Below, one piece after another: positions 1-64,000 of a stretch of DNA of 64,000 nt. The DNA comes from an uncultured Anaerotruncus sp. GTDB taxonomy: Bacteria; Bacillota; Clostridia; Oscillospirales; Ruminococcaceae. The position numbers and the translations under genes were made by a program. Under the pieces are notes generated by a model, which was not told the DNA's origin, did no database searches, and saw only the letters and a program-made list of their open reading frames with translations. Each line of letters begins with the position of its first letter. Positions within the stretch are counted from its first letter, which is position 1. Location: assembly GCA_904398655.1 (NCBI GenBank), contig CAJFPF010000011.1, positions 1 to 64,000 of the forward strand. Direction: 5' to 3'.

Positions 1-90
1 ATTTTCGACGGCCAGGTGCGTCTCTCCATCGGCATTGAGGATGCGGACGACCTGATTGCGGACCTGGATCAGGCGTTGGCAAAGATCTAA
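1..90 (+). CDS. C-terminal end of a PLP-dependent Cys/Met metabolism enzyme (O-acetylhomoserine sulfhydrylase / cystathionine gamma-synthase family), truncated by window edge
   Basis: Frame 1 reads IFDGQVRLSIGIEDADDLIADLDQALAKI*, the typical C-terminus (VRLSIGIEDADDLIADLDQAL) of this family; stop TAA at 88-90. Confidence 0.8.
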   Translation: MFDGQVRLSIGIEDADDLIADLDQALAKI

Positions 91-109
91 AAGCAATTTC
101 CCATGCAAG

Positions 110-143
110 AGAGCCGCGGGACTTGTAAAAGTCCCGCGGCTCT
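110..143 (+). terminator. Hairpin, probable intrinsic terminator of the upstream gene
   Basis: AGAGCCGCGGGACTT-gtaa-AAGTCCCGCGGCTCT then TTAT. Confidence 0.6.
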
Positions 144-252
144 TATCATGCAAAAAGTTTCGACTGTTCCAGGTTGGCTTTGCGCGCCAAATGTGCTATC
201 ATGGACGGGACGGCAGAAAATGCCGCTGAATGATCCGAAAAGTGAGGGCAAT

Positions 253-1374
253 ATGAACGAAAAGGAAATCGCGGAGCTCCGGCGGCGGTTGCGTCCGGAG
301 AAAAATAACATCACCCATCTGCGGGGCTGCTATGTGAACGAAAAACGGGAGCTGGTTTCCCAATTTGACCAGCCCCTTTCGGTACTGCCCCAGGAGGAGG
401 CGGAGGAACTGTTGGAGTTGCTGCGCCGTACGTTTACGGGGACGTTGGGCAAACAGCTGTTGGATATCCCATTTACCACCCAACAGGTGGTGGACAGTCC
501 CGAGCACCGGTTGCTCATGGGTCTGCGCCAGGGGGAGGAGGATGCGGTACAGCTGTTCTTTCAGACAGTGGCTCAAAATTTGGCGATAGAGGGTACCTAT
601 CTGATCCTGCTGGCATGGGATACCTACGATGTCCCCTATCGTGCTCGGGATGGACATGCTTTGGAAGATGCTTCCGAAGAGGTGTTCTCCTACCTGCTCT
701 GCGCTGTCTGCCCCTTGAAGGAGCAGCGGCCGGCCCTGCGCTATCTGCCGGCGGAGCAATCCTTCCGAAATCTGCGGATGGATGGATTGGTGGCCGCGCC
801 AGCAATCGGTTTTTTGTTCCCGGCCTTTGACGACCGGACAGCCAACCTCTATGGGGTTCTTTACCATGCCCGAGATCCTCAGCAACCCCATCCCGAGCTG
901 GTGGAAAAGCTGTTTGGCCAGCAGCCGCCCATGCCGGCTCCTCAGCAGCAGGAGGTATTCCAGGAGATTTTGGAGAGCTCTCTGGCGGATTCCTGCAACT
1001 ATGGAGTGGTGCAGACGATCCATGAACAGTTGCGGAGTTTGATGGAGGAACATAAGGCCAGCAAGCGGGAGGATCCGTTGACCATCTCTCGCCAGGCGGT
1101 CCAAGGGGTATTGGAGCAGTGTGGGGTGCCGGAACCCTGCTTAGAGTCGTTTCAGCAGCAGTGCGATCAGCGGTTTGGGGAGGACGCTGCCCTAATCCCC
1201 GGGAATCTGGTGGATGCCAAGCGGTTTGAAGTGCGTACGCCGGACGTGGTGATCCGGGTCAATCCGGACTGCAGCGGGCTGGTGGAGACACGGGTGATCG
1301 ATGGCTGCCGCTATATCCTTATTCGGGCCAACGAGCAGGTGGAGGTCAATGGAGTAAACATCCACATCGATTAA
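253..1374 (+). CDS. DUF4317 domain-containing protein
   Basis: ORF 103..1374 with likely start ATG 253 (MNEKEIAELRRRLRPEKNNITHLRGCYVNE...). Confidence 0.75.
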   Translation: MNEKEIAELRRRLRPEKNNITHLRGCYVNEKRELVSQFDQPLSVLPQEEAEELLELLRRTFTGTLGKQLLDIPFTTQQVVDSPEHRLLMGLRQGEEDAVQLFFQTVAQNLAIEGTYLILLAWDTYDVPYRARDGHALEDASEEVFSYLLCAVCPLKEQRPALRYLPAEQSFRNLRMDGLVAAPAIGFLFPAFDDRTANLYGVLYHARDPQQPHPELVEKLFGQQPPMPAPQQQEVFQEILESSLADSCNYGVVQTIHEQLRSLMEEHKASKREDPLTISRQAVQGVLEQCGVPEPCLESFQQQCDQRFGEDAALIPGNLVDAKRFEVRTPDVVIRVNPDCSGLVETRVIDGCRYILIRANEQVEVNGVNIHID

Positions 1375-1417
1375 AAACCGGAGTGGAGGCCACAATGTGG
1401 CCTCCACTCCGGTTTTT
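1373..1417. terminator. Bidirectional intrinsic terminator between convergent genes
   Basis: AAAAACCGGAGTGGAGGCCAC-aat-GTGGCCTCCACTCCGGTTTTT. Confidence 0.85.
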
Positions 1418-1435
1418 CGTAGAGGATTGAGGGAA

Positions 1436-1687
1436 TCACTGGGCAGGCTGCAATCTACCCAAAATCTGCTCCTGGAAAAATTGGCTGGCCGTCTCTGGGG
1501 AGACAGAACAGAGCTCTCCATCCACAAAGACGCAGACCCCCTCCTGGCAATGGCCGGTGCAGAAGGTGCCGGCCAGCTGGACCTGGTCCTCCAAACGGTG
1601 TTCCTTAATGGATTTTTGCAGCTCCTCCAGCACATAGTGGGAGCCCTTCACATGGCAGGAGCTGCCAAGGCAAACGGTGACGGTCAT
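1436..1687 (-). CDS. Thioredoxin-like [2Fe-2S] ferredoxin (NuoE-like domain)
   Basis: 83 aa, VCLGSSCHVKGS... and GTFCTGHCQEGVCVFVDGE cysteine pattern. Confidence 0.75.
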   Translation of the reverse strand: MTVTVCLGSSCHVKGSHYVLEELQKSIKEHRLEDQVQLAGTFCTGHCQEGVCVFVDGELCSVSPETASQFFQEQILGRLQPAQ

Positions 1688-1704
1688 TTTTTACACATCC
1701 TCCC

Positions 1705-1986
1705 TCATTTGGTGGCAGCCGCGCGCTCAATGGCGCGGTTGCGGAAAAACAGGCAGATATCGGTACAAACCATGATAATATTGGGGAAATAGAACCAGAA
1801 GGCCAGATTGTAGGTGTGGGTCATACATTTGGAGATGATTCCACAGACATAGCCGAAGGCGATAAAACACATAAACAGCAGGCTTTTTCCCTTGGTGGAA
1901 CGGGAACGGTAGGAGCGGATGATGGATAGGGGCCAGGAGATGCCAAAACAGAGAATCATCATCGTTTCAAAAATTTCTGCAAGCAT
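1705..1986 (-). CDS. Small 3-TM membrane protein, SemiSWEET/PQ-loop-like
   Basis: 93 aa hydrophobic; SWPLSIIRSYRSRSTKGKSLLF...GYVCGI...FYFPNIIMVCTDICLFFR pattern. Confidence 0.5.
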   Translation of the reverse strand: MLAEIFETMMILCFGISWPLSIIRSYRSRSTKGKSLLFMCFIAFGYVCGIISKCMTHTYNLAFWFYFPNIIMVCTDICLFFRNRAIERAAATK

Positions 1987-2021
1987 GGATTGACGTTACC
2001 TCCTCAAAATTCGGTCGCTCG

Positions 2022-3617
2022 TTATTTCACCCGGCGATAGTCAGGCAGCAGCTTGGGGGAGACCAGATCGCTGTGAATGCCGGCCTGTTCCAGCTGGCGG
2101 GCAAACGCATCCACGTGGGATAGGGTCAGCTGACCTTCCTGGACCGCTTGGGCCTTTGCGGCGGCGGATTTACCAGCCGTACGGCCAAAGACGATGATAT
2201 CCAGCAGAGAGTTGCCCATCAGACGGTTGCGCCCATGGATGCCTCCTACCGCCTCACCGGCTACAAACAGGTTTTCCACCCCGCTCTGGCAGTCCTTGGA
2301 GATATCGATGCCGCCATTCTGGTAGTGGAGGGTGGGGTAGACCAGGATGGGCTGTTTGCGGATGTCGATGTCATACTTGCCAAACATCCGCAGCATGGCC
2401 GGAATCCGACGCTCAATGGTGCCCTCGCCCCCCTTGCGCTCGATCATCGGGGTGTCCAGCCAAACACCCAATCCCTGGGAGGTGCGGACACCCTTGCCCC
2501 GGGTGGTGCACTCCCGGATAATGGAGGCCGCGGACACGTCCCGGGTCTCCAGGGGATGCATAAACGCTTCCCCGTCCACATTGATCAATTTGGCCCCCAG
2601 AGAGCGCACCTTTTCGGTGACCAGGGCTCCGAAGATCTGCTCGGGGAAGGCCGCTCCTGTAGGATGATACTGGAGGGTGTCGGGGTAGAGCAGCTTGGCT
2701 CCCGCCCGGTAGGCCAACACCAGGCCGTCGGCGGTGGCTCCATAGTGGTTGGAGGTGGGGAAGCCCTGGTAGTGCAGGCGTCCCGCGCCGCCGGTGGCAA
2801 TGACTACCGTTTTGGCCCGCGCCACCATCAGCTCCTGGGTTTCCATATTCATAAGCACTGCACCTGCGGCCCGGCCGTTTTCATCCAATACCAGCTCAAT
2901 GGCAGCGGTGAAGTCTACAACGGGGATCTGCCGGTTGAGCACCTCGTCCCGCAAGGTGCGCATGATCTCTGCACCGGAGTAATCTTTGGCAGCATGCATC
3001 CGTTTACGGGAGGTGCCGCCGCCGTGGGTGGTAATCATTGTGCCGTCCGGCTCCTTGTCGAACTCCACGCCCAAGTCGTTCAGCCAGGCGATGGCCTCTG
3101 GGGCCTCGGTGACCAGCTTATAGAGCAGCTCCGGCTTGGCTGCGAAGTGGCCGCCTCCAAAGGCGTCCAAATAGTGGATCGCGGGGCTGTCGTTGGGTTT
3201 GTCTGCGGCCTGGATGCCGCCCTCCGCCATCATGGTGTTGGCGTCCCCCATCCGCAGCTTGGTGACGATCATGACCTTGGCGCCGGCCTTGTCCGCCTCG
3301 ATGGCCGCGGAGGTTCCAGCGCCGCCGCCGCCGATAATCAATACGTCCACGTCATAGGCGGGATGTTCCAAGTCCACCTGAGCGGGGGCGATCCGGCTAT
3401 TGGCCTGGAGCAGAGCAGCCAACTCGGTGGGGACCTTCTCCCCTCTGTTGGGGCCCACCTGCAAAACCGCGAACTCCCCTTCTTTGTAATCGGGGTGATA
3501 GGTCTTGAGCAGGGTATCTTTTTCTTCGGCAGTCATCCGCCGGGGTTCCAGCTCCAGGTTTTTGGCCCGGGCGGCTTCCACCTTGCGGATAGATTCCATC
3601 ATCTCATTGGTATACAT
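2022..3617 (-). CDS. Fumarate reductase/succinate dehydrogenase-type flavoprotein subunit with N-terminal extension
   Basis: IIGGGGAGTSAAIEA, LQYHPTGA, LVTEKVRSLGAKLIN, TRDVSAASI, GEAVGGIHGRNRLMGNSLLD. Confidence 0.85.
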   Translation of the reverse strand: MYTNEMMESIRKVEAARAKNLELEPRRMTAEEKDTLLKTYHPDYKEGEFAVLQVGPNRGEKVPTELAALLQANSRIAPAQVDLEHPAYDVDVLIIGGGGAGTSAAIEADKAGAKVMIVTKLRMGDANTMMAEGGIQAADKPNDSPAIHYLDAFGGGHFAAKPELLYKLVTEAPEAIAWLNDLGVEFDKEPDGTMITTHGGGTSRKRMHAAKDYSGAEIMRTLRDEVLNRQIPVVDFTAAIELVLDENGRAAGAVLMNMETQELMVARAKTVVIATGGAGRLHYQGFPTSNHYGATADGLVLAYRAGAKLLYPDTLQYHPTGAAFPEQIFGALVTEKVRSLGAKLINVDGEAFMHPLETRDVSAASIIRECTTRGKGVRTSQGLGVWLDTPMIERKGGEGTIERRIPAMLRMFGKYDIDIRKQPILVYPTLHYQNGGIDISKDCQSGVENLFVAGEAVGGIHGRNRLMGNSLLDIIVFGRTAGKSAAAKAQAVQEGQLTLSHVDAFARQLEQAGIHSDLVSPKLLPDYRRVK

Positions 3618-3632
3618 GGTCGCGTCCCCTCC

Positions 3633-4328
3633 TTATTGCTCAATCTCGCGGTGGTTATAGAGCTCCTGCAGCTCCGCTAGAGGCTTCTGCATGAGCTCCT
3701 CCATCATCCCCTCAAAATCGCCGGCCTGGATCTCCTGGACCCGTTTTTCCAGATGGGCGGACTTGGGAGCCAGGTATTTTCCGTTGAGGCGGCGGGCCAG
3801 CATGGCCACCTGGGGATGGGAGATGCCAGCAGGGCAGCGGGAGGAACAGACGCCGCACATGACGCAGTCAAACGACTCCTCAGCACACTTTTCAAACTCC
3901 CCACGCTGGGCGTAGGCGATATACTGCATCACATTCAGATCCTGCGTGCAGCTCTTGGTGCAGGCATTACAACCGATACAGGCATAGATTTCAGGGTAGA
4001 GCTGCATCATAATCATCTGGGAGGGGGTCACCTTCTCAATGTCGTACACCTGCTTGACCACCGGGAAGAAGGGGAGCATGGCGATATACATGTTGTCCAC
4101 CACCTGGGTCTGGCAGGCCAGGCAAGCGTGCAGCTCACTATCCCCCTTCACCCGGTAGACGGTGGCACAGGCGCCGCAAAAGCCATTGCGGCAGCCGCAA
4201 CCACGCACCAGTTGGTAGCCCGCGTATTCAAATGCGCCCATGATGGTCAGGCTGGCGGGGACCTCATATTGCTTGCCCATCAGGAAGACATGAACCATAG
4301 TTTCCATTGCGCGACTCTCCTTTATCAA
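3633..4328 (-). CDS. Fumarate reductase-like iron-sulfur subunit (2Fe-2S plus two 4Fe-4S motifs)
   Basis: GCGCRNGFCGACA 2Fe-2S motif; CIGCNACTKSC and CVMCGVCSSRCP. Confidence 0.8.
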   Translation of the reverse strand: MIKESRAMETMVHVFLMGKQYEVPASLTIMGAFEYAGYQLVRGCGCRNGFCGACATVYRVKGDSELHACLACQTQVVDNMYIAMLPFFPVVKQVYDIEKVTPSQMIMMQLYPEIYACIGCNACTKSCTQDLNVMQYIAYAQRGEFEKCAEESFDCVMCGVCSSRCPAGISHPQVAMLARRLNGKYLAPKSAHLEKRVQEIQAGDFEGMMEELMQKPLAELQELYNHREIEQ

Positions 4329-5152
4329 TACTCATTGGGAAGCTCGTCCAGCTGGTCGAAGCGGAACACTGGCCCATCCTTGCAGACATATTTGCTGCCA
4401 ATGTTGCACCGCCCGCATTTTCCGACGCCGCATTTCATCCGTAATTCCATGGTGGTGTAGACCTGAGTCTCCGAGAAGCCCAGCTCCTTGAGCCCCTCCA
4501 GCGTAAATTTGATCATGATGGGCGGCCCACAGAGCAGCACCGTTTTGTTTAGATCCGGCTGCAGCTCCTTCACAAAGTTGGGCACAAATCCCACATGTCC
4601 ATCCCAGCCCTCCTGGGCCCGGTCGATGGTCAGGTTGACTTGGATACCCTCGTCCGCCATCCACTCGTCCAAAATCTCCTGGTAATCCACCAGGTCCTCT
4701 TTGGAGCGGGAACCATAGACGATCTGGATGCTGCCATAGTTCTGACGTTTATCCCGCACGTAGTTGATGACCGAGCGCAGGGGCGCCAAACCGATGCCAC
4801 CGGCGATGAATAGAAGGTCCTTCCCTTTCAGCGCCCCCTCCACCGGGAACCCATTTCCATAGGGGCCCCGGATGGTGATCTGCTGGCCCACATCCATAGC
4901 GTGGAGCCAGTTGGTGAGGCAGCCGCACTTTTTGATGCTAAATTCCATGAAATCCTCATTGGTGGGGGAGGAGGTGATGGAGAACATGGCCTCGCCCACA
5001 CCGGGGATGGAGAGCATCGCGCATTGGCCGGGCATATGTTCAAAGACCTTTTTGCCGTCCAGTCCGACCACCCGGAAGGTCTTGACGTCGGGCGTGTCGA
5101 TCCGGATGTCGGTCACTACGCCCAGTTTTGGGATCAAGGTTTCCGTGTTCAT
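4325..5152 (-). CDS. FAD/NAD(P)-binding oxidoreductase, FlxA-like
   Basis: GQCAMLSIPGVGEAMFSITSSP, GGIGLAPLRSVI, CGPPIMIKF, CGVGKCGRCN; located in an Hdr-Flx operon; start ATG at 5152. Confidence 0.75.
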   Translation of the reverse strand: MNTETLIPKLGVVTDIRIDTPDVKTFRVVGLDGKKVFEHMPGQCAMLSIPGVGEAMFSITSSPTNEDFMEFSIKKCGCLTNWLHAMDVGQQITIRGPYGNGFPVEGALKGKDLLFIAGGIGLAPLRSVINYVRDKRQNYGSIQIVYGSRSKEDLVDYQEILDEWMADEGIQVNLTIDRAQEGWDGHVGFVPNFVKELQPDLNKTVLLCGPPIMIKFTLEGLKELGFSETQVYTTMELRMKCGVGKCGRCNIGSKYVCKDGPVFRFDQLDELPNEY

Positions 5153-6174
5153 TTGCAGTCTCCCTCCAATGCTTTGGCAACTTTTACGATGTTCATGGAG
5201 ATGGGGCATTTGGACAGACACCGCCCACACCCCACACAGCCGTACTCACCATTGTTGTTGGCGGGGAAATAGACCAGCTTGTGCATGAACCGCTGGCGGA
5301 ACCGCTCCTTCTGGGTCAGGCGGGGGTTTCCATGGGCCATGCGGGTGAAGTCGGAGTACATGCAGGAATCCCAGCAGCGGAACCGCTGCACCCCATGTCC
5401 GGTGTCCATATCCTTGATGTCATAGCACTGGCAGGTGGGGCAGACAAAGGTGCAGGTACCGCAGCCCAGGCAGCTCTCAGAGAGCGTTCCCCACTTTTCC
5501 GAATCGAACACCTCCATGAGCACCTGGCCACCGAAGCTTTTGGTGGAGAAATTTGCCAGCGGCAGTTTTTTCAGGATGGCGGAGACCCGCTCCTGCTGGG
5601 CCTTGACCGCCTCGTCACCACACGCCTCGGTCAGATCCGCCACCTGGGCCAGGAGAGCCTCCCCTTTGGGGGTATTGGCGGTGAGATAGAGGGCGTCCCC
5701 CTCCATCCAGCAGGTCACATCCCCTTGAGGGCAGGTGGGATCGATCCCAAAGGAGGTACAAAAACAGGTCTCCTCTGGGCGGGTGCAGGCCAGGCTCACA
5801 ATGGTGCCATGTTCCCGACGGGACTGGTAGTAGGTGTCCACTGGATCAGCCAGGAAGACTTTGTCCAGAATGGTGAAGCTGCGGGCGTCGCAGCCCCGTA
5901 CCCCAAACACCACAAAGTCCTCATGCTCGGTGCGGGGATCGATGATTTCAATCTCTTTGCCGCGGAGCTTGAAGTTTACCAGGTCCTCAGTTTGGGGGAA
6001 GAAGAAGTCCTTCGCGCTGCGCACGGTGTTCAGCGTGCTGCTCAACTGGACCCCTGGAGCCCAGCGCTGGAACTTGGCCTGACCGCTGTGATCCTCCACT
6101 GGCAGGTAGAGGGCCTGATGGGCGGCCATTGCCTCCAGAAATTGGTCCAATTTGGATAGGGAAAGTTTTTGCAT
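5149..6174 (-). CDS. 4Fe-4S dicluster protein, FlxB-like
   Basis: CLGCGTCTFVCPTCQC and CVGCGRCLSKCP; 4-nt overlap with next gene. Confidence 0.7.
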   Translation of the reverse strand: MQKLSLSKLDQFLEAMAAHQALYLPVEDHSGQAKFQRWAPGVQLSSTLNTVRSAKDFFFPQTEDLVNFKLRGKEIEIIDPRTEHEDFVVFGVRGCDARSFTILDKVFLADPVDTYYQSRREHGTIVSLACTRPEETCFCTSFGIDPTCPQGDVTCWMEGDALYLTANTPKGEALLAQVADLTEACGDEAVKAQQERVSAILKKLPLANFSTKSFGGQVLMEVFDSEKWGTLSESCLGCGTCTFVCPTCQCYDIKDMDTGHGVQRFRCWDSCMYSDFTRMAHGNPRLTQKERFRQRFMHKLVYFPANNNGEYGCVGCGRCLSKCPISMNIVKVAKALEGDCK

Positions 6175-6177
6175 GGC

Positions 6178-7149
6178 TCAATTTCCCCCTCTCTGGTATA
6201 CGATACTGGGCTCCACATCGCCCTCGGTGTAGTTGGTGAGCGGAGCGCGGCTCTCGGTGTCCTCTCCCGCCTGGTAGTCGCCATAGAAGGTGTCAATATC
6301 CTTAATGAATTTGCGGTTGAGCAGGTGCAGAGGGATGTTCTGAGGGCAGACCCGGGAACATTCCCCGCAGTCGGTGCACCGGCCAGCCACATGGAAAGCG
6401 CGGATGATGTGGAACATGTTTTCCTCAAAGCTGTTGGCAGCCGCCTTTTGGGCAACACCGGAGTTGTCGTTGTCGAATACGCACTTCTCGCAGGAGCAGG
6501 CGGGGCAGACGTTGCGGCAGGCGTTGCAGCGGATGCAGCGGGAGAGTTCCCCGCGCCAGAAGTTGAACCGCTCGTCAGGGGTCATGGCCTCCAGTTTTTC
6601 CACCATGTCAAACCGGCCGCTTTGGAGAACCTGGCCCTCCTCACCCATGAGTTCGTCATAGGCCACATGCTTTTTGCTTTTGCAGTTCTGGCACCGTTCA
6701 GGCAGCGCCTGAGCTTTCTCCAGCTCTTGGGAGCCATAGAGGGTCTCGACCAAGAAACGGTCCCCTTGGGCCTGCAGACCAAGAATTCCCCGTACGCCGG
6801 CGGCCTTCAGCGTCTCCCCATCGGTTTTGCCCTCACAGGGGACGCCAATGACATAGACGTTGTCCCGCAGGATTCGGTGTTCCTTCACCAGCTGGTTGAA
6901 GCTGTAGGTGTCACAGGGCTTGAGAAAGACCAAAACCTTCCCCGGCTGGCGGGATTCCTTGATCAGATACTTGGAGAGGTTGTTGCCGCAGAAGTCGTTA
7001 TAGACGAATTCTGCCTCCAGTTCCTCCACCGACTGGAACACCGCAGGGGTGATGTCATAGACGAACTCGCCGGTCTTCCAGCCCAAAACCCGCTGGACCT
7101 GGCCGCCCTGCAGGAGCTCTTTGGCTCTGGAAATCATTGCTGCTTGCAT
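6178..7149 (-). CDS. 4Fe-4S dicluster protein, FlxC-like
   Basis: CIRCNACRNVCPACSCEKC and CTDCGECSRVCP; Hdr-Flx operon context. Confidence 0.65.
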   Translation of the reverse strand: MQAAMISRAKELLQGGQVQRVLGWKTGEFVYDITPAVFQSVEELEAEFVYNDFCGNNLSKYLIKESRQPGKVLVFLKPCDTYSFNQLVKEHRILRDNVYVIGVPCEGKTDGETLKAAGVRGILGLQAQGDRFLVETLYGSQELEKAQALPERCQNCKSKKHVAYDELMGEEGQVLQSGRFDMVEKLEAMTPDERFNFWRGELSRCIRCNACRNVCPACSCEKCVFDNDNSGVAQKAAANSFEENMFHIIRAFHVAGRCTDCGECSRVCPQNIPLHLLNRKFIKDIDTFYGDYQAGEDTESRAPLTNYTEGDVEPSIVYQRGGN

Positions 7150-7565
7150 CTCAGGTCCTCCAATCTCTTGTTCTCACCCAGCTTGGTCACGGTGGCCACA
7201 AAGTCGTTCATGGTGGCGGCAAATTTGGCGCCCTCAGCGGCAGAGACCCACTCCACCCGGGTGCGCTCCTTTTCAATGCCCAGGTAGTCCAGCATGGAGA
7301 ACAGCAGGGTCATACGGCGGCGGGCGTAATAGTTGCCGGTGGTGTAGTGGCAATCGCCGGGATGGCAGCCGCAGAGGATCACCCCATCGGCTCCACGCTG
7401 GAACGCCCGCAGGATGAACAACGGATTCACCCGGCAGGAACAGGGGACTCGGATGATTTTCACATCCGCTGGGTAGTTGAGCCGATTGGTCCCCGCCAGG
7501 TCGGCGCCGGCATAGGAGCACCAGTTGCAGCAGAACGCCACAATCTTGGGCTTGAATTCATTCAT
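7134..7565 (-). CDS. MvhD/FlxD-type hydrogenase iron-sulfur (delta) subunit
   Basis: FCCNWCSYAGADLAGTNRLNYP...RVPCSCRVNP...GCHPGDCHY; ATGA overlap with hdrA stop. Confidence 0.85.
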   Translation of the reverse strand: MNEFKPKIVAFCCNWCSYAGADLAGTNRLNYPADVKIIRVPCSCRVNPLFILRAFQRGADGVILCGCHPGDCHYTTGNYYARRRMTLLFSMLDYLGIEKERTRVEWVSAAEGAKFAATMNDFVATVTKLGENKRLEDLRCKQQ

Positions 7566-9556
7566 TCCTTGCATATCGCATCTACCTCCGCCATGATTTG
7601 CCGATTGGAGAAGCCCTTCAGATCCATTGCGCCGGAGGGACAGGCCACGGTGCAGGCACCACAGCCCTGACAGACTGCCTCATTCACCGAGGCCACCCGC
7701 CGGATGGCTACCGTCCGGTCGGGCATCCGGAACTCTTTGTCCAAATAGGTGATCGCGCCATAGGGGCAGACCTTTTCGCAGGAGGAGCAGCCGTTACACA
7801 TCCACTCGTCCGAATGGGCCACACAGGGGTTGCAGGTGAGCTTGTTCTTGGCCAATAGGCCGATGACTTTGGCCGCGGCAGCCCCAGCCTGGGAGACTGT
7901 TTCGGGGATGTCCTTGGGCCCCTGGCAGACGCCGGAAAGGAAGATACCAGCGGTGGGGCTTTCCACCGGGCGCAGTTTGGGGTGGGCCTCGGTGAAGAAA
8001 TCATTGGTATCCATACTGGCGGTGAGCATGGTGCCCAGGGAGCGGGCGGTCTTGTCCGGCTCGATGGCGGCGGCCAGCACGACCAGATCCGCGTCGATGT
8101 GCAGTTGCTCATTGGAGATCAGGTCGGATGCCTGGACGCTCAATTTGCCATCCGCCCGAGGAGTCACCTTGCCCACCATGCCCTTGATGTAGTGGACGCC
8201 GTATTCCTCCACCGCCCGGCGATAGAACTCATCAAAATTCTTGCCGGGGGTACGCACGTCGATGTAAAACACGTATACATCGGTATCAGGGTATTTCTCC
8301 CGGGTGAGCATGGCATGTTTAGCGGTGTACATACAGCAGATCTTGGAGCAGTAGGGCTTGCCGCAGCCGGAGGTATCTCTGGAGCCCACGCACTGGACAA
8401 ATACAATGGTGTGGGGGTGCTTGCCGTCCGAGGGGCGCAACAGGGTGCCGCTGGTGGGGCCGGCGGCGTTGGTGAGCCGCTCAAACTCCAAGGAGGTGAC
8501 CACATCTGGGCTCTGGGAGTAGGCATACTCCTCAAAGTTGTCCAGCTTAATGGGGTTGTAGCCGGTGGCCACCACAATGGCGCCGTACTCCCGTTCAATG
8601 ATCTCGTCCTGCTGCTGGTAGTTGATCGCCCCGGCGGTACACACCTTGGCACAGACACCACACTTGCCGTTTTTCAACATGTTGCAGTAGTCTGGGTCGA
8701 TGGTGGCCACCTTGGGGACCGCCTGAGCAAAGGGAATATAGATTGCCCGGCGGGTATCCAGCCCCAGGTTGAAGGCATTGGGCACTTTTTTCTGAGGACA
8801 CTTCTCGGTGCAGAGGCCGCAGCCGGTACATTTTGTCTCGTCCACATAGCGGGCCTTCTTCTTGATCTTCACCCGGAAGTTGCCCACAAACCCCTTGACC
8901 TCCTGCACCTCGCTGTAGGAAAAGATGGTGATGTTTTCATTCTGTGCGCAGTCCACCATTTTGGGGGTCAAAATGCAGGCCGCACAGTCCAGGGTGGGGA
9001 AGGTCTTGTCCAGCTGAGTCATTTTGCCGCCAATGGTGGGCTCCTTCTCCACAATGTCCACCTCAAAGCCAGCCTCTGCCACATCCAGAGCGGTCTGGAT
9101 GCCGGCGATGCCTCCGCCGATCACCAACGCCCGCTTGGTCACCGGGCTCTCTCCGGCGGTAAGAGGGGCGTTGAGCTGGACCTTGGCAATGGCCGCCCGC
9201 CCCAGGATGATGGCCTTTTCGGTGGCGGTGGCCATATCCTTGTGGATCCAGGAGCACTGCTCCCGGATGTTGGCGATCTCCACCATATAGGGGTTGAGCC
9301 CAGCGGAGGCGGCCGCCTTGCGGAAGGTGGCCTCGTGCATCCGAGGAGAGCAGGAACAGATCACCACGCCGGTGAGCTTCTGGTCCCGGATGGCATCCTT
9401 TACCAGGTTCTGGCCCGCCTCCGAGCACATGTATTGATAGTTGATGGAGTAGACGACGCCCGGCTCCCGGCCCAAGGCCTCGGAGACCGCTTTTACGTCC
9501 ACCGTCCCCGCGATGTTGCTGCCGCACCAGCAGACAAACACGCCGATCCTTTGCAT
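7562..9556 (-). CDS. hdrA: Heterodisulfide reductase-like subunit A
   Basis: 664 aa; GVFVCWCGSNIAG, ALVIGGGIAGIQTALDVAEAG, CNGCSSCEKVCP and CQGCGACTVACP ferredoxin motifs. Confidence 0.9.
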   Translation of the reverse strand: MQRIGVFVCWCGSNIAGTVDVKAVSEALGREPGVVYSINYQYMCSEAGQNLVKDAIRDQKLTGVVICSCSPRMHEATFRKAAASAGLNPYMVEIANIREQCSWIHKDMATATEKAIILGRAAIAKVQLNAPLTAGESPVTKRALVIGGGIAGIQTALDVAEAGFEVDIVEKEPTIGGKMTQLDKTFPTLDCAACILTPKMVDCAQNENITIFSYSEVQEVKGFVGNFRVKIKKKARYVDETKCTGCGLCTEKCPQKKVPNAFNLGLDTRRAIYIPFAQAVPKVATIDPDYCNMLKNGKCGVCAKVCTAGAINYQQQDEIIEREYGAIVVATGYNPIKLDNFEEYAYSQSPDVVTSLEFERLTNAAGPTSGTLLRPSDGKHPHTIVFVQCVGSRDTSGCGKPYCSKICCMYTAKHAMLTREKYPDTDVYVFYIDVRTPGKNFDEFYRRAVEEYGVHYIKGMVGKVTPRADGKLSVQASDLISNEQLHIDADLVVLAAAIEPDKTARSLGTMLTASMDTNDFFTEAHPKLRPVESPTAGIFLSGVCQGPKDIPETVSQAGAAAAKVIGLLAKNKLTCNPCVAHSDEWMCNGCSSCEKVCPYGAITYLDKEFRMPDRTVAIRRVASVNEAVCQGCGACTVACPSGAMDLKGFSNRQIMAEVDAICKE

Positions 9557-9568
9557 TTGCGCTCCTCC

Positions 9569-9958
9569 TTATTTGCTGTATTTTCGCAGGGCGGTGACAA
9601 TCGCCTGCTGAGGCAGGTCCTCGTCCAATAGGGCGGGGATATCGCCAGGTTTCAGGTGGTTTTGTCCCTGCTGGCGGATCACCAGCAGCCGTACCGCCTC
9701 CACCAGCTTGGCGGGCTCCACCCCTCTGGGACAGCGCTCGATGCAGGCATAACAGCTCAAGCACTTGAACAGGGAGGGGGAGGCCATCAGCCGGTCGATC
9801 TGTCCCTTCTCCACCATGTAGACAAACTGGTGGGGATGGTACTCCATCTCATCATAGGAGGGGCAGGTGGCGGAACACTTGCCGCAGCGCATACATTTGA
9901 GCACATTGACCCCGCTGGAGCGGAGCACCTGCTCCTGATCCCTTTGGTTGTTCGTCAT
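9569..9958 (-). CDS. hdrC: Heterodisulfide reductase-like subunit C
   Basis: CMRCGKCSATCPSYDEMEYHPHQFVYM, CLSCYACIERCPRGV. Confidence 0.85.
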   Translation of the reverse strand: MTNNQRDQEQVLRSSGVNVLKCMRCGKCSATCPSYDEMEYHPHQFVYMVEKGQIDRLMASPSLFKCLSCYACIERCPRGVEPAKLVEAVRLLVIRQQGQNHLKPGDIPALLDEDLPQQAIVTALRKYSK

Positions 9959-10767
9959 CTTCCATCCTCCCTTGCGGTATCCACGCCCAATGCCTGGGCC
10001 AGCAGCTCGGTGAAATAGACCACCGGCAGCTGATGCCCTGTGGGGGCGTTCTTGGTCAGGTTATAGAGGCAGAGGGGACAGGCGGTCACCAGCAGGTCAG
10101 CGCCCATCTGGGCGGCATCCTCCAGAACAGCGCCGCTCTTCTTGGAGGCCAGCGCCCGGTCCTCCAGGGTGACATATCCACCACAGCACTCGTTGCGGCT
10201 GGCATAGACCACCGGCTGGGCCCCCAGAGCCCGAATGAAGTCCTCCAAGATCTTGGGGTTCTCAGGGTTGTCCATCTGCATCACCTTGCCGGGCCGCAAC
10301 AGCAGGCAGCCGTAATAGGCGCCGATCTTTTTCCCGGTGAGGGGGTTCTTCACCCGCTTTGCCAGCTCCTCGAACCCCACCTGGTCCCGGAGCAGCTCCA
10401 GGTAGTGGATCACTTTGGTTTCCCCCCGGTAGGGTTCTGCCAACTTCATGTAGTTGTTGGCATTCCGGGAGAAATCCTCATTTTCTGCCATGTCGTGATT
10501 GGCCTGTTTGAGCACATTGTGGCAGGCGGAGCAGAGGGTCACCAGATCCTGCCCCAACTCCTTCGCCCCATTGAGGGCACGCACCGCCGCCAGCTTGCTG
10601 GCAATCTCATCCTGGGCCATGGAATAAGCTCCGCCGCAACACTGCCACTCCGGCAACTCCTGAAGCTCGATCCCCAGCACCTGGGCCGACCGGCGGGCAC
10701 ACTGATCCAGCCGCTGGGCCTTATTTTTCAGGGTGCAGCCGGGATAATATGAAAATACCATATGCAA
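9955..10767 (-). CDS. hdrB: Heterodisulfide reductase-like subunit B
   Basis: Two CCG domains (EWQCCGGAYS, NECCGGYVTL), YYPGCTL N-terminus. Confidence 0.9.
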   Translation of the reverse strand: MHMVFSYYPGCTLKNKAQRLDQCARRSAQVLGIELQELPEWQCCGGAYSMAQDEIASKLAAVRALNGAKELGQDLVTLCSACHNVLKQANHDMAENEDFSRNANNYMKLAEPYRGETKVIHYLELLRDQVGFEELAKRVKNPLTGKKIGAYYGCLLLRPGKVMQMDNPENPKILEDFIRALGAQPVVYASRNECCGGYVTLEDRALASKKSGAVLEDAAQMGADLLVTACPLCLYNLTKNAPTGHQLPVVYFTELLAQALGVDTAREDGR

Positions 10768-10797
10768 TCCTTCCTTTTTCCAACGGTTTCAGCCGGG

Positions 10798-12192
10798 TCA
10801 GGCCATCTGCTCGGGGTGGAACACCTCGTCAAACCGCTCCGCCGTCAAAAATCCCAGCTCCACACAGGCCTCCTTCAAGGAGATGTTGTCCTTATAGGCT
10901 TTTTTGGCGGTCTTGGCCGCGTTTTCGTAGCCGATGTAGGGGTTCAGGGCGGTCACCAACATCAGAGAGTTGTGGAGGTTGTGGTGCATCTTTTCCCGGT
11001 TTGCCCGGATCCCCACAGCGCAGTGGTTGTTGAACGAGACCATGCACTCGGCCAGCAGCCGGGCAGACTGAAGGAAGTTGTAGATGCACACCGGCATGAA
11101 CACGTTCAGCTCAAAGTTGCCCTGAGAGGCAGCCATGCCAACCGCTACATCGTTGCCCATCACCTGGACGGCCACCATGGTGACCGCCTCGCACTGGGTG
11201 GGGTTCACCTTGCCGGGCATGATGGAGGAGCCGGGCTCGTTTTCCGGGATGAAGATCTCCCCCAAACCGTCCCGGGGACCGCTGGCCAGCCAGCGCACAT
11301 CGTTGGCAATCTTCATCAGGTCGGCGGCCAGCGCCTTGAGCGCCCCGTGGGCAAACACCAACTCATCCTTGCTGGTGAGGGCGTGGAATTTGTTGGGGGC
11401 AGTGACAAACGCCTTGCCGGTGAGGCTGCTGACCTCTTGGGCCACCAGCTTGTCAAACCCGGCGGGAGCGTTGAGCCCTGTGCCCACGGCGGTCCCTCCC
11501 AGAGCCAGCTCTTTGAGCTCGGGCAGCGCCAACTGAAGCAGGTGCTTGTCCTTCTCCAGAGAGGTGCGCCATCCGCTGATCTCCTGGGAGAAGCGGATGG
11601 GAGTGGCGTCCTGCAGGTGGGTGCGCCCGCTTTTCACAACCCCCTCATTCTCCTGCTCCAACCGGCGGAAGGTGTCCGTCAACAGGTCGATGGCAGGGAT
11701 TACCTTGTCTTCGATGGCCAACACCGCCGCGATATGCATGGCGGTGGGGAAGGTGTCGTTGGAGGACTGGCTCATATTGATGTCGTCATTGGGGTGCAAC
11801 AGTTTCTCCCCGGCGATCTCGTTGCCCCGGTTGGCAATCACCTCATTGGCGTTCATGTTGGACTGAGTACCGCTGCCGGTCTGCCAGACCACCAGTGGGA
11901 AGTGGTCGTTGAGGGAACCGCTGATTACCTCGTCACAGGCCTTTGAGATGGCATCCAACTTATGCCGGGTCATCTTTTCCGGTTTGAGCTGGTGGTTGGC
12001 GATGGCGGCCGCCTTCTTCAGGATGCCGAAGGCGTGGGTGATCTCCCGGGGCATGGTTTCAATGCCTACGCCGATGGGGAAATTTTCGTGGCTGCGTTGG
12101 GTCTGGGCGCCCCAGTACCTGTCGGCTGGGACTTTTACCTCCCCCATGGAGTCGTGTTCGATCCGATACTCCTGCCCATTCTGCTGGCTCAT
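10798..12192 (-). CDS. fumC: Class II fumarate hydratase
   Basis: 464 aa; [33 protein letters not shown] signature. Confidence 0.95.
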
Positions 12193-12232
12193 ATTCTTTC
12201 CTCCTGTCCCTGGTTTTGGCGTTTGGTCCGGC

Positions 12233-13180
12233 TCAGATGCGGACGCTCTTGAGCACCGCCTTCAGGCTGTCGGCGCTCTTGCGGAGCTTGGCGATCTCAT
12301 CATCGGTGAGAGGGGCCACAATTCGGCTGTCCATGCCACCGGCGCCCACAACGGACATGGTGCTCAGGCAGACGTCCTCGATGCCATACTCCCCGTGCAT
12401 CATGCTGGAGACGGTGAGCACTGTATCGGCGCCGCTGAAGATGCATTTGCAGATGTGGCAGACCGAGACAGCGACCGCATAGAAGGTCGCCCCCTTGCGG
12501 GAGATGATCTTGCCGCCGGATTTGCGGATATAGTTCTCCACCTCGTCGTGGACCAGGGTGGGGTTGGCCACAGGTTTCTCTGTGAGGCAGTCCACATAGC
12601 TGTCGATGGGGATATTGGAGATGGTGGCGATCGACCAGGGCACAAAGGAGGTGTCCCCGTGCTCACCAAACACATAGGCGTGGACGTTCTGTTGGTTGAT
12701 GGAATAATACTCTGCCAGACGGGCCCGCAGGCGAGCGGTATCCAAAATGGTGCCGGAACCGATGATCTGTTTCTCTGGCAGTCCGGAGATCTTCTGGAAC
12801 ACATAGGTCAGGATATCCACCGGGTTGCTGACAACAATATAGATGGCGTTGGGAGCGTATTTGACAATTTCCGGAACAATCTGCTTGGTGACGTCCACAT
12901 TGACTTGGGCCAATTCCAGACGGCTCTGACCGGGTTTGCGGGCGATGCCGGAGGTGAGAATGACAATATCAGAATCCTGGGCGTCCATATAGCTGCCCGC
13001 ATAGATGGAGATAGGGGGGCAGAACGAGACCCCTTGGCGGATGTCCAACGCCTCGCCCAGGGCTTTGGATTCGTTGATGTCAATCATGACTACTTCAGTG
13101 GCGATACCGTTGACCGCCATGGTGTAGGCGATGGTGGAACCGACGCTGCCAGCTCCGATGATTGTAACTTTTTTTCCCAT
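12233..13180 (-). CDS. LDH/MDH superfamily; predicted malate dehydrogenase from the specificity residue
   Basis: [24 protein letters not shown]; specificity loop reads ARKPGQSR (Arg as in MDH). Confidence 0.8.
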
Positions 13181-13228
13181 TGCAATTCCTCCATTTTTTA
13201 ACTTTTTGCGGTGGCCGTTACCGCATGG

Positions 13229-13879
13229 TCAGTGGGTTCCATCGGCCTTTTCGTACAAATTTTTCAGATGGTGGGAGAGCAGCGCTAGAGAGGAGGCCAT
13301 ATTTTCCTGTTGGATGAGGACCCCCTCCGGTGCTCGCAATAAAACCGGCGCAAAATTCCAAACCGCCCGCACGCCGCTGTTGGTCAGTGCATCACAGCAG
13401 GCCTGTGCCGCAGCGGCGGGAACCGCGAGGATCCCAATCTGGACCTGTTGCCTCTGGCAAAAATTGGGCAGTTCCGAAACTGGCAAGATCGGCCTCCCAT
13501 CCACCACCGCTCCCACCAGAGCGGGATTGATGTCAAAAGCGGCCATGATCTTTAACCCATAGTCAGAGAAGCCGCCGTAGGAGAGCAATGCCAGCCCTAA
13601 ATTTCCCACTCCCACCAAGACGGTGCGGCTGCATCCGCCCGCCCACAAAAAGCGCTCTAAATCCTGAATCAGAGTCTGTAGGGGATAGCCGGTCTTGGGT
13701 TTTCCGCAGGAAGTGACGGCGGCCAGATCTTTGCGGACCTGAACCTCCCCCAATCCCAGGCCCGCAGCAATGGCGGTGGCGGAGATATGGGGATAGACGT
13801 TTTCCGGCAGTCCGCGTAGGTAGGAGAGATAGACAGGAAGCCGTTGCAAGGTAAGTTTTGAGATATGTCCCGATTTCAT
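13229..13879 (-). CDS. rex: Redox-sensing transcriptional repressor Rex
   Basis: 216 aa; RLPVYLSYLRGL, LGLGEVQVRKDLAAVTSCGKPKTGY, LVGVGNLGLALLSYGGF. Confidence 0.93.
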   Translation of the reverse strand: MKSGHISKLTLQRLPVYLSYLRGLPENVYPHISATAIAAGLGLGEVQVRKDLAAVTSCGKPKTGYPLQTLIQDLERFLWAGGCSRTVLVGVGNLGLALLSYGGFSDYGLKIMAAFDINPALVGAVVDGRPILPVSELPNFCQRQQVQIGILAVPAAAAQACCDALTNSGVRAVWNFAPVLLRAPEGVLIQQENMASSLALLSHHLKNLYEKADGTH

Positions 13880-14007
13880 GGAGGCCTCCTTTCCGGAAAT
13901 CTGCTGTCAGATATCGATAAAACTTTACTTATTTTCGATAAAAAACAAACAAAATGCTCTCTCTTAAAGCTTGGGATTACCGAAATGTCACGCTTGGTTA
14001 ACACCTT

Positions 14008-14020
14008 TGTTACTATAACA
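14008..14020. promoter_or_regulatory. Inverted repeat overlapping a putative minus-strand promoter of rex (candidate Rex operator)
   Basis: TGTTA-CTA-TAACA; minus strand TTCAAA-N16-TATAGT overlaps it. Confidence 0.35.
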
Positions 14021-14206
14021 TAGACCGGCATTGTTTGAAAAGGCGATTTGACGAAAAAAAGCGGTTGATGCTCAAAAATTATGCATCTTGCTATTTTTTT
14101 AACAATTTAACAGCGAAAGAACCAGGCAAACCGACTAAATCGCCAAAACTCCATAAAAAATACTGCTATTTCGCTCTTTTTCAGAAAAATTAGGGCCCAA
14201 TTTTCA

Positions 14207-14250
14207 AGGGATCAAAATGGGGGCGCAACTGCGCCCCCATTTTGATCCCT
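14207..14250 (-). terminator. Terminator-like perfect hairpin downstream of the GntR gene
   Basis: AGGGATCAAAATGGGGGCGCA-AC-TGCGCCCCCATTTTGATCCCT; weak U-tract on minus strand. Confidence 0.6.
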
Positions 14251-14951
14251 CATTTAAATAGAAGTCCGTCGAAAGACCCAATATCGGCCAAAAGTTCCTT
14301 CACAGACTCTTGGCTGTTGCCATCCATCATTGCTTTAACAATTCGGATATGACCTTCACAGTCCATGACAAAGGAGGTCCGTTTCCATTTGTCCCAGTGG
14401 AATTGGGCATAAGCCCTGGTGAGCACATTCATGCTGTTTTGAAGCATCCGATAGCTGTATTGATTGCAGCTGTAGGAAATCAGTTTCAGGTGGAAACGAA
14501 TGTTGTTCTCCCAGTGGTGCCAGATATCCTCCTCATAGTCCACCTGGCAGTTTTCCAAGGTGTAGTCCATCAGATCCTGCAAATCCTGGGGGGTGAGGGT
14601 GGGAAGGTATTGGATTAAACTGTTGCTCTCCAAAATCGAACGGAATTCCAGAATGTCCCGGATATCGCGCTCGGTCAATTTGACAATGGCGTAGCCATAT
14701 CGGGGGATACTGCGCAGAACATTTTCGCTGCACAACCGATTGAGGGCGTCCCGTACGGGGGATTTACTGACCCCATATTTTTCAATCAGCTGTTTTTCAT
14801 TGATGACTTCGGTCTGTTGGTAGACCCCCTCGATGATGTCCTCCAATACGGCGTCATACACCTGTCCGGTGAGAGAGTTTGTCCGATCCAAATATCCACA
14901 CCCCTTCCTGAGCCCAAAACGATTGACATGCTTAACGATGTTGCTTGGCAT
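14250..14951 (-). CDS. GntR family (FCD-type) transcriptional regulator
   Basis: wHTH VINEKQLIEKYGVSKSPVRDALNRLCSENVLRSIPRYGYAIV; probable start 14951. Confidence 0.8.
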   Translation of the reverse strand: MPSNIVKHVNRFGLRKGCGYLDRTNSLTGQVYDAVLEDIIEGVYQQTEVINEKQLIEKYGVSKSPVRDALNRLCSENVLRSIPRYGYAIVKLTERDIRDILEFRSILESNSLIQYLPTLTPQDLQDLMDYTLENCQVDYEEDIWHHWENNIRFHLKLISYSCNQYSYRMLQNSMNVLTRAYAQFHWDKWKRTSFVMDCEGHIRIVKAMMDGNSQESVKELLADIGSFDGLLFK

Positions 14952-15903
14952 ACTCCTTTGTGGCATCCACTGCGGCCCGAATCCGCTCGGCTGAAATCTC
15001 GGTAGGTAACGTACAATCGGCACCCAAAAGGAACTTATGGGTCCCCATTTCGTCCAGAAGCTGGTAAACCGCCTGATGAATCTGCTCCATGGTCCCATCC
15101 ACCAGTACACCGGAACGGTCATCCAAACCGCCCAAAATAGCCCGCCCAGCAAACAGTTTTTGTCCCTCTTTCAGGCTGGGATTCTCGGAAAAGACGCCCC
15201 AGTTAATTACATCCCCAGGGTAGTCCTGATAACGGGTGAGGTTTAGACGGTCCTTGCAGATGTGCAGAATATTGAAAGCAGGGCGCTTGTCCGCTGCATG
15301 CAGAATCTGCAGATCATAGGGTTTGATAAACTCCTCAAACTCCTCGTCGGTATAGAGATAGCTTTCGCCGCCCAGTGCCGCATAGTAGATCCCATCGACG
15401 CCGACTTTCAGAGCCTCCTCCGTGAGGATGGTCAACGTCTCTGCAATGGCCTCGTAGGCCTGCTTTACCGCTTTGGGGTCCCGGCGCAGGTGATCGGTCA
15501 AAAAGCTGGTGCGACCGGGCTCGTAGCCGGAGGTGCCTCCCCGAGCGTGCCAAGCGGAGGCCACCAGACCATGGACGGTGAGCAAGACCACACCCTTGTC
15601 ATGAACCTGGTCCAAAATCCGCTTGGTGATCTCCAACTGATCCTGGATAAAGGAAGCATTGCGGCCAAAGGGACGGATTTTCCCCCAATCGGCGGGTTCC
15701 CGGATGGGAATATCACAGGGGAACACGTTTTCATTCATAATTTTCATGATGTCGGTGCCGGTCTCTTGGAAAAATTTCAGGTGAGCCTGCACCGCCTGCT
15801 CCCCATAGAAGCAATCTTCGGGGAAATGGAGCCAGAAACCGGCAGGGACCCGGTCCACCTGTTCTCCTCTTACGGCGGCAATGACATTTTCGCGGTTGGT
15901 CAT
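14932..15903 (-). CDS. Uroporphyrinogen decarboxylase / MtaA-type corrinoid methyltransferase family protein
   Basis: MTNRENVIAAVRGEQVDRVPAGFW...; HIC...GADCT pattern compatible with the MtaA/MtbA HxC...C zinc site. Confidence 0.75.
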   Translation of the reverse strand: MTNRENVIAAVRGEQVDRVPAGFWLHFPEDCFYGEQAVQAHLKFFQETGTDIMKIMNENVFPCDIPIREPADWGKIRPFGRNASFIQDQLEITKRILDQVHDKGVVLLTVHGLVASAWHARGGTSGYEPGRTSFLTDHLRRDPKAVKQAYEAIAETLTILTEEALKVGVDGIYYAALGGESYLYTDEEFEEFIKPYDLQILHAADKRPAFNILHICKDRLNLTRYQDYPGDVINWGVFSENPSLKEGQKLFAGRAILGGLDDRSGVLVDGTMEQIHQAVYQLLDEMGTHKFLLGADCTLPTEISAERIRAAVDATKEYAKQHR

Positions 15904-15942
15904 GGTAGTTTCTCCTTCTATTAATATATCTTTACATGGCAA

Positions 15943-17379
15943 TTATAGGATATTGTCCAGAGCAATCAGCGCTAAAATACAGGCCTTCAGGCAGTAGCGG
16001 AGAACTTGGATGGAGATGCACTCATCCGGTTGGTGGCCATGGCCTTTCCCGTCGGGGAAGGGGACGGGCATATCCTTGATGCCAGGTCCAAAACCGACAG
16101 CGTTGGGGAGATGCCGGGCATAGGTACCACCGCCAGTGGTGTAAGGCTCTAAATGACGGCCCAGCACATGGTCGGAAATTTCGCAGAGCAAGGGAATTGC
16201 CGGATGATCCTTCGGGACATAGGCAGGAGGATCGTCTCCAAAATCTTCCAGCTGATAGCCCTTGGACTCCAGATAGGCGCGTAGGGAGGTCTTCACCTGT
16301 TCCCCCTGGACGGTAACCGGATAACGGGTATCGAACCGTACCCGCAGGCAACCATCCTCCAGACGGACCACAGACCCCACACAGGTGAGCCGGCCGGAAG
16401 CTTCGTCTTGGAAGGGGATTCCGGTCGTCTCTCCGTAGTAATTGGAGGTGAAATGAGCAAGGCCCTCCACAGCACCTCTACAGCTGCCGGTGAGCAGCCC
16501 ACTGCGGGCCAGGGCATCTGCCAACAGATGAACTGCGTTACAAGAACCCTCCGGGAAAGCCGCATGGCGGGAAAGACCGTGGGCAGTCACTTTCAGCCCC
16601 TCTGCGGTCTCCTCCAGATCGATCCCTTCCTCACAGAAGGGGCGCATCTGGGCAGCAGAAATCCCGGATATGACCGCCTGAGCCAGGTCCGGCACAACAT
16701 TCACCACTTGGCCGGCGGTGAAGCTGAGCAGATTGCCCTGAGCCGGGGCGGCAGCTGTGAACCGGAAGATCCCCTTTTCCCCAAAACAGACGGGGAAATC
16801 GTTATCGGGAACCAAGGAAAAATCCGGAATCGGGCCGTGTTCACAGAAATATTGAATATCGGCCATGCCGGTCTCTTCACTACAGCCAAAGTAGAGAAGC
16901 ACATCATTTTGCAGCGGGATTTTTTCCTCTTGGAAGAACCGCAGGGCATAGAAGGCCGCCATTGCGGGCCCTTTGTTGTCCCCTACGCCCCGCCCCACCA
17001 GGAAATCGCCCTGTTGGGTGCAGTTCCAGGGACCATAGGTCCATTTGGAGGTATCTCCCACCGGTACCACATCCAGATGGGAGAATAGGCCGATCAATTT
17101 TCGCTTCTCGCCCTGCCCCTGCATCCGGCAGGAGCCACAGTAGTAGTCATAGTTCTCAGTAAGAAAACCATGCTTTTCCGAGAGCTCCAGTGCATGGTCC
17201 AATACATTGGCACATCCCTCTCCAAAGGGGTGTTGCCCCTCCTGCGCCTGAGAGACGCTGGGGATGGCCACCAACTGACGCAAGTCCTCGAGCATCTGAT
17301 CCTGATGGGCGTCCATCCATTGATCAATTTTCTCCTCAAAGCAAGCATCCCATTTCACATCAGTCACTCTCCTTGTCAT
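15943..17379 (-). CDS. M20 family metallopeptidase (Sapep/PepV-like dipeptidase)
   Basis: LIGLFSHLDVVPVGDTSKW, GRGVGDNKGPAMAAFYALRF, GCSEETGMADIQYF. Confidence 0.85.
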   Translation of the reverse strand: MTRRVTDVKWDACFEEKIDQWMDAHQDQMLEDLRQLVAIPSVSQAQEGQHPFGEGCANVLDHALELSEKHGFLTENYDYYCGSCRMQGQGEKRKLIGLFSHLDVVPVGDTSKWTYGPWNCTQQGDFLVGRGVGDNKGPAMAAFYALRFFQEEKIPLQNDVLLYFGCSEETGMADIQYFCEHGPIPDFSLVPDNDFPVCFGEKGIFRFTAAAPAQGNLLSFTAGQVVNVVPDLAQAVISGISAAQMRPFCEEGIDLEETAEGLKVTAHGLSRHAAFPEGSCNAVHLLADALARSGLLTGSCRGAVEGLAHFTSNYYGETTGIPFQDEASGRLTCVGSVVRLEDGCLRVRFDTRYPVTVQGEQVKTSLRAYLESKGYQLEDFGDDPPAYVPKDHPAIPLLCEISDHVLGRHLEPYTTGGGTYARHLPNAVGFGPGIKDMPVPFPDGKGHGHQPDECISIQVLRYCLKACILALIALDNIL

Positions 17380-18343
17380 AGAGATGGCAGGCAACAAAAT
17401 GACCAGGGGCCTCCTCCCGAAGCGGCGGGCGGCACTGTTTGCACTGCTCTGTGGCATAGCGGCAACGGGTGTGGAAGTGGCAGCCAGCGGGAGGATTCAA
17501 TGGACTGGGGACATCCCCTTCCAAAATGATCCGCTTGGTGGTCACATCCACATCTGGGATGGGGATGGCGGAGAGCAGCGCCTGGGTGTAGGGGTGCAGG
17601 GGATGGGCATAGAACTCCTCCTTTTCCGCAATCTCTACCACCCGCCCCAAATACATCACCGCAACCCGGTCACTGACATATTTGACCACGCTTAGGTCGT
17701 GGGAGATGAACATATAGGTGAGGTTTTTATGGGCCTGCAGTTCCTTAATCAGGTTGAGCACCTGGGAACGGACCGACACATCCAGGGCGGAAACCGGCTC
17801 GTCACAGACTACGAACTCCGGGTTGAGCACCAGTGCCCGGGCGATAACAATTCGCTGACGCTGGCCGCCGGAAAACTCGTGGGGATACCGGTTCATCTGG
17901 CTCTCCTGCATTCCCACCAGCTTCATGATTTCCGCTACCATTTCGGTGCGTTCTGACATGCTGCCGATCCCGAAGGCGTCCAGGGGAGCACGGATCAGCT
18001 CCAGCACTGTCATGCGGGGGTTCAGCGAGGCATAAGGGTCCTGGAAGATCAGCTGCATTTTTTTCCGCATGTTGCGCATCTCTTCCTTATTATAGCCCAG
18101 GATGTTCTCCCCATGATAGAGGACTTCACCGGAAGTTGGTTCAATCAGCCGCAAAATGGTACGCCCCAGAGTGGATTTCCCACAGCCGGACTCTCCCACA
18201 ATGCCTAGGGTCTCTCCTTTGTGGATGGTCAGATCCACCCCATCCACCGCTTGCACCTTTTTGAGCGGTTTCCCGGTAAATGTTTTGGCAGTGACAAACT
18301 GTTTGCTCAGGCCATTGACCTGTACCAGTGTCTCATTCAGCAT
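17360..18343 (-). CDS. Oligopeptide/dipeptide ABC transporter ATP-binding protein (OppF/DppF-like)
   Basis: Walker [30 protein letters not shown]-terminal oligo_HPY region. Confidence 0.9.
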
Positions 18344-19328
18344 CCTGTCCAGCTCCTTCCGGCGCAAATTTCCAGCATCTCACCTTACGTCCGTCCACAT
18401 CAAACAGCTCAGGCTCCTTTTTGGAGCAGATCCCCATTGCTTCCGGGCACCGCTCACAGAAACGGCATCCAGCCGGCATATTGCTCAAATCCGGCACCGA
18501 GCCTTTGATGGTGTAGAGCAGGTCGTCACTGGATTGGTTTAAGCGGGGGATAGAAGCCAAAAGCCCTTTGGCGTAGGGATGCAATGGATTTTTAAAGATG
18601 CTGCGCACATCGGAGTACTCCATCTCCTTGCCGGCGTACATGACCATCACATTGTCGGCCATCTCCGCGACCACCCCCATGTCGTGGGTGATCAGCATGA
18701 TGGAGGTGTGCTCCTTCTCCTTGAGTTCCCGCATCAATTCCAGGATCTGAGCCTGAATGGTCACATCCAGAGCGGTGGTGGGTTCGTCAGCGATAAGCAG
18801 GGAGGCGTTGCAGCTCAAGGCCATTGCGATCATCACCCGCTGGCGCATACCGCCGGACAGTTGATGGGGATATTCTTTCATGCGCGCCTCTGGAGAGGGA
18901 ATCCCCACCTTGGCAAGCATCTGGACCGCCCGATCCCAAGCCTCTTTGTGAGGCACTTTTTCATGGGTGGTGATCGTCTCGGTCAGCTGTTTGCCAATGG
19001 TGAGCACCGGATTCAGGCCGGTCATGGAGTCCTGAAAGATCATGGCGATCTCATTGCCCCGGATCTGCCGCATCTGTTTTGGGGTCTTCTTCAAAAGATC
19101 CTCCCCTTTGAAGAGAATCTCCCCTCCCGCAATCCTGCCCGCGTTCTCCGGAATTAGACGAAGGATGGAGAGGGAGGTGACGCTTTTTCCGCATCCGGAC
19201 TCGCCCACAATACCCAGCGTTTCTCCATTGCGGATGGAGAAGGACACCTCGTCTACCGCGGTGACGGTGCCGTTCTTTCCACTAAACTGGGTCTTCAGCT
19301 TTTTGACTTCCAGCAGGTTTTCAGACAT
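18333..19328 (-). CDS. Oligopeptide/dipeptide ABC transporter ATP-binding protein (OppD/DppD-like)
   Basis: [43 protein letters not shown]. Confidence 0.9.
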
Positions 19329-19479
19329 GTTGGCTCCCTCGTTTCTTTCTATGGTGATAGCTGCCACGGGCTCGGGCGCTCTTTTTTCGGGCCGGGGAAC
19401 CCCCGGCCGGGAAAAAGAAGGCCCGAGCCGGCCTCCGCCGTTGCGGCAGAGGCCGGCGACCTTCCTGGGAAGAAGGGGG

Positions 19480-21138
19480 TTAGGCCACCTTCCACTCCCA
19501 AACGTTTTTGTTGATGTTGTAATCGGTGGTGCTGGCGGGGATGTTGCTCAGGCGGTTGTTATAAGCGAACAGGGTATTGGTGAAGTAGAGGAACGCCATG
19601 GGCATCTGATCCTTCAACAGCATCTGATACTCATCGTAGATGGGCTTACGGGCCTCAAAGGTGACCTCTTTGGCGCCGGACTCACCCACCTGGCCGATGG
19701 TAGGATCGGTGAGCTGAGTGAAGTTGTTCATGTAACCCACCGTGACGTTAGGCACAGACTCGGAGGGGTCGACTGAACCGGCGGACCCGATGAAGCACAG
19801 GTCATAGTTGCCTTCCCGAGCCATATTCAGCAGGGTGGGGAAGTCCAATGTCTGAATGCGGGTCTTGACGCCAATTTTGGCCAGGTCCTGTTGGATGAGT
19901 ACAGCAGACTTCTCGCGGACCTCATTGCCGGTGGAAACCAGCATCTCCAGTTCCCGGTTGGGGTCCCAGCCAGCCTCTTCCAGCATCTGAGCAGCGCGGT
20001 CAGGATCATACTCGATGGGCAGCAGGTCCTGGTTGAAGTACTGATGGTCCTCGGGCAGGGGTCCGATAGCCGGACGGGCCTCTCCCATCATCAGCTGGTC
20101 CACCAGCACATCGCGGTTGATGGCCAGGCTGAAGGCCTGCCGGACTTCCTGGCTCAGATAATCGCGGGAGGTGTTCATCGCCATGTACTGATAGGCGAAG
20201 GTGGGGATCGATTCGGTCACCAGGTTCTCCTGGGCCTGAGCGTTCTCCCAATCCTGGAAGGGGATCTGGGTGTTGCCGCTGAGGATATCAATCTCACCGC
20301 TGATCAGGCCGGCCAGCAGGTTGGAGGACTGGACCTTCCGGAACACCAGACGGTCAAAGTCGGGGGCACCCAGGTAGTAGTCCTTGTTGGCGGTGAATTC
20401 CACCCGTTCGCCAGAGATGGTGGAATCAAAGATGCAGGGGCCGGAGCCGACCGGATTCTGCCAGAACGCATCGGTGGCCAGGTCTGCGTCAGAGATACCG
20501 GAGAGCAGGTGCTTGGGGATGATGAAGAAGTCCCGGTTGACCATGGCATAGATGATGGCAGGATCCATGGGAGTTTTCAGGGTGAACTCTACCGTATGGT
20601 CGTCCAGAGCAGTGACCTGGATGCCATCGGGGGACAGCTCCATACCAGAGTCATCGGTGCCGCCAAAATACTGCATCCGGATCCGGCGGGGGTAGGTGAA
20701 ATCGGCAGAAGAGGCCACCTGGGCGCTGTAGACCACGTCCTCAGCGGTGACAGGCTCTCCGTCATGCCATTTGGCGTTGGGGTTCAGGTGGTAGGTGATC
20801 TTGTCGCTGGTCTCGTTGATCTCCCAGCTCTCCGCCAGACGGGGCTCAAAGGTACCGTCGGTGTTGATGACCATCAACCGGTCGAACATCAACTCAATGA
20901 CGCTGTCCGCGCCGGCATTGGTGGTATTCATGGGCATAAAGGTGTCCCAGTCGCCGGTCTGAGCGATGGTGACGATCTTCTCGCTCGAGTTGGACCCGGT
21001 AGAGGCGGTCCCAGCGGTGGAAGCGGTGCCCTCCGCCGTGGAAGCAGTGGAGGAGCCTCCGGAGCTTCCGCCACAGGCGGAGAACAGCAGCATTGCGGCC
21101 AGTGCAGCGGACATGGCCCTTAGAACTCTGCGATTCAT
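19480..21138 (-). CDS. ABC transporter substrate-binding lipoprotein (peptide-binding, SBP family 5)
   Basis: Lipobox LLFSACGG; ITYHLNPNAKWHDGEPVTAEDVVYS. Confidence 0.9.
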   Translation of the reverse strand: MNRRVLRAMSAALAAMLLFSACGGSSGGSSTASTAEGTASTAGTASTGSNSSEKIVTIAQTGDWDTFMPMNTTNAGADSVIELMFDRLMVINTDGTFEPRLAESWEINETSDKITYHLNPNAKWHDGEPVTAEDVVYSAQVASSADFTYPRRIRMQYFGGTDDSGMELSPDGIQVTALDDHTVEFTLKTPMDPAIIYAMVNRDFFIIPKHLLSGISDADLATDAFWQNPVGSGPCIFDSTISGERVEFTANKDYYLGAPDFDRLVFRKVQSSNLLAGLISGEIDILSGNTQIPFQDWENAQAQENLVTESIPTFAYQYMAMNTSRDYLSQEVRQAFSLAINRDVLVDQLMMGEARPAIGPLPEDHQYFNQDLLPIEYDPDRAAQMLEEAGWDPNRELEMLVSTGNEVREKSAVLIQQDLAKIGVKTRIQTLDFPTLLNMAREGNYDLCFIGSAGSVDPSESVPNVTVGYMNNFTQLTDPTIGQVGESGAKEVTFEARKPIYDEYQMLLKDQMPMAFLYFTNTLFAYNNRLSNIPASTTDYNINKNVWEWKVA

Positions 21139-21195
21139 GTTGATAACCTCCAGATTTTCAAATATTGATAATCCCACGCGGGATTGGATAACAAG

Positions 21196-22074
21196 TTACT
21201 TTTTGACCTTGAGCTTGGAATCCAGGGCGTCCCGGATGCCGTCGCCCACAAAGTTGATACTGCAGACGGTGAGCACCAGCAGGATGCCTGGCGGCACCCA
21301 CAGCCAAGGCCGCGAGGAGAGCACGGTGATGGATTGGGCTGCGTAGAGGATATTTCCCCAGGAGGCCTGGGGTGGCTGGACACCCATGCCCAAAAAGCTC
21401 AATGCGGACTCTTGGATGATGGCCTGAGCGGTGCGGAAGGTGAAGTTGATCAAGATGGGCGCAAAGGCGTTGGGGATGATATATTTAAATAGAAGGGGGA
21501 GATCCTTGGTACCCACCGCCTTGGCAGATTCCACATACTCCTTTTCCCGGATGGAGAGCACATTACCATAGATCAACTTGGCAAAGTCGGTCCATCCCAA
21601 CACGCCAATCACCAATGTGACCGTCCAAACGGAGGGGCCGATCACTGAAACCAGCACTAGAATCAGAATCATGGAGGGGAAGGACATGAAGATGTCCGCG
21701 CACCGCATGATGATGGTTTCCCAGATCCCCTTGTAGTAGCCAGCCAACAGGCCCAGAGGTACACCAATACATAGGCTGATGGTGGCGGAGAGGATACCCA
21801 CCAATAGGGAGACACGACCGCCGTAGATCAGCCGGGCGAATACATCCCGTCCGGTGTCGTCGGTGCCCAGAATGTGCGCTCCTCCAGGAGGGGCGCTGAA
21901 GGCCAATACATCGGAGGTGTAGGGGTCCAGCTGCATGACAATGGGCAGGATCACCACTACCAGCACCTCTAGCAGGATGATGCACAGGCCAATCATGGCC
22001 AATTTGTGGGACGAGAATTTTTTGAGTACGTCCCGATAATAGGAATCTTTTTTGGTTGTCTCTTTCATATCCAT
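21196..22074 (-). CDS. ABC transporter permease (OppC/DppC-like)
   Basis: HILGTDDTGRDVFARLIYGGRVSL signature. Confidence 0.9.
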   Translation of the reverse strand: MDMKETTKKDSYYRDVLKKFSSHKLAMIGLCIILLEVLVVVILPIVMQLDPYTSDVLAFSAPPGGAHILGTDDTGRDVFARLIYGGRVSLLVGILSATISLCIGVPLGLLAGYYKGIWETIIMRCADIFMSFPSMILILVLVSVIGPSVWTVTLVIGVLGWTDFAKLIYGNVLSIREKEYVESAKAVGTKDLPLLFKYIIPNAFAPILINFTFRTAQAIIQESALSFLGMGVQPPQASWGNILYAAQSITVLSSRPWLWVPPGILLVLTVCSINFVGDGIRDALDSKLKVKK

Positions 22075-22080
22075 CCTCCT

Positions 22081-23034
22081 TTAGCGGCTCTGGCGGATCT
22101 TGGGGTCGAGAACGCCGTAGAGGATATCGGTGACCACGTTCCCCAGTAGTACAGCAATCGCAATGACAACAGTGATCCCCATAATGGTGGGATAATCACG
22201 GGAGTTGATCGACTGTACCATCAAGCTGCCCAGCCCCGGCCAACCAAATACCTGCTCGGCCACCACTGCGCCGCCGAATAGGAAGGGAATCATCGTGGAG
22301 AGCACAGTCACCACAGGGATCAAAGCATTGCGAAGAGCATGCCCCATCACCACGATAAACTCCCCCAAACCTTTCGCCCGGGCAGTGCGGATATAGTCCT
22401 CCTGGAATACCTCCATCATGCTGCCGCGGGTCTGTCGGAGCAGGCTGCCGATATTAAAGATGGCCAACACCAAACAGGGCATGATGATGTGGGTAAATAG
22501 GGAGGAAAGACTGTGGGAGCCGGAGTCATACATGCCACCCATAGGCAGCACCTGAAGTTTGACGGCAAAGATGTAGATGAATACCAGCCCGGTGAAGAAA
22601 GTAGGGGTGGAAGCCCCAATGAAAGAGAGGCCGGAGGAGATGTAGTCCCAAGCGGAATAGGGCTTGTAGGCGGACATGATTCCCAGAGGGACCGCCACCA
22701 AAATTGCGACGATGGTGGAGGCAAAGGTGAGAATCAAGGTGGGTCCCAGCCGCTCCATCACCATTCCCCAGACCGCTTGTCCGGTGCGATAAGAGGTCCC
22801 AAGATTTCCCTGCAGCAGAGCGCCCAGCCATTTGAGATATTGGACGATCACCGGCTGGTCCAACCCAAGCTGGTGGCGCATGGCCTCCATGTCCTCCACT
22901 GTGGCCATGGGATCGGCCAACAACAGCTCCAGAGGGCTGCCAGGAGCCATGGAGGAGATCACATACACTAGGATTGTGATGCCGAAGAAGGTGGGTATGG
23001 CTATGAGAAGCCGTTTTAGGATGTATTTGCTCAT
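22081..23034 (-). CDS. ABC transporter permease (OppB/DppB-like)
   Basis: MSKYILKRLLIAIPTFFGITILVY; DYIRTARAKGLGEFIVVMGHALRNALIPVVT. Confidence 0.9.
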   Translation of the reverse strand: MSKYILKRLLIAIPTFFGITILVYVISSMAPGSPLELLLADPMATVEDMEAMRHQLGLDQPVIVQYLKWLGALLQGNLGTSYRTGQAVWGMVMERLGPTLILTFASTIVAILVAVPLGIMSAYKPYSAWDYISSGLSFIGASTPTFFTGLVFIYIFAVKLQVLPMGGMYDSGSHSLSSLFTHIIMPCLVLAIFNIGSLLRQTRGSMMEVFQEDYIRTARAKGLGEFIVVMGHALRNALIPVVTVLSTMIPFLFGGAVVAEQVFGWPGLGSLMVQSINSRDYPTIMGITVVIAIAVLLGNVVTDILYGVLDPKIRQSR

Positions 23035-23448
23035 GCGTCCATCGACCTCCGTGTCTGTTTTGCATCCCTGGAACGGGATGAATGGGACCAGCGGCGCTTT
23101 CGCCGGAGGAGTTTTAAAATATTCTTACTGATATTATCACTGGTGTATTAAAATGTCAACAGCGGATGAAGAAAGTGTGAACATTACATTCTATTTTTGG
23201 ATTCCTGACCAAATAGAGCACAGTGAATTTGAAAGAAGTTACCAAAGCCGGTTTTGGCCGGCCCAACAGGGCGGCTGGTGAATAACCCCAGATTTTTTAT
23301 GGAGGTTTCGTTCAGGATTCCTAAATTTGGAATGGCGGCTTGCTTTTGTATCTCAGAAGCGCTTATAATATGCCAAGAACCTTCGAGGCGGCTCTTCAGA
23401 GTGGTGGAGCTGCTCTTTCAGAATGGTCAGCGAAAGGATCTGAGTACA

Positions 23449-24687
23449 ATGCGTGCCTATGAACGTTTTCTGCACTATGTCTCCTATGATACCCAGTCGG
23501 ATAGCGCCTCCCAGTCAGTCCCCTCGACGTCAAAACAAAAGATCTTGGGAGCGGAACTTGTCCAAGAACTGCAGACACTGGGACTGTCTGATGCCCGGAT
23601 GGACGACAGCGGCTACGTCTACGCCACCCTGCCTGCCAGTGCTGGCTACGAGCAGGTGGACCCGGTGGCGCTGATTGCCCATATGGACACCGCAATGGAC
23701 ATGTCCGGCGCCGATATCAAGCCTCGGATTGTGAAAAACTATGATGGCGGAGATATTCTCTTAAACCAGAAGCTGGGGATTACCACCCGGGTCTCCGACT
23801 TCCCGGAGCTAAAGCGATATGTGGGGGAGGATCTGATCGTCACCGATGGGACCACTCTGTTGGGGGCGGATGACAAGGCCGGGATTGCGGAGATTATCAC
23901 CATGGCAGAGGAGCTTCTGGCCCACCCGGAGAAGCCTCATCCCCCAGTGAAATTGGTCTTCACCACCGACGAGGAGATTGGGCGTGGAGTGGACCATCTG
24001 GACCTGGAACAGGTGGGAGCCCGGCGGGGCTATACTGTTGACGGGGGCGCCGTGGGGGATCTAAAATATGAAAACTTTAATGCGGCCTCTGCGCAGGTGA
24101 CCATTCACGGGATCACTGCCCATACTGGCTATGCCAAGGGGATTTTGCGCAACGCGACCCTTCTGGCTATGGAGTTTCATGCCATGCTCCCCATATTTGA
24201 GAACCCTGCCTGTACAGAGAACCGGGAGGGGTTCTATCATCTGGACCGGTTGGAGGGGCGGACCGAACTGGCAGAGCTGCACTATATCATTCGGGATCAC
24301 GATATGGGAATTTTCCAGCGCCGTAAGCAGCTGATGGAACAGGCGGCAGCCTATCTCAATGAGAAGTATGGGAACGGCACTGTGGAACTGAAAATAGAGG
24401 ACTCTTATTATAATATGTATGAACAAATCCGCCCTCATTACAATCTGGTGGAGTATGCGGCCCAGGCTATGCGGATCTGCGGTGTAGAGCCGGTGAGCGA
24501 ACCCCCTATCCGGGGCGGAACCGACGGGAGCCGGTTGTCCTATATGGGGCTGCCCAGCCCTAACCTATGCACTGGTGGACATAACGGCCACGGGCGGCAT
24601 GAATTTGTTTCGATTCAGTCGATGGACAAGGTGGTAGAGATTCTGGTCGCATTGATGGGAATCTATGCCAATGAGGGCTCAAACTGA
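23449..24687 (+). CDS. pepT: Peptidase T (tripeptide aminopeptidase)
   Basis: MRAYERFLHYVSYDTQSD, ALIAHMDTAMDMSG, TLLGADDKAGIAEI, RGGTDGSRLSYMGLPSPNL. Confidence 0.9.
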   Translation: MRAYERFLHYVSYDTQSDSASQSVPSTSKQKILGAELVQELQTLGLSDARMDDSGYVYATLPASAGYEQVDPVALIAHMDTAMDMSGADIKPRIVKNYDGGDILLNQKLGITTRVSDFPELKRYVGEDLIVTDGTTLLGADDKAGIAEIITMAEELLAHPEKPHPPVKLVFTTDEEIGRGVDHLDLEQVGARRGYTVDGGAVGDLKYENFNAASAQVTIHGITAHTGYAKGILRNATLLAMEFHAMLPIFENPACTENREGFYHLDRLEGRTELAELHYIIRDHDMGIFQRRKQLMEQAAAYLNEKYGNGTVELKIEDSYYNMYEQIRPHYNLVEYAAQAMRICGVEPVSEPPIRGGTDGSRLSYMGLPSPNLCTGGHNGHGRHEFVSIQSMDKVVEILVALMGIYANEGSN

Positions 24688-24700
24688 CAGGAGGAGAACC

Positions 24701-25597
24701 ATGCGTGTATTGAATTTTGGATCATTGAACATCGATTACACCTACTCCCTGGATCACATTGTGGCCCCGGGTGAGACGATTACCTCCCAACATCTGGAGG
24801 TATTCCCCGGTGGAAAAGGGCTCAACCAGTCGGTGGCTCTGGCCCGGGCAGGGGTCCCTGTCTGTCATGCCGGCCAGGTGGGAGAGGACGGCGGCATGCT
24901 CCTTCAGGTCTGCCAGGAGAGCGGGGTGGATACCAGCCGGATCCGGACGGTAGAAACCCGCACCGGTAACGCCATCATCCAGGTGAGCGCTAAGGGACAG
25001 AACAGCATCGTCCTTTACCCCGGGGCCAACCGGGAGCAGACCCAGGAGTATATCGACCAGGTGCTGGAGGAGTTTGGCCCGGGGGATCTGGTGCTGCTTC
25101 AAAATGAGATCAACCTAGTGGACTATATTATCCAAAGGGCTTCCCAACGGGGCATGACCATCGCTTTAAACCCTTCTCCTTTTGATGAACGGATGTTGGC
25201 CTGTGATTTGGGGCTGGTGGATCTGTTCTTGCTCAATGAGGTGGAGGGCGCACAGATTACCGGGCATCAGAATCCAGAGGAGATCTTGGAAGAGATGAAA
25301 ACCCGTTTCCCCAAGGCACAGGTGGTGCTGACGTTGGGAAAGGCGGGGGTCTGCTATCAGAGGGGAGAAATCCGCCTGCGTCATGGCATCTACCAGGTGC
25401 CGGTGGTGGATACCACTGCGGCGGGGGATACATTCACAGGCTTTTTCCTGGGGAGCTTGCTGCGGGGACAGCCGGTGGAGGAGGCGCTGCGCTTGGCCTC
25501 GGTGGCCTCGTCTCTGGCGGTTTCCCGGAAGGGAGCTTCCAGTTCCATCCCCACCTGGGAGGAGGTCCAGAGAGCTGACCTGACCTGCCAATCCTGA
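24701..25597 (+). CDS. Ribokinase-like PfkB family carbohydrate kinase
   Basis: FPGGKGLNQSVALARAG, VVDTTAAGDTFTGFFLG. Confidence 0.88.
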   Translation: MRVLNFGSLNIDYTYSLDHIVAPGETITSQHLEVFPGGKGLNQSVALARAGVPVCHAGQVGEDGGMLLQVCQESGVDTSRIRTVETRTGNAIIQVSAKGQNSIVLYPGANREQTQEYIDQVLEEFGPGDLVLLQNEINLVDYIIQRASQRGMTIALNPSPFDERMLACDLGLVDLFLLNEVEGAQITGHQNPEEILEEMKTRFPKAQVVLTLGKAGVCYQRGEIRLRHGIYQVPVVDTTAAGDTFTGFFLGSLLRGQPVEEALRLASVASSLAVSRKGASSSIPTWEEVQRADLTCQS

Positions 25598-25606
25598 AAA
25601 GTTCCG

Positions 25607-25648
25607 AAAAAAAGACGCCTAACAGAGCTCTGCAGGCGTCTTTTTTTA
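25607..25648 (+). terminator. Intrinsic terminator
   Basis: AAAAAGACGCCT-aacagagctctgc-AGGCGTCTTTTTTT. Confidence 0.8.
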
Positions 25649-25784
25649 TCCACTTTGGGAATTCTAGGAGGGAAGGAAGGGGTTCACAAGCACTGGGAAA
25701 AAGAGTAAAATGGAAGGCATAGGGCCCAATGGCGCAGCCAATCGGGTTGTGTCGCCCCTCGACAGGAAGAAAGGAGTACCTCTA

Positions 25785-26723
25785 ATGTGGGAAAAGGACC
25801 ACCGTATCTGCAAAGGGGTGACAGACCTGCTATTTTTTGCAGGTGGAAGCTTGATCTATGGAATTTCTGTAAATATGTTTACCGCCCCCAATCAAATCGC
25901 CCCCGGGGGAATCACCGGTCTGTCCACCCTGCTCAACCATCTGTTTGGCACCCCCATCGGCACAGTCAGCTTTTTGATGAATCTGCCGCTCTTTTTCTGG
26001 GCGCTCATGTCTGTGGGATATAAATTGCTTCTGAAAACGTTTGTGGCCACGTTTATGACCTCCGCCGCCATCGACCTGATGGGCCTGGTCATTGCACCCT
26101 ATCGCGGGGATTTATTGTTGGCGTCCCTGTTTGGTGGCGTTTTGGAGGGACTGGGCCTTTCTCTGGTATTTATCCGGGGTGGCACCACCGGCGGAAGCGA
26201 CTTGATTGCGCGCCTGTTGGGACGGTATGTACCCCACCTGTCCATGGCAAAGCTGATGATGTGCCTGGATGTGATGGTGGTGACTGCCTCTGCCATTGTC
26301 TATCAAAGCATCGAGAGCGCTATGTACGCCGTTGTTGTCCTCTTTGTTTCCTCCAGGGTGATCGACGCCCTGCTCTATGGTACCGATGTGGGAACTGGCA
26401 AGGTGTTTTACATTATCAGTGAAAAAAATCGGGAGATTGCCGATCAGATCCTGAAAGAGATGGACCGTGGTGTGACATTTTTGGAGGGGAGAGGCGGTTT
26501 CACAGGGAACTCCTGCGAACTGCTGCTCTGTGCGGTGCGCAGATTTGAGGTCAGCCGGGTGAAGAGCATCATCCATCACTGGGACCCCAAAGCGTTTTGG
26601 ATCATAGGGGAGGCTGGAGAGATTACAGGAGAGGGGTTCCGACAGCTGGGGCCCGACGATGCCACCCTCCAATCCCTTTTGCACCGGCTCAAAAGGAGAA
26701 CAGAGCGGGGAACCACTGAATGA
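25785..26723 (+). CDS. YitT family membrane protein (DUF161/DUF2179)
   Basis: TAPNQIAPGGITGLSTLLNHLFGTPIG, RGGTTGGSDLIARLL. Confidence 0.88.
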   Translation: MWEKDHRICKGVTDLLFFAGGSLIYGISVNMFTAPNQIAPGGITGLSTLLNHLFGTPIGTVSFLMNLPLFFWALMSVGYKLLLKTFVATFMTSAAIDLMGLVIAPYRGDLLLASLFGGVLEGLGLSLVFIRGGTTGGSDLIARLLGRYVPHLSMAKLMMCLDVMVVTASAIVYQSIESAMYAVVVLFVSSRVIDALLYGTDVGTGKVFYIISEKNREIADQILKEMDRGVTFLEGRGGFTGNSCELLLCAVRRFEVSRVKSIIHHWDPKAFWIIGEAGEITGEGFRQLGPDDATLQSLLHRLKRRTERGTTE

Positions 26724-26812
26724 TCTCTTGCTTTTTCGTTTTTAGGATGGTATAGTTAAAAAGATTTTGAAATCTTGAGAAAACTTTTTGCGCCGCAGAG
26801 AGGAGCAGATCC

Positions 26813-27634
26813 ATGACCATCCAGCGTTCCACATCCCCCGAAAATACCGCGATTCTGGCGGTCTCCTTTGGCACTAGTTATCCGTATAGCCTGAAAACTG
26901 CTATCGGAGGCGTGGAGGATGCCTTCCGCCGGGCCTTTCCAGGCTACAAGGTCTATCGGGCGTTTACCAGCCAGATGATTTTGAAGAAGCTGAAGGAGCG
27001 GGACGGCTGGAGCATTGACAATGTGCCCCAGGCGCTGGAGCGCCTGCTCCAGGAGGGATTTACCCAGGTGGTGGTGCAGCCCACCCATTTTATGCATGGG
27101 GTGGAGTATGACCGGATGATGGCACAGATTGCACCCTATCGCCAGCAGTTCCGGCGCCTCTCTGTGGGGGAGCCGCTGCTCTCCTGCACCAAGGACTACC
27201 AGGCGGTAGCCCAGAGAGTGGCGTCTATCTTCCGTCCGGATGAGGACACCGCGCTGATCCTGATGGGCCATGGAACCAGCCACTTTGCCGACTGCGCCTA
27301 TGCCGCTTTAGGCTACCATTTTTTGGAGAACGGCTGGAGAAATATCCTGGTAGGCACTGTGGAGGGCTATCCCACGCTGGAAGAGTTGGTGCGAAACCTC
27401 CGTCGGATTGCTGTGCGGCGGGTGGTGCTGACCCCCTTGATGGTGGTTTCTGGTGACCATGCGGCCAACGACATGGCAGGGAAAGATCCCGACTCCTGGG
27501 AGTCCCGTCTGCGGGCGGAGGGGTACCAGGTGGAGTGTGTGCTCCGAGGGATGGGGGAGTACCCCCAGATACAGCAGCTCTATGTGGAACATCTGCGGGA
27601 AGCGATGTCCAGCTTGGAGGAATGGGATACATGA
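26813..27634 (+). CDS. cbiK: Sirohydrochlorin cobaltochelatase (anaerobic CbiK type)
   Basis: VSFGTSYPYSLKTAIGGVEDAFRRAFPGYKVYRAFTSQMI, LMGHGTSHFAD, VEGYPTLEELV. Confidence 0.88.
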   Translation: MTIQRSTSPENTAILAVSFGTSYPYSLKTAIGGVEDAFRRAFPGYKVYRAFTSQMILKKLKERDGWSIDNVPQALERLLQEGFTQVVVQPTHFMHGVEYDRMMAQIAPYRQQFRRLSVGEPLLSCTKDYQAVAQRVASIFRPDEDTALILMGHGTSHFADCAYAALGYHFLENGWRNILVGTVEGYPTLEELVRNLRRIAVRRVVLTPLMVVSGDHAANDMAGKDPDSWESRLRAEGYQVECVLRGMGEYPQIQQLYVEHLREAMSSLEEWDT

Positions 27635-27672
27635 ACAAATGCCTGGCCTCTATGGGGCCAGGCATTTGTTCA
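27632..27672. terminator. Bidirectional-type hairpin terminator
   Basis: TGAACAAATGCCTGGCC-tctat-GGGGCCAGGCATTTGTTCA. Confidence 0.65.
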
Positions 27673-27682
27673 GAGGGTTAAC

Positions 27683-28684
27683 TTATCCCTCTGCCAAAAA
27701 TTCCAGGGCGGCGTGGGCGGTATTGGATAGCCAAGCCATAGATTCCACAGGGTATTCCCCGGCGGCGGTCTCCCCGGTGAGCATGAGGGAAGAGGCCCCA
27801 TCCAATACGGCGTTGAAGATATCGGAGACCTCTGCCCGAGTGGGAACAGCGCTGTGGTGCATGGAGTGCAGCAGCTGGGTCACCACCATAAACGGCTTAC
27901 CTGATTGGCGACAGAGGGCGGCCACCTGTTTTTGCACACCTGGAAGCGCATAGAGAGGGATGTCATTGCCCAGATCTCCCCGGGCGATGATGATTTCATC
28001 GGCTTCCTCCAAAAACTCTGGAAGGTCCTGGACGCCCATCCGATTTTCCAACTTGGCAAAACAACGGATGTGGGAGGCCCCCGCATCCCGCAGCGCTTGG
28101 CGCAGGGCGAGCAGATCCTCGCGGTCCCGGACAAAAGGCTGCATAACACCGGTGACGCCACATTGGGCAGCGATGGACAGGTTTTCAAAATCCGTTTGGG
28201 TAAGGGTGGGCGGGCGCAGGTTGCAGCCGGGCAAAGCAATGCTCTTGCGGGATTGGAGCAATCCTCCCCGTACGACTCGGCAGCGTGCCACATGGTCGTC
28301 GCAGGACAGGACTTCCAGCAGAAGGGCGCCATCGTCCAATAAAACCGTCTGACCCGGCTGAAGGGCGGGGAGGATCAGAGCGGGGACAGGGATACCGCCC
28401 TCCCCCAAGAGAACCTCGCCGTCTTGGGGAAGCGGAACCGGCGCCCCCAACTTCCCCACCCGTAGTTCGGGTCCCTGTAGGTCAATCAGCAATTGTGGGG
28501 CGCATCCCACCCGGCGGGCGGCGGAAAAATATCTTGCAAGCCAGTCGCCGCAATCGGCCAATGCCACATGGGAAAGGTTTAACCGGATGCCCGTCATACC
28601 CGCTTGGAACATCTTTACCAGAGTTTCCTCCTGCTGACAAGCCGGCCCAAGTGTCCCATAGAGCTCCAGCCGTTTTTGCGCCAT
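27683..28684 (-). CDS. Pyruvate kinase-like protein lacking the C-terminal domain
   Basis: 333 aa; IRLNLSHV, IDLQGPELR, ARGDLGNDIP, PTRAEVSDIFNAVLDGASSLMLTGETAAGEYP. Confidence 0.8.
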   Translation of the reverse strand: MAQKRLELYGTLGPACQQEETLVKMFQAGMTGIRLNLSHVALADCGDWLARYFSAARRVGCAPQLLIDLQGPELRVGKLGAPVPLPQDGEVLLGEGGIPVPALILPALQPGQTVLLDDGALLLEVLSCDDHVARCRVVRGGLLQSRKSIALPGCNLRPPTLTQTDFENLSIAAQCGVTGVMQPFVRDREDLLALRQALRDAGASHIRCFAKLENRMGVQDLPEFLEEADEIIIARGDLGNDIPLYALPGVQKQVAALCRQSGKPFMVVTQLLHSMHHSAVPTRAEVSDIFNAVLDGASSLMLTGETAAGEYPVESMAWLSNTAHAALEFLAEG

Positions 28685-28761
28685 GGCGCCACATCCTTTC
28701 TATCGGTCTCATCTTTCAACAGTATACCATCTTTTTTAGGAAAGCGGAAGGAGAAAAATTA

Positions 28762-28789
28762 TTGACATATGTTGAAAATGTGCTATAAT
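28762..28789 (+). promoter_or_regulatory. Sigma-A type promoter for the DUF134 gene
   Basis: TTGACA-N16-TATAAT; ATTGACATA repeated at 28761 and 28791. Confidence 0.75.
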
Positions 28790-28824
28790 AATTGACATAA
28801 GCCGGAAATAAAGGAGGGAGTCTC

Positions 28825-29229
28825 TTGCCTCGTCCCAAAAAGTGCCGAAGGATCTGCGGGCTGCCTCGTGCCGATCGGTTTGGTCCGGAACAGCCTGTAG
28901 TCTGCCCGGGGGAAGCTGTGCAGATGACATTGGATGAATATGAGTCCATCCGCCTGATTGACCTATTGGACTGCACCCAGGAGGAGTGCGCCCGGCAGAT
29001 GGGGGTGGCGAGGACCACTGTGCAGGCGGTTTATAACACTGCCCGGCGCAAATTGGCGCAGATGCTGGTCAACGGCCAGCGTTTGGAGATCCAAGGCGGG
29101 GATTATGAGCTCTGTCCTTATTCTGGCGACTGCTGCGGTAGAAACTGCGGCAAAGGGCAGTGTGGATTGCATCGCTGCCATCAAAATCATCAGGGAGGTC
29201 ATTGTTGTGAAAATCGCGGTCACTTATGA
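28825..29229 (+). CDS. DUF134 domain-containing protein (sigma-70 region 4-like HTH)
   Basis: TTG start after AAGGAGGGAG; PRPKKCRRICGLPRADRFGP...LDEYESIRLIDLLDCTQEECARQMGVARTTVQ. Confidence 0.85.
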   Translation: MPRPKKCRRICGLPRADRFGPEQPVVCPGEAVQMTLDEYESIRLIDLLDCTQEECARQMGVARTTVQAVYNTARRKLAQMLVNGQRLEIQGGDYELCPYSGDCCGRNCGKGQCGLHRCHQNHQGGHCCENRGHL

Positions 29230-29608
29230 GAATGGGCAGGTCTTTCAGCACTTTGGTCATACGGAGCAATTTAAGGTATATGAGATTCAAGATGGGAAGG
29301 TGATTTCCCAGCAGGTAGTGGATACCAACGGCAGTGGTCATGGGGCGCTGGCGGGATTTTTGCGGGAGCGGGATGTGGAAGCGCTGATCTGCGGCGGGAT
29401 CGGCGGCGGTGCCCGGACCGCTCTGGCACAGGCAGGGATCCAGCTCTATCCAGGTGTCACCGGGGACGCGGATGGAGCGGTTGAAGCGCTGTTGGCTGGC
29501 CGGCTGGCCTACAATCCAGATACCCTCTGCAATCACCACGGGGAACACCATGAAGGGGATTGCCATGGCCACAGTCATGATTGTGGCCATCATGCCTGCC
29601 ACGATTGA
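29207..29608 (+). CDS. NifB/NifX-type dinitrogenase iron-molybdenum cofactor family protein with His-rich tail
   Basis: GTG start; VKIAVTYENGQVFQHFGHTEQFKVYEI...ALICGGIGGGARTAL...; tail CNHHGEHHEGDCHGHSHDCGHHACHD. Confidence 0.8.
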   Translation: MKIAVTYENGQVFQHFGHTEQFKVYEIQDGKVISQQVVDTNGSGHGALAGFLRERDVEALICGGIGGGARTALAQAGIQLYPGVTGDADGAVEALLAGRLAYNPDTLCNHHGEHHEGDCHGHSHDCGHHACHD

Positions 29609-29656
29609 GCAAGGCATACGGACCCGAAAAAAGGCTGTTCTCTGACGAGGGAATGA

Positions 29657-29692
29657 AAATGGGAGCTATGCGTTGCGTAGCTCCCATTTTTT
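29657..29692 (+). terminator. Intrinsic terminator
   Basis: AAAATGGGAGCTATGC-gtt-GCGTAGCTCCCATTTTTT. Confidence 0.8.
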
Positions 29693-29906
29693 ATAATTTT
29701 AAAATTCTTTGCAGGGAATAGGAGGATTTCCCGCCTTCAAAGAGAGATCCCTGCGCGGAGGAGACAGGAGGGTATGTACTTTTTGTCTAAAAAATAACAA
29801 TTAGAAATTTTATTTATAGAGAATTATACCAAATAAGTAGAATGAGATATTTTCACTGTTTTCTGTTGTCAGAACACTTTTAAAGGATTTTATAGCAATT
29901 CGCTTC

Positions 29907-29960
29907 AAAAACGTGTTTTTTCGTTGACTTTTCAGAGGAACGACGAAAAAACACGTTTTT
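29907..29960. repeat. Long AT-rich inverted repeat in a ~500-nt intergenic region
   Basis: AAAAACGTGTTTTTTCG(T) ... (A)CGAAAAAACACGTTTTT. Confidence 0.8.
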
Positions 29961-30062
29961 CTTATCGCTATTTTTTATAACAAAAATTGGAAATGTATTT
30001 TGATAGAGGACAATTTCTTTAAAATCTGTTTTTTGCACCTGGGGAAAGCGGCCAAACCTCGT

Positions 30063-30092
30063 TTGACAGAAGGTAGGATGTCCCCCTAAAAT
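30063..30092 (+). promoter_or_regulatory. Putative sigma-A promoter of the 30.2-43.8 kb cluster
   Basis: TTGACA-N18-TAAAAT about 110 nt upstream of the first CDS. Confidence 0.55.
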
Positions 30093-30198
30093 GGCCGTGT
30101 AATCAAAACCCTCCCAATATCAGGAAATAGAGTTATCCAAAGAGAGCAAAGACCCTTTTGCTAAAAACAAAAGAGCGGTAAGAAGGGGGAATGAGGAC

Positions 30199-31698
30199 GT
30201 GATGTGGGATGTGGTGATCGTTGGGGCTGGTGTCTGCGGGGCAGCGACTGCTCGGGCCCTTTCACGCTATCAACTGCGGATAGCGGTTTTGGAGAAGGGC
30301 AGCGATGTCTGCGCGGGTGCCAGCCGCGGTAACTCTGCTATGGTGCATGGCGGATTTGATCCAGAACCCGGAACCCTAAAGGCAAAATACAATGTGTTGG
30401 GCAATCGCATGTTTGACCGGCTCTGTGAAGAGCTCCAAGTTCCCTTTCAGAGAAGCGGGACCCTGATCCTGGCCACTTCCGAAGCGGATATGAAATCGGT
30501 GGAAGAGCTCCATCAGCGGGGGGAGCAAAATGGTGTTTCCACTGTAGTGATGGATCGGGAAGCCCTGTTACAGCGGTGGCCCACTATGGGCGAGGGCGCT
30601 GTGGGAGGCTTGTTCTGTCCCTCCGGCGGGATCGTCTGTCCCTATACGCTGGTCATTGCCATGTGCGAAAATGCAGCCCGCAACGGGGTTCAGTTCTATT
30701 TGGATACAGAAGTAACCAACATCTCCCCCTTGGAAGATGGGTGGCGGTTGACCTCCCAAGATGGGTCCACATTTGACACAAAGCTTGTGATCAACTGCGC
30801 GGGTACCCATGCCGATCGGCTCAACAATTTGGTCTCCACGGAGAAGTTTCGGATTCTCCCCCGCTTTGGCGCACACCTCATCATGGATCGGGAGTATATC
30901 AAATGGGTGGACACCACCATCACCCAAACCCCTACCAAACTGCCCACAGGCGGCCACACCAAGGGGATGGGGATCATGCCCTCTGCGGATGGGACGGTGA
31001 TTTTGGGCTGTGACAGTGTGGACTATACGGATCCGGACGATGTAGCAACCACCTCCCGCAGCATCAACGCCATTGTGGACTACTTCAAAACTTTCTGGAA
31101 ATATCTGCCCATCAGTGCGGTCTATCCAAACTTCCCTGTGGAGGGGGTCATCAACGCCTATGGAGGGCTGCGTCCCCATCCTGACCGGGATGATTATATC
31201 ATTGGGGAGGCGCCAGGAGCACCCGGTTTCCTAAATGCCGCCGGCATCGAATCTCCCGGCCTCACCGCGGGGCCGGCCATTGGCGAGCATATGGCGGAAT
31301 TGGTGGTGGAGAAGCTGCATCCCCAAAAGAAGGAGAACTATCTGCCCGGCCGGGAGATCTGCAAGCCCTTCCGGGAGATGGATGAGCAGGAACGGCGGGC
31401 GGCAATCCGTGAAAATCCCGACTATGCCAAGATTGTCTGCCGGTGTGAGCAGGTGACTGAGGCAGAAATCCGGGACGCCATCCGTCGGCCAGTGGGGGCC
31501 CGGAGTGTGAATGCAGTGAAGATGCGTACCCGAGCTGGCATGGGCCGCTGCCAAGGTGGATTCTGCCAGAGCCGTGTAGTGGAACTCCTCTGCGAGGAGT
31601 TGGGACTCACCCCGTTGGAGGTGACCCAAGCCGGAAAGGATTCCTATATTTTGCTGGGGGAGTCCTGCTCCCATCGTTTTGAGGAGGTGGCGCCATGA
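30199..31698 (+). CDS. NAD(P)/FAD-dependent oxidoreductase (GlpA/LhgO-like) with BFD-type [2Fe-2S] domain
   Basis: VVIVGAGVCGAATARALSRY; C-terminal IVCRCEQVTEAEI...RTRAGMGRCQGGFCQ. Confidence 0.85.
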   Translation: MMWDVVIVGAGVCGAATARALSRYQLRIAVLEKGSDVCAGASRGNSAMVHGGFDPEPGTLKAKYNVLGNRMFDRLCEELQVPFQRSGTLILATSEADMKSVEELHQRGEQNGVSTVVMDREALLQRWPTMGEGAVGGLFCPSGGIVCPYTLVIAMCENAARNGVQFYLDTEVTNISPLEDGWRLTSQDGSTFDTKLVINCAGTHADRLNNLVSTEKFRILPRFGAHLIMDREYIKWVDTTITQTPTKLPTGGHTKGMGIMPSADGTVILGCDSVDYTDPDDVATTSRSINAIVDYFKTFWKYLPISAVYPNFPVEGVINAYGGLRPHPDRDDYIIGEAPGAPGFLNAAGIESPGLTAGPAIGEHMAELVVEKLHPQKKENYLPGREICKPFREMDEQERRAAIRENPDYAKIVCRCEQVTEAEIRDAIRRPVGARSVNAVKMRTRAGMGRCQGGFCQSRVVELLCEELGLTPLEVTQAGKDSYILLGESCSHRFEEVAP

Positions 31699-32948
31699 GG
31701 CAGGTGGACATCTTGATTGTAGGCGGCGGAAGCGCCGGGATGGCCGCGGCGGCTGCGGCCCACGAACATGGGGCGAAAGACATCCTGATTCTGGAACGCT
31801 CCGACCGCCTGGGCGGGATCCTCTGCCAGTGTATCCACAATGGATTTGGGCTGCACCGCTATCAGGAGGAACTCACCGGACCGGAATATGCCCGGCGGAA
31901 CATTGACGTCATCCGAGAGAGAAAAATCCCCTACTCCCTCAATACCTTTGTGTTGGATATCACCCCGGAGAAGGTCGCCACCATCATGGACCCGGAACAT
32001 GGCCTCCAAAAGATCCAGGCCAAAGCCATCATCCTGGCGATGGGGTGCCGGGAACGCCCCCGAGGCGCTCTGATGATCCCGGGGACACGGCCCGCAGGCG
32101 TGATCACCGCAGGGGCGGCCCAGAAATATCTCAATTTGGAGGGCTATCTGCCAGGGAAACGAGTGGTCATTTTAGGTTCGGGGGATATCGGTCTCATTAT
32201 GGCCCGCCAGTTTGTTATGGAGGGGATCCAGGTCCAGGAGGTGGTGGAGCTGATGCCCTACTCCAGCGGTCTGACCCGGAACATCTCCCAGTGCCTCAAC
32301 GATTTCAACATCCCTCTGCGGTTTTCCAGTACCGTCATTGAGATTAAAGGGCAAAAGCGGGTATCCAGTGTGGTAGTGGCCCAGGTGGACGCCGACCGCA
32401 GGCCCATCCCCGGCACCGAGCGGGAGATCGCCTGCGATACATTGCTCATCTCTGCCGGCCTGATTCCGGAAAACGAGCTGAGTAAGGCCGCAGGCGTCCG
32501 GATGACCCCCTCCACCAAGGGGGCCGTGGTGGACGACCACCTTCAGACCTCCGTTCCTGGTATCTTTGCCTGCGGCAATGTGCTGCATGTCCACGATCTG
32601 GTGGACAATGTGAGTATGGAGAGCGAAGCGGTGGGCCGCAATGCTGCCCGGTATGTGTCTGGGCAGCTGGCGGACAGCGAATTTGCCGCCTGCATTCCAG
32701 TAGTAGAGGGGAGAGGTGTGGGCGGATTGGTCCCGCAATACATCTGCCGCACAGAGGAGCCAGAACCGCTGAAACTCATGTTCCGGCCCCGGGGCGTCTA
32801 TCAGAACGCTGCTATCTGTGTCCTTGCGGACGGCAGCTGTGTGGCCCGCAAAAAGTCCCTGGTGCTTACGCCTGGCGAGATGTGTGAGATCGAGCTGGAT
32901 CGCAAAATGGTAACAGACGCGATCCAGGTCTGTGTGGAGATTCAATGA
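31695..32948 (+). CDS. FAD-dependent pyridine nucleotide-disulfide family oxidoreductase
   Basis: ILIVGGGSAGMAAAAAAHEHG, ILAMGCRERPRGALMIPGTRPAGVITAGAAQ; ATGA-type overlap with previous gene. Confidence 0.85.
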   Translation: MRQVDILIVGGGSAGMAAAAAAHEHGAKDILILERSDRLGGILCQCIHNGFGLHRYQEELTGPEYARRNIDVIRERKIPYSLNTFVLDITPEKVATIMDPEHGLQKIQAKAIILAMGCRERPRGALMIPGTRPAGVITAGAAQKYLNLEGYLPGKRVVILGSGDIGLIMARQFVMEGIQVQEVVELMPYSSGLTRNISQCLNDFNIPLRFSSTVIEIKGQKRVSSVVVAQVDADRRPIPGTEREIACDTLLISAGLIPENELSKAAGVRMTPSTKGAVVDDHLQTSVPGIFACGNVLHVHDLVDNVSMESEAVGRNAARYVSGQLADSEFAACIPVVEGRGVGGLVPQYICRTEEPEPLKLMFRPRGVYQNAAICVLADGSCVARKKSLVLTPGEMCEIELDRKMVTDAIQVCVEIQ

Positions 32949-32976
32949 GACCACCTTTGGAAAGGAACGATCTGTG

Positions 32977-33333
32977 ATGGAAGAGAAGCGGTTCATCTGT
33001 ATCAACTGCCCGCTGGGCTGCCATTTGACCGTCCTGACAGAGGGCAGCCAGGTGCTCCAGGTGCAGGGGAACAGCTGCAAACGAGGGGAAACCTACGCCC
33101 GGCAGGAAGCGGTTGCCCCCAAAAGAGTACTCACCTGCCTGATGCGTGCCGGCAACCGGAAAATTCCCTTCAGTGTGAAAACAAGCCGTCCGGTTCCCAA
33201 GGAGCTGTTATTCCGCTGCGCTGACACCATCTATCGAACCCGGCCCGAGGCCCCCGTCGCTATGGGAGATGTGGTGATCCACAACCTCTGTGGAACGGGA
33301 GCGGATGTTTTAGCAACCCAGGACCTGCCTTGA
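32977..33333 (+). CDS. DUF1667 domain-containing protein
   Basis: FICINCPLGCHLTV...VQGNSCKRGETYARQEAVAPKRVLTCLMR. Confidence 0.85.
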   Translation: MEEKRFICINCPLGCHLTVLTEGSQVLQVQGNSCKRGETYARQEAVAPKRVLTCLMRAGNRKIPFSVKTSRPVPKELLFRCADTIYRTRPEAPVAMGDVVIHNLCGTGADVLATQDLP

Positions 33334-33432
33334 AAAAGGCGGCCCGCATGGAAAAAAGGAGGGATGCTCTGGCTTTTAGAATCCGGCTACCCACCCCAGT
33401 TGAAAAATTTGAAGTGAAAAGAGGTAACAGCC

Positions 33433-34503
33433 ATGCTTAGAAAGTTCAAAAAATCTGCGTCTCTGATTTTGGCCGTCTCCATGGCGGTTTCCCTGGCCGC
33501 CTGTGGTGGCGGGAGCACCAGTGGCGGAAGTGAAGCGCCAGCGGCTGCCTCTGGCGACGCCAGCTCCTTCACCCCCATCACCCTGCGGATGGGAAACCAA
33601 CACAATGCGGAATCTTTTGGCAACAAGCTGGACCAAGAGCTCTGCGACCGTATTGCGGAAGAGACCGAAGGCCGCGTCACGGTGGAGCTCTACTCAGATA
33701 GTGCGCTGGGTGACTACACCAACATGTTTGACGAATTGATGGTGGGCTCTCTGGACATGGCCCATATCTCTCCTGTGGAGTCCTATGACGCCCGTGTCTC
33801 CGGCACCATGCTGCCCTACCTGGCCTTCGATTATGACACCCTGCTGAAAGCCTATTCCGAGGGCTCCTTCCTCCACACCGAGATCAGCGACGCTTTGAAC
33901 AATCTGGGTATCCACCTGGGCGGAATCTTCTGTGAGGGCTTCAATGGCATCGGCGTCATGCAGGAACTGGAAAATCCCGCCACCCCCGGCGCTGAGAAGG
34001 GATGCATCGTCCGTTCTCCCATGCTGGACGTCTACAGCTTGGAGCTCCAGGATCTGGGCTTCCGCGTCTCCTCCCTGCCCTATTCCGACACCTATACCTC
34101 CATGCAGACAGGCGTTGTGGCCGGCCTGGCGGGATGCACCTCCCAGATGAACTATCTGGCCTTCCGCGACCTAATCACCCATTTCTATGATTACCGCTAC
34201 AACCAGGAGGCCACCATGATCCTCATCAGCAACCAAACCTGGGAAAAGCTGCTGCCCGAGGACCAGGAGACCATCTCCAACATCATCTCTGAAATCTGCG
34301 CCGAGGCCGCTGTCCAGGCGGAGGAAGTCTGCAATGAGTACATGGATATGCTCACCGAAATGGACATCAGCGTGGTCACCTTCACCGATGAGGAACTGAA
34401 TGCCTTCTCTGAGAGCTCCCGCGCCAACGTCTGGCCTCAACTGGCCGCCAACTACCCCGATGGCTGGCTGGATTCCTTGCTGACGGAGCTGGAAGCTGCC
34501 TGA
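33433..34503 (+). CDS. TRAP transporter substrate-binding protein (DctP family)
   Basis: Lipobox SLAACGGG; FGNKLDQELCDRIAEETEGRVTVELYSDSALGDYTNMFDELMVGSLDMAHIS. Confidence 0.88.
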   Translation: MLRKFKKSASLILAVSMAVSLAACGGGSTSGGSEAPAAASGDASSFTPITLRMGNQHNAESFGNKLDQELCDRIAEETEGRVTVELYSDSALGDYTNMFDELMVGSLDMAHISPVESYDARVSGTMLPYLAFDYDTLLKAYSEGSFLHTEISDALNNLGIHLGGIFCEGFNGIGVMQELENPATPGAEKGCIVRSPMLDVYSLELQDLGFRVSSLPYSDTYTSMQTGVVAGLAGCTSQMNYLAFRDLITHFYDYRYNQEATMILISNQTWEKLLPEDQETISNIISEICAEAAVQAEEVCNEYMDMLTEMDISVVTFTDEELNAFSESSRANVWPQLAANYPDGWLDSLLTELEAA

Positions 34504-34604
34504 TCCCAGATTGGAGATATCCTGAAATTGGACGGTAAAGACATACCTGGCGTCGCACTGTGCTCTCACGGCGCGGCGCCCTCAAAAAGAAAGGAAGGTA
34601 TGAG

Positions 34605-35117
34605 GTGAAACTACTGAAGAAGCTCGACGGCATGCTGGAATGGGTGCAGAACTGGATTCTGATCATCACCGGCACCGCCGTGGGTATCATGATCCTGGTC
34701 AACGCGGTATTCCGTCTGTTGCGGATCGACTGGTTCGGCTCGGAGGAGTTGACCCTGTTTGTGGCCTTCTGGCTCTATTTTATGGGTGCGGCCTGCGCGT
34801 CCCGGGAGAATACCCACATCAGTGCGGATATGCTCTCCCTGTTTTCCGACAGCCCTAAAGTTCGGGCGATTGCGGATATTGTAAAAAATGTGATCGGCGG
34901 CGCTATGAGCGCGCTATTCACCTACTGGTGTTTCAACTATGTGGTCTGGCAGGCCAATATGGGCGCAAAATCCGCTGTCTATAAGCTGCCGGTCATCATC
35001 GCCACCACCCCCATCCTCATCTGCTTTTTCCTATGGACACTCTATTTAATCCGCGACCTGGTCAATGCCATCAAGGTGCTCTCCGGGTCCGCCCCCAAGC
35101 CGGAAGGAGGAAACTGA
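34605..35117 (+). CDS. TRAP transporter small permease (DctQ family)
   Basis: 4-TM protein; SEELTLFVAFWLYFMGAACASRENTHISADML; GTG start inferred. Confidence 0.85.
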   Translation: MKLLKKLDGMLEWVQNWILIITGTAVGIMILVNAVFRLLRIDWFGSEELTLFVAFWLYFMGAACASRENTHISADMLSLFSDSPKVRAIADIVKNVIGGAMSALFTYWCFNYVVWQANMGAKSAVYKLPVIIATTPILICFFLWTLYLIRDLVNAIKVLSGSAPKPEGGN

Positions 35118-35118
35118 A

Positions 35119-36462
35119 ATGCTATTTATCCCCGCACTGTTGGCGTTGATCGTCACAATGGTCATCGGCGTTCCCGTTCCGCTGGCGTTTCTGGTCTCCT
35201 CCGTGGTGATCTGCTTTGGTAACGGCGCCGACCCCCAAATGCTTCTGATCAACGGCTATAACAAGATCAACACCATCCTGCTGCTCACCATTCCCCTATT
35301 CGTATTGGCTGGAGCCCTGATCAACCACGGCGGCCTGGGTGAGCGTCTGGTGGGCGCTGTGGAAAAGACAAAGCTTGGCAAGTCCAAAAGCGGCCTGGGC
35401 GTTGTGACCGTTGTGGCCTGCGCGGTGTTTGGAGCAGTATCCGGCTCCTCCTCTGCCACCGTGTCCTGCATCGGTTCCATCATGGCCCCCCGCCTGCGGG
35501 AGAACAATTACCCTGACGGCCTGATCGGTGCTCTGGTGGCCTCTTCCGGTGTTCTGGGTATTTTGATTCCGCCCTCCATGTTGATGATCCTGTTTGCTTG
35601 GGCCAGCAATACCTCCGTTTTGGGTTGTTTCGTGGCCACTGTAATCCCCGGCATCCTGTTGGTAATTTTGCTGAGTATCACCCAGACCTACCTGTATAAA
35701 AAAGGCACCGGCGGCGGCAATATCACTGACACGATGCTTGAGAATGCCCGCCAGCAGGAGGCCCTCAAGCAGCAGAAGGCCGCTGAAAAGGCTGCTAAGA
35801 AGCATAAAAAGGGCGATAGCGCCATCCCAGCCCTCATGATGCCCATCATCATCCTGGGGAGTATCTACACCGGCGTCCTGACCGCCACCGAAGCGGCGGC
35901 TCTCTCGGTGGTCTATGCCATCCCCATCGGCATCTTCTATTACAAACAGCTGGACTGGAAGACCTACCGTGACGCCATGATCGACGCGGGCAAGACCGCG
36001 GGTGTCATCATGTCCATGACGCTGACCGTTCAGATCCTCAGCCGCCTGTACATCACCGAGAATCTGCCGGACCTGATCCTGGGCTTCCTCACCTCCATCT
36101 CGGATAACAAGTATGTGATCCTGTTGATGATCAACCTGTTCATGGTGATCATGGGCATGCTCATGGACGACTGCTCCAACACCATCCTGTTGACCCCGAT
36201 CCTGCTGCCGGTCATGCAGGCGCTGGGCATCAGCACCCTGCATTTCGCGGCCATCCTGGGCGTAAACATCGGCATGGGCAACGTAACCCCGCCCACCGCG
36301 CCGCTGCTCTATCTCTCCGGCCGGATCACCGGTTCCCAGGTGAAAAATATGATCAAGCCCACCTTGATCCTCATCGCCTGCGCTTGGGCGCCCACCATCC
36401 TAATTACCACCTATTGGACCGGGTTTGCGGAGTTCCTGCCCCGCCTGTTGGGATATATGTAA
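35119..36462 (+). CDS. TRAP transporter large permease (DctM family)
   Basis: MLFIPALLALIVTMVIGVPVPLAFLVSS..., GAVSGSSSATVSCIGSIMAPRL. Confidence 0.9.
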   Translation: MLFIPALLALIVTMVIGVPVPLAFLVSSVVICFGNGADPQMLLINGYNKINTILLLTIPLFVLAGALINHGGLGERLVGAVEKTKLGKSKSGLGVVTVVACAVFGAVSGSSSATVSCIGSIMAPRLRENNYPDGLIGALVASSGVLGILIPPSMLMILFAWASNTSVLGCFVATVIPGILLVILLSITQTYLYKKGTGGGNITDTMLENARQQEALKQQKAAEKAAKKHKKGDSAIPALMMPIIILGSIYTGVLTATEAAALSVVYAIPIGIFYYKQLDWKTYRDAMIDAGKTAGVIMSMTLTVQILSRLYITENLPDLILGFLTSISDNKYVILLMINLFMVIMGMLMDDCSNTILLTPILLPVMQALGISTLHFAAILGVNIGMGNVTPPTAPLLYLSGRITGSQVKNMIKPTLILIACAWAPTILITTYWTGFAEFLPRLLGYM

Positions 36463-36480
36463 GTATCAGGAGGTTTTGTT

Positions 36481-38073
36481 ATGCGCGAGTACAGCAGCAT
36501 TTTTAACCACGCCCTGGCACCCATTACGCCTGGCCCTTCCAGCTCGAACACCTGCGGACCGGTGCGCATCGGTTTGATCTGCCAGCAGCTTTTGGGGGAG
36601 GTCCCTGCCAAAGCGGTGGTGGAGTATTACAGCAAGGGCGCTTTCCCCACCACCCTGTACGGCATGCGCAGCGACATCGCCTTTATCAACGGCCTGCTGG
36701 GGAGGCAACAGAGCCATCCCCAGTTCAACCAGGCCTATGCGGAGGCAAAAAAAGAGGGGATGGACGTCTCCTTCGCCCAGGTGGACGACCTGACGGTGGG
36801 CGGCATGGAGACCGTCCGGATCCGTATGACCGCCCATAATGGCTTTCAACTGACCGTCATCGGGGAATCGGTAGGCGGCGGCGCCATTCGGATTCACTTT
36901 ATTGGCAGCTGTCCCATGAGCATCAGCGGCACCAGCTACGAGTTGGTGGCCGCCCTCCGGGAGCCCTCCCAGGAGAAGGCGGAGACGCTGGCCAGGGGAC
37001 TGGCGCCTCAGGTGGAACATCTGAACGACTGGGCCTGTTCTACCGGGGAGGACTCCTCCATTGTAGAGCTGAAAGCCTCTCAGGCGTTCCCCTCTGAATT
37101 TGTCCAGATGGTGGCCTCGAGGCCAGAGGTGCAGTGGGTCCGCACGGTGGATCCTGTCCATCCCATTGTGGCGGATGTTTCCCGCAAGCCCCCCTTTGAT
37201 TCCCCGGATGAAATGGTGGCCTATTGCAAGGCCCGTGGCTGTTCCACCGCCCGGGCTGCCATCGACTATGAGATGGCCATCAGCGGCTGGGATGAGCGGC
37301 AGGTCCAGGAGTATGGGGAGATGCTCCTGGGGATTATGCGGCGTTCCCGAGAGGGTGGGTTCAACCCCAACCTGGAGTTTGATGGGATCGTGACCCCCAA
37401 AGCGGCCCAACTGCGGGGCCGGGTCGGGCACGGGTCAATGCCCAGCTTGGGGGTCCTCAACGATGCCATCCCCAGCGCCTTGGGGATCATGGAGCACAGC
37501 AATGCGGCCGGGGAGATCGTCTGCGTCCCCACTGGCGGCTCCTCGGGGATTGTGCCAGGCCTGCTGCTTTCCGCCGCAGAACAGTTGAATGCCTCTCCGG
37601 ACGCCCTCTACGAGGCTATGATGGCCGCGGGGATCATCGGCGTGCTGATGATGGTGGACGGCAATGAGTTTGCCGGCGGCACCCACGGCTGCCAGGCAGA
37701 GGTGGCCTGCGGCACCGCTATGGCCGCCGCTGGATTGGTACAGCTGATGGGCGGAACCGCTCAACAGGCCTGTGATGCGGCCTCCATGGGGCTCCAGTGT
37801 TTCCTGGGCCTGATCTGTGACCCTGTGGCAGGACTGGTACAGGTCCCCTGCCTGGCCCGGAACATCGCGGGCGTGTCGGTGGCGGCCGCCTGCGCTGAGT
37901 CGGTTTGCGCCGGGTTCGAGGCGGTAATCCCGCTGGACGAAATGACTCGTATCATGGTCCGGGTAGGGACGGATATCACAAAAGAGCTGGGAATGTGTTG
38001 TAGCGGCTGCTGCATTACCCCCACAGGCCGCCGTCTAACCCAGGAGTTCAACCGGGCCCACGGTCGTGAATAG
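36481..38073 (+). CDS. Fused beta-alpha iron-sulfur L-serine dehydratase-like protein, divergent
   Basis: GPSSSNTCGPVRIG; HGCQAEVACGTAMAAAGL, CDPVAGLVQVPCLARN. Confidence 0.8.
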   Translation: MREYSSIFNHALAPITPGPSSSNTCGPVRIGLICQQLLGEVPAKAVVEYYSKGAFPTTLYGMRSDIAFINGLLGRQQSHPQFNQAYAEAKKEGMDVSFAQVDDLTVGGMETVRIRMTAHNGFQLTVIGESVGGGAIRIHFIGSCPMSISGTSYELVAALREPSQEKAETLARGLAPQVEHLNDWACSTGEDSSIVELKASQAFPSEFVQMVASRPEVQWVRTVDPVHPIVADVSRKPPFDSPDEMVAYCKARGCSTARAAIDYEMAISGWDERQVQEYGEMLLGIMRRSREGGFNPNLEFDGIVTPKAAQLRGRVGHGSMPSLGVLNDAIPSALGIMEHSNAAGEIVCVPTGGSSGIVPGLLLSAAEQLNASPDALYEAMMAAGIIGVLMMVDGNEFAGGTHGCQAEVACGTAMAAAGLVQLMGGTAQQACDAASMGLQCFLGLICDPVAGLVQVPCLARNIAGVSVAAACAESVCAGFEAVIPLDEMTRIMVRVGTDITKELGMCCSGCCITPTGRRLTQEFNRAHGRE

Positions 38074-38114
38074 CCCGATTGATTCCAGATACGAGTCTGC
38101 AAGGAGGATAAGAT

Positions 38115-39401
38115 ATGGTGAAGCTGACGGAATACGAACAAAAGATGCTGGATGGCGAATTTGGACGCTATAAACAGATCGCCATGGAGCATGTGGTGGA
38201 GTTTGCCAATGTGATGGGGGCCGAGGAGTTGGTCAAGATCTCTAAAGTCCACATCTGTGGGGCGGTTGCCCCCCTGGAATATGGCCAGTCGGACGACCTG
38301 GACGAGAGCTTCCGGCGCACTTATCTGTGGACCAAAGAGCCGGTGAAATTTGAGGGATACTCCCCGGAGGTCTACATTCAGACGGACGGTGGAGCGGTGG
38401 ATCAGTACGACCCCAAACCGATGTACCTCTCAGAGGAGCTGTTTCAGAAGAACCTGGATTGGCAGCTAAAATATGCTGAAAAGGGCGTCAGCATCGTGGG
38501 GTCCTGCGCCCCCTATTTAAATGGCTGGGTGCTCACTAAGGGCGAGACGTTTATGACCACCGAATCCAGCAATGTGCTCTTCTCCAACTCGGTATATGGA
38601 GCGGCGGGCAACGCCAATGGCGTGACCGCCTGCGGCTGGGCAGCTATCACAGGCAGGGGCCCTAAATGTGGGATGCACCTGCCGGAAAACCGGTTGGCGG
38701 CCATGGAAGTCCGGGTGGAGTGTCCCTGTGAAACTCCGCGGGATTGGGATATTCTGGGCTATTCCCTGGGCCGGTTGCTCATCAATTATAACAACGCCAT
38801 CCCCGTTTTGACCGGGAACTTCCACGATGTGGATGTCATCCGGCTGAAACGGATGTTTGCAGCCATCGCCACCACCAGCGGATTGGAGATGTGCCACATT
38901 GAGGGCATCACGCCCGAGGCTCCCACTAAGGAGATCGCCCTGGGCGGGAAAAAGGATTACCCTGTGTTACGAATCACCCAGGAGGATTACGACGAGTCGG
39001 TGCGCCGCCTATGCGACCCCGGCAGCGGCCCGGTACAGTTGATCAGCGTGGGCTGCCCCCATTACTCCCTCCAGGAGATCCGGGACGCAGCTGCCTATAT
39101 CAAGGGCAAAAAGGTCCATGAGGGTGTCCGGCTGATCTTTTGGACCAGCTGTTCCATCCGGGAGGCGGCGCGGATGTCCGGATATCTGGACACGATTGAG
39201 GCTGCCGGCGCAACCATCGGCACCAACGGATGCCCACTGGTCCAAGGCTTTGCCTGTTACGAGGGTGTCACCGGCATGGCGGTGGACGCGGCCAAACAGG
39301 CCCACTACAACCGCTCCTGGCTCAAAGGCGGAAAGATGTACTATGGCACCATGGAACAGTGTGTGGATGCTGCCGTTTCCGGCGTATGGGAGGAGAAGTG
39401 A
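38115..39401 (+). CDS. Aconitase X catalytic (large) subunit
   Basis: LTEYEQKMLDGEFG...; GSCAPYLNGWVLTKGETFMTTESSNVLFSNSVYGAAGNANG; NGCPLVQGF. Confidence 0.85.
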   Translation: MVKLTEYEQKMLDGEFGRYKQIAMEHVVEFANVMGAEELVKISKVHICGAVAPLEYGQSDDLDESFRRTYLWTKEPVKFEGYSPEVYIQTDGGAVDQYDPKPMYLSEELFQKNLDWQLKYAEKGVSIVGSCAPYLNGWVLTKGETFMTTESSNVLFSNSVYGAAGNANGVTACGWAAITGRGPKCGMHLPENRLAAMEVRVECPCETPRDWDILGYSLGRLLINYNNAIPVLTGNFHDVDVIRLKRMFAAIATTSGLEMCHIEGITPEAPTKEIALGGKKDYPVLRITQEDYDESVRRLCDPGSGPVQLISVGCPHYSLQEIRDAAAYIKGKKVHEGVRLIFWTSCSIREAARMSGYLDTIEAAGATIGTNGCPLVQGFACYEGVTGMAVDAAKQAHYNRSWLKGGKMYYGTMEQCVDAAVSGVWEEK

Positions 39402-39403
39402 CC

Positions 39404-39835
39404 ATGGGAAAGACGATTGTGTTGAAAGGTCGGCCGGCCTACCCGGGTGTGGCGGAAGGTTATGCCATGTGCTGCCCCAACAGCATCCAAGGCTGGGCTG
39501 GCGTGGAGGCGAAGACCGGTAAGATCATCGAGAAAGGCCATGTCCATGAAGGGGAGAGCTTTGATGGAAAAATCCTGGTGATCCCCACCAGCAAGGGCTC
39601 CTGCGGCTGGTCCGGCCTGTTCCAAGGCCCTCTGGATCTATCTGGGATTCGTCCTGCCGGCTGGGTGGTCAAATACGCCGACTCCAAAGTGGGTGTAGCA
39701 GCCGTCCTGGTGGGGCGCCCAATGGTGGCCGATTTTGAGGAGGACATCTTCCAGTACATCTCAGACAACGATTATGTGGTGGTAGACGGGAACGAGGGGA
39801 CCGTCACCATCACAAAACCAGACCCTGAGGACTAA
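39404..39835 (+). CDS. Aconitase X swivel (small, DUF126) subunit
   Basis: GKTIVLKGRPAYPGVAEGYAMCCPNSIQGWAGVEAKTGKIIEKGHVHEGESFDGKILVIPTSKGSCGWSG. Confidence 0.85.
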   Translation: MGKTIVLKGRPAYPGVAEGYAMCCPNSIQGWAGVEAKTGKIIEKGHVHEGESFDGKILVIPTSKGSCGWSGLFQGPLDLSGIRPAGWVVKYADSKVGVAAVLVGRPMVADFEEDIFQYISDNDYVVVDGNEGTVTITKPDPED

Positions 39836-39851
39836 AAAGGAGGAAGGCTCA

Positions 39852-40235
39852 ATGGCAAAAAAACAGGCGATTTCTCTATCTGGGGCAGGTTCCGGGCTCC
39901 CCTATACCCCCGCCATCCGTTGGGGGGATACGCTCTATGTCTCCGGACAGGTAGGGGACGCTCCGGACGGATCTGTCCCCGGCGATATCCAAAGCCAGAC
40001 CGCTCTGGCGATTGAGAATGCGAAGGCCCTAATTGAGGCCGCTGGCGGCAGCTTGGACAATGTGCTCATGTGCCGCTGCTTCCTCAAAAATAAAGAGGAT
40101 TTTGCAGGCATGAACGAGGCCTATGCCCGCTATTTTGGAAAGGACTCGATCCCAGCGCCTGCCCGTTACACGGTCATTGCTCCGCCTGTGGACGAGAAAT
40201 ATCTGGTGGAAATCGCGATGATTGTAGCCCTCTGA
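39852..40235 (+). CDS. RidA family (imine/enamine deaminase)
   Basis: GLPYTPAIRWGDTLYVSGQVG...NVLMCRCFLKNKEDFAGMNEAYARYFGKDSIPARYTV-like signature. Confidence 0.9.
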   Translation: MAKKQAISLSGAGSGLPYTPAIRWGDTLYVSGQVGDAPDGSVPGDIQSQTALAIENAKALIEAAGGSLDNVLMCRCFLKNKEDFAGMNEAYARYFGKDSIPAPARYTVIAPPVDEKYLVEIAMIVAL

Positions 40236-40294
40236 GAGGGAAAAATCAGCAACCTCTGTTTTTAGGGGTTGGGCGGTGAAGGAGGCCATAGAGG

Positions 40295-41425
40295 ATGTCC
40301 GCTGTATGCAACGCTGTCTTTCTGGTATTTGCTGTGCTGGGCGCAGCGGACTATCTTATGGACAACCGGTGGGGCCTGGGTGCTCAATTTGAACGAGGCC
40401 TGGGCTGTATGGGAAAGCTCATCATCGCTATGGCAGGTTTCATGGCATTGGCCCCGGTGCTGGGGGAACTTTTGGCTCCGGTGGCCACACCTCTTTTTCA
40501 ATCTGTCGGGGCCGACCCCTCCGCGTTGGCCGGACTGCTGCTGGCCAACGACTCCGGAGGGGCCGCCCTGGCAGAGGAATTGGCGTTGGACCCAATCGCC
40601 GGTGATTTCAACGGCTATTTTGTGGCCTCCATGATGGGGGGCGCGGTGATGTGCATGATCCCCATGACCATGTTGAGCACCGACCAGGCCTCCCGTACCC
40701 CAGCCATCTATGGCTTGATTATTGGGCTATTTTCCATCCCTTTTGGCTGCCTTTTGGGGGGAGCTTTAGCGGGCTACCCCTTGGGCACGGTTTTACAAAA
40801 TCTTCTCCCAACCGCTCTGCTGTCAGCGGCTCTATTTTTGGCGTTGGTCTTTTTTGGAAGATGGGTCATCCGTCCCTTTCAGATATTTGGAAAGCTGTTA
40901 ATGGCGATGAGCTTGACCGGCCTACTGTTGTTAACCGCTTGGGAACTGTTGGATGTGGAGCTGGTACCCCATTTGACGCCATTTTCTGAGATCATTCCAG
41001 TAATTGGGAACATCGCACTGGCTCTGAGCGGCGTATTCCCTCTGATGGCGGTGGTCTCCCGCCTGCTGTGCCGTCCTCTTCAGATGGCGGCCCAGCGGCT
41101 GAAAGTGCGGGAAGGGGACGTGACCGGCCTGTTGACCTCCGCGGTGAACATCTTCCCCACATTTGATATGCTCAACAAAATGACGCCCAAGGGCGTTCTC
41201 TTAAATACAGCTTTTATGGTGGGGGCCAACTGTATGTTGGGAGACCACTTTGCGTTTACCTCCCAGATGCGCCCGGTTTTGGTGTTGCCAGTGCTTTTGG
41301 CAAAGGCAGTTTCGGGATTTTTAGCACTGGCCGTCGCAAATTATCTGGCCCCCATTTTGCTAAAAGGCACAAAAAAACAACCAAATTCTGCGTCTTCCAC
41401 CTGCCAAAGCATCAAGAAGGAGTGA
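40295..41425 (+). CDS. EutH-family transporter
   Basis: LAPVLGELLAPVATPLFQSVGADPSALAGLLLANDSGGAALAEELA...SIPFGCLLGG. Confidence 0.85.
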   Translation: MSAVCNAVFLVFAVLGAADYLMDNRWGLGAQFERGLGCMGKLIIAMAGFMALAPVLGELLAPVATPLFQSVGADPSALAGLLLANDSGGAALAEELALDPIAGDFNGYFVASMMGGAVMCMIPMTMLSTDQASRTPAIYGLIIGLFSIPFGCLLGGALAGYPLGTVLQNLLPTALLSAALFLALVFFGRWVIRPFQIFGKLLMAMSLTGLLLLTAWELLDVELVPHLTPFSEIIPVIGNIALALSGVFPLMAVVSRLLCRPLQMAAQRLKVREGDVTGLLTSAVNIFPTFDMLNKMTPKGVLLNTAFMVGANCMLGDHFAFTSQMRPVLVLPVLLAKAVSGFLALAVANYLAPILLKGTKKQPNSASSTCQSIKKE

Positions 41426-41432
41426 TAAAGCG

Positions 41433-42104
41433 ATGGTTTCGAAAATTATCATCATGTTGACCCATAACGATCGAACGGTTCCAAACGCTCTGGAAACATT
41501 TGCCTCCTGCAAGGATCTGCCCGTCGATTTTTGGGGGTTCAAAGATGTGGGCCTGGAACGGGAAAAGATGGCCCAACTGATTGCGGCTATGAAGGCGGCA
41601 GGGAAGACCACCTTCCTGGAGGTGGTGACCTATTCGGAAGAGGAGTGCATGGCCGGAGCGAAAACCGCTGTAGAACTGGGCTTCGATTACCTGATGGGGA
41701 CGCTCTTCTTTGACAGCGTCTATGCCTATTTGCAGGAGCACCAGGTGAAATATCTGCCCTTCTGCGGCACAGTGACCGGCAGCCCCAGCGTCCTGTCGGG
41801 AAGCTTTGAGGAGATCATCAACGATGCCAAATCCATGCTGGACAAGGGGGTCTATGGGATTGATCTGCTGGCCTTCCGCCATCAGCAGGGGGCCGAGCTG
41901 GCGGAGGCCTATTGTTCCGCCATTAAGTCCCCAGTGGTGATTGCTGGCAGCATCAACAGCAGGGAGCGAATCGATTTTATTGACCGGATCAAACCTTGGG
42001 CGTTCACCATGGGGTCGGCGCTGTTTACGGAAAATTTTGCTCCTGGAGAGGGCTTCCGCAAAAACCTTGAAGCGGTTATCGACCATATGAACAGCATCCA
42101 GTGA
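41433..42104 (+). CDS. TIM-barrel protein of uncertain function (phosphate-binding barrel; GlpP/HisA/QPRT-like fold suspected)
   Basis: 223 aa with barrel-like repeats; TTFLEVVTYSEEEC, SPVVIAGSINSRERIDFI. Confidence 0.5.
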   Translation: MVSKIIIMLTHNDRTVPNALETFASCKDLPVDFWGFKDVGLEREKMAQLIAAMKAAGKTTFLEVVTYSEEECMAGAKTAVELGFDYLMGTLFFDSVYAYLQEHQVKYLPFCGTVTGSPSVLSGSFEEIINDAKSMLDKGVYGIDLLAFRHQQGAELAEAYCSAIKSPVVIAGSINSRERIDFIDRIKPWAFTMGSALFTENFAPGEGFRKNLEAVIDHMNSIQ

Positions 42105-42214
42105 GGAAGAGGACAGATTGCTTTCAGGAACAGTGGCATCCCTTTTGAAAAAGGGTTGCCATCCAGGCTGGGAGTCGCGGATGCTCCCAGCCTTTACTTT
42201 TTACGGAGGTCAAT

Positions 42215-43765
42215 ATGGCGGAATTGATACTGGCAATTGATATTGGAACCACCTCGCTCAAAACAGCGGTGTTTACTTTGGAGGGGCGGAAGGTGGCTTC
42301 GGCAATTATGGAGTACTCCTTGTTGACGCCCAAGCTAAACATTGTGGAGTCTCCCTGTGGGATTTATATGGAGTCTGTGCGCGCCTGCCTGGCAACCATG
42401 GAACAGCTGGAGGGCCTCCATCTCCAGGAGATTGCAACCATTGGGTTCTCTGTTCAAAGCGAAACACTGCTGTTTTTGGATGGAGACGCCCGGCCGGTGC
42501 GCAATGCCATCGTTTGGATGGACAACCGGGCGGGGGAACAGGCGGAGCGGCTCAAAGAACGGTTTGGGGACGAGTTATGCTACCAGGTCACAGGCCAGGT
42601 GAGCTTTGAGGCATGTTGGCCCGCTGCAAAGGTCATGTGGGTGCGGGAAAATGAACCGGAGGTTTGGAGCCGGGTCCGGCATATCCTGCTGCTGGAGGAT
42701 TACATGCTCTATCTGTTTACCGGCCGGTTCGTCTCCGAATGCTCTTTACTCAGTTCCACCGAGTATTGGGACATCCGCACCAAGGAGTACTGGCCGGAGA
42801 TGCTGGAATATGTGGGGATTGATCCTGCCTGGCTCCCGCAAGTGATCGAGCCGGGGGAGCTGGTAGGGGCTATCTTGCCAGAGGTTGCGAAGGATTTGGG
42901 GCTCTCCACGCAGGTCCAAGTCAGCTCCGGCTGTATGGACCAGGTGGCTGCCGCAGTGGGTGTGGGGAACATCTACCCAGGTTTCTTTTCGGAAAATATT
43001 GGGGCGTCATTGGCGGTCTGCGCCCCTACGAAAACATTGACCTATGACCCCAACCGCCGGATGCCGGTGCACTATTTTGCCATGCCGGACACCTATATGA
43101 TGCACACCTTCACGACCGGAGGGATGTGCTTGCGGTGGTTTCGGGACATGTTCTGCCGCAGTGAGATTGAAATCCAGGACAGCGCCGGGCTGGACGCTTA
43201 CTATCTGATGGATCTGGAGGCGGCTCAGGTGCCTCCAGGCTCGGATGGGCTTTTGGCGCTGCCCCATCTGCAGGGCGCCATGGCTCCCGATGTAAACTTG
43301 AACGCAAAGGCAGTCTTCTATGGCGCGACTTTAAAACATACCAAAGCCCATTTTATCCGCAGCATCATGGAGAGTTTGGGATACATCATCTGCCGGAATA
43401 TTGAGACCGTCTCGGAGATGGGGTTAAAGATCAGCCGGATCCGCACCATGGGCGGAGGCTCCAAATCCGACATCTGGAACCAAATTAAGGCGGATATCAC
43501 CGGGAGAACATTGGAGATTACCGGCTGCTCTCAGGATGCCGCATGCCTAGGCGCGGCCATCCTGGCGGGGATTGCGGTGGGGGCCTTTGAAAATGTGGAG
43601 GCCGCCGTGGCCTCCATGGTGCGGGTGGAACAGTGCTACCGACCCCATCTGGAGATCCACCAGCGCTATATGGAGCAGTATGAGAAATATAAGATTCTCT
43701 TTTCCTCCCTCTCCCCACTGTATCAGTTGGACGCTCAACCCCGAAGTGGGCAGAACATTTTTTGA
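42215..43765 (+). CDS. FGGY family carbohydrate kinase
   Basis: ILAIDIGTTSLKTAVF, AIVWMDNRA, MGGGSKSDIWNQIKADITGRTLEI. Confidence 0.88.
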   Translation: MAELILAIDIGTTSLKTAVFTLEGRKVASAIMEYSLLTPKLNIVESPCGIYMESVRACLATMEQLEGLHLQEIATIGFSVQSETLLFLDGDARPVRNAIVWMDNRAGEQAERLKERFGDELCYQVTGQVSFEACWPAAKVMWVRENEPEVWSRVRHILLLEDYMLYLFTGRFVSECSLLSSTEYWDIRTKEYWPEMLEYVGIDPAWLPQVIEPGELVGAILPEVAKDLGLSTQVQVSSGCMDQVAAAVGVGNIYPGFFSENIGASLAVCAPTKTLTYDPNRRMPVHYFAMPDTYMMHTFTTGGMCLRWFRDMFCRSEIEIQDSAGLDAYYLMDLEAAQVPPGSDGLLALPHLQGAMAPDVNLNAKAVFYGATLKHTKAHFIRSIMESLGYIICRNIETVSEMGLKISRIRTMGGGSKSDIWNQIKADITGRTLEITGCSQDAACLGAAILAGIAVGAFENVEAAVASMVRVEQCYRPHLEIHQRYMEQYEKYKILFSSLSPLYQLDAQPRSGQNIF

Positions 43766-43812
43766 AAGGCGGACTTTCTAAGGCATCTAAAAGAAAAGTC
43801 CCTCCTCTGAAC

Positions 43813-43855
43813 AATAACCCGGCAAAACGCTTGGGAGGCGTTTTGCCGGGTTATT
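43813..43855. terminator. Bidirectional terminator between FGGY kinase and DeoR regulator
   Basis: AATAACCCGGCAAAACGC-ttgggag-GCGTTTTGCCGGGTTATT. Confidence 0.8.
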
Positions 43856-44738
43856 CTAACGGTTCTGGATCACAAAAGATCAACTGGCATCCATGCCGCT
43901 GCAGCTGCCGGACGAACTGTTTATCTTTAAAGTGGTTGGTAACAATGTAGTTTGCCTCCGACAAGGGCATCAGGGGATAGACGCTGTTCCGCCCCATCTT
44001 GGAACTGTCTACGAGGATGAACACCTGTCTGGCGGCCTGGGCCATCTGGCGCTCCACCTTTCCAATCAGAATGTTGTCAGACCAAAATCCCTGCTCCAAC
44101 TCGATACCGTCCACCCCAATGAATGCTTTGTCCACCGTGGTCTCCGAAAAGGTCTTAACGGCGTTGGGGCCGACAATACACCCGCTGCGCTGGCTTAAAA
44201 TACCAGCGCAGATCTGTACCTCAATATTTTGGTTGGCAATCAGCGCGTTGGCAGCCGTCAAAGAATCGGTAATTACCACCGAGCGCTTCAAATCGTGAAG
44301 GCAGTTGCAAAATTCCAAAACAGTGGAGCCGCCCGCCACAGCGATCCGCTCGCCATCCTTGACATACTTGCGGGCACAGGCCGCGATTTGACGTTTTTGA
44401 TCCACATTGGTCAAAAGCTTTTGGGTCAGCAGTACGTCCTTGTTGGCGTCCACACTGATTGCCCCTCCGTAGGTGCGGATCAAAAGGCCCTGATGCTCCA
44501 TATCCGCCAACAATTTCCTGGCAGTGGAGGGCGCAATGTGAAGGTATTGGCTCACATCCGCTGTGGTAACACGAAAACGTGTATTCAGTAAAAATAGGAT
44601 ATTACTGATTCGCTCGTCGTTGTTTTCTATTGCGCCCAAAGCGGACCCCCCTCCCAATTGCCTTGCCTCACCCACTGCGCTTGCGGTCAACATAGGTGCT
44701 GGCGACTGAGCAAGGGTGTTTCGACTGCCGAATTTCAT
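43851..44738 (-). CDS. DeoR/GlpR family transcriptional regulator
   Basis: ISNILFLLNTRFRVTTADVSQYLHIAPSTARKLLADMEHQGLLIRTYGGAI; DeoRC domain AVAGGSTVLEF. Confidence 0.85.
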   Translation of the reverse strand: MKFGSRNTLAQSPAPMLTASAVGEARQLGGGSALGAIENNDERISNILFLLNTRFRVTTADVSQYLHIAPSTARKLLADMEHQGLLIRTYGGAISVDANKDVLLTQKLLTNVDQKRQIAACARKYVKDGERIAVAGGSTVLEFCNCLHDLKRSVVITDSLTAANALIANQNIEVQICAGILSQRSGCIVGPNAVKTFSETTVDKAFIGVDGIELEQGFWSDNILIGKVERQMAQAARQVFILVDSSKMGRNSVYPLMPLSEANYIVTNHFKDKQFVRQLQRHGCQLIFCDPEPLE

Positions 44739-44828
44739 GGCTATCTATTTGAGAAATCTACACTTTTTATTATAGAGGAAAATACAAAAAATAGCAAGAA
44801 TCGGCCTCCGGAAAACTGTGTTACCGAA

Positions 44829-45716
44829 CTAAACCTGCTTCCAATGCCCCAACAACGCCCCTCCAAACTGGAACAAAAATACACCGACCAAGATGACAGA
44901 ACCACCTAAAGCGGTGGGCAGATCCAGTCCCTCACCCAAAATGAGAAAGCCGAATAGGGCGGAGAGGAAGGGGGTGATGAACATGTAGTTACTCACTACG
45001 GAAGTTTTGGGCGCCCGGGAGAAGGCAGCAGCCCAGGTGGCATAGGCAAGCGCACTGCAAAAGACGCCCAGGGCAATCAGATTTAGAATGGGGGAGAGGG
45101 GTGCTCCCTTCAGTTCCTGGAAGGCACCCGGAGCAAAAACGGACAGCATGAGCACCCCAGCAAAGATGCTATAGGTGGCGGCCTGCAGCCCGGAATAGCT
45201 GCGGGTGAGTTTGCGCTGAAATAGGTTGTAGAGGCTCATGGACAGGGCCGCGGCCAACATCCACAATAGCCCTTGGTTGAGAGAAAGGGAACCGTTTAAC
45301 AGGGCCAACAGCCCAACTCCCGTGAACTCCATGAGGATGGCCAGCCACTGGAACCCCGCGAGCTTTTCCCGGAATAGAATCCGGGCCCAACAGGCGGTGA
45401 GAACCGGCGCCACAGCGATGAGAACGCTGCCGGTGGCCACCGAGACCATAGAGCTTCCCTTGGTAAAGGTGATGGTATAGAGAAAAAAGCCGCAAAATCC
45501 AGATCCAATGAACCAGGGGAGGTCCTTTAAGCGCGGCGGTCGCATTTTTGTGACTAAAACCACAGGGATTAAGGTGATGGTGGCGAACAGATATCGCAGA
45601 AAACCCAGAGAGAAAACGGTGAACGCCTGGGAGGCGATCCGGGTAAAGACGAACGCCAGTGACCAAAACACCACTGTTGTGAAGGCATAGAGATGGCAAT
45701 TCCCGCGGAACTTCAA
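44829..45716 (-). CDS. EamA/DMT family transporter
   Basis: 10-TM hydrophobic protein; duplicated EamA pattern (FVFTRIASQAF..., LIALGVFCSALAYATWAAAF). Confidence 0.85.
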   Translation of the reverse strand: MKFRGNCHLYAFTTVVFWSLAFVFTRIASQAFTVFSLGFLRYLFATITLIPVVLVTKMRPPRLKDLPWFIGSGFCGFFLYTITFTKGSSMVSVATGSVLIAVAPVLTACWARILFREKLAGFQWLAILMEFTGVGLLALLNGSLSLNQGLLWMLAAALSMSLYNLFQRKLTRSYSGLQAATYSIFAGVLMLSVFAPGAFQELKGAPLSPILNLIALGVFCSALAYATWAAAFSRAPKTSVVSNYMFITPFLSALFGFLILGEGLDLPTALGGSVILVGVFLFQFGGALLGHWKQV

Positions 45717-45876
45717 AAGAAATCCCTCCTTCCGACATTTGCAGCAGGAACAGTTCCATCATAGCACAAACTGCCGAAAAATGGGAGAGAGTTTTTTTGC
45801 GTTTCTTCCAAAACTGTGGTATACTGGAACTAGAAAACGATCCCGACCAGGATCTGCAAAGACGGAAGGTGAATTT

Positions 45877-46506
45877 ATGCAAAACTACGTCATCACCATT
45901 GCCCGCGGCTATGGCAGCGGCGGCAAGACCATTGGAAAGATGCTCTCCCGGGAGTTGGATATTGAATATTACGACAAAGAGCTGCTCCGCCGGGCTTCGG
46001 ACGAGAGCGGCATCAGTGAAAAGCTGTTTGCCGAGGCGGACGAAAAGCTGAAATCCAAGGGACCAAAGCTTTTAAAGGGGCGCCGCAGCGCCTATACCGG
46101 GGAACTACTGCCTCCGGGCAGCGAGGATTTCACCTCCCACCAAAACCTGTTTAACTACCAGGCCAAGGTGATCCAGGACATCGCCAATACGGAGAGCTGC
46201 GTAATTGTGGGGCGCTGTGCGGATTTTGTGCTCCGGGACCGGCCCAATGTGCTGCGGCTGTATGTCCATGCGTCCTTCGATTACTGTTTGGCCAAGACGA
46301 TGGAGCTCCATCCGGAATTTGATGAGGAGGAGGCCAAACGGTTTATCCGCCGCACCGATAAAGGCCGGGCGGACTATTACCGCTACTTCACCGGCCATGA
46401 CTGGGACTGTGCCGACAACTACGACCTGTGCATCAACAGCGAGGCCTTGGGTTGGGATAAGTGCGTGGCTCTGGTGAAGGCCTACTTGGACATCAAAATG
46501 AAGTGA
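45877..46506 (+). CDS. Cytidylate kinase-like family protein
   Basis: ITIARGYGSGGKTIGKMLSRELDIEYYDKELLRRASDESG, CVIVGRCADFVL. Confidence 0.85.
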   Translation: MQNYVITIARGYGSGGKTIGKMLSRELDIEYYDKELLRRASDESGISEKLFAEADEKLKSKGPKLLKGRRSAYTGELLPPGSEDFTSHQNLFNYQAKVIQDIANTESCVIVGRCADFVLRDRPNVLRLYVHASFDYCLAKTMELHPEFDEEEAKRFIRRTDKGRADYYRYFTGHDWDCADNYDLCINSEALGWDKCVALVKAYLDIKMK

Positions 46507-46516
46507 TATCCCTGAT

Positions 46517-46565
46517 AAAAATATCGGGCAGAAAACCATGCTGGTTTTCTGCCCGATATTTTTAT
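46517..46565. terminator. Bidirectional intrinsic terminator
   Basis: AAAAATATCGGGCAGAAAACC-atgct-GGTTTTCTGCCCGATATTTTT. Confidence 0.85.
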
Positions 46566-46575
46566 AGTCCGTTTG

Positions 46576-47676
46576 CTATTCCGCGGGAAGATCCTCCCAC
46601 CAGATGGCAGGTTCCCCCAGTAGAGGTTCTCCCTCCTCCGTCCCGAATATCTGGGCGCCCTCGGAGGTGGCCGTCCCGTCCAAGCTCAAGAGGGCGGAAT
46701 CATCATAGAGCACCGCCCCGTCCAGTTCCACATAGGAGGTGAACACCATGGAGGAGAAGGGGTAGACCTGAATCTGATAGGGGAGCTCCAAAACGCTCCC
46801 GTTCTCGTCGTAGAGGGTCAAGCTTCCTGCCATGGTAATCTGGGCCTCCTGAGGAAGGATTTCTGGCCCCCATACCTCATAGTTTGATTGCCCATAGAGG
46901 ATTTCAAGGGCATTGGAGAGCTGATAGTGGAGCTCCGGAATCAAAAACCAGTCCAACAGCTCCTGTTGAGAGACTGCATCCCCAGGCGTGGCGGGGATCA
47001 TTGTCTCCCAATCCTCTTCGGGCAAAATACTTTCCGCCTCATCTTCCTGGGCAAGAACAGGGGCTTCTTCCTGGGCAGGAATATGGACTTCCCATTCCGG
47101 CTGGGAGAAGCTATTGAACAGGGCAATTCCAACTCCGAAGAGAGCGGGGAGGGCGGTGGTGATCAGCACCACCGCCACAATGATGGCAATCAGACAACCA
47201 GTTCTCCTCTTTTTTGGAGGCTCGTTGAAGCCTTTGGATCGAGAATGGCGAGAAGTTTTGGCCTTTTTGGCACGTTTCTGGGAATCCTCCGTCTCCTCCC
47301 CACGAAAATAGTGGGCCTGGTCCTGAGAAAAGACGCTGAAGTCAAACTCATCCGAAATATCGTACCGGTCCCGGCGCTCTTCCCGCAGGTCCTCCTCACG
47401 GTCCCGGCGCTCCCGTTCCTCATCCAGCTCCCGGTTGCGTCGGCGTATGGTACATAGGGCGCAGATATCGCTCACAGTGCTGCTGGGCAGTTCTTTACCG
47501 CAATCTAAGCATTTTTTCTTAGGAGCCCCCGGTTGGACACAGGGCGTATCCGGCTGGTGGTGTTCGGCTCCTGAAGAAAGAGCGGCCTCCTCTGGGACAT
47601 CGGGGATACGCACGCCGCAGTAGGAACAGTAGACGCTGTCGTCCCGGATCTCCCGGCCGCACTTTGCACAGAACAT
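46576..47676 (-). CDS. Zinc-ribbon, single-TM protein with C-terminal extracytoplasmic domain
   Basis: MFCAKCGREIRDDSVYCSYCG, second CLDCGKEL...CALC ribbon, charged linker, TM GCLIAIIVAVVLITTALPALFGVGIALF. Confidence 0.65.
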   Translation of the reverse strand: MFCAKCGREIRDDSVYCSYCGVRIPDVPEEAALSSGAEHHQPDTPCVQPGAPKKKCLDCGKELPSSTVSDICALCTIRRRNRELDEERERRDREEDLREERRDRYDISDEFDFSVFSQDQAHYFRGEETEDSQKRAKKAKTSRHSRSKGFNEPPKKRRTGCLIAIIVAVVLITTALPALFGVGIALFNSFSQPEWEVHIPAQEEAPVLAQEDEAESILPEEDWETMIPATPGDAVSQQELLDWFLIPELHYQLSNALEILYGQSNYEVWGPEILPQEAQITMAGSLTLYDENGSVLELPYQIQVYPFSSMVFTSYVELDGAVLYDDSALLSLDGTATSEGAQIFGTEEGEPLLGEPAIWWEDLPAE

Positions 47677-47710
47677 AGACGCCCTCCTCTCAAAATTGCG
47701 ATTTAGCCGT

Positions 47711-48346
47711 TTAGCTACAGAGCGAGAGGGCAACTTCGGCGCAGGTGGCTGCGTCGGAGGTATAGCGGTCGGCGCCGATCTCGTCGCAGAACGCCTGGCT
47801 CACCGGCGCCCCCCCAACCATCACCCGGACCTTTCCGGCCAGAGGGGACTCATGCAGCAGTTGTACCACTGTGCGCATCTCCCCCATAGTGGTGGTAAGT
47901 AGGGCGGAACAGCAGATCACAGCCGCCTCGTGTTGTTGGGCAGCGGCCAAAAATTTGGCAGCGGGAACATCCACCCCCAGATCGATCACCTTCAGGCCCT
48001 TGCCCTCCAGCATCATCTTGCACAAGTTTTTGCCGATATCGTGCCGGTCCCCTTTCACCGTACCGATTACCACTGTGCCCTTCTCCTGGGAGGCCTCTCC
48101 CGCCAAAAGGGGCTTGAGCAGCTCCAAGCCGGCGTTCATCGCCCGGGCGGCCAGCATCACTTCCGGGATATAGACCTTATTCTGCTTGAATTTTTCCCCA
48201 ATTACCCCCATGCCGGAGAGCAACCCCTCCTGCAGGATTTCATTGGGCCCCACCCCTGCTTCCAGAGCCTTTTGAATCTGTTCTTTGACCGCGGGGACAC
48301 GGCCTTTTTGAAGCGCTTCGCTCAGTTCCTCCAAATGATAGGACAT
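47711..48346 (-). CDS. Corrinoid-binding (B12-dependent methyltransferase) protein, MtaC/MtbC-like
   Basis: 211 aa; GTVKGDRHDIGKNLCKMMLEGKGLKVIDLGVDVPAAKFL (DxHxxG motif DRHDIG), VMVGGAPVSQAF. Confidence 0.9.
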   Translation of the reverse strand: MSYHLEELSEALQKGRVPAVKEQIQKALEAGVGPNEILQEGLLSGMGVIGEKFKQNKVYIPEVMLAARAMNAGLELLKPLLAGEASQEKGTVVIGTVKGDRHDIGKNLCKMMLEGKGLKVIDLGVDVPAAKFLAAAQQHEAAVICCSALLTTTMGEMRTVVQLLHESPLAGKVRVMVGGAPVSQAFCDEIGADRYTSDAATCAEVALSLCS

Positions 48347-48521
48347 TGCGGCTCCCCTCCCTATTTGAATATATGTTTCATGATACCCCATCTCCCACAA
48401 AAATTCAAGCAAATCCCCTAAAACGGCCCTCAATTTTTGGGAAAGGCTTTGTAAAGATATGAACGCCCCTCTTCTATACGGGAAAAACCTATCCCAAAAC
48501 GCGAAAACGGAGGAATGACCC

Positions 48522-48550
48522 TTGTTTTTGGCGTTGGGAACCGGTATAAT
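48522..48550 (+). promoter_or_regulatory. Sigma-A promoter of valS
   Basis: TTGTTT-N17-TATAAT, 42 nt upstream of ATG. Confidence 0.75.
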
Positions 48551-48592
48551 AAATAAGATGCCATTTTGCCAAAGAGAGTTGGAGGAACCGAC

Positions 48593-51214
48593 ATGCGCAA
48601 ACAGCTTGAAAAGGTTTATGATCCCAGCCAGGTGGAGGACAGGACCTACCGCTTTTGGTTGGATGGGAACTACTTCCACGCGGATGCCGCCAGTGAGAAG
48701 CCGCCCTATACCATTGTAATCCCCCCGCCGAACATCACCGGAAAACTGCACATGGGCCACGCCTTGGACGAGACCCTGCAGGACATCCTGGTCCGTTGGC
48801 GCCGGATGCAGGGGTATGAGACCCTGTGGATGCCCGGTACCGACCACGCCTCCATCGCCACCGAGGCCAAGATTGTGGAGGCCATGCGCCAGGAGGGCCT
48901 CACCAAAGAGATGCTGGGCCGGGACGGCTTTTTGAAGCGGGCCTGGGAGTGGAAACGCCTCTATGGCGGTACGATTGTGGAGCAGCTGAAAAAGCTGGGC
49001 TCTTCCTGTGATTGGGAGCGGGAACGGTTCACGCTGGACGAGGGCTGTAGCCGTGCTGTCCGGGAGGTGTTTGTCAGCCTTTATGAGAAGGGGCTGATCT
49101 ACCGTGGGGAGCGGATCGTCAACTGGTGCCCCCACTGCCTGTCCACCATTTCGGACATCGAGGTGGAGTATGAGGAGCGGGACGGCTTCTTCTGGCACAT
49201 CAACTATCCCATTGTAGGTACCGACCAGGTGTTGGAAATCGCCACCACCCGTCCGGAGACCATGCTGGGCGATACCGCTGTGGCGGTGCATCCCCAGGAC
49301 AAGCGTTACCAACACCTGATTGGCAAGAAGGTGCTTCTGCCTCTGGTGAACCGGGAGATCCCCATTGTGGCGGACGAATACGTGGAGATGGATTTCGGTA
49401 CCGGCGTGGTGAAGATCACCCCCGCCCATGACCCCAACGACTTTGAGGTGGGCCTGCGCCACAACCTGCCGGTGATCAACGTCATGAACGAGGACGCCAC
49501 CATCAATGAAAACGGTGGCCGTTACTGCGGCATGACCCGGGAAGTCTGCCGGAAGGCGATTGTGGCCGACCTGGAGGCTGCTGGCTATCTAAAGTACACC
49601 GAGCCCTATAAGCACAACGTGGGCAGCTGCTATCGCTGCGGCACCATCATTGAACCCCGGGCCTCCAAACAGTGGTTTGTGAAGATGGAGCCGCTGGCCA
49701 AGCCGGCGGTGGAGGCGGTGCGGGACGGCCGCACCAAGTTTGTACCCGAGCGGTTTGAAAAAATCTATTTCAACTGGATGGAGAATATCAAGGACTGGTG
49801 CATTTCCCGTCAGCTGTGGTGGGGTCATCGAATCCCTGCCTGGTACTGCGCCGACTGCGGGGAGTTGATCGTCTCCCGCCAGGATCCGGACCGCTGCCCG
49901 CACTGCGGCGGCACCCATCTGGAACAGGATCCGGACACCCTGGATACCTGGTTCAGCTCCGCCCTTTGGCCGTTCTCTACCCTGGGATGGCCGGACGAGA
50001 CCCCGGAGCTCAAGAAGTTCTATCCCACCGACACTTTGGTCACCGGTTACGACATCATCTTTTTCTGGGTGGCCCGGATGATCTTCTCCGGCCTGGAACA
50101 GATGGGGGAAGTGCCGTTCAAAACGGTTCTGATTCACGGCCTGGTGCGGGATGCCCAGGGCCGTAAGATGAGCAAATCCCTGGGAAATGGCATCGACCCG
50201 TTGCAGATTATCGGCCAGTATGGCGCGGATGCCTTGCGGTTCACATTGGCCACTGGCAACGCGCCGGGCAACGATATGCGCTTCTCAGATGAGAAGGTGA
50301 ATGCGTCTCGGAATTTTGCCAACAAACTCTGGAACGCCAGCCGTTTCCTGCTCATGAACCTGTCCGACCAGGTGGAGCGGGTGGAGCTACCCGGCCAATT
50401 GGCGGTGGAGGACCGGTGGGTGCTGTCCAAGTACAACACTTTGGTCCGGGAGGTCACCGACAACCTGGAGAAGTTCGAATTGGGCATGGCAGTGCAAAAG
50501 CTCTATGATTTTATCTGGGACATCCTCTGTGATTGGTATATTGAGCTTTGCAAAACTCGTCTCCAGGCGGGCGGAGAGACTTCCTTGGCCGCCCAGCAGG
50601 TGCTCTGCTATGTGCTGGAAGGGACGTTGCGCCTGTTGCATCCGTTTATGCCATTTATCACCGAGGAGATCTGGCAGGCCCTGCCCCATGAGGGGGAGAG
50701 CATTATGGTGGCCCCTTGGCCGGTCTATCGGGAGGAGCTGAACTTCTCCCAGGAGGAGGCCTCCTTTGAAAAGGTGATGCAGGCCATCCGCGCCATCCGT
50801 GCCCGCCGGGGTGAGATGAATGTCCCGCCCTCCCGCAAAGCCCGGGTCTATATCGCCACCAGTGAGCCGGAGACCTTCCACCAAGGGGTGCCGTTTATCG
50901 AGCGGTTGGCTTTTGCCTCCCAGGTGGAGATTGGAGAGCAGTTCTCGGTGGAGGGCGCGGTCCAGGTAGTCACCGACGGCGCCCGTATTTCCATCCCCAT
51001 GGAGGAGCTGGTGGATCTGGAAAAGGAGCGGGCTCGCTTGCAAAAGGAGCTGTCCGCCTGCGAGAAGGAGATTGCCTCTCTGAATGGCAAGCTGGCCAAT
51101 GAGAAATTTGTCTCCAAGGCCCCCGCCAACGTGGTGGAGGCGGAGCGTCAGAAGCTCCAAAAGGCCCAGGAACGGTTGGGCAAGATTCAGGAGAGCCTGA
51201 GCGCTTTGGGTTAA
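48593..51214 (+). CDS. valS: Valyl-tRNA synthetase
   Basis: [15 protein letters not shown] (HIGH-type), [12 protein letters not shown] (KMSKS), C-terminal coiled coil. Confidence 0.97.
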
Positions 51215-51278
51215 AATGGAACATCGCTGCAAGCGCGGCGGCTGCGGCCGCCGCGCTTTCCTTTAGGAGGGTAAAATC

Positions 51279-52556
51279 GTGACGGAACAGGACGCAATTC
51301 GGTATATTCACTCTTTCAAACGGTTCAGTTCTCACCCCACATTAGACCGGATCCATCGGCTGTTGAAGCTGCTGGGCGACCCCCAGGACCAATTACAGGT
51401 GGTACATGTGGCGGGGACCAATGGCAAAGGATCGGTCTGTGCGATGATGGCGGAGGCCCTGCGCCAAGGGGGTTATAGGACTGGCCTGTTTCTCTCCCCC
51501 TATGTGCTGGAATTCCGGGAACGGATGCAGTTGGATGGAGAGATGATCCCACCCCAGGAGCTGGTGGAACAGGTGGAGCGGGTGCGCCCGTTGGCGGAAC
51601 AGGTGGAGGACCTGAATGAGTTCGAGCTGATTACTGCCATGGGATATGACTGGTTTTCCCGTAAGGGATGTGAAGTGGTGGTGGTGGAGACTGGGCTGGG
51701 CGGCCGGTATGATGCCACCAACGCGGTTGCAAAGCCGCTGATATCGGTGATTACCTCCATCGGCTTGGACCACACCGCTGTTCTGGGAGGCACTGTGGAG
51801 GAGATCGCCCAGGCGAAAGCGGGAATCATTAAGCCAGGCGCTCCGGTAGTTTGCGCCCCCTGCCAGCCGGATGGCGCCTTTGCGGTGGTGTTGGAGGCCG
51901 CCGCAAAAGCGGGCGTTCCGGTGTTGACCCCCTCCCTGTCCGCGGTGGAGGATCCGACCTTTTCATTGGAGGGCAGCCGGTTTATCTATGACGGCCAGCA
52001 CCTTATGGTGGGGATGCCAGGGCGGTTCCAGCTGGCCAATGCCATCACTGCCTATACGGCCCTGGATTGTCTGCGCAATCGTTGCGGATTTGACCGCCTC
52101 ACCACACAGGCAGTGGCCGGAGGGTTGGCGGATGCCCGCCTGCCCGCTCGGATGGAGGTGCTTGGGCGGGAACCGTTGGTGCTATTGGATGGGGCCCACA
52201 ACCCTCCGGGAGCTAAAGCTTTGGCGGACACCCTGTTTTTGGCGGGAGACCGGCCCATTACCGCAGTGATGGGGGTCCTGTCGGACAAGGACAGTGCGGG
52301 TGTCTTGGAACAGCTGGCCCCCCATCTGCGCCGGGTGATCACCGTGACTCCGGAATCCCCTCGGGCCCTCTCCGCCCATGAGTTGGCTGCCCGGGCTGGG
52401 GCGCTGGGGCTGGATGCCTCTGCCGCCCATGGCGGACAGGAGGCGCTGGAGTTGGCGACAGCGGTGGCTGCGCGGGAAAAGGGCGCGGTGCTCATCTGCG
52501 GCTCCCTCTATCTGGCGGCGCAGATGCGGCGGCTATTTTTGGAATGGGAGGCATAA
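51279..52556 (+). CDS. folC: Bifunctional folylpolyglutamate / dihydrofolate synthase
   Basis: VAGTNGKGSVCAMMAEALRQGGYRTGLFLSPYVLEFRERMQ; GTG start. Confidence 0.92.
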   Translation: MTEQDAIRYIHSFKRFSSHPTLDRIHRLLKLLGDPQDQLQVVHVAGTNGKGSVCAMMAEALRQGGYRTGLFLSPYVLEFRERMQLDGEMIPPQELVEQVERVRPLAEQVEDLNEFELITAMGYDWFSRKGCEVVVVETGLGGRYDATNAVAKPLISVITSIGLDHTAVLGGTVEEIAQAKAGIIKPGAPVVCAPCQPDGAFAVVLEAAAKAGVPVLTPSLSAVEDPTFSLEGSRFIYDGQHLMVGMPGRFQLANAITAYTALDCLRNRCGFDRLTTQAVAGGLADARLPARMEVLGREPLVLLDGAHNPPGAKALADTLFLAGDRPITAVMGVLSDKDSAGVLEQLAPHLRRVITVTPESPRALSAHELAARAGALGLDASAAHGGQEALELATAVAAREKGAVLICGSLYLAAQMRRLFLEWEA

Positions 52557-52589
52557 CCCCACTCGGCGGCATTCGGCAAATTTTACCTA

Positions 52590-52622
52590 GAAAAAGCCTT
52601 ATCCTATGGATAGGGCTTTTTT
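52590..52622 (+). terminator. Intrinsic terminator
   Basis: AAAAAGCCTTATCC-ta-TGGATAGGGCTTTTTT. Confidence 0.7.
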
Positions 52623-52657
52623 AATTGCCTTGGCAGGGAGAAAGGACGTAGAAGGAT

Positions 52658-53014
52658 ATGGCAGTACAGATTGAAATCGCAGGGGAGTGGATGACCGCGC
52701 GGCTACTGGGTGATATCGATCATCACAGCGCCAGAGAGTTGCGGGAATCCATCGATAGCGCCGTATTGACCGGGCAGATTCGAGAGCTGGAACTGGATTT
52801 CCGGGATGTAAGCTTTATGGACTCCTCTGGGATTGGCTTGGTAATGGGACGGTACAAGCTGATGCAGGAGTTGGGGGGACATCTCCGGTTGATAAATGTG
52901 GCCGGGCATCTAAAAAAAGTGATGATTTTGGCGGGGCTTGACCGGCTGGCAGTGCTGGACAGGCCCACCCCAGTAAAAAAGCAACCGGAACTGGAAAAGG
53001 GGGAAGGGGAATGA
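52658..53014 (+). CDS. spoIIAA: Anti-sigma F factor antagonist
   Basis: STAS domain, ELDFRDVSFMDSSGIGLVMGRYKLM; operon with spoIIAB and sigF. Confidence 0.92.
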   Translation: MAVQIEIAGEWMTARLLGDIDHHSARELRESIDSAVLTGQIRELELDFRDVSFMDSSGIGLVMGRYKLMQELGGHLRLINVAGHLKKVMILAGLDRLAVLDRPTPVKKQPELEKGEGE

Positions 53015-53454
53015 AGGCGCTCAACACCATGAAATTGCAATTTGAAGGCCGTTCGGTGAACGAGGGGTTTTCCAGGACGGCGGTGGCCGCCTTCCTGGCC
53101 CAGCTGGATCCAACGGTGGAGGAGGTGTCGGATGTCAAGACCGCTGTGAGCGAAGCAGTGACCAACTGTATTGTCCACGCCTATCGGGACAGTTTGGGGA
53201 TCGTCTACATAACCGCTGGAATCCTACCGGATAACCGCGTGGTCATCAAAATCCGAGACAAAGGGTGCGGCATTCCCGATGTAAAGAAGGCAATGGAACC
53301 CCTCTTTACAACTGCTCCGGAGGAGGAACGGGCTGGACTGGGCTTTGCGGTTATGGAGAGCTTGATGGACCGGGTGAAGGTGACCTCCCAGGAGGGGAAG
53401 GGAACCACTGTGGTACTCACCCGAAAGATCCGCGGCAAGGAGGCGGGTGTTTGA
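53011..53454 (+). CDS. spoIIAB: Anti-sigma F factor (serine kinase)
   Basis: VKTAVSEAVTNCIVHAY, IKIRDKGCGIPDVKKAMEPLFTTAPEEERAGLGFAVMES. Confidence 0.93.
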   Translation: MKALNTMKLQFEGRSVNEGFSRTAVAAFLAQLDPTVEEVSDVKTAVSEAVTNCIVHAYRDSLGIVYITAGILPDNRVVIKIRDKGCGIPDVKKAMEPLFTTAPEEERAGLGFAVMESLMDRVKVTSQEGKGTTVVLTRKIRGKEAGV

Positions 53455-54128
53455 CGGCAAGCTGTATCGTCCCACAGCGCGAGGAACGTATCTCCCAAAA
53501 TTTGGGGTTGGTACACGCCTGTGCCCACCGGCTCAAGGGCCGGGGGATTGAATATGAAGATCTCTTCCAGGCCGGCTGCATTGGCCTGTGTAAAGCGGTG
53601 GACGCTTTTGATGACAGCCGTGGGGTACGATTTTCCACCTATGCGGTTCCGGTGATTTTGGGAGAGATGCGCCGCCTGTTCCGGGATGGAGGAGCGGTGA
53701 AGGTTTCCAGGACCCTCAAGGAGTTGGCGCTAAAATTGGGACGGGAACGGGAGCTGTTGGCCACCCAGCTGGGCCGTGACCCCACGGTCAGCGAGCTGGC
53801 GGAACATCTGCAGTTATCGGAAGAGCAGGTGGTGGAGGCCCTATGCGCCGCAGCTCCGCCGCTCTCTCTCACCGAAGGACAGGAGGAGGGCGGGGGACAG
53901 ATTGACCTTCCGGTGGCATCTCCCGAGGAGATGCTGTCCGACCGGCTATCTCTGAAACAGCTGGTGAACGAATTGGAACCCAACGACCGGAAGCTGATCC
54001 TTTTACGCTATTTCTCTGGGAAAACCCAGGTGCAGACGGCCAAGGCGCTGGGAATGACCCAGGTACAGGTCTCCCGTAGGGAGAAGAAGATTTTAGCATC
54101 CTTACGCCAAGGAATGTTGGGACCATAG
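53451..54128 (+). CDS. sigF: Sporulation sigma factor SigF
   Basis: TTG start overlapping the spoIIAB stop (TTGA); EYEDLFQAGCIGLCKAVDAFDDSRGVRFSTYAVPVILGEMRR; region 4 TQVQTAKALGMTQVQVSRREKKIL. Confidence 0.9.
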   Translation: MTASCIVPQREERISQNLGLVHACAHRLKGRGIEYEDLFQAGCIGLCKAVDAFDDSRGVRFSTYAVPVILGEMRRLFRDGGAVKVSRTLKELALKLGRERELLATQLGRDPTVSELAEHLQLSEEQVVEALCAAAPPLSLTEGQEEGGGQIDLPVASPEEMLSDRLSLKQLVNELEPNDRKLILLRYFSGKTQVQTAKALGMTQVQVSRREKKILASLRQGMLGP

Positions 54129-54177
54129 AACCCCATCGGGCCGCCGGAAACTTCCGGCGGCCCGATGGGGTTCTATG
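54124..54177. repeat. 26-bp perfect inverted repeat with 2-nt loop immediately after sigF
   Basis: CATAGAACCCCATCGGGCCGCCGGAA-AC-TTCCGGCGGCCCGATGGGGTTCTATG; no T-tract on either side. Confidence 0.9.
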
Positions 54178-54348
54178 AAAAGCGGAGGGTTCTGGTATGG
54201 GGCTATTCTGAGGGCAAAACGCCACCCGCATACTGCCGCCGCAAGTCTTGGAGGCTTTCTGTCCCATCCTATGCGGATAGGGCCGGTGGCGAAACCGCAA
54301 AGACCTTTCGGCCAACGCCGGTATTTGGGCGGACAAAACGGGTTCCTG

Positions 54349-54392
54349 CAAAAAGAAAAAGGAAAGCTGCCGCTTTGGAGCGGAGCTTTCCT
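54349..54392 (-). terminator. Intrinsic terminator of the minus-strand TauE/SafE gene
   Basis: Minus strand AGGAAAGCTcCGCT-ccaa-AGCGGcAGCTTTCCTTTTTCTTTTT. Confidence 0.85.
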
Positions 54393-54424
54393 GGAAAAAT
54401 TTTAAAAGGGTGGGTCCATCTACC

Positions 54425-55207
54425 TCATTGGGCAAACCGGACCGCATTATATAGACAGATTAGAATGATGACACACAGCAGCCCAGAGAACAGCTTGTCG
54501 GTAGTGCTGGAGGAGATGCGGCGATTCAGCTGACTGCCGCTCATCCCGCCCAGTACGCCGGCGGACACCATTATCACCAGATAGATCCACGGGAACTGCG
54601 GGATAGTACCTTGGATCAAAGAGGTCAAAAAGCTGGCCAATTGAGAGAACATGATGATGTATAGGGAGTTGGCGGCTGCCTTCTTGGTCTCCATCGAGAA
54701 GGCAAAGAAGAGGATGGCCAGGTTGATGGGGCCGCCTCCGATCCCTAGAAAGGAGGAGAGCACCCCCATGGAACCCCCGATAAAAACGCAGGCAACCCCG
54801 TTTTTTACATGATAAGAGGGGAGGCGATTTCGGAAAAAGGCGCTATAAACCAACGTGAGCAAGGTCACGATGGCCAACACAATGGCCTGCACCATGCCCA
54901 CAAAGGCGTCCTGGGCGGTGAGTTCCTTGACCTTTTGAAACAGAAAGTTTCCAATCACCCCGCCGGCCACTGCCCCCACAGCCAGGAGGCTGCCAATGCG
55001 CAGCTCCACCAGATGATTATTCCGCTGACGGAACACAGAGATGACCGACATGGACAACACGGTCAGTCCGGACAGAAAACTGATCGAACTGACGTCCATC
55101 ACGCCTAGGGCGTCCAGCACCGGCTTGATGACCACGCCGCCTCCTATGCCGCAGATCCCTCCGATGGCGGAAGCAAAATAGCAGATCGCAAAAATTAGAA
55201 CCCCCAT
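54425..55207 (-). CDS. TauE/SafE family sulfite exporter-type membrane protein
   Basis: IGGICGIGGGVVIKPVLDALGV; duplicated GIGGGPINLAILFF. Confidence 0.88.
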   Translation of the reverse strand: MGVLIFAICYFASAIGGICGIGGGVVIKPVLDALGVMDVSSISFLSGLTVLSMSVISVFRQRNNHLVELRIGSLLAVGAVAGGVIGNFLFQKVKELTAQDAFVGMVQAIVLAIVTLLTLVYSAFFRNRLPSYHVKNGVACVFIGGSMGVLSSFLGIGGGPINLAILFFAFSMETKKAAANSLYIIMFSQLASFLTSLIQGTIPQFPWIYLVIMVSAGVLGGMSGSQLNRRISSSTTDKLFSGLLCVIILICLYNAVRFAQ

Positions 55208-55576
55208 GGGTGATAGCCGTCCTTCCCAAATATGAAATCTCTTGGAGCGGACACCGCCAAAAGAATTGACTGGCGCGAAGATTGGGACAACCGCAGCAAG
55301 CGCCTCTATTATAACAAAAACATAATGTCCGGTCAATAGGTCTTTATGGATAAAGAGAACAACATTTTCACAAATTTTTGTGCGATAATTTTATATAAAA
55401 CATGAAAAATTGTGAAATTTACACAATGAAGTTGCGGCAAATTTAGAATAGTAACCGCTTGATTTCCGGTTTTGAAGGTGCTATAGTCTATTCATGAAAT
55501 GTTCGGACATTTAGTCAAATGTTGATGCAATAACACATTTTGTATGGGACGGACATTCAGAAGGGGAGGTGAATAG

Positions 55577-56380
55577 ATGCAGATAAATCACAATAGTCCG
55601 ATCCCCCTCTATTACCAGCTGCGGGAACAGATCCGTGAAAATATCCTTTCTGGCAAATGGGACTTTGGAAAGGAACTCCCCGCGGAGTTGCGGTTGTGTG
55701 AGGAGTTGAACTTGAGTCGGGCTACTGTGAAACAGGCGATGGACGGTTTGGTACAGGAGGGGCTCATTGAACGTAAAAAGGGCAAAGGGACCTTCGTCAC
55801 CTACCGTAAGATGGGCAACAATTTCTTTTCTCAGCCCAGTTTTACCCGCCAGATGGCAGAGTTGGGGCTGGATCTCTACTCCAGAATTTTATCGGCCAGT
55901 GACGGCCCATTGGAAAAGGGAATAGAAGGATATTTCGACCCCTCTGACGGTGAGGAGTTTTGTAAAATCCACCGGGTGCGCTATGTAAACAACCGCCCCC
56001 TGGTGATCGAAGAGAACTATATCCCGAAAGGCTGGTCACGGGACCTTTTGAAACAAAGGCTAAATACTCTTTCCGTTTATGACTATTTGGAAACGGCCAA
56101 CGGTATAAAATTTGACAACTATCATTATATTGTCCAACCGATGTCCCTCCATGAAGAAGAAAAGCAGCTCCTGGGGCTGGAGGATGACCGTATTCAGTTG
56201 ATCGTGTTCAAAAAGGATATGGTAGGCGTTAGATTGGACATCATCTCTTACTATCAGGGGCAAAAGGTCATGTTGACACGACGGATTTTTGAGGGGAGTA
56301 ACTTTTCCATCACGGTGGACTATAATACGGGCACCCATCAAGTTTCTGTGGAAAATGGGAAGTGGACAATCCCTCTCTGA
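55577..56380 (+). CDS. GntR family (UTRA/HutC-type) transcriptional regulator
   Basis: PIPLYYQLREQIRENILSGKWDFGKELPAELRLCEELNLSRATVKQAMDGLVQEGLIERKKGKGTFV. Confidence 0.9.
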   Translation: MQINHNSPIPLYYQLREQIRENILSGKWDFGKELPAELRLCEELNLSRATVKQAMDGLVQEGLIERKKGKGTFVTYRKMGNNFFSQPSFTRQMAELGLDLYSRILSASDGPLEKGIEGYFDPSDGEEFCKIHRVRYVNNRPLVIEENYIPKGWSRDLLKQRLNTLSVYDYLETANGIKFDNYHYIVQPMSLHEEEKQLLGLEDDRIQLIVFKKDMVGVRLDIISYYQGQKVMLTRRIFEGSNFSITVDYNTGTHQVSVENGKWTIPL

Positions 56381-56622
56381 GCCATCCCTGTTTTGGTAGC
56401 ACGATATTGGACAAAATACGAAATAGACAACCTATACACTGGGGGATACGGTCCCTGTGGTGCAGATTTGTTGCCAGTCTGGAAAAATAGAAGTGTATGG
56501 GCTTATTTTTCTGCACCTATTTTGCAAATACGATGTAATACGTATGATAATTTGGGCGCTTACGGAGGCGCCAGACGCCCCGTTTATATAGATATCTTTT
56601 GAGGTAAATGGGAGGAATTTTT

Positions 56623-57867
56623 ATGGCAAAGGTCAAAAAACTGGGCTTTGCAACCAAAGTTTTATTGGGGCTGATTTTAGGAGGTATCCTGGGCCTGATC
56701 GTGGGGCCATCCATCTCCTGTATTGGCTTTATCGGCACCATCTTTTTGCGTCTGCTGCGCTGCTGTGTTGTTCCGCTGATCCTGTGTAACATCGTTTTGG
56801 CCGTGGCCAGCATGGGGGATGTGAAAAAGCTGGGACGCATCGGCGTCAAGCTGATCGTCATCTTCCTGGCAACAACCTTTGTGGCGGCCACCGTCGGCCT
56901 GGTCACTGCCCTGGTGATCAACCCCGGCTTCGGATTTGAGATGGAAGTGGCCGGCGAGGTGGCGGAGCAGGTGGCTCCCACCTTCTCCAGCATCATGTTG
57001 AGCTTCTTCGGCACCAACATCATCGAGTCCATGTCCACCGCTACCCTGTTGCACATCATCTCCTTCGCCATCATCTCGGGTATCGGCATCATGTACATGA
57101 AGGAAGAGGATCAGACCAAGCTCCTCAATGGCTTCGGCCTCATCTCTCGTTATATCATGAGCTTCCTGCGCCTGGTGATGAAGTTCACTCCGATCGGTGT
57201 TTTCTGCCTGATGGCCAACACCACTGGCCAATACGGCACCGATGTGTTGGGACCTCTGGGCAAGTTTATCCTTACCATCTATGTGGGCCTTGCGATCCAT
57301 GCCTTTGTGGTCTATGGCGGGCTGTATGCCATCGGCACCCACAAGAGCCCCCTCAAGTTCTACAAGCTGATCTCCCCCGTGTGGGTCACCAGCTTCTCCA
57401 CCTGCAGCACCGCCGCTACCATGCCGGTTTCCATGCGTGTCTGTGAGGAAAACCTGCATCTGCGCAAGGAAGTCTCTGACTTGACCATCCCTCTGGGCGC
57501 CAACATGAATATGGACGGCAACGGCCTGTGGTATGGTGTTGTGGCGATCTTTGTTGCCGAGGTTATCGGTATGGATCTGACTTTGGGTACCATGATTGTG
57601 GCGATTCTCACCGGTGTGCTCATGACCTTGGGCAGCCCTGGCATCCCTGGCGGTATCATCGTAGCGACCACCATCTTCCTGCAGACTATGGGTATGCCCA
57701 TTGAGTTTGTGGCCCTGCTGAGTGGTATCTTCAGCATCATGGATATGGGTATCACCACCGTCAACTGCGTGGGTTCCGTTGTGGTGGCAGCTGTGGTCTC
57801 CGCCAGTGAGGAAGCCCGTGCGCAAAAGGATCAACGAAAACGCGGGGCTTCTCCCGCCAACGCCTGA
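56623..57867 (+). CDS. Dicarboxylate/amino acid:cation symporter (DAACS family)
   Basis: TSFSTCSTAATMPVSMRVCEE, PLGANMNMDGNGLWYGVVAIF. Confidence 0.9.
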   Translation: MAKVKKLGFATKVLLGLILGGILGLIVGPSISCIGFIGTIFLRLLRCCVVPLILCNIVLAVASMGDVKKLGRIGVKLIVIFLATTFVAATVGLVTALVINPGFGFEMEVAGEVAEQVAPTFSSIMLSFFGTNIIESMSTATLLHIISFAIISGIGIMYMKEEDQTKLLNGFGLISRYIMSFLRLVMKFTPIGVFCLMANTTGQYGTDVLGPLGKFILTIYVGLAIHAFVVYGGLYAIGTHKSPLKFYKLISPVWVTSFSTCSTAATMPVSMRVCEENLHLRKEVSDLTIPLGANMNMDGNGLWYGVVAIFVAEVIGMDLTLGTMIVAILTGVLMTLGSPGIPGGIIVATTIFLQTMGMPIEFVALLSGIFSIMDMGITTVNCVGSVVVAAVVSASEEARAQKDQRKRGASPANA

Positions 57868-57884
57868 AAAGGAGGGCGTAACTT

Positions 57885-58595
57885 ATGAAAGAAAAAGTTG
57901 TAGGCATTATGGGCGGTATGGGTCCGGAGGCAGGTGTCGATCTGTTCTCCCGCATCACTGCGGAGACCCATGCCAAGTGTGATACCGACCATCTCCACAT
58001 CATTTTGGACAGCAACCCCAAGATGCCCAGCCGTCAGGATGCGATTCTCCATGGTGGGGAGAGCCCGGTTCCGGCGATGATCGCCACGGCAAAGAACCTG
58101 GTGAACGCTGGTGCGGATTTTATCATCATTGGAGCCAACACCGCCCACTATTTCTATGATGAAGTGGCAGCCGCTGTGCCTGTTCCCTTCCTGCACATCA
58201 TCCATGAGGCGGTGAAGGAGACCATCCGCCTGGTGCCCGGCATCAAAAAGGTTGGCGTCATGGCTACCACTGCTGCCATGCAGGCCCATGTGTATGAAAA
58301 GTCCTGCGACAAATTTGGCTTGGAGGTCGTTGCCCCTGATGCGGATGTTCAGGATCTGATGCAGAGTGCGATCTTTGACCATGACTACGGTTTTAAGTAT
58401 AACGGCCGTACGGAAAAATGCATCGCGGCGGCTTCATCGGTGGCGGAACACCTCATCGGCAAGGGAGCGGAGGCCTTGATTATGGGCTGCACGGAAATTC
58501 CCCTGATTTTGGGGGACACTACCTTCTCGGTCCCGTTGATCGACCCCAATGAGATCATTGCAAAAGCGGCTGTCCGCTATGCCAAAGGAGAATAA
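57885..58595 (+). CDS. Aspartate/glutamate racemase family protein
   Basis: VVGIMGGMGPEAGVDLFSRI, GANTAHYFYD, LIMGCTEIPLIL. Confidence 0.85.
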   Translation: MKEKVVGIMGGMGPEAGVDLFSRITAETHAKCDTDHLHIILDSNPKMPSRQDAILHGGESPVPAMIATAKNLVNAGADFIIIGANTAHYFYDEVAAAVPVPFLHIIHEAVKETIRLVPGIKKVGVMATTAAMQAHVYEKSCDKFGLEVVAPDADVQDLMQSAIFDHDYGFKYNGRTEKCIAAASSVAEHLIGKGAEALIMGCTEIPLILGDTTFSVPLIDPNEIIAKAAVRYAKGE

Positions 58596-58608
58596 CCTCG
58601 TCTTCCAT

Positions 58609-58650
58609 AAAAAACGGCGTTCTCTATGTTTCATAGAGAACGCCGTTTTT
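58609..58650. terminator. Bidirectional intrinsic terminator
   Basis: AAAAACGGCGTTCTCTATG-ttt-CATAGAGAACGCCGTTTTT. Confidence 0.85.
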
Positions 58651-58658
58651 GTGAAGAT

Positions 58659-59102
58659 TCAAGGGTTAGACTTTGCGTTTTCCCCCACAGTGACCCAATT
58701 GGTCATCCCGTGGCCTTCCTTCTCATTGGGGCGTTGCTGAAATCCCAACGTCTGATAAAACGGTTCCTTCCCCAGGGCCGCCCCGAGGATAAACATGATC
58801 CGGTCTCCGGGATCAGAGGCTTTTTGCACCTTGTCCATCAGTGTTCGGACCACCTTGGAGCCCAATCCCTGGCGTTGATAATCCGGAGAGACAATGATGT
58901 CGGCCAAATAGGCAGTAAACCCATAGTCAAAGAGCACCCGCCCCATAGCCACCGGCTTTTCCCCGTCTCGAAAAGCCACCAGGAAGGTGGAGTGCCTGAT
59001 ACCGTCCCGGGCCTGCCTGGGGGTCAATGTTTCCCATCCCACGCTAGCGCGCAATTGGTTATATTCCTCACCGGTGAGATATTCACTCAGCTGCAGTTCC
59101 AA
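58659..59102 (-). CDS. GNAT family N-acetyltransferase
   Basis: ADIIVSPDYQRQGLGSKVVRTLMDKVQ. Confidence 0.85.
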   Translation of the reverse strand: MELQLSEYLTGEEYNQLRASVGWETLTPRQARDGIRHSTFLVAFRDGEKPVAMGRVLFDYGFTAYLADIIVSPDYQRQGLGSKVVRTLMDKVQKASDPGDRIMFILGAALGKEPFYQTLGFQQRPNEKEGHGMTNWVTVGENAKSNP

Positions 59103-59129
59103 TCCAGAACCCTCCTCTACGAGATGATT

Positions 59130-59903
59130 TTACAACTGAAGCTCTGCCACAGAGTAGAGGGCCGCCTTTCCTGCCAGCTTCACTCGATCTCCGAACAGTT
59201 GGCAGTAGAGGGTGCCTCCCCGTTTGGAGGCCTGATAGGCTACGAGCTGATCCCTTTGCAGCCTTCCACACCAATAGGGGACGATATGGCAGTGACCGGA
59301 GCCACAGACCGGGTCCTCTACGACGCCGCACTTCGGGGCGAAGGTCCGGGAGACGCAGTCCACTTCTATCCCTGGGGAGGTCACATGGAGCAAAAGGCCG
59401 TCCAATGCCCGCACCTTCTCCAAATCGGGCGCCAACGATAGGACCTGTTGGGGGTTCTCCAACACACAGAGCAGATCCCGGCCCATATAGGCCTCCAGTG
59501 GTTCCACGCCGATGGCTTCCCGCATCTGTTGGGTGACCGGGACGCGGTCCAAGTGGTAGGCGGGAAAGTCCATTTCATATAGTTCCCCCCGCCGATTAAC
59601 GGTGAGTCGGCCACTGAGCGTCTCAAAGGAGACCGCTTGCCCTGTTGGATGGTAAAACTGGAGCAGCACATAGGCACAGGCTAAGGTGGCGTGGCCACAG
59701 AGGTCAATCTCGCCGCCGGGGGTGAACCAGCGCAATCGATATCCCTCCCCCTCGGGGACCGCGAAGGCGGTCTCCGAGAGGTTGTTTTCAAGGGTGATGT
59801 TTTGCATCAGGTCCTCCGGGAGCCACTGTTCCAAAATGCAGATGGCAGCGGGGTTCCCACGAAAAACCTGATCTGTAAAGGCATCCACCACATATTGCTT
59901 CAT
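59130..59903 (-). CDS. PhzF family isomerase
   Basis: VVDAFTDQVFRGNPAAICIL, LSETAFAV, RWFTPGGEIDLCGHATLACAYVL, EDPVCGSGHCHI. Confidence 0.9.
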   Translation of the reverse strand: MKQYVVDAFTDQVFRGNPAAICILEQWLPEDLMQNITLENNLSETAFAVPEGEGYRLRWFTPGGEIDLCGHATLACAYVLLQFYHPTGQAVSFETLSGRLTVNRRGELYEMDFPAYHLDRVPVTQQMREAIGVEPLEAYMGRDLLCVLENPQQVLSLAPDLEKVRALDGLLLHVTSPGIEVDCVSRTFAPKCGVVEDPVCGSGHCHIVPYWCGRLQRDQLVAYQASKRGGTLYCQLFGDRVKLAGKAALYSVAELQL

Positions 59904-59911
59904 GCGGATTT

Positions 59912-61219
59912 TCACTCCCACTCGATGGTGCCAGTGGGCTTCGGCGTCAGATCATAGCATACCCGGTTGATTCCCTTCACCTCGTTGGTGATCCGGCGGG
60001 TCACCTGATGCAGGACCGCCCAAGGAATCTCCTCAATCTCTGCCGTCATGGCGTCCACTGTGTTTACCGCCCGGATGATGGCCGGCCATTCCTCACTGCG
60101 GGCGTTATCCCGTACCCCTACGCTCTTCAGGTCGGGGACAATGGTGAAATACTGCCATACTTTTTTATCCAGCCCAGCGTTGTGGAACTCCTCCCGCAGG
60201 ATGGCATCACTCTCCCGCAGGGCCTCCAACCGATCCCGGGTGATAGCGCCCAGGCAGCGGACCCCCAGGCCGGGGCCGGGGAACGGCTGACGGTAGACCA
60301 TGTCCTCCGGCAGCCCCAAGGCTACGCCGCAGGCACGGACCTCATCTTTAAACAGCTGCCGCAGAGGCTCGACAAGCTGGAATTTCAGATCCTCCGGCAG
60401 TCCGCCCACATTGTGGTGGCTCTTCACAGCCTTGTTGGTCTTGGTTCCGCTCTCAATGATGTCAGGATAGATGGTTCCCTGGGCCAAGAAGTCGATCCCC
60501 TCCAGCTTGCGGGCCTCCTCCTCGAATACCCGGATGAACTCAGCGCCAATGATCTTGCGCTTTTGTTCCGGATTGGCCACTCCGGCCAGCTTGTCCAAAA
60601 AGCGGTCGGAGGCATCCACATAGATCAAATTGGCCCCCAGGTTGTCCCGGAATACCCGAACCACCTGTTCCGGTTCCCCTTTGCGCAGCAGACCGTGATT
60701 GACATGGACACAGGTGAGCTGGTTGCCAATTGCCTTCAGCAACAGAGCCGCCACCACGGAACTGTCCACCCCTCCGGAGAGGGCCAGCAGTACTTTTTTG
60801 TTCCCCACTTGGCGGCGGATCAGTTCGACCTGATCGCTGATGAAGTGCTCCATAGTCCAGTTGGGATCGGCCTTGCACTCCTCAAACAGGAACTGGCGCA
60901 GCAGCTCTTGGCACATCATTTCATTTTGGGGAAGCGCATTGATATGGCGGAGTTGGGGGAAACCCGGGACATCCACCGCCAATAGAGGAAGTCCACTGTC
61001 CAGCACCGCTTGGGAGGGGACCACTTCTTGGCCGTCCACTACCCGGTTGGGCCCGCCGGCCAAAAGAATCCCCCGCACGTTGGGGAGCGCGGCCAATTGT
61101 TCAGCAGTTAAATCATAGGGATGGATTTCACTATAGACGCCAAGGGAACGGATTTCCCGGGCAATTCGGGTACTCTCCTCACTGCCCAGATCCAAAACAA
61201 CGATCATATCCTGTGTCAT
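59912..61219 (-). CDS. guaA: GMP synthase with degenerate, internally deleted glutamine amidotransferase domain
   Basis: LALSGGVDSSVVAALLLKAIG, EQKRKIIGAEFI, SHHNVGGLPEDLKF, QPFPGPGLGVRCLG, PTGTIEWE C-terminus; N-terminal VLDLGSEESTRIAREIRSLGVYSEIHP. Confidence 0.9.
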   Translation of the reverse strand: MTQDMIVVLDLGSEESTRIAREIRSLGVYSEIHPYDLTAEQLAALPNVRGILLAGGPNRVVDGQEVVPSQAVLDSGLPLLAVDVPGFPQLRHINALPQNEMMCQELLRQFLFEECKADPNWTMEHFISDQVELIRRQVGNKKVLLALSGGVDSSVVAALLLKAIGNQLTCVHVNHGLLRKGEPEQVVRVFRDNLGANLIYVDASDRFLDKLAGVANPEQKRKIIGAEFIRVFEEEARKLEGIDFLAQGTIYPDIIESGTKTNKAVKSHHNVGGLPEDLKFQLVEPLRQLFKDEVRACGVALGLPEDMVYRQPFPGPGLGVRCLGAITRDRLEALRESDAILREEFHNAGLDKKVWQYFTIVPDLKSVGVRDNARSEEWPAIIRAVNTVDAMTAEIEEIPWAVLHQVTRRITNEVKGINRVCYDLTPKPTGTIEWE

Positions 61220-61424
61220 AGAGATGGCCTCCTGTTGCAAATTTAAAGACGGCGATGCGCGTTAACTCCATTATATCCCAGCTTTTGGGGATTTGCAACA
61301 GGAGTGCGGGCCAATCACAAAAAGGAGTTGACACCAGTTGTCCTCCGCCTTAAACTATAGGGAGTGCCATTTTAAGCGGGAATTTGATGGAGGGGCGGAA
61401 TTGCCCTTTCAGAGGGAGAACACA

Positions 61425-62159
61425 ATGAAGGAAAATCGGTATGACGACGAGATCTTTTTCCGAAAATATGGGGAAATGGCTCGCTCCCGGTACGGATTGG
61501 CAGGCGCGGGGGAGTGGCTGGAGCTAAAAAAACTTTTGCCAGACTTTACAGGGAAGCGGGTCCTGGATTTGGGCTGCGGCTATGGGTGGCACTGTAAATA
61601 CGCGGCAGATCATGGCGCCAGCGATGTGGTGGGGGTGGACCTTTCCCAAAGGATGCTTGGACGGGCAATGGAGCAAAATACAGCCCCCCAGATTCATTAT
61701 CACTGCGCTGCAATGGAGGACTTGACGTTTTCTGCGGGGCGCTTTGATGTGGTATTCAGCTCTCTGGCGTTCCACTATGTCCGGGATTTTTCCCCATTGG
61801 TGGAGCGAATCAGTGACTGGCTGCGGCCGGGCGGGGAGCTGGTATTTTCGGTAGAACACCCGGTATTCACCGCCTATGGCTCCCAGGACTGGTATTATGA
61901 TAGCCAGGGTAAAATCCTCCATTTCCCGGTGGACAACTACTACTATGAGGGGAAACGAGAGGCAATTTTTCTAGGGGAAAAGGTGGTCAAATACCACCGC
62001 ACACTGACCACCTATTTGGAGGCATTGCTGCGCAACGGGTTTTCGATTCATCATGTGATAGAGCCCCAGCCCCCGGCAGAGATGCTGGGACAACCGGGCA
62101 TGCTGGATGAGATGCGCCGCCCCATGATGCTGCTGGTCTCTGCGACAAAGGGGTGCTAA
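61425..62159 (+). CDS. Class I SAM-dependent methyltransferase
   Basis: GKRVLDLGCGYGWHCKYAADHGASDVVGVDLSQRML. Confidence 0.88.
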   Translation: MKENRYDDEIFFRKYGEMARSRYGLAGAGEWLELKKLLPDFTGKRVLDLGCGYGWHCKYAADHGASDVVGVDLSQRMLGRAMEQNTAPQIHYHCAAMEDLTFSAGRFDVVFSSLAFHYVRDFSPLVERISDWLRPGGELVFSVEHPVFTAYGSQDWYYDSQGKILHFPVDNYYYEGKREAIFLGEKVVKYHRTLTTYLEALLRNGFSIHHVIEPQPPAEMLGQPGMLDEMRRPMMLLVSATKGC

Positions 62160-62160
62160 A

Positions 62161-63480
62161 ATGGAACTTTTGACATTGGGTCTCTTCTGTGGGGCACTGC
62201 TTGGCTGCATCCTGCTCCATTGGTCGATCCTCTATGCTTTGGTGTTCGGATTGGCACTCTTTTGGATCTATGGACGGAAAAAGGGGTTCCATTGGGGGCA
62301 GCTGGCCCACATGAGTTTGACCGGAATTAAGACTGCCAAGAATATTTTGGTGGTGTTCCTGCTCATTGGGATGCTCACAGCCCTGTGGCGGGCGTGCGGG
62401 ACGGTGCCTCTCATCATTTGTGAATCGGTGGGCCTGATCGGTCCCCATACCATGCTGCTGATGGCATTCCTCCTGAACTGCGGGATTTCGGTGCTCACAG
62501 GCACTGCCTTTGGAACGGCGGCCACCATGGGAGTCATCTGCATGACCATGGCGGTGACCCTTCAAGTGAATCCAATTTTGGCAGGAGGCGCAGTGTTGTC
62601 CGGGGTATTCTTCGGCGACCGGCTTTCCCCCGTCTCCACCAGCGCCCTGCTGGTGGGGGAGCTCACGGGGACTAGCGTATTTGACAACATCCGCCGGATG
62701 CTACCTACAACGGTAGCTCCATTCCTGCTTTCCTGCGCCATCTACGGAGTTTTGGGGTTCCTGTCCCATGGGGGAGGGGAACCGCCTGACCTGTGGCTCC
62801 TATTTTCGAAGGAATTTTCCTTCCATTGGAGTATGCTGCTGCCCGCCCTGGCCATTCTTGCTCTCTCCATCCTAAAAGTACAGGTAAAGATGGCGATGGC
62901 GGTGAGTATAGGGGCGGGAATTTTGGTCTGCCTTTTTGTGCGTCAGCTAGAATTGTGGGAAATCCTAAGGTTGTTGGTGATCGGTTACCAGGCCATCGAC
63001 CCGGAAGTGGCGTCCATGCTGAACGGGGGAGGGGTGGTCTCCATGCTGCAGGTGGCGGTGATTGTGTGCCTCTCCTCCGCCTATGCGGGAATCTTCCAGG
63101 AAACGGGACTGCTGAATCAAGTGAAGGCTTGGATTGCCCATTTGAGCCGCAGGATTGGACCTTATGGGGGAATTTTGGTGACCTCTATTTTTGGGGGAAT
63201 GGTCTCCTGTAACCAGACCTTAAATATCATGCTGACCTATCAGCTGTGTGATGACCTGGGGGAGGAACCGGCGGCTCTGGCCATCGATCTGGAGGATACA
63301 GCGGTGGTGGTCTCCCCTCTGATCCCCTGGTCGATTGCCTGTACAGCGCCTATGGCCTCCATAGGAGCGCCGGTGGCGGGAGCGGTGGCCGCCTGCTTTT
63401 TGTACCTGCTGCCCATCTGCCGTCTGGTTGGAAAACTCTGCTTGCAGAGAGGGAAGAGGGGAGTAACCCATCCCATATAA
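62161..63480 (+). CDS. Na+/H+ antiporter NhaC family protein
   Basis: Polytopic membrane protein; GTAFGTAATMGVICMTMA, FFGDRLSPVSTSALLVGELTGT. Confidence 0.85.
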   Translation: MELLTLGLFCGALLGCILLHWSILYALVFGLALFWIYGRKKGFHWGQLAHMSLTGIKTAKNILVVFLLIGMLTALWRACGTVPLIICESVGLIGPHTMLLMAFLLNCGISVLTGTAFGTAATMGVICMTMAVTLQVNPILAGGAVLSGVFFGDRLSPVSTSALLVGELTGTSVFDNIRRMLPTTVAPFLLSCAIYGVLGFLSHGGGEPPDLWLLFSKEFSFHWSMLLPALAILALSILKVQVKMAMAVSIGAGILVCLFVRQLELWEILRLLVIGYQAIDPEVASMLNGGGVVSMLQVAVIVCLSSAYAGIFQETGLLNQVKAWIAHLSRRIGPYGGILVTSIFGGMVSCNQTLNIMLTYQLCDDLGEEPAALAIDLEDTAVVVSPLIPWSIACTAPMASIGAPVAGAVAACFLYLLPICRLVGKLCLQRGKRGVTHPI

Positions 63481-63522
63481 AAAATATCGGACGCTTCCTA
63501 TAGGAAACGTCCGATATTTTTT
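63481..63522. terminator. Bidirectional intrinsic terminator
   Basis: AAAATATCGGACGcTTCC-tata-GGAAaCGTCCGATATTTT. Confidence 0.8.
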
Positions 63523-64000
63523 ATAGATAGAGAGCCATTGCGAGGTTTTGGCCCTGTACGGACCCGCAAACTAGGCTTTATCACTGATCCTTCTCCTGTA
63601 TACTGGTAAAAAGCGTCAAAAATATAACCCGGATCCAAATCCTTATCATCCAAATGTTTTCCAAAATACCTGCAGAAAACTCTGGGTGATTCCTGCGAGA
63701 AAATATCAATCCATGTGTCCTCGGCGGCAATTATATAATGGAAAAAATCGGTTTCTCCTTCAAAAAAGCCCTGTTGCATACACCAATTATAGTAATTGGA
63801 ATACTTGCATCGATAGAAGTGAAAAATAGGCCCCGACAAGTTGGCGGCGGCAGACCGATTCTGCAGGTCAAAAAGTTTATTTTCCTGATGTACAGTCATG
63901 GCAAACATTCGCATACTTTTAATGGTACAGGGAAAGACTACTTTCAGCGTGAAAGAGCGTGGATTAAAATTGTCCCCATCATTATATTTAAAAACAATAC
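63498..64000 (-). CDS. Hypothetical protein, 5' end beyond the right window edge
   Basis: Frame of ORF 63498..63914 stays open through the last base (IVFKYNDGDNFNPRSFTLKVVFPCTIKSMRMF...), so the true start is probably outside the window. Confidence 0.6.
   Translation of the reverse strand, partial: IVFKYNDGDNFNPRSFTLKVVFPCTIKSMRMFAMTVHQENKLFDLQNRSAAANLSGPIFHFYRCKYSNYYNWCMQQGFFEGETDFFHYIIAAEDTWIDIFSQESPRVFCRYFGKHLDDKDLDPGYIFDAFYQYTGEGSVIKPSLRVRTGPKPRNGSLSIKNIGRFL

Follow-up and report, generated by a model that had tools for sequence, protein, structure and literature searches.

A fused serine-dehydratase-like [4Fe-4S] enzyme with methionine at the catalytic-base position, encoded beside a TRAP transporter and aconitase X in an uncultured Anaerotruncus sp.

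The [4Fe-4S] L-serine dehydratases (SdaAA-SdaAB) are represented here by the Legionella enzyme LpLSD (4RQO), whose positions we give in 4RQO chain numbering. In this numbering the motif GPSSSHT contains His19 and GHGTD contains His61, and the cluster ligands are cysteines 343, 385 and 396. PMC12647591, citing the LpLSD structure paper (Thoden 2014), describes His61 as the likely base for removal of the C-alpha proton and the H61A variant as inactive. The sister family CyuA (M. maripaludis, 9fsl and 9fyi), which belongs to the same superfamily with the same Fe-S Lewis-acid chemistry, is a precedent for a changed site, as its His61 position is replaced by a Cys/Glu dyad and its substrate has changed (PMC12647591). 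Two-subunit type II aconitase X (AcnX) enzymes include the C3LHyp dehydratase AtAcnX and the mevalonate-5-phosphate dehydratase TkAcnX, and types IIc-f, according to PMC8184944, carry the landmark residues of neither known function. Our literature searches found no description of the clade with Met at the base position that is reported below, or of its operon.

The window analyzed here is a stretch of 64,000 nucleotides in contig C11 of a 2.4 Mb draft genome of an uncultured Anaerotruncus sp. Its operon consists of twelve genes on one strand, the seventh of which encodes the fused enzyme; a promoter-like site (30063) precedes them and a hairpin (42165) follows them.

30063..30092, +, promoter-like TTGACA-18-TAAAAT (11/12) upstream of the first operon gene; a consensus match only, the count of promoter-like sites being not above that in shuffles
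30199..31698, +, DAO + Fer2_BFD flavoenzyme (GlpA-like), from profile matches
31695..32948, +, FAD/NAD(P) oxidoreductase, from a profile match
32932..33333, +, DUF1667 protein, from a profile match
33433..34503, +, TRAP solute-binding protein DctP
34560..35117, +, TRAP small permease DctQ
35113..36462, +, TRAP large permease DctM, ending 18 nt before the next gene
36481..38073, +, fused serine-dehydratase-like (SDH-like) [4Fe-4S] enzyme (beta-ACT-alpha), 530 aa, Met at the catalytic-base position
38115..39401, +, aconitase X large subunit (type II)
39404..39835, +, aconitase X small (swivel) subunit
39852..40235, +, RidA-family imine/enamine deaminase
40295..41425, +, EutH-family permease
41433..42104, +, TIM-barrel protein without a Pfam or NCBIfam match, most similar in its model to KDPG/KHG aldolases
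42165..42193, +, terminator-like hairpin (11 pairs) followed by a T-rich tail
42215..43765, +, FGGY carbohydrate kinase, beyond the terminator-like hairpin
43851..44738, -, DeoR-family regulator

The SDH-like gene (36481-38073) starts with ATG and has AGGAGG close 5' of it. A preliminary description of this DNA had called its product a fused enzyme, and indeed an sda_beta and an sda_alpha part with an ACT-like stretch between them lie in one open reading frame. Pfam SDH_alpha (PF03313) matches residues 255-503 (E 2.9e-50, 171.8 bits, cut-off 26.4) and SDH_beta (PF03315) matches residues 14-87 weakly (E 1.9e-5, 25.5 bits against a cut-off of 26), while the NCBIfam models sda_beta and sda_alpha cover residues 4-151 and 243-528, both below cut-off. 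Every L-serine ammonia-lyase cut-off is missed (TIGR00718/719/720: 175.1 against 243.2, 71.1 against 161.2 and 145.4 against 345.1); as a control, the split SdaAA and SdaAB of the same genome pass the curated cut-offs with 347.3 and 204.2. No CyuA profile was among the Pfam and NCBIfam matches of the protein. In the AlphaFold model (pLDDT 72.8), residues 153-223 between the beta and alpha parts fold as beta-alpha-beta-beta-alpha-beta and are predicted to be ACT-like. The window enzyme resembles L-serine dehydratase in domain content, in the three cluster cysteines, the GPSSS loop, CDPV and PTxGS, but differs from it by the fusion of beta and alpha parts with an ACT-like domain.

In a structure search with this model, the Legionella enzyme 4RQO was the best Foldseek match (E 1.3e-12), followed by phosphoglycerate dehydrogenase (ASB and ACT domains) and then by CyuA, to which the enzyme shows about 10% identity and a weak structure match (E about 1e-4). 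It is in the active-site loops that the model has low confidence (pLDDT below 50 at residues 14-22, 56-62, 338-353, 392-402 and 499-530), so that the replacement base cannot be placed. Residue by residue, the comparison with LpLSD gave the following.

36526..36564, +, residues 16-28, loop TPGPSSSNTCGPV (canonical MIGPSSSHTAGA), with Asn23 for LpLSD His19
36661..36675, +, residues 61-65, GMRSD (canonical GHGTD), with Met62 for LpLSD His61, the catalytic base according to PMC12647591
36799..36813, +, residues 107-111, GGMET (canonical xHPNT)
37687..37701, +, residues 403-407, GCQAE with cluster ligand Cys404
37816..37854, +, residues 446-458, CDPVAGLVQVPCL with cluster ligands Cys446 and Cys457
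37993..38013, +, residues 505-511, MCCSGCC in place of the canonical RETxGGLA segment

The cluster cysteines, described beforehand as retained (GCQAEV, CDPV, PCLARN), do align with those of LpLSD (Cys404, Cys446 and Cys457 with C343, C385 and C396), and GPSSSNT, GMRSD and PTGGSSG are present as quoted. The motif changes had been taken to mean altered substrate contacts; the changes are real, but the His of GHGTD is the reported base and not merely a contact, which makes this change more serious than that of GPSSSHT. The proton-abstraction step must therefore differ from that of LpLSD too. Beyond these two motifs we found HPNT changed to GGMET and RETxGGLA to MCCSGCCI. The alignment shows no Cys/Glu pair like that of CyuA at the Met62 position, where the loop model is unreliable. 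As a reference we used 134 columns that are near-invariant in 16 canonical split enzymes, of which 80 are kept and 54 changed in the SDH-like protein. The changed columns include all three His (23, 62 and 108), Asn110, Glu505 and Thr506, all of which are kept in the single-chain enzymes too; the cluster cysteines are kept.

An alternative reading is that the protein has remained a dehydratase of L-serine (or L-threonine), with a different base and with serine supplied through the TRAP transporter. It retains the fold, the cluster and most of its alpha domain, and RidA, encoded in the operon, usually acts on the products of serine/threonine dehydratases and is also found beside canonical split enzymes at the loci L095 and L120. 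However, the equivalent of His61 is lost, a loss that kills LpLSD, further near-invariant His, Asn, Glu and Thr residues are lost with it, and a canonical enzyme already exists in the genome: SdaAB/AA are encoded on contig C142 and a separate CyuA on contig C84, and therefore serine and cysteine are already covered. We consider this reading rather unlikely. That the substrate is one other than L-serine, as proposed in the preliminary description, is the best-supported reading, judged from the motif losses, the conservation over seven genomes described below, the TRAP/AcnX/RidA operon and the separate serine and cysteine enzymes.

Six further orthologs with 60-74% identity (L035 to L040) were found among 84,980 species and form with the window copy a set of seven sequences; the nearest named relative is L035 from an uncultured Oscillibacter. 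N23, M62, S64, D65, E110, G352 and the cluster cysteines are present in all seven, as is His402, which precedes the cluster ligand Cys404, and at the base position Met62 of all seven orthologs stands against His in all canonical rows. The new signature is neither chance nor a single-genome oddity. It is rare nevertheless: the window genome is the only one with the enzyme among 394 genomes of its order (E 1e-150), and among 399 genomes of the phylum there is one further relative, L136, with 40% identity and the motifs GPSSSNT and GMKSD. A scan of viral contigs gave one partial relative. One could take the lost catalytic His as a sign that the homologue has degenerated or become regulatory and no longer catalyzes a reaction. 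But the protein has its full length and is strongly conserved over the seven genomes, its cluster cysteines and new signature are invariant, and its gene lies inside a transport and catabolism operon, so that we regard this as very unlikely.

In a phylogenetic tree of 35 proteins the 17 fused proteins form one side, apart from the canonical enzymes (support 100/99), and the ten fused proteins with Met at the base position form one clade (support 100/99). Fused relatives (L136, L138, L141, L144 and WP_147840390.1) have the architecture of the window enzyme and vary in the base residue, which is His in L140 and L141, Gln in L137, L142, L143 and L144, and Met in the window group and in L136, L138 and L139. 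At least three changes of this residue are needed over the tree, in which the placing of the Gln forms is less sure because of the long branches L034 and L144.

DctM lies directly 5' of the SDH-like gene at six of the seven loci (the window and five orthologs). Five of these six have the full set of DctP, DctQ and DctM (the window, L035, L036, L037 and L040); the sixth, L039, starts inside DctQ and shows DctQ-DctM, and the remaining locus L038 has no TRAP genes. The more distant L138 (34% identity, GMSTD) is also located 3' of DctPQM. Around the canonical genes, by contrast, a search of about 60 loci found neither DctM nor DctQ within 1.5 kb. AcnX is present at two of the seven loci (the window and L035), RidA at three (the window, L035 and L037), and EutH among the orthologs at L035 and L040. 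At L120, in another genome, EutH-like and RidA matches lie within 1.5 kb of a canonical split serine dehydratase, and EutH and RidA are therefore not specific to the fused clade. The window DctP is only distantly similar to solved binding proteins, so that the substrate cannot be read from it, and as no ortholog of it was found in the other sampled genomes of the family, no alternative DctP context was found either. L035 and L036 encode orthologs of the TIM-barrel protein (41433-42104), whose model has a pLDDT of 93. The flavoenzymes and the FGGY kinase had raised the idea of a hydroxyproline or polyol pathway, which was dropped, as several loci are without these genes and the kinase is located beyond the terminator-like site.

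The linked AcnX (38115-39835) is alike to AtAcnX and TkAcnX as a two-subunit type II enzyme, and keeps the equivalents of the catalytic (base) Ser70 and of Lys530 and Tyr534 as well as the three type II cysteines. It differs from AtAcnX at the amine ligands Thr72 and Asp203, which are Gly and Cys, and it scores below the curated cut-off (195.7 against 700). Function as a C3LHyp dehydratase was rejected because of the lost amine-ligand signature, and from its residues the enzyme is probably of uncharacterized specificity. The presence of this other Fe-S hydro-lyase-type enzyme in the operon, together with the resemblance of the catalytic domain in the superfamily to the folds of the cofactor-free iminodisuccinate epimerase and of cis-aconitate decarboxylase (PMC12647591), could point to an isomerase, epimerase or hydratase on the same Fe-S fold instead of a lyase. 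The strictly kept cluster cysteines and the recurring RidA fit the beta-elimination of an amino compound, and we find such a non-lyase function improbable.

The genome encodes a second copy of the module. On contig C41 (L041, 5578-12692) the order is DctP-DctQ-DctM-AcnX large-AcnX small-fused enzyme-RidA, preceded by a DUF1904 gene. This fused enzyme is 31% identical to the window enzyme and has GQGAQ for GHGTD, with Gln at the base position, and RCT for RET. The two diverged copies, each without the base His, suggest that the combination of TRAP transporter, AcnX, fused enzyme and RidA is a real pathway unit whose copies handle different substrates. A third AcnX large-subunit gene on contig C118 (L085, 13256-14502) is split over two frames and followed by a small-subunit gene; it reflects a frameshift, a pseudogene or an assembly error.

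Taken from sequence and gene context, the window enzyme is probably a [4Fe-4S] lyase of the serine-dehydratase superfamily that has been re-specialized away from L-serine and acts on a carboxylate imported by the TRAP transporter; the sister family CyuA is a precedent for a change of base and of substrate. Counting against this are the limited occurrence of AcnX (2/7 loci) and RidA (3/7) and the base His kept in L140 and L141. As the most economical guess for the substrate we suggest a carboxylate with a beta leaving group. The imported compound would probably be an amino acid with a beta substituent, or a hydroxy acid formed from such an amino acid. It would bind the open iron of the cluster via its leaving group, and the alpha proton would be taken by a base other than His61, for which His402 and the Cys residues of the CCxGCC segment are candidates. 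The leaving group would then depart in a beta-elimination at the cluster and RidA, where its gene is present, would hydrolyze the enamine or imine product. The linked AcnX would probably perform a related or preceding step on a hydroxy acid.

The relative L136, with Met at the base position, bears on the choice of substrate, as its fused gene lies (locus 3-4829) among genes for a PLP enzyme of the D-serine dehydratase/D-threonine aldolase type, a homologue of octopine dehydrogenase and a regulator that senses diacids. The substrate of the enzyme could accordingly be a beta-hydroxy amino acid that is bulkier or has the D configuration, of the 3-hydroxyaspartate or D-threonine type for example, and the base would then lie on its opposite face. 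This is one short locus, however, and no such genes are found beside the window copy, so that we hold this to be unlikely; it is a narrower form of the re-specialized lyase and not its opposite.

More tentatively, and with somewhat less than even confidence, we propose that the clade with Met at the base position forms a functional class of its own, the third after SdaA and CyuA. Its members would differ from both in base and substrate, and would work with TRAP transporters and an uncharacterized type II AcnX in an undescribed catabolic pathway of gut bacteria that is represented here by two diverged copies. With this clade one could test directly how base and substrate change in an Fe-S beta-elimination site, and the operon would give a handle on an uncharacterized group of type II aconitase X. 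There is also a consequence for annotation: the window group would receive the label L-serine ammonia-lyase although it is without the residue that PMC12647591 reports as essential for that reaction, and such labels on fused proteins mislead metabolic models of gut bacteria. An example of such labelling is the Serratia nevei plasmid protein WP_147840390.1, which was matched by sequence, is not among the 35 proteins of the tree and is annotated only as 'L-serine ammonia-lyase'. On this plasmid (NZ_CP149941.1; L149, 7989-9560) the fused SDH-like gene overlaps a gene for a 365-aa protein without a Pfam match. The fused enzymes with Gln at the base position at L142 (5877-6845) and L143 (10498-11484) adjoin genes of the ornithine-cyclodeaminase family, a context unlike that of the TRAP-linked enzymes.
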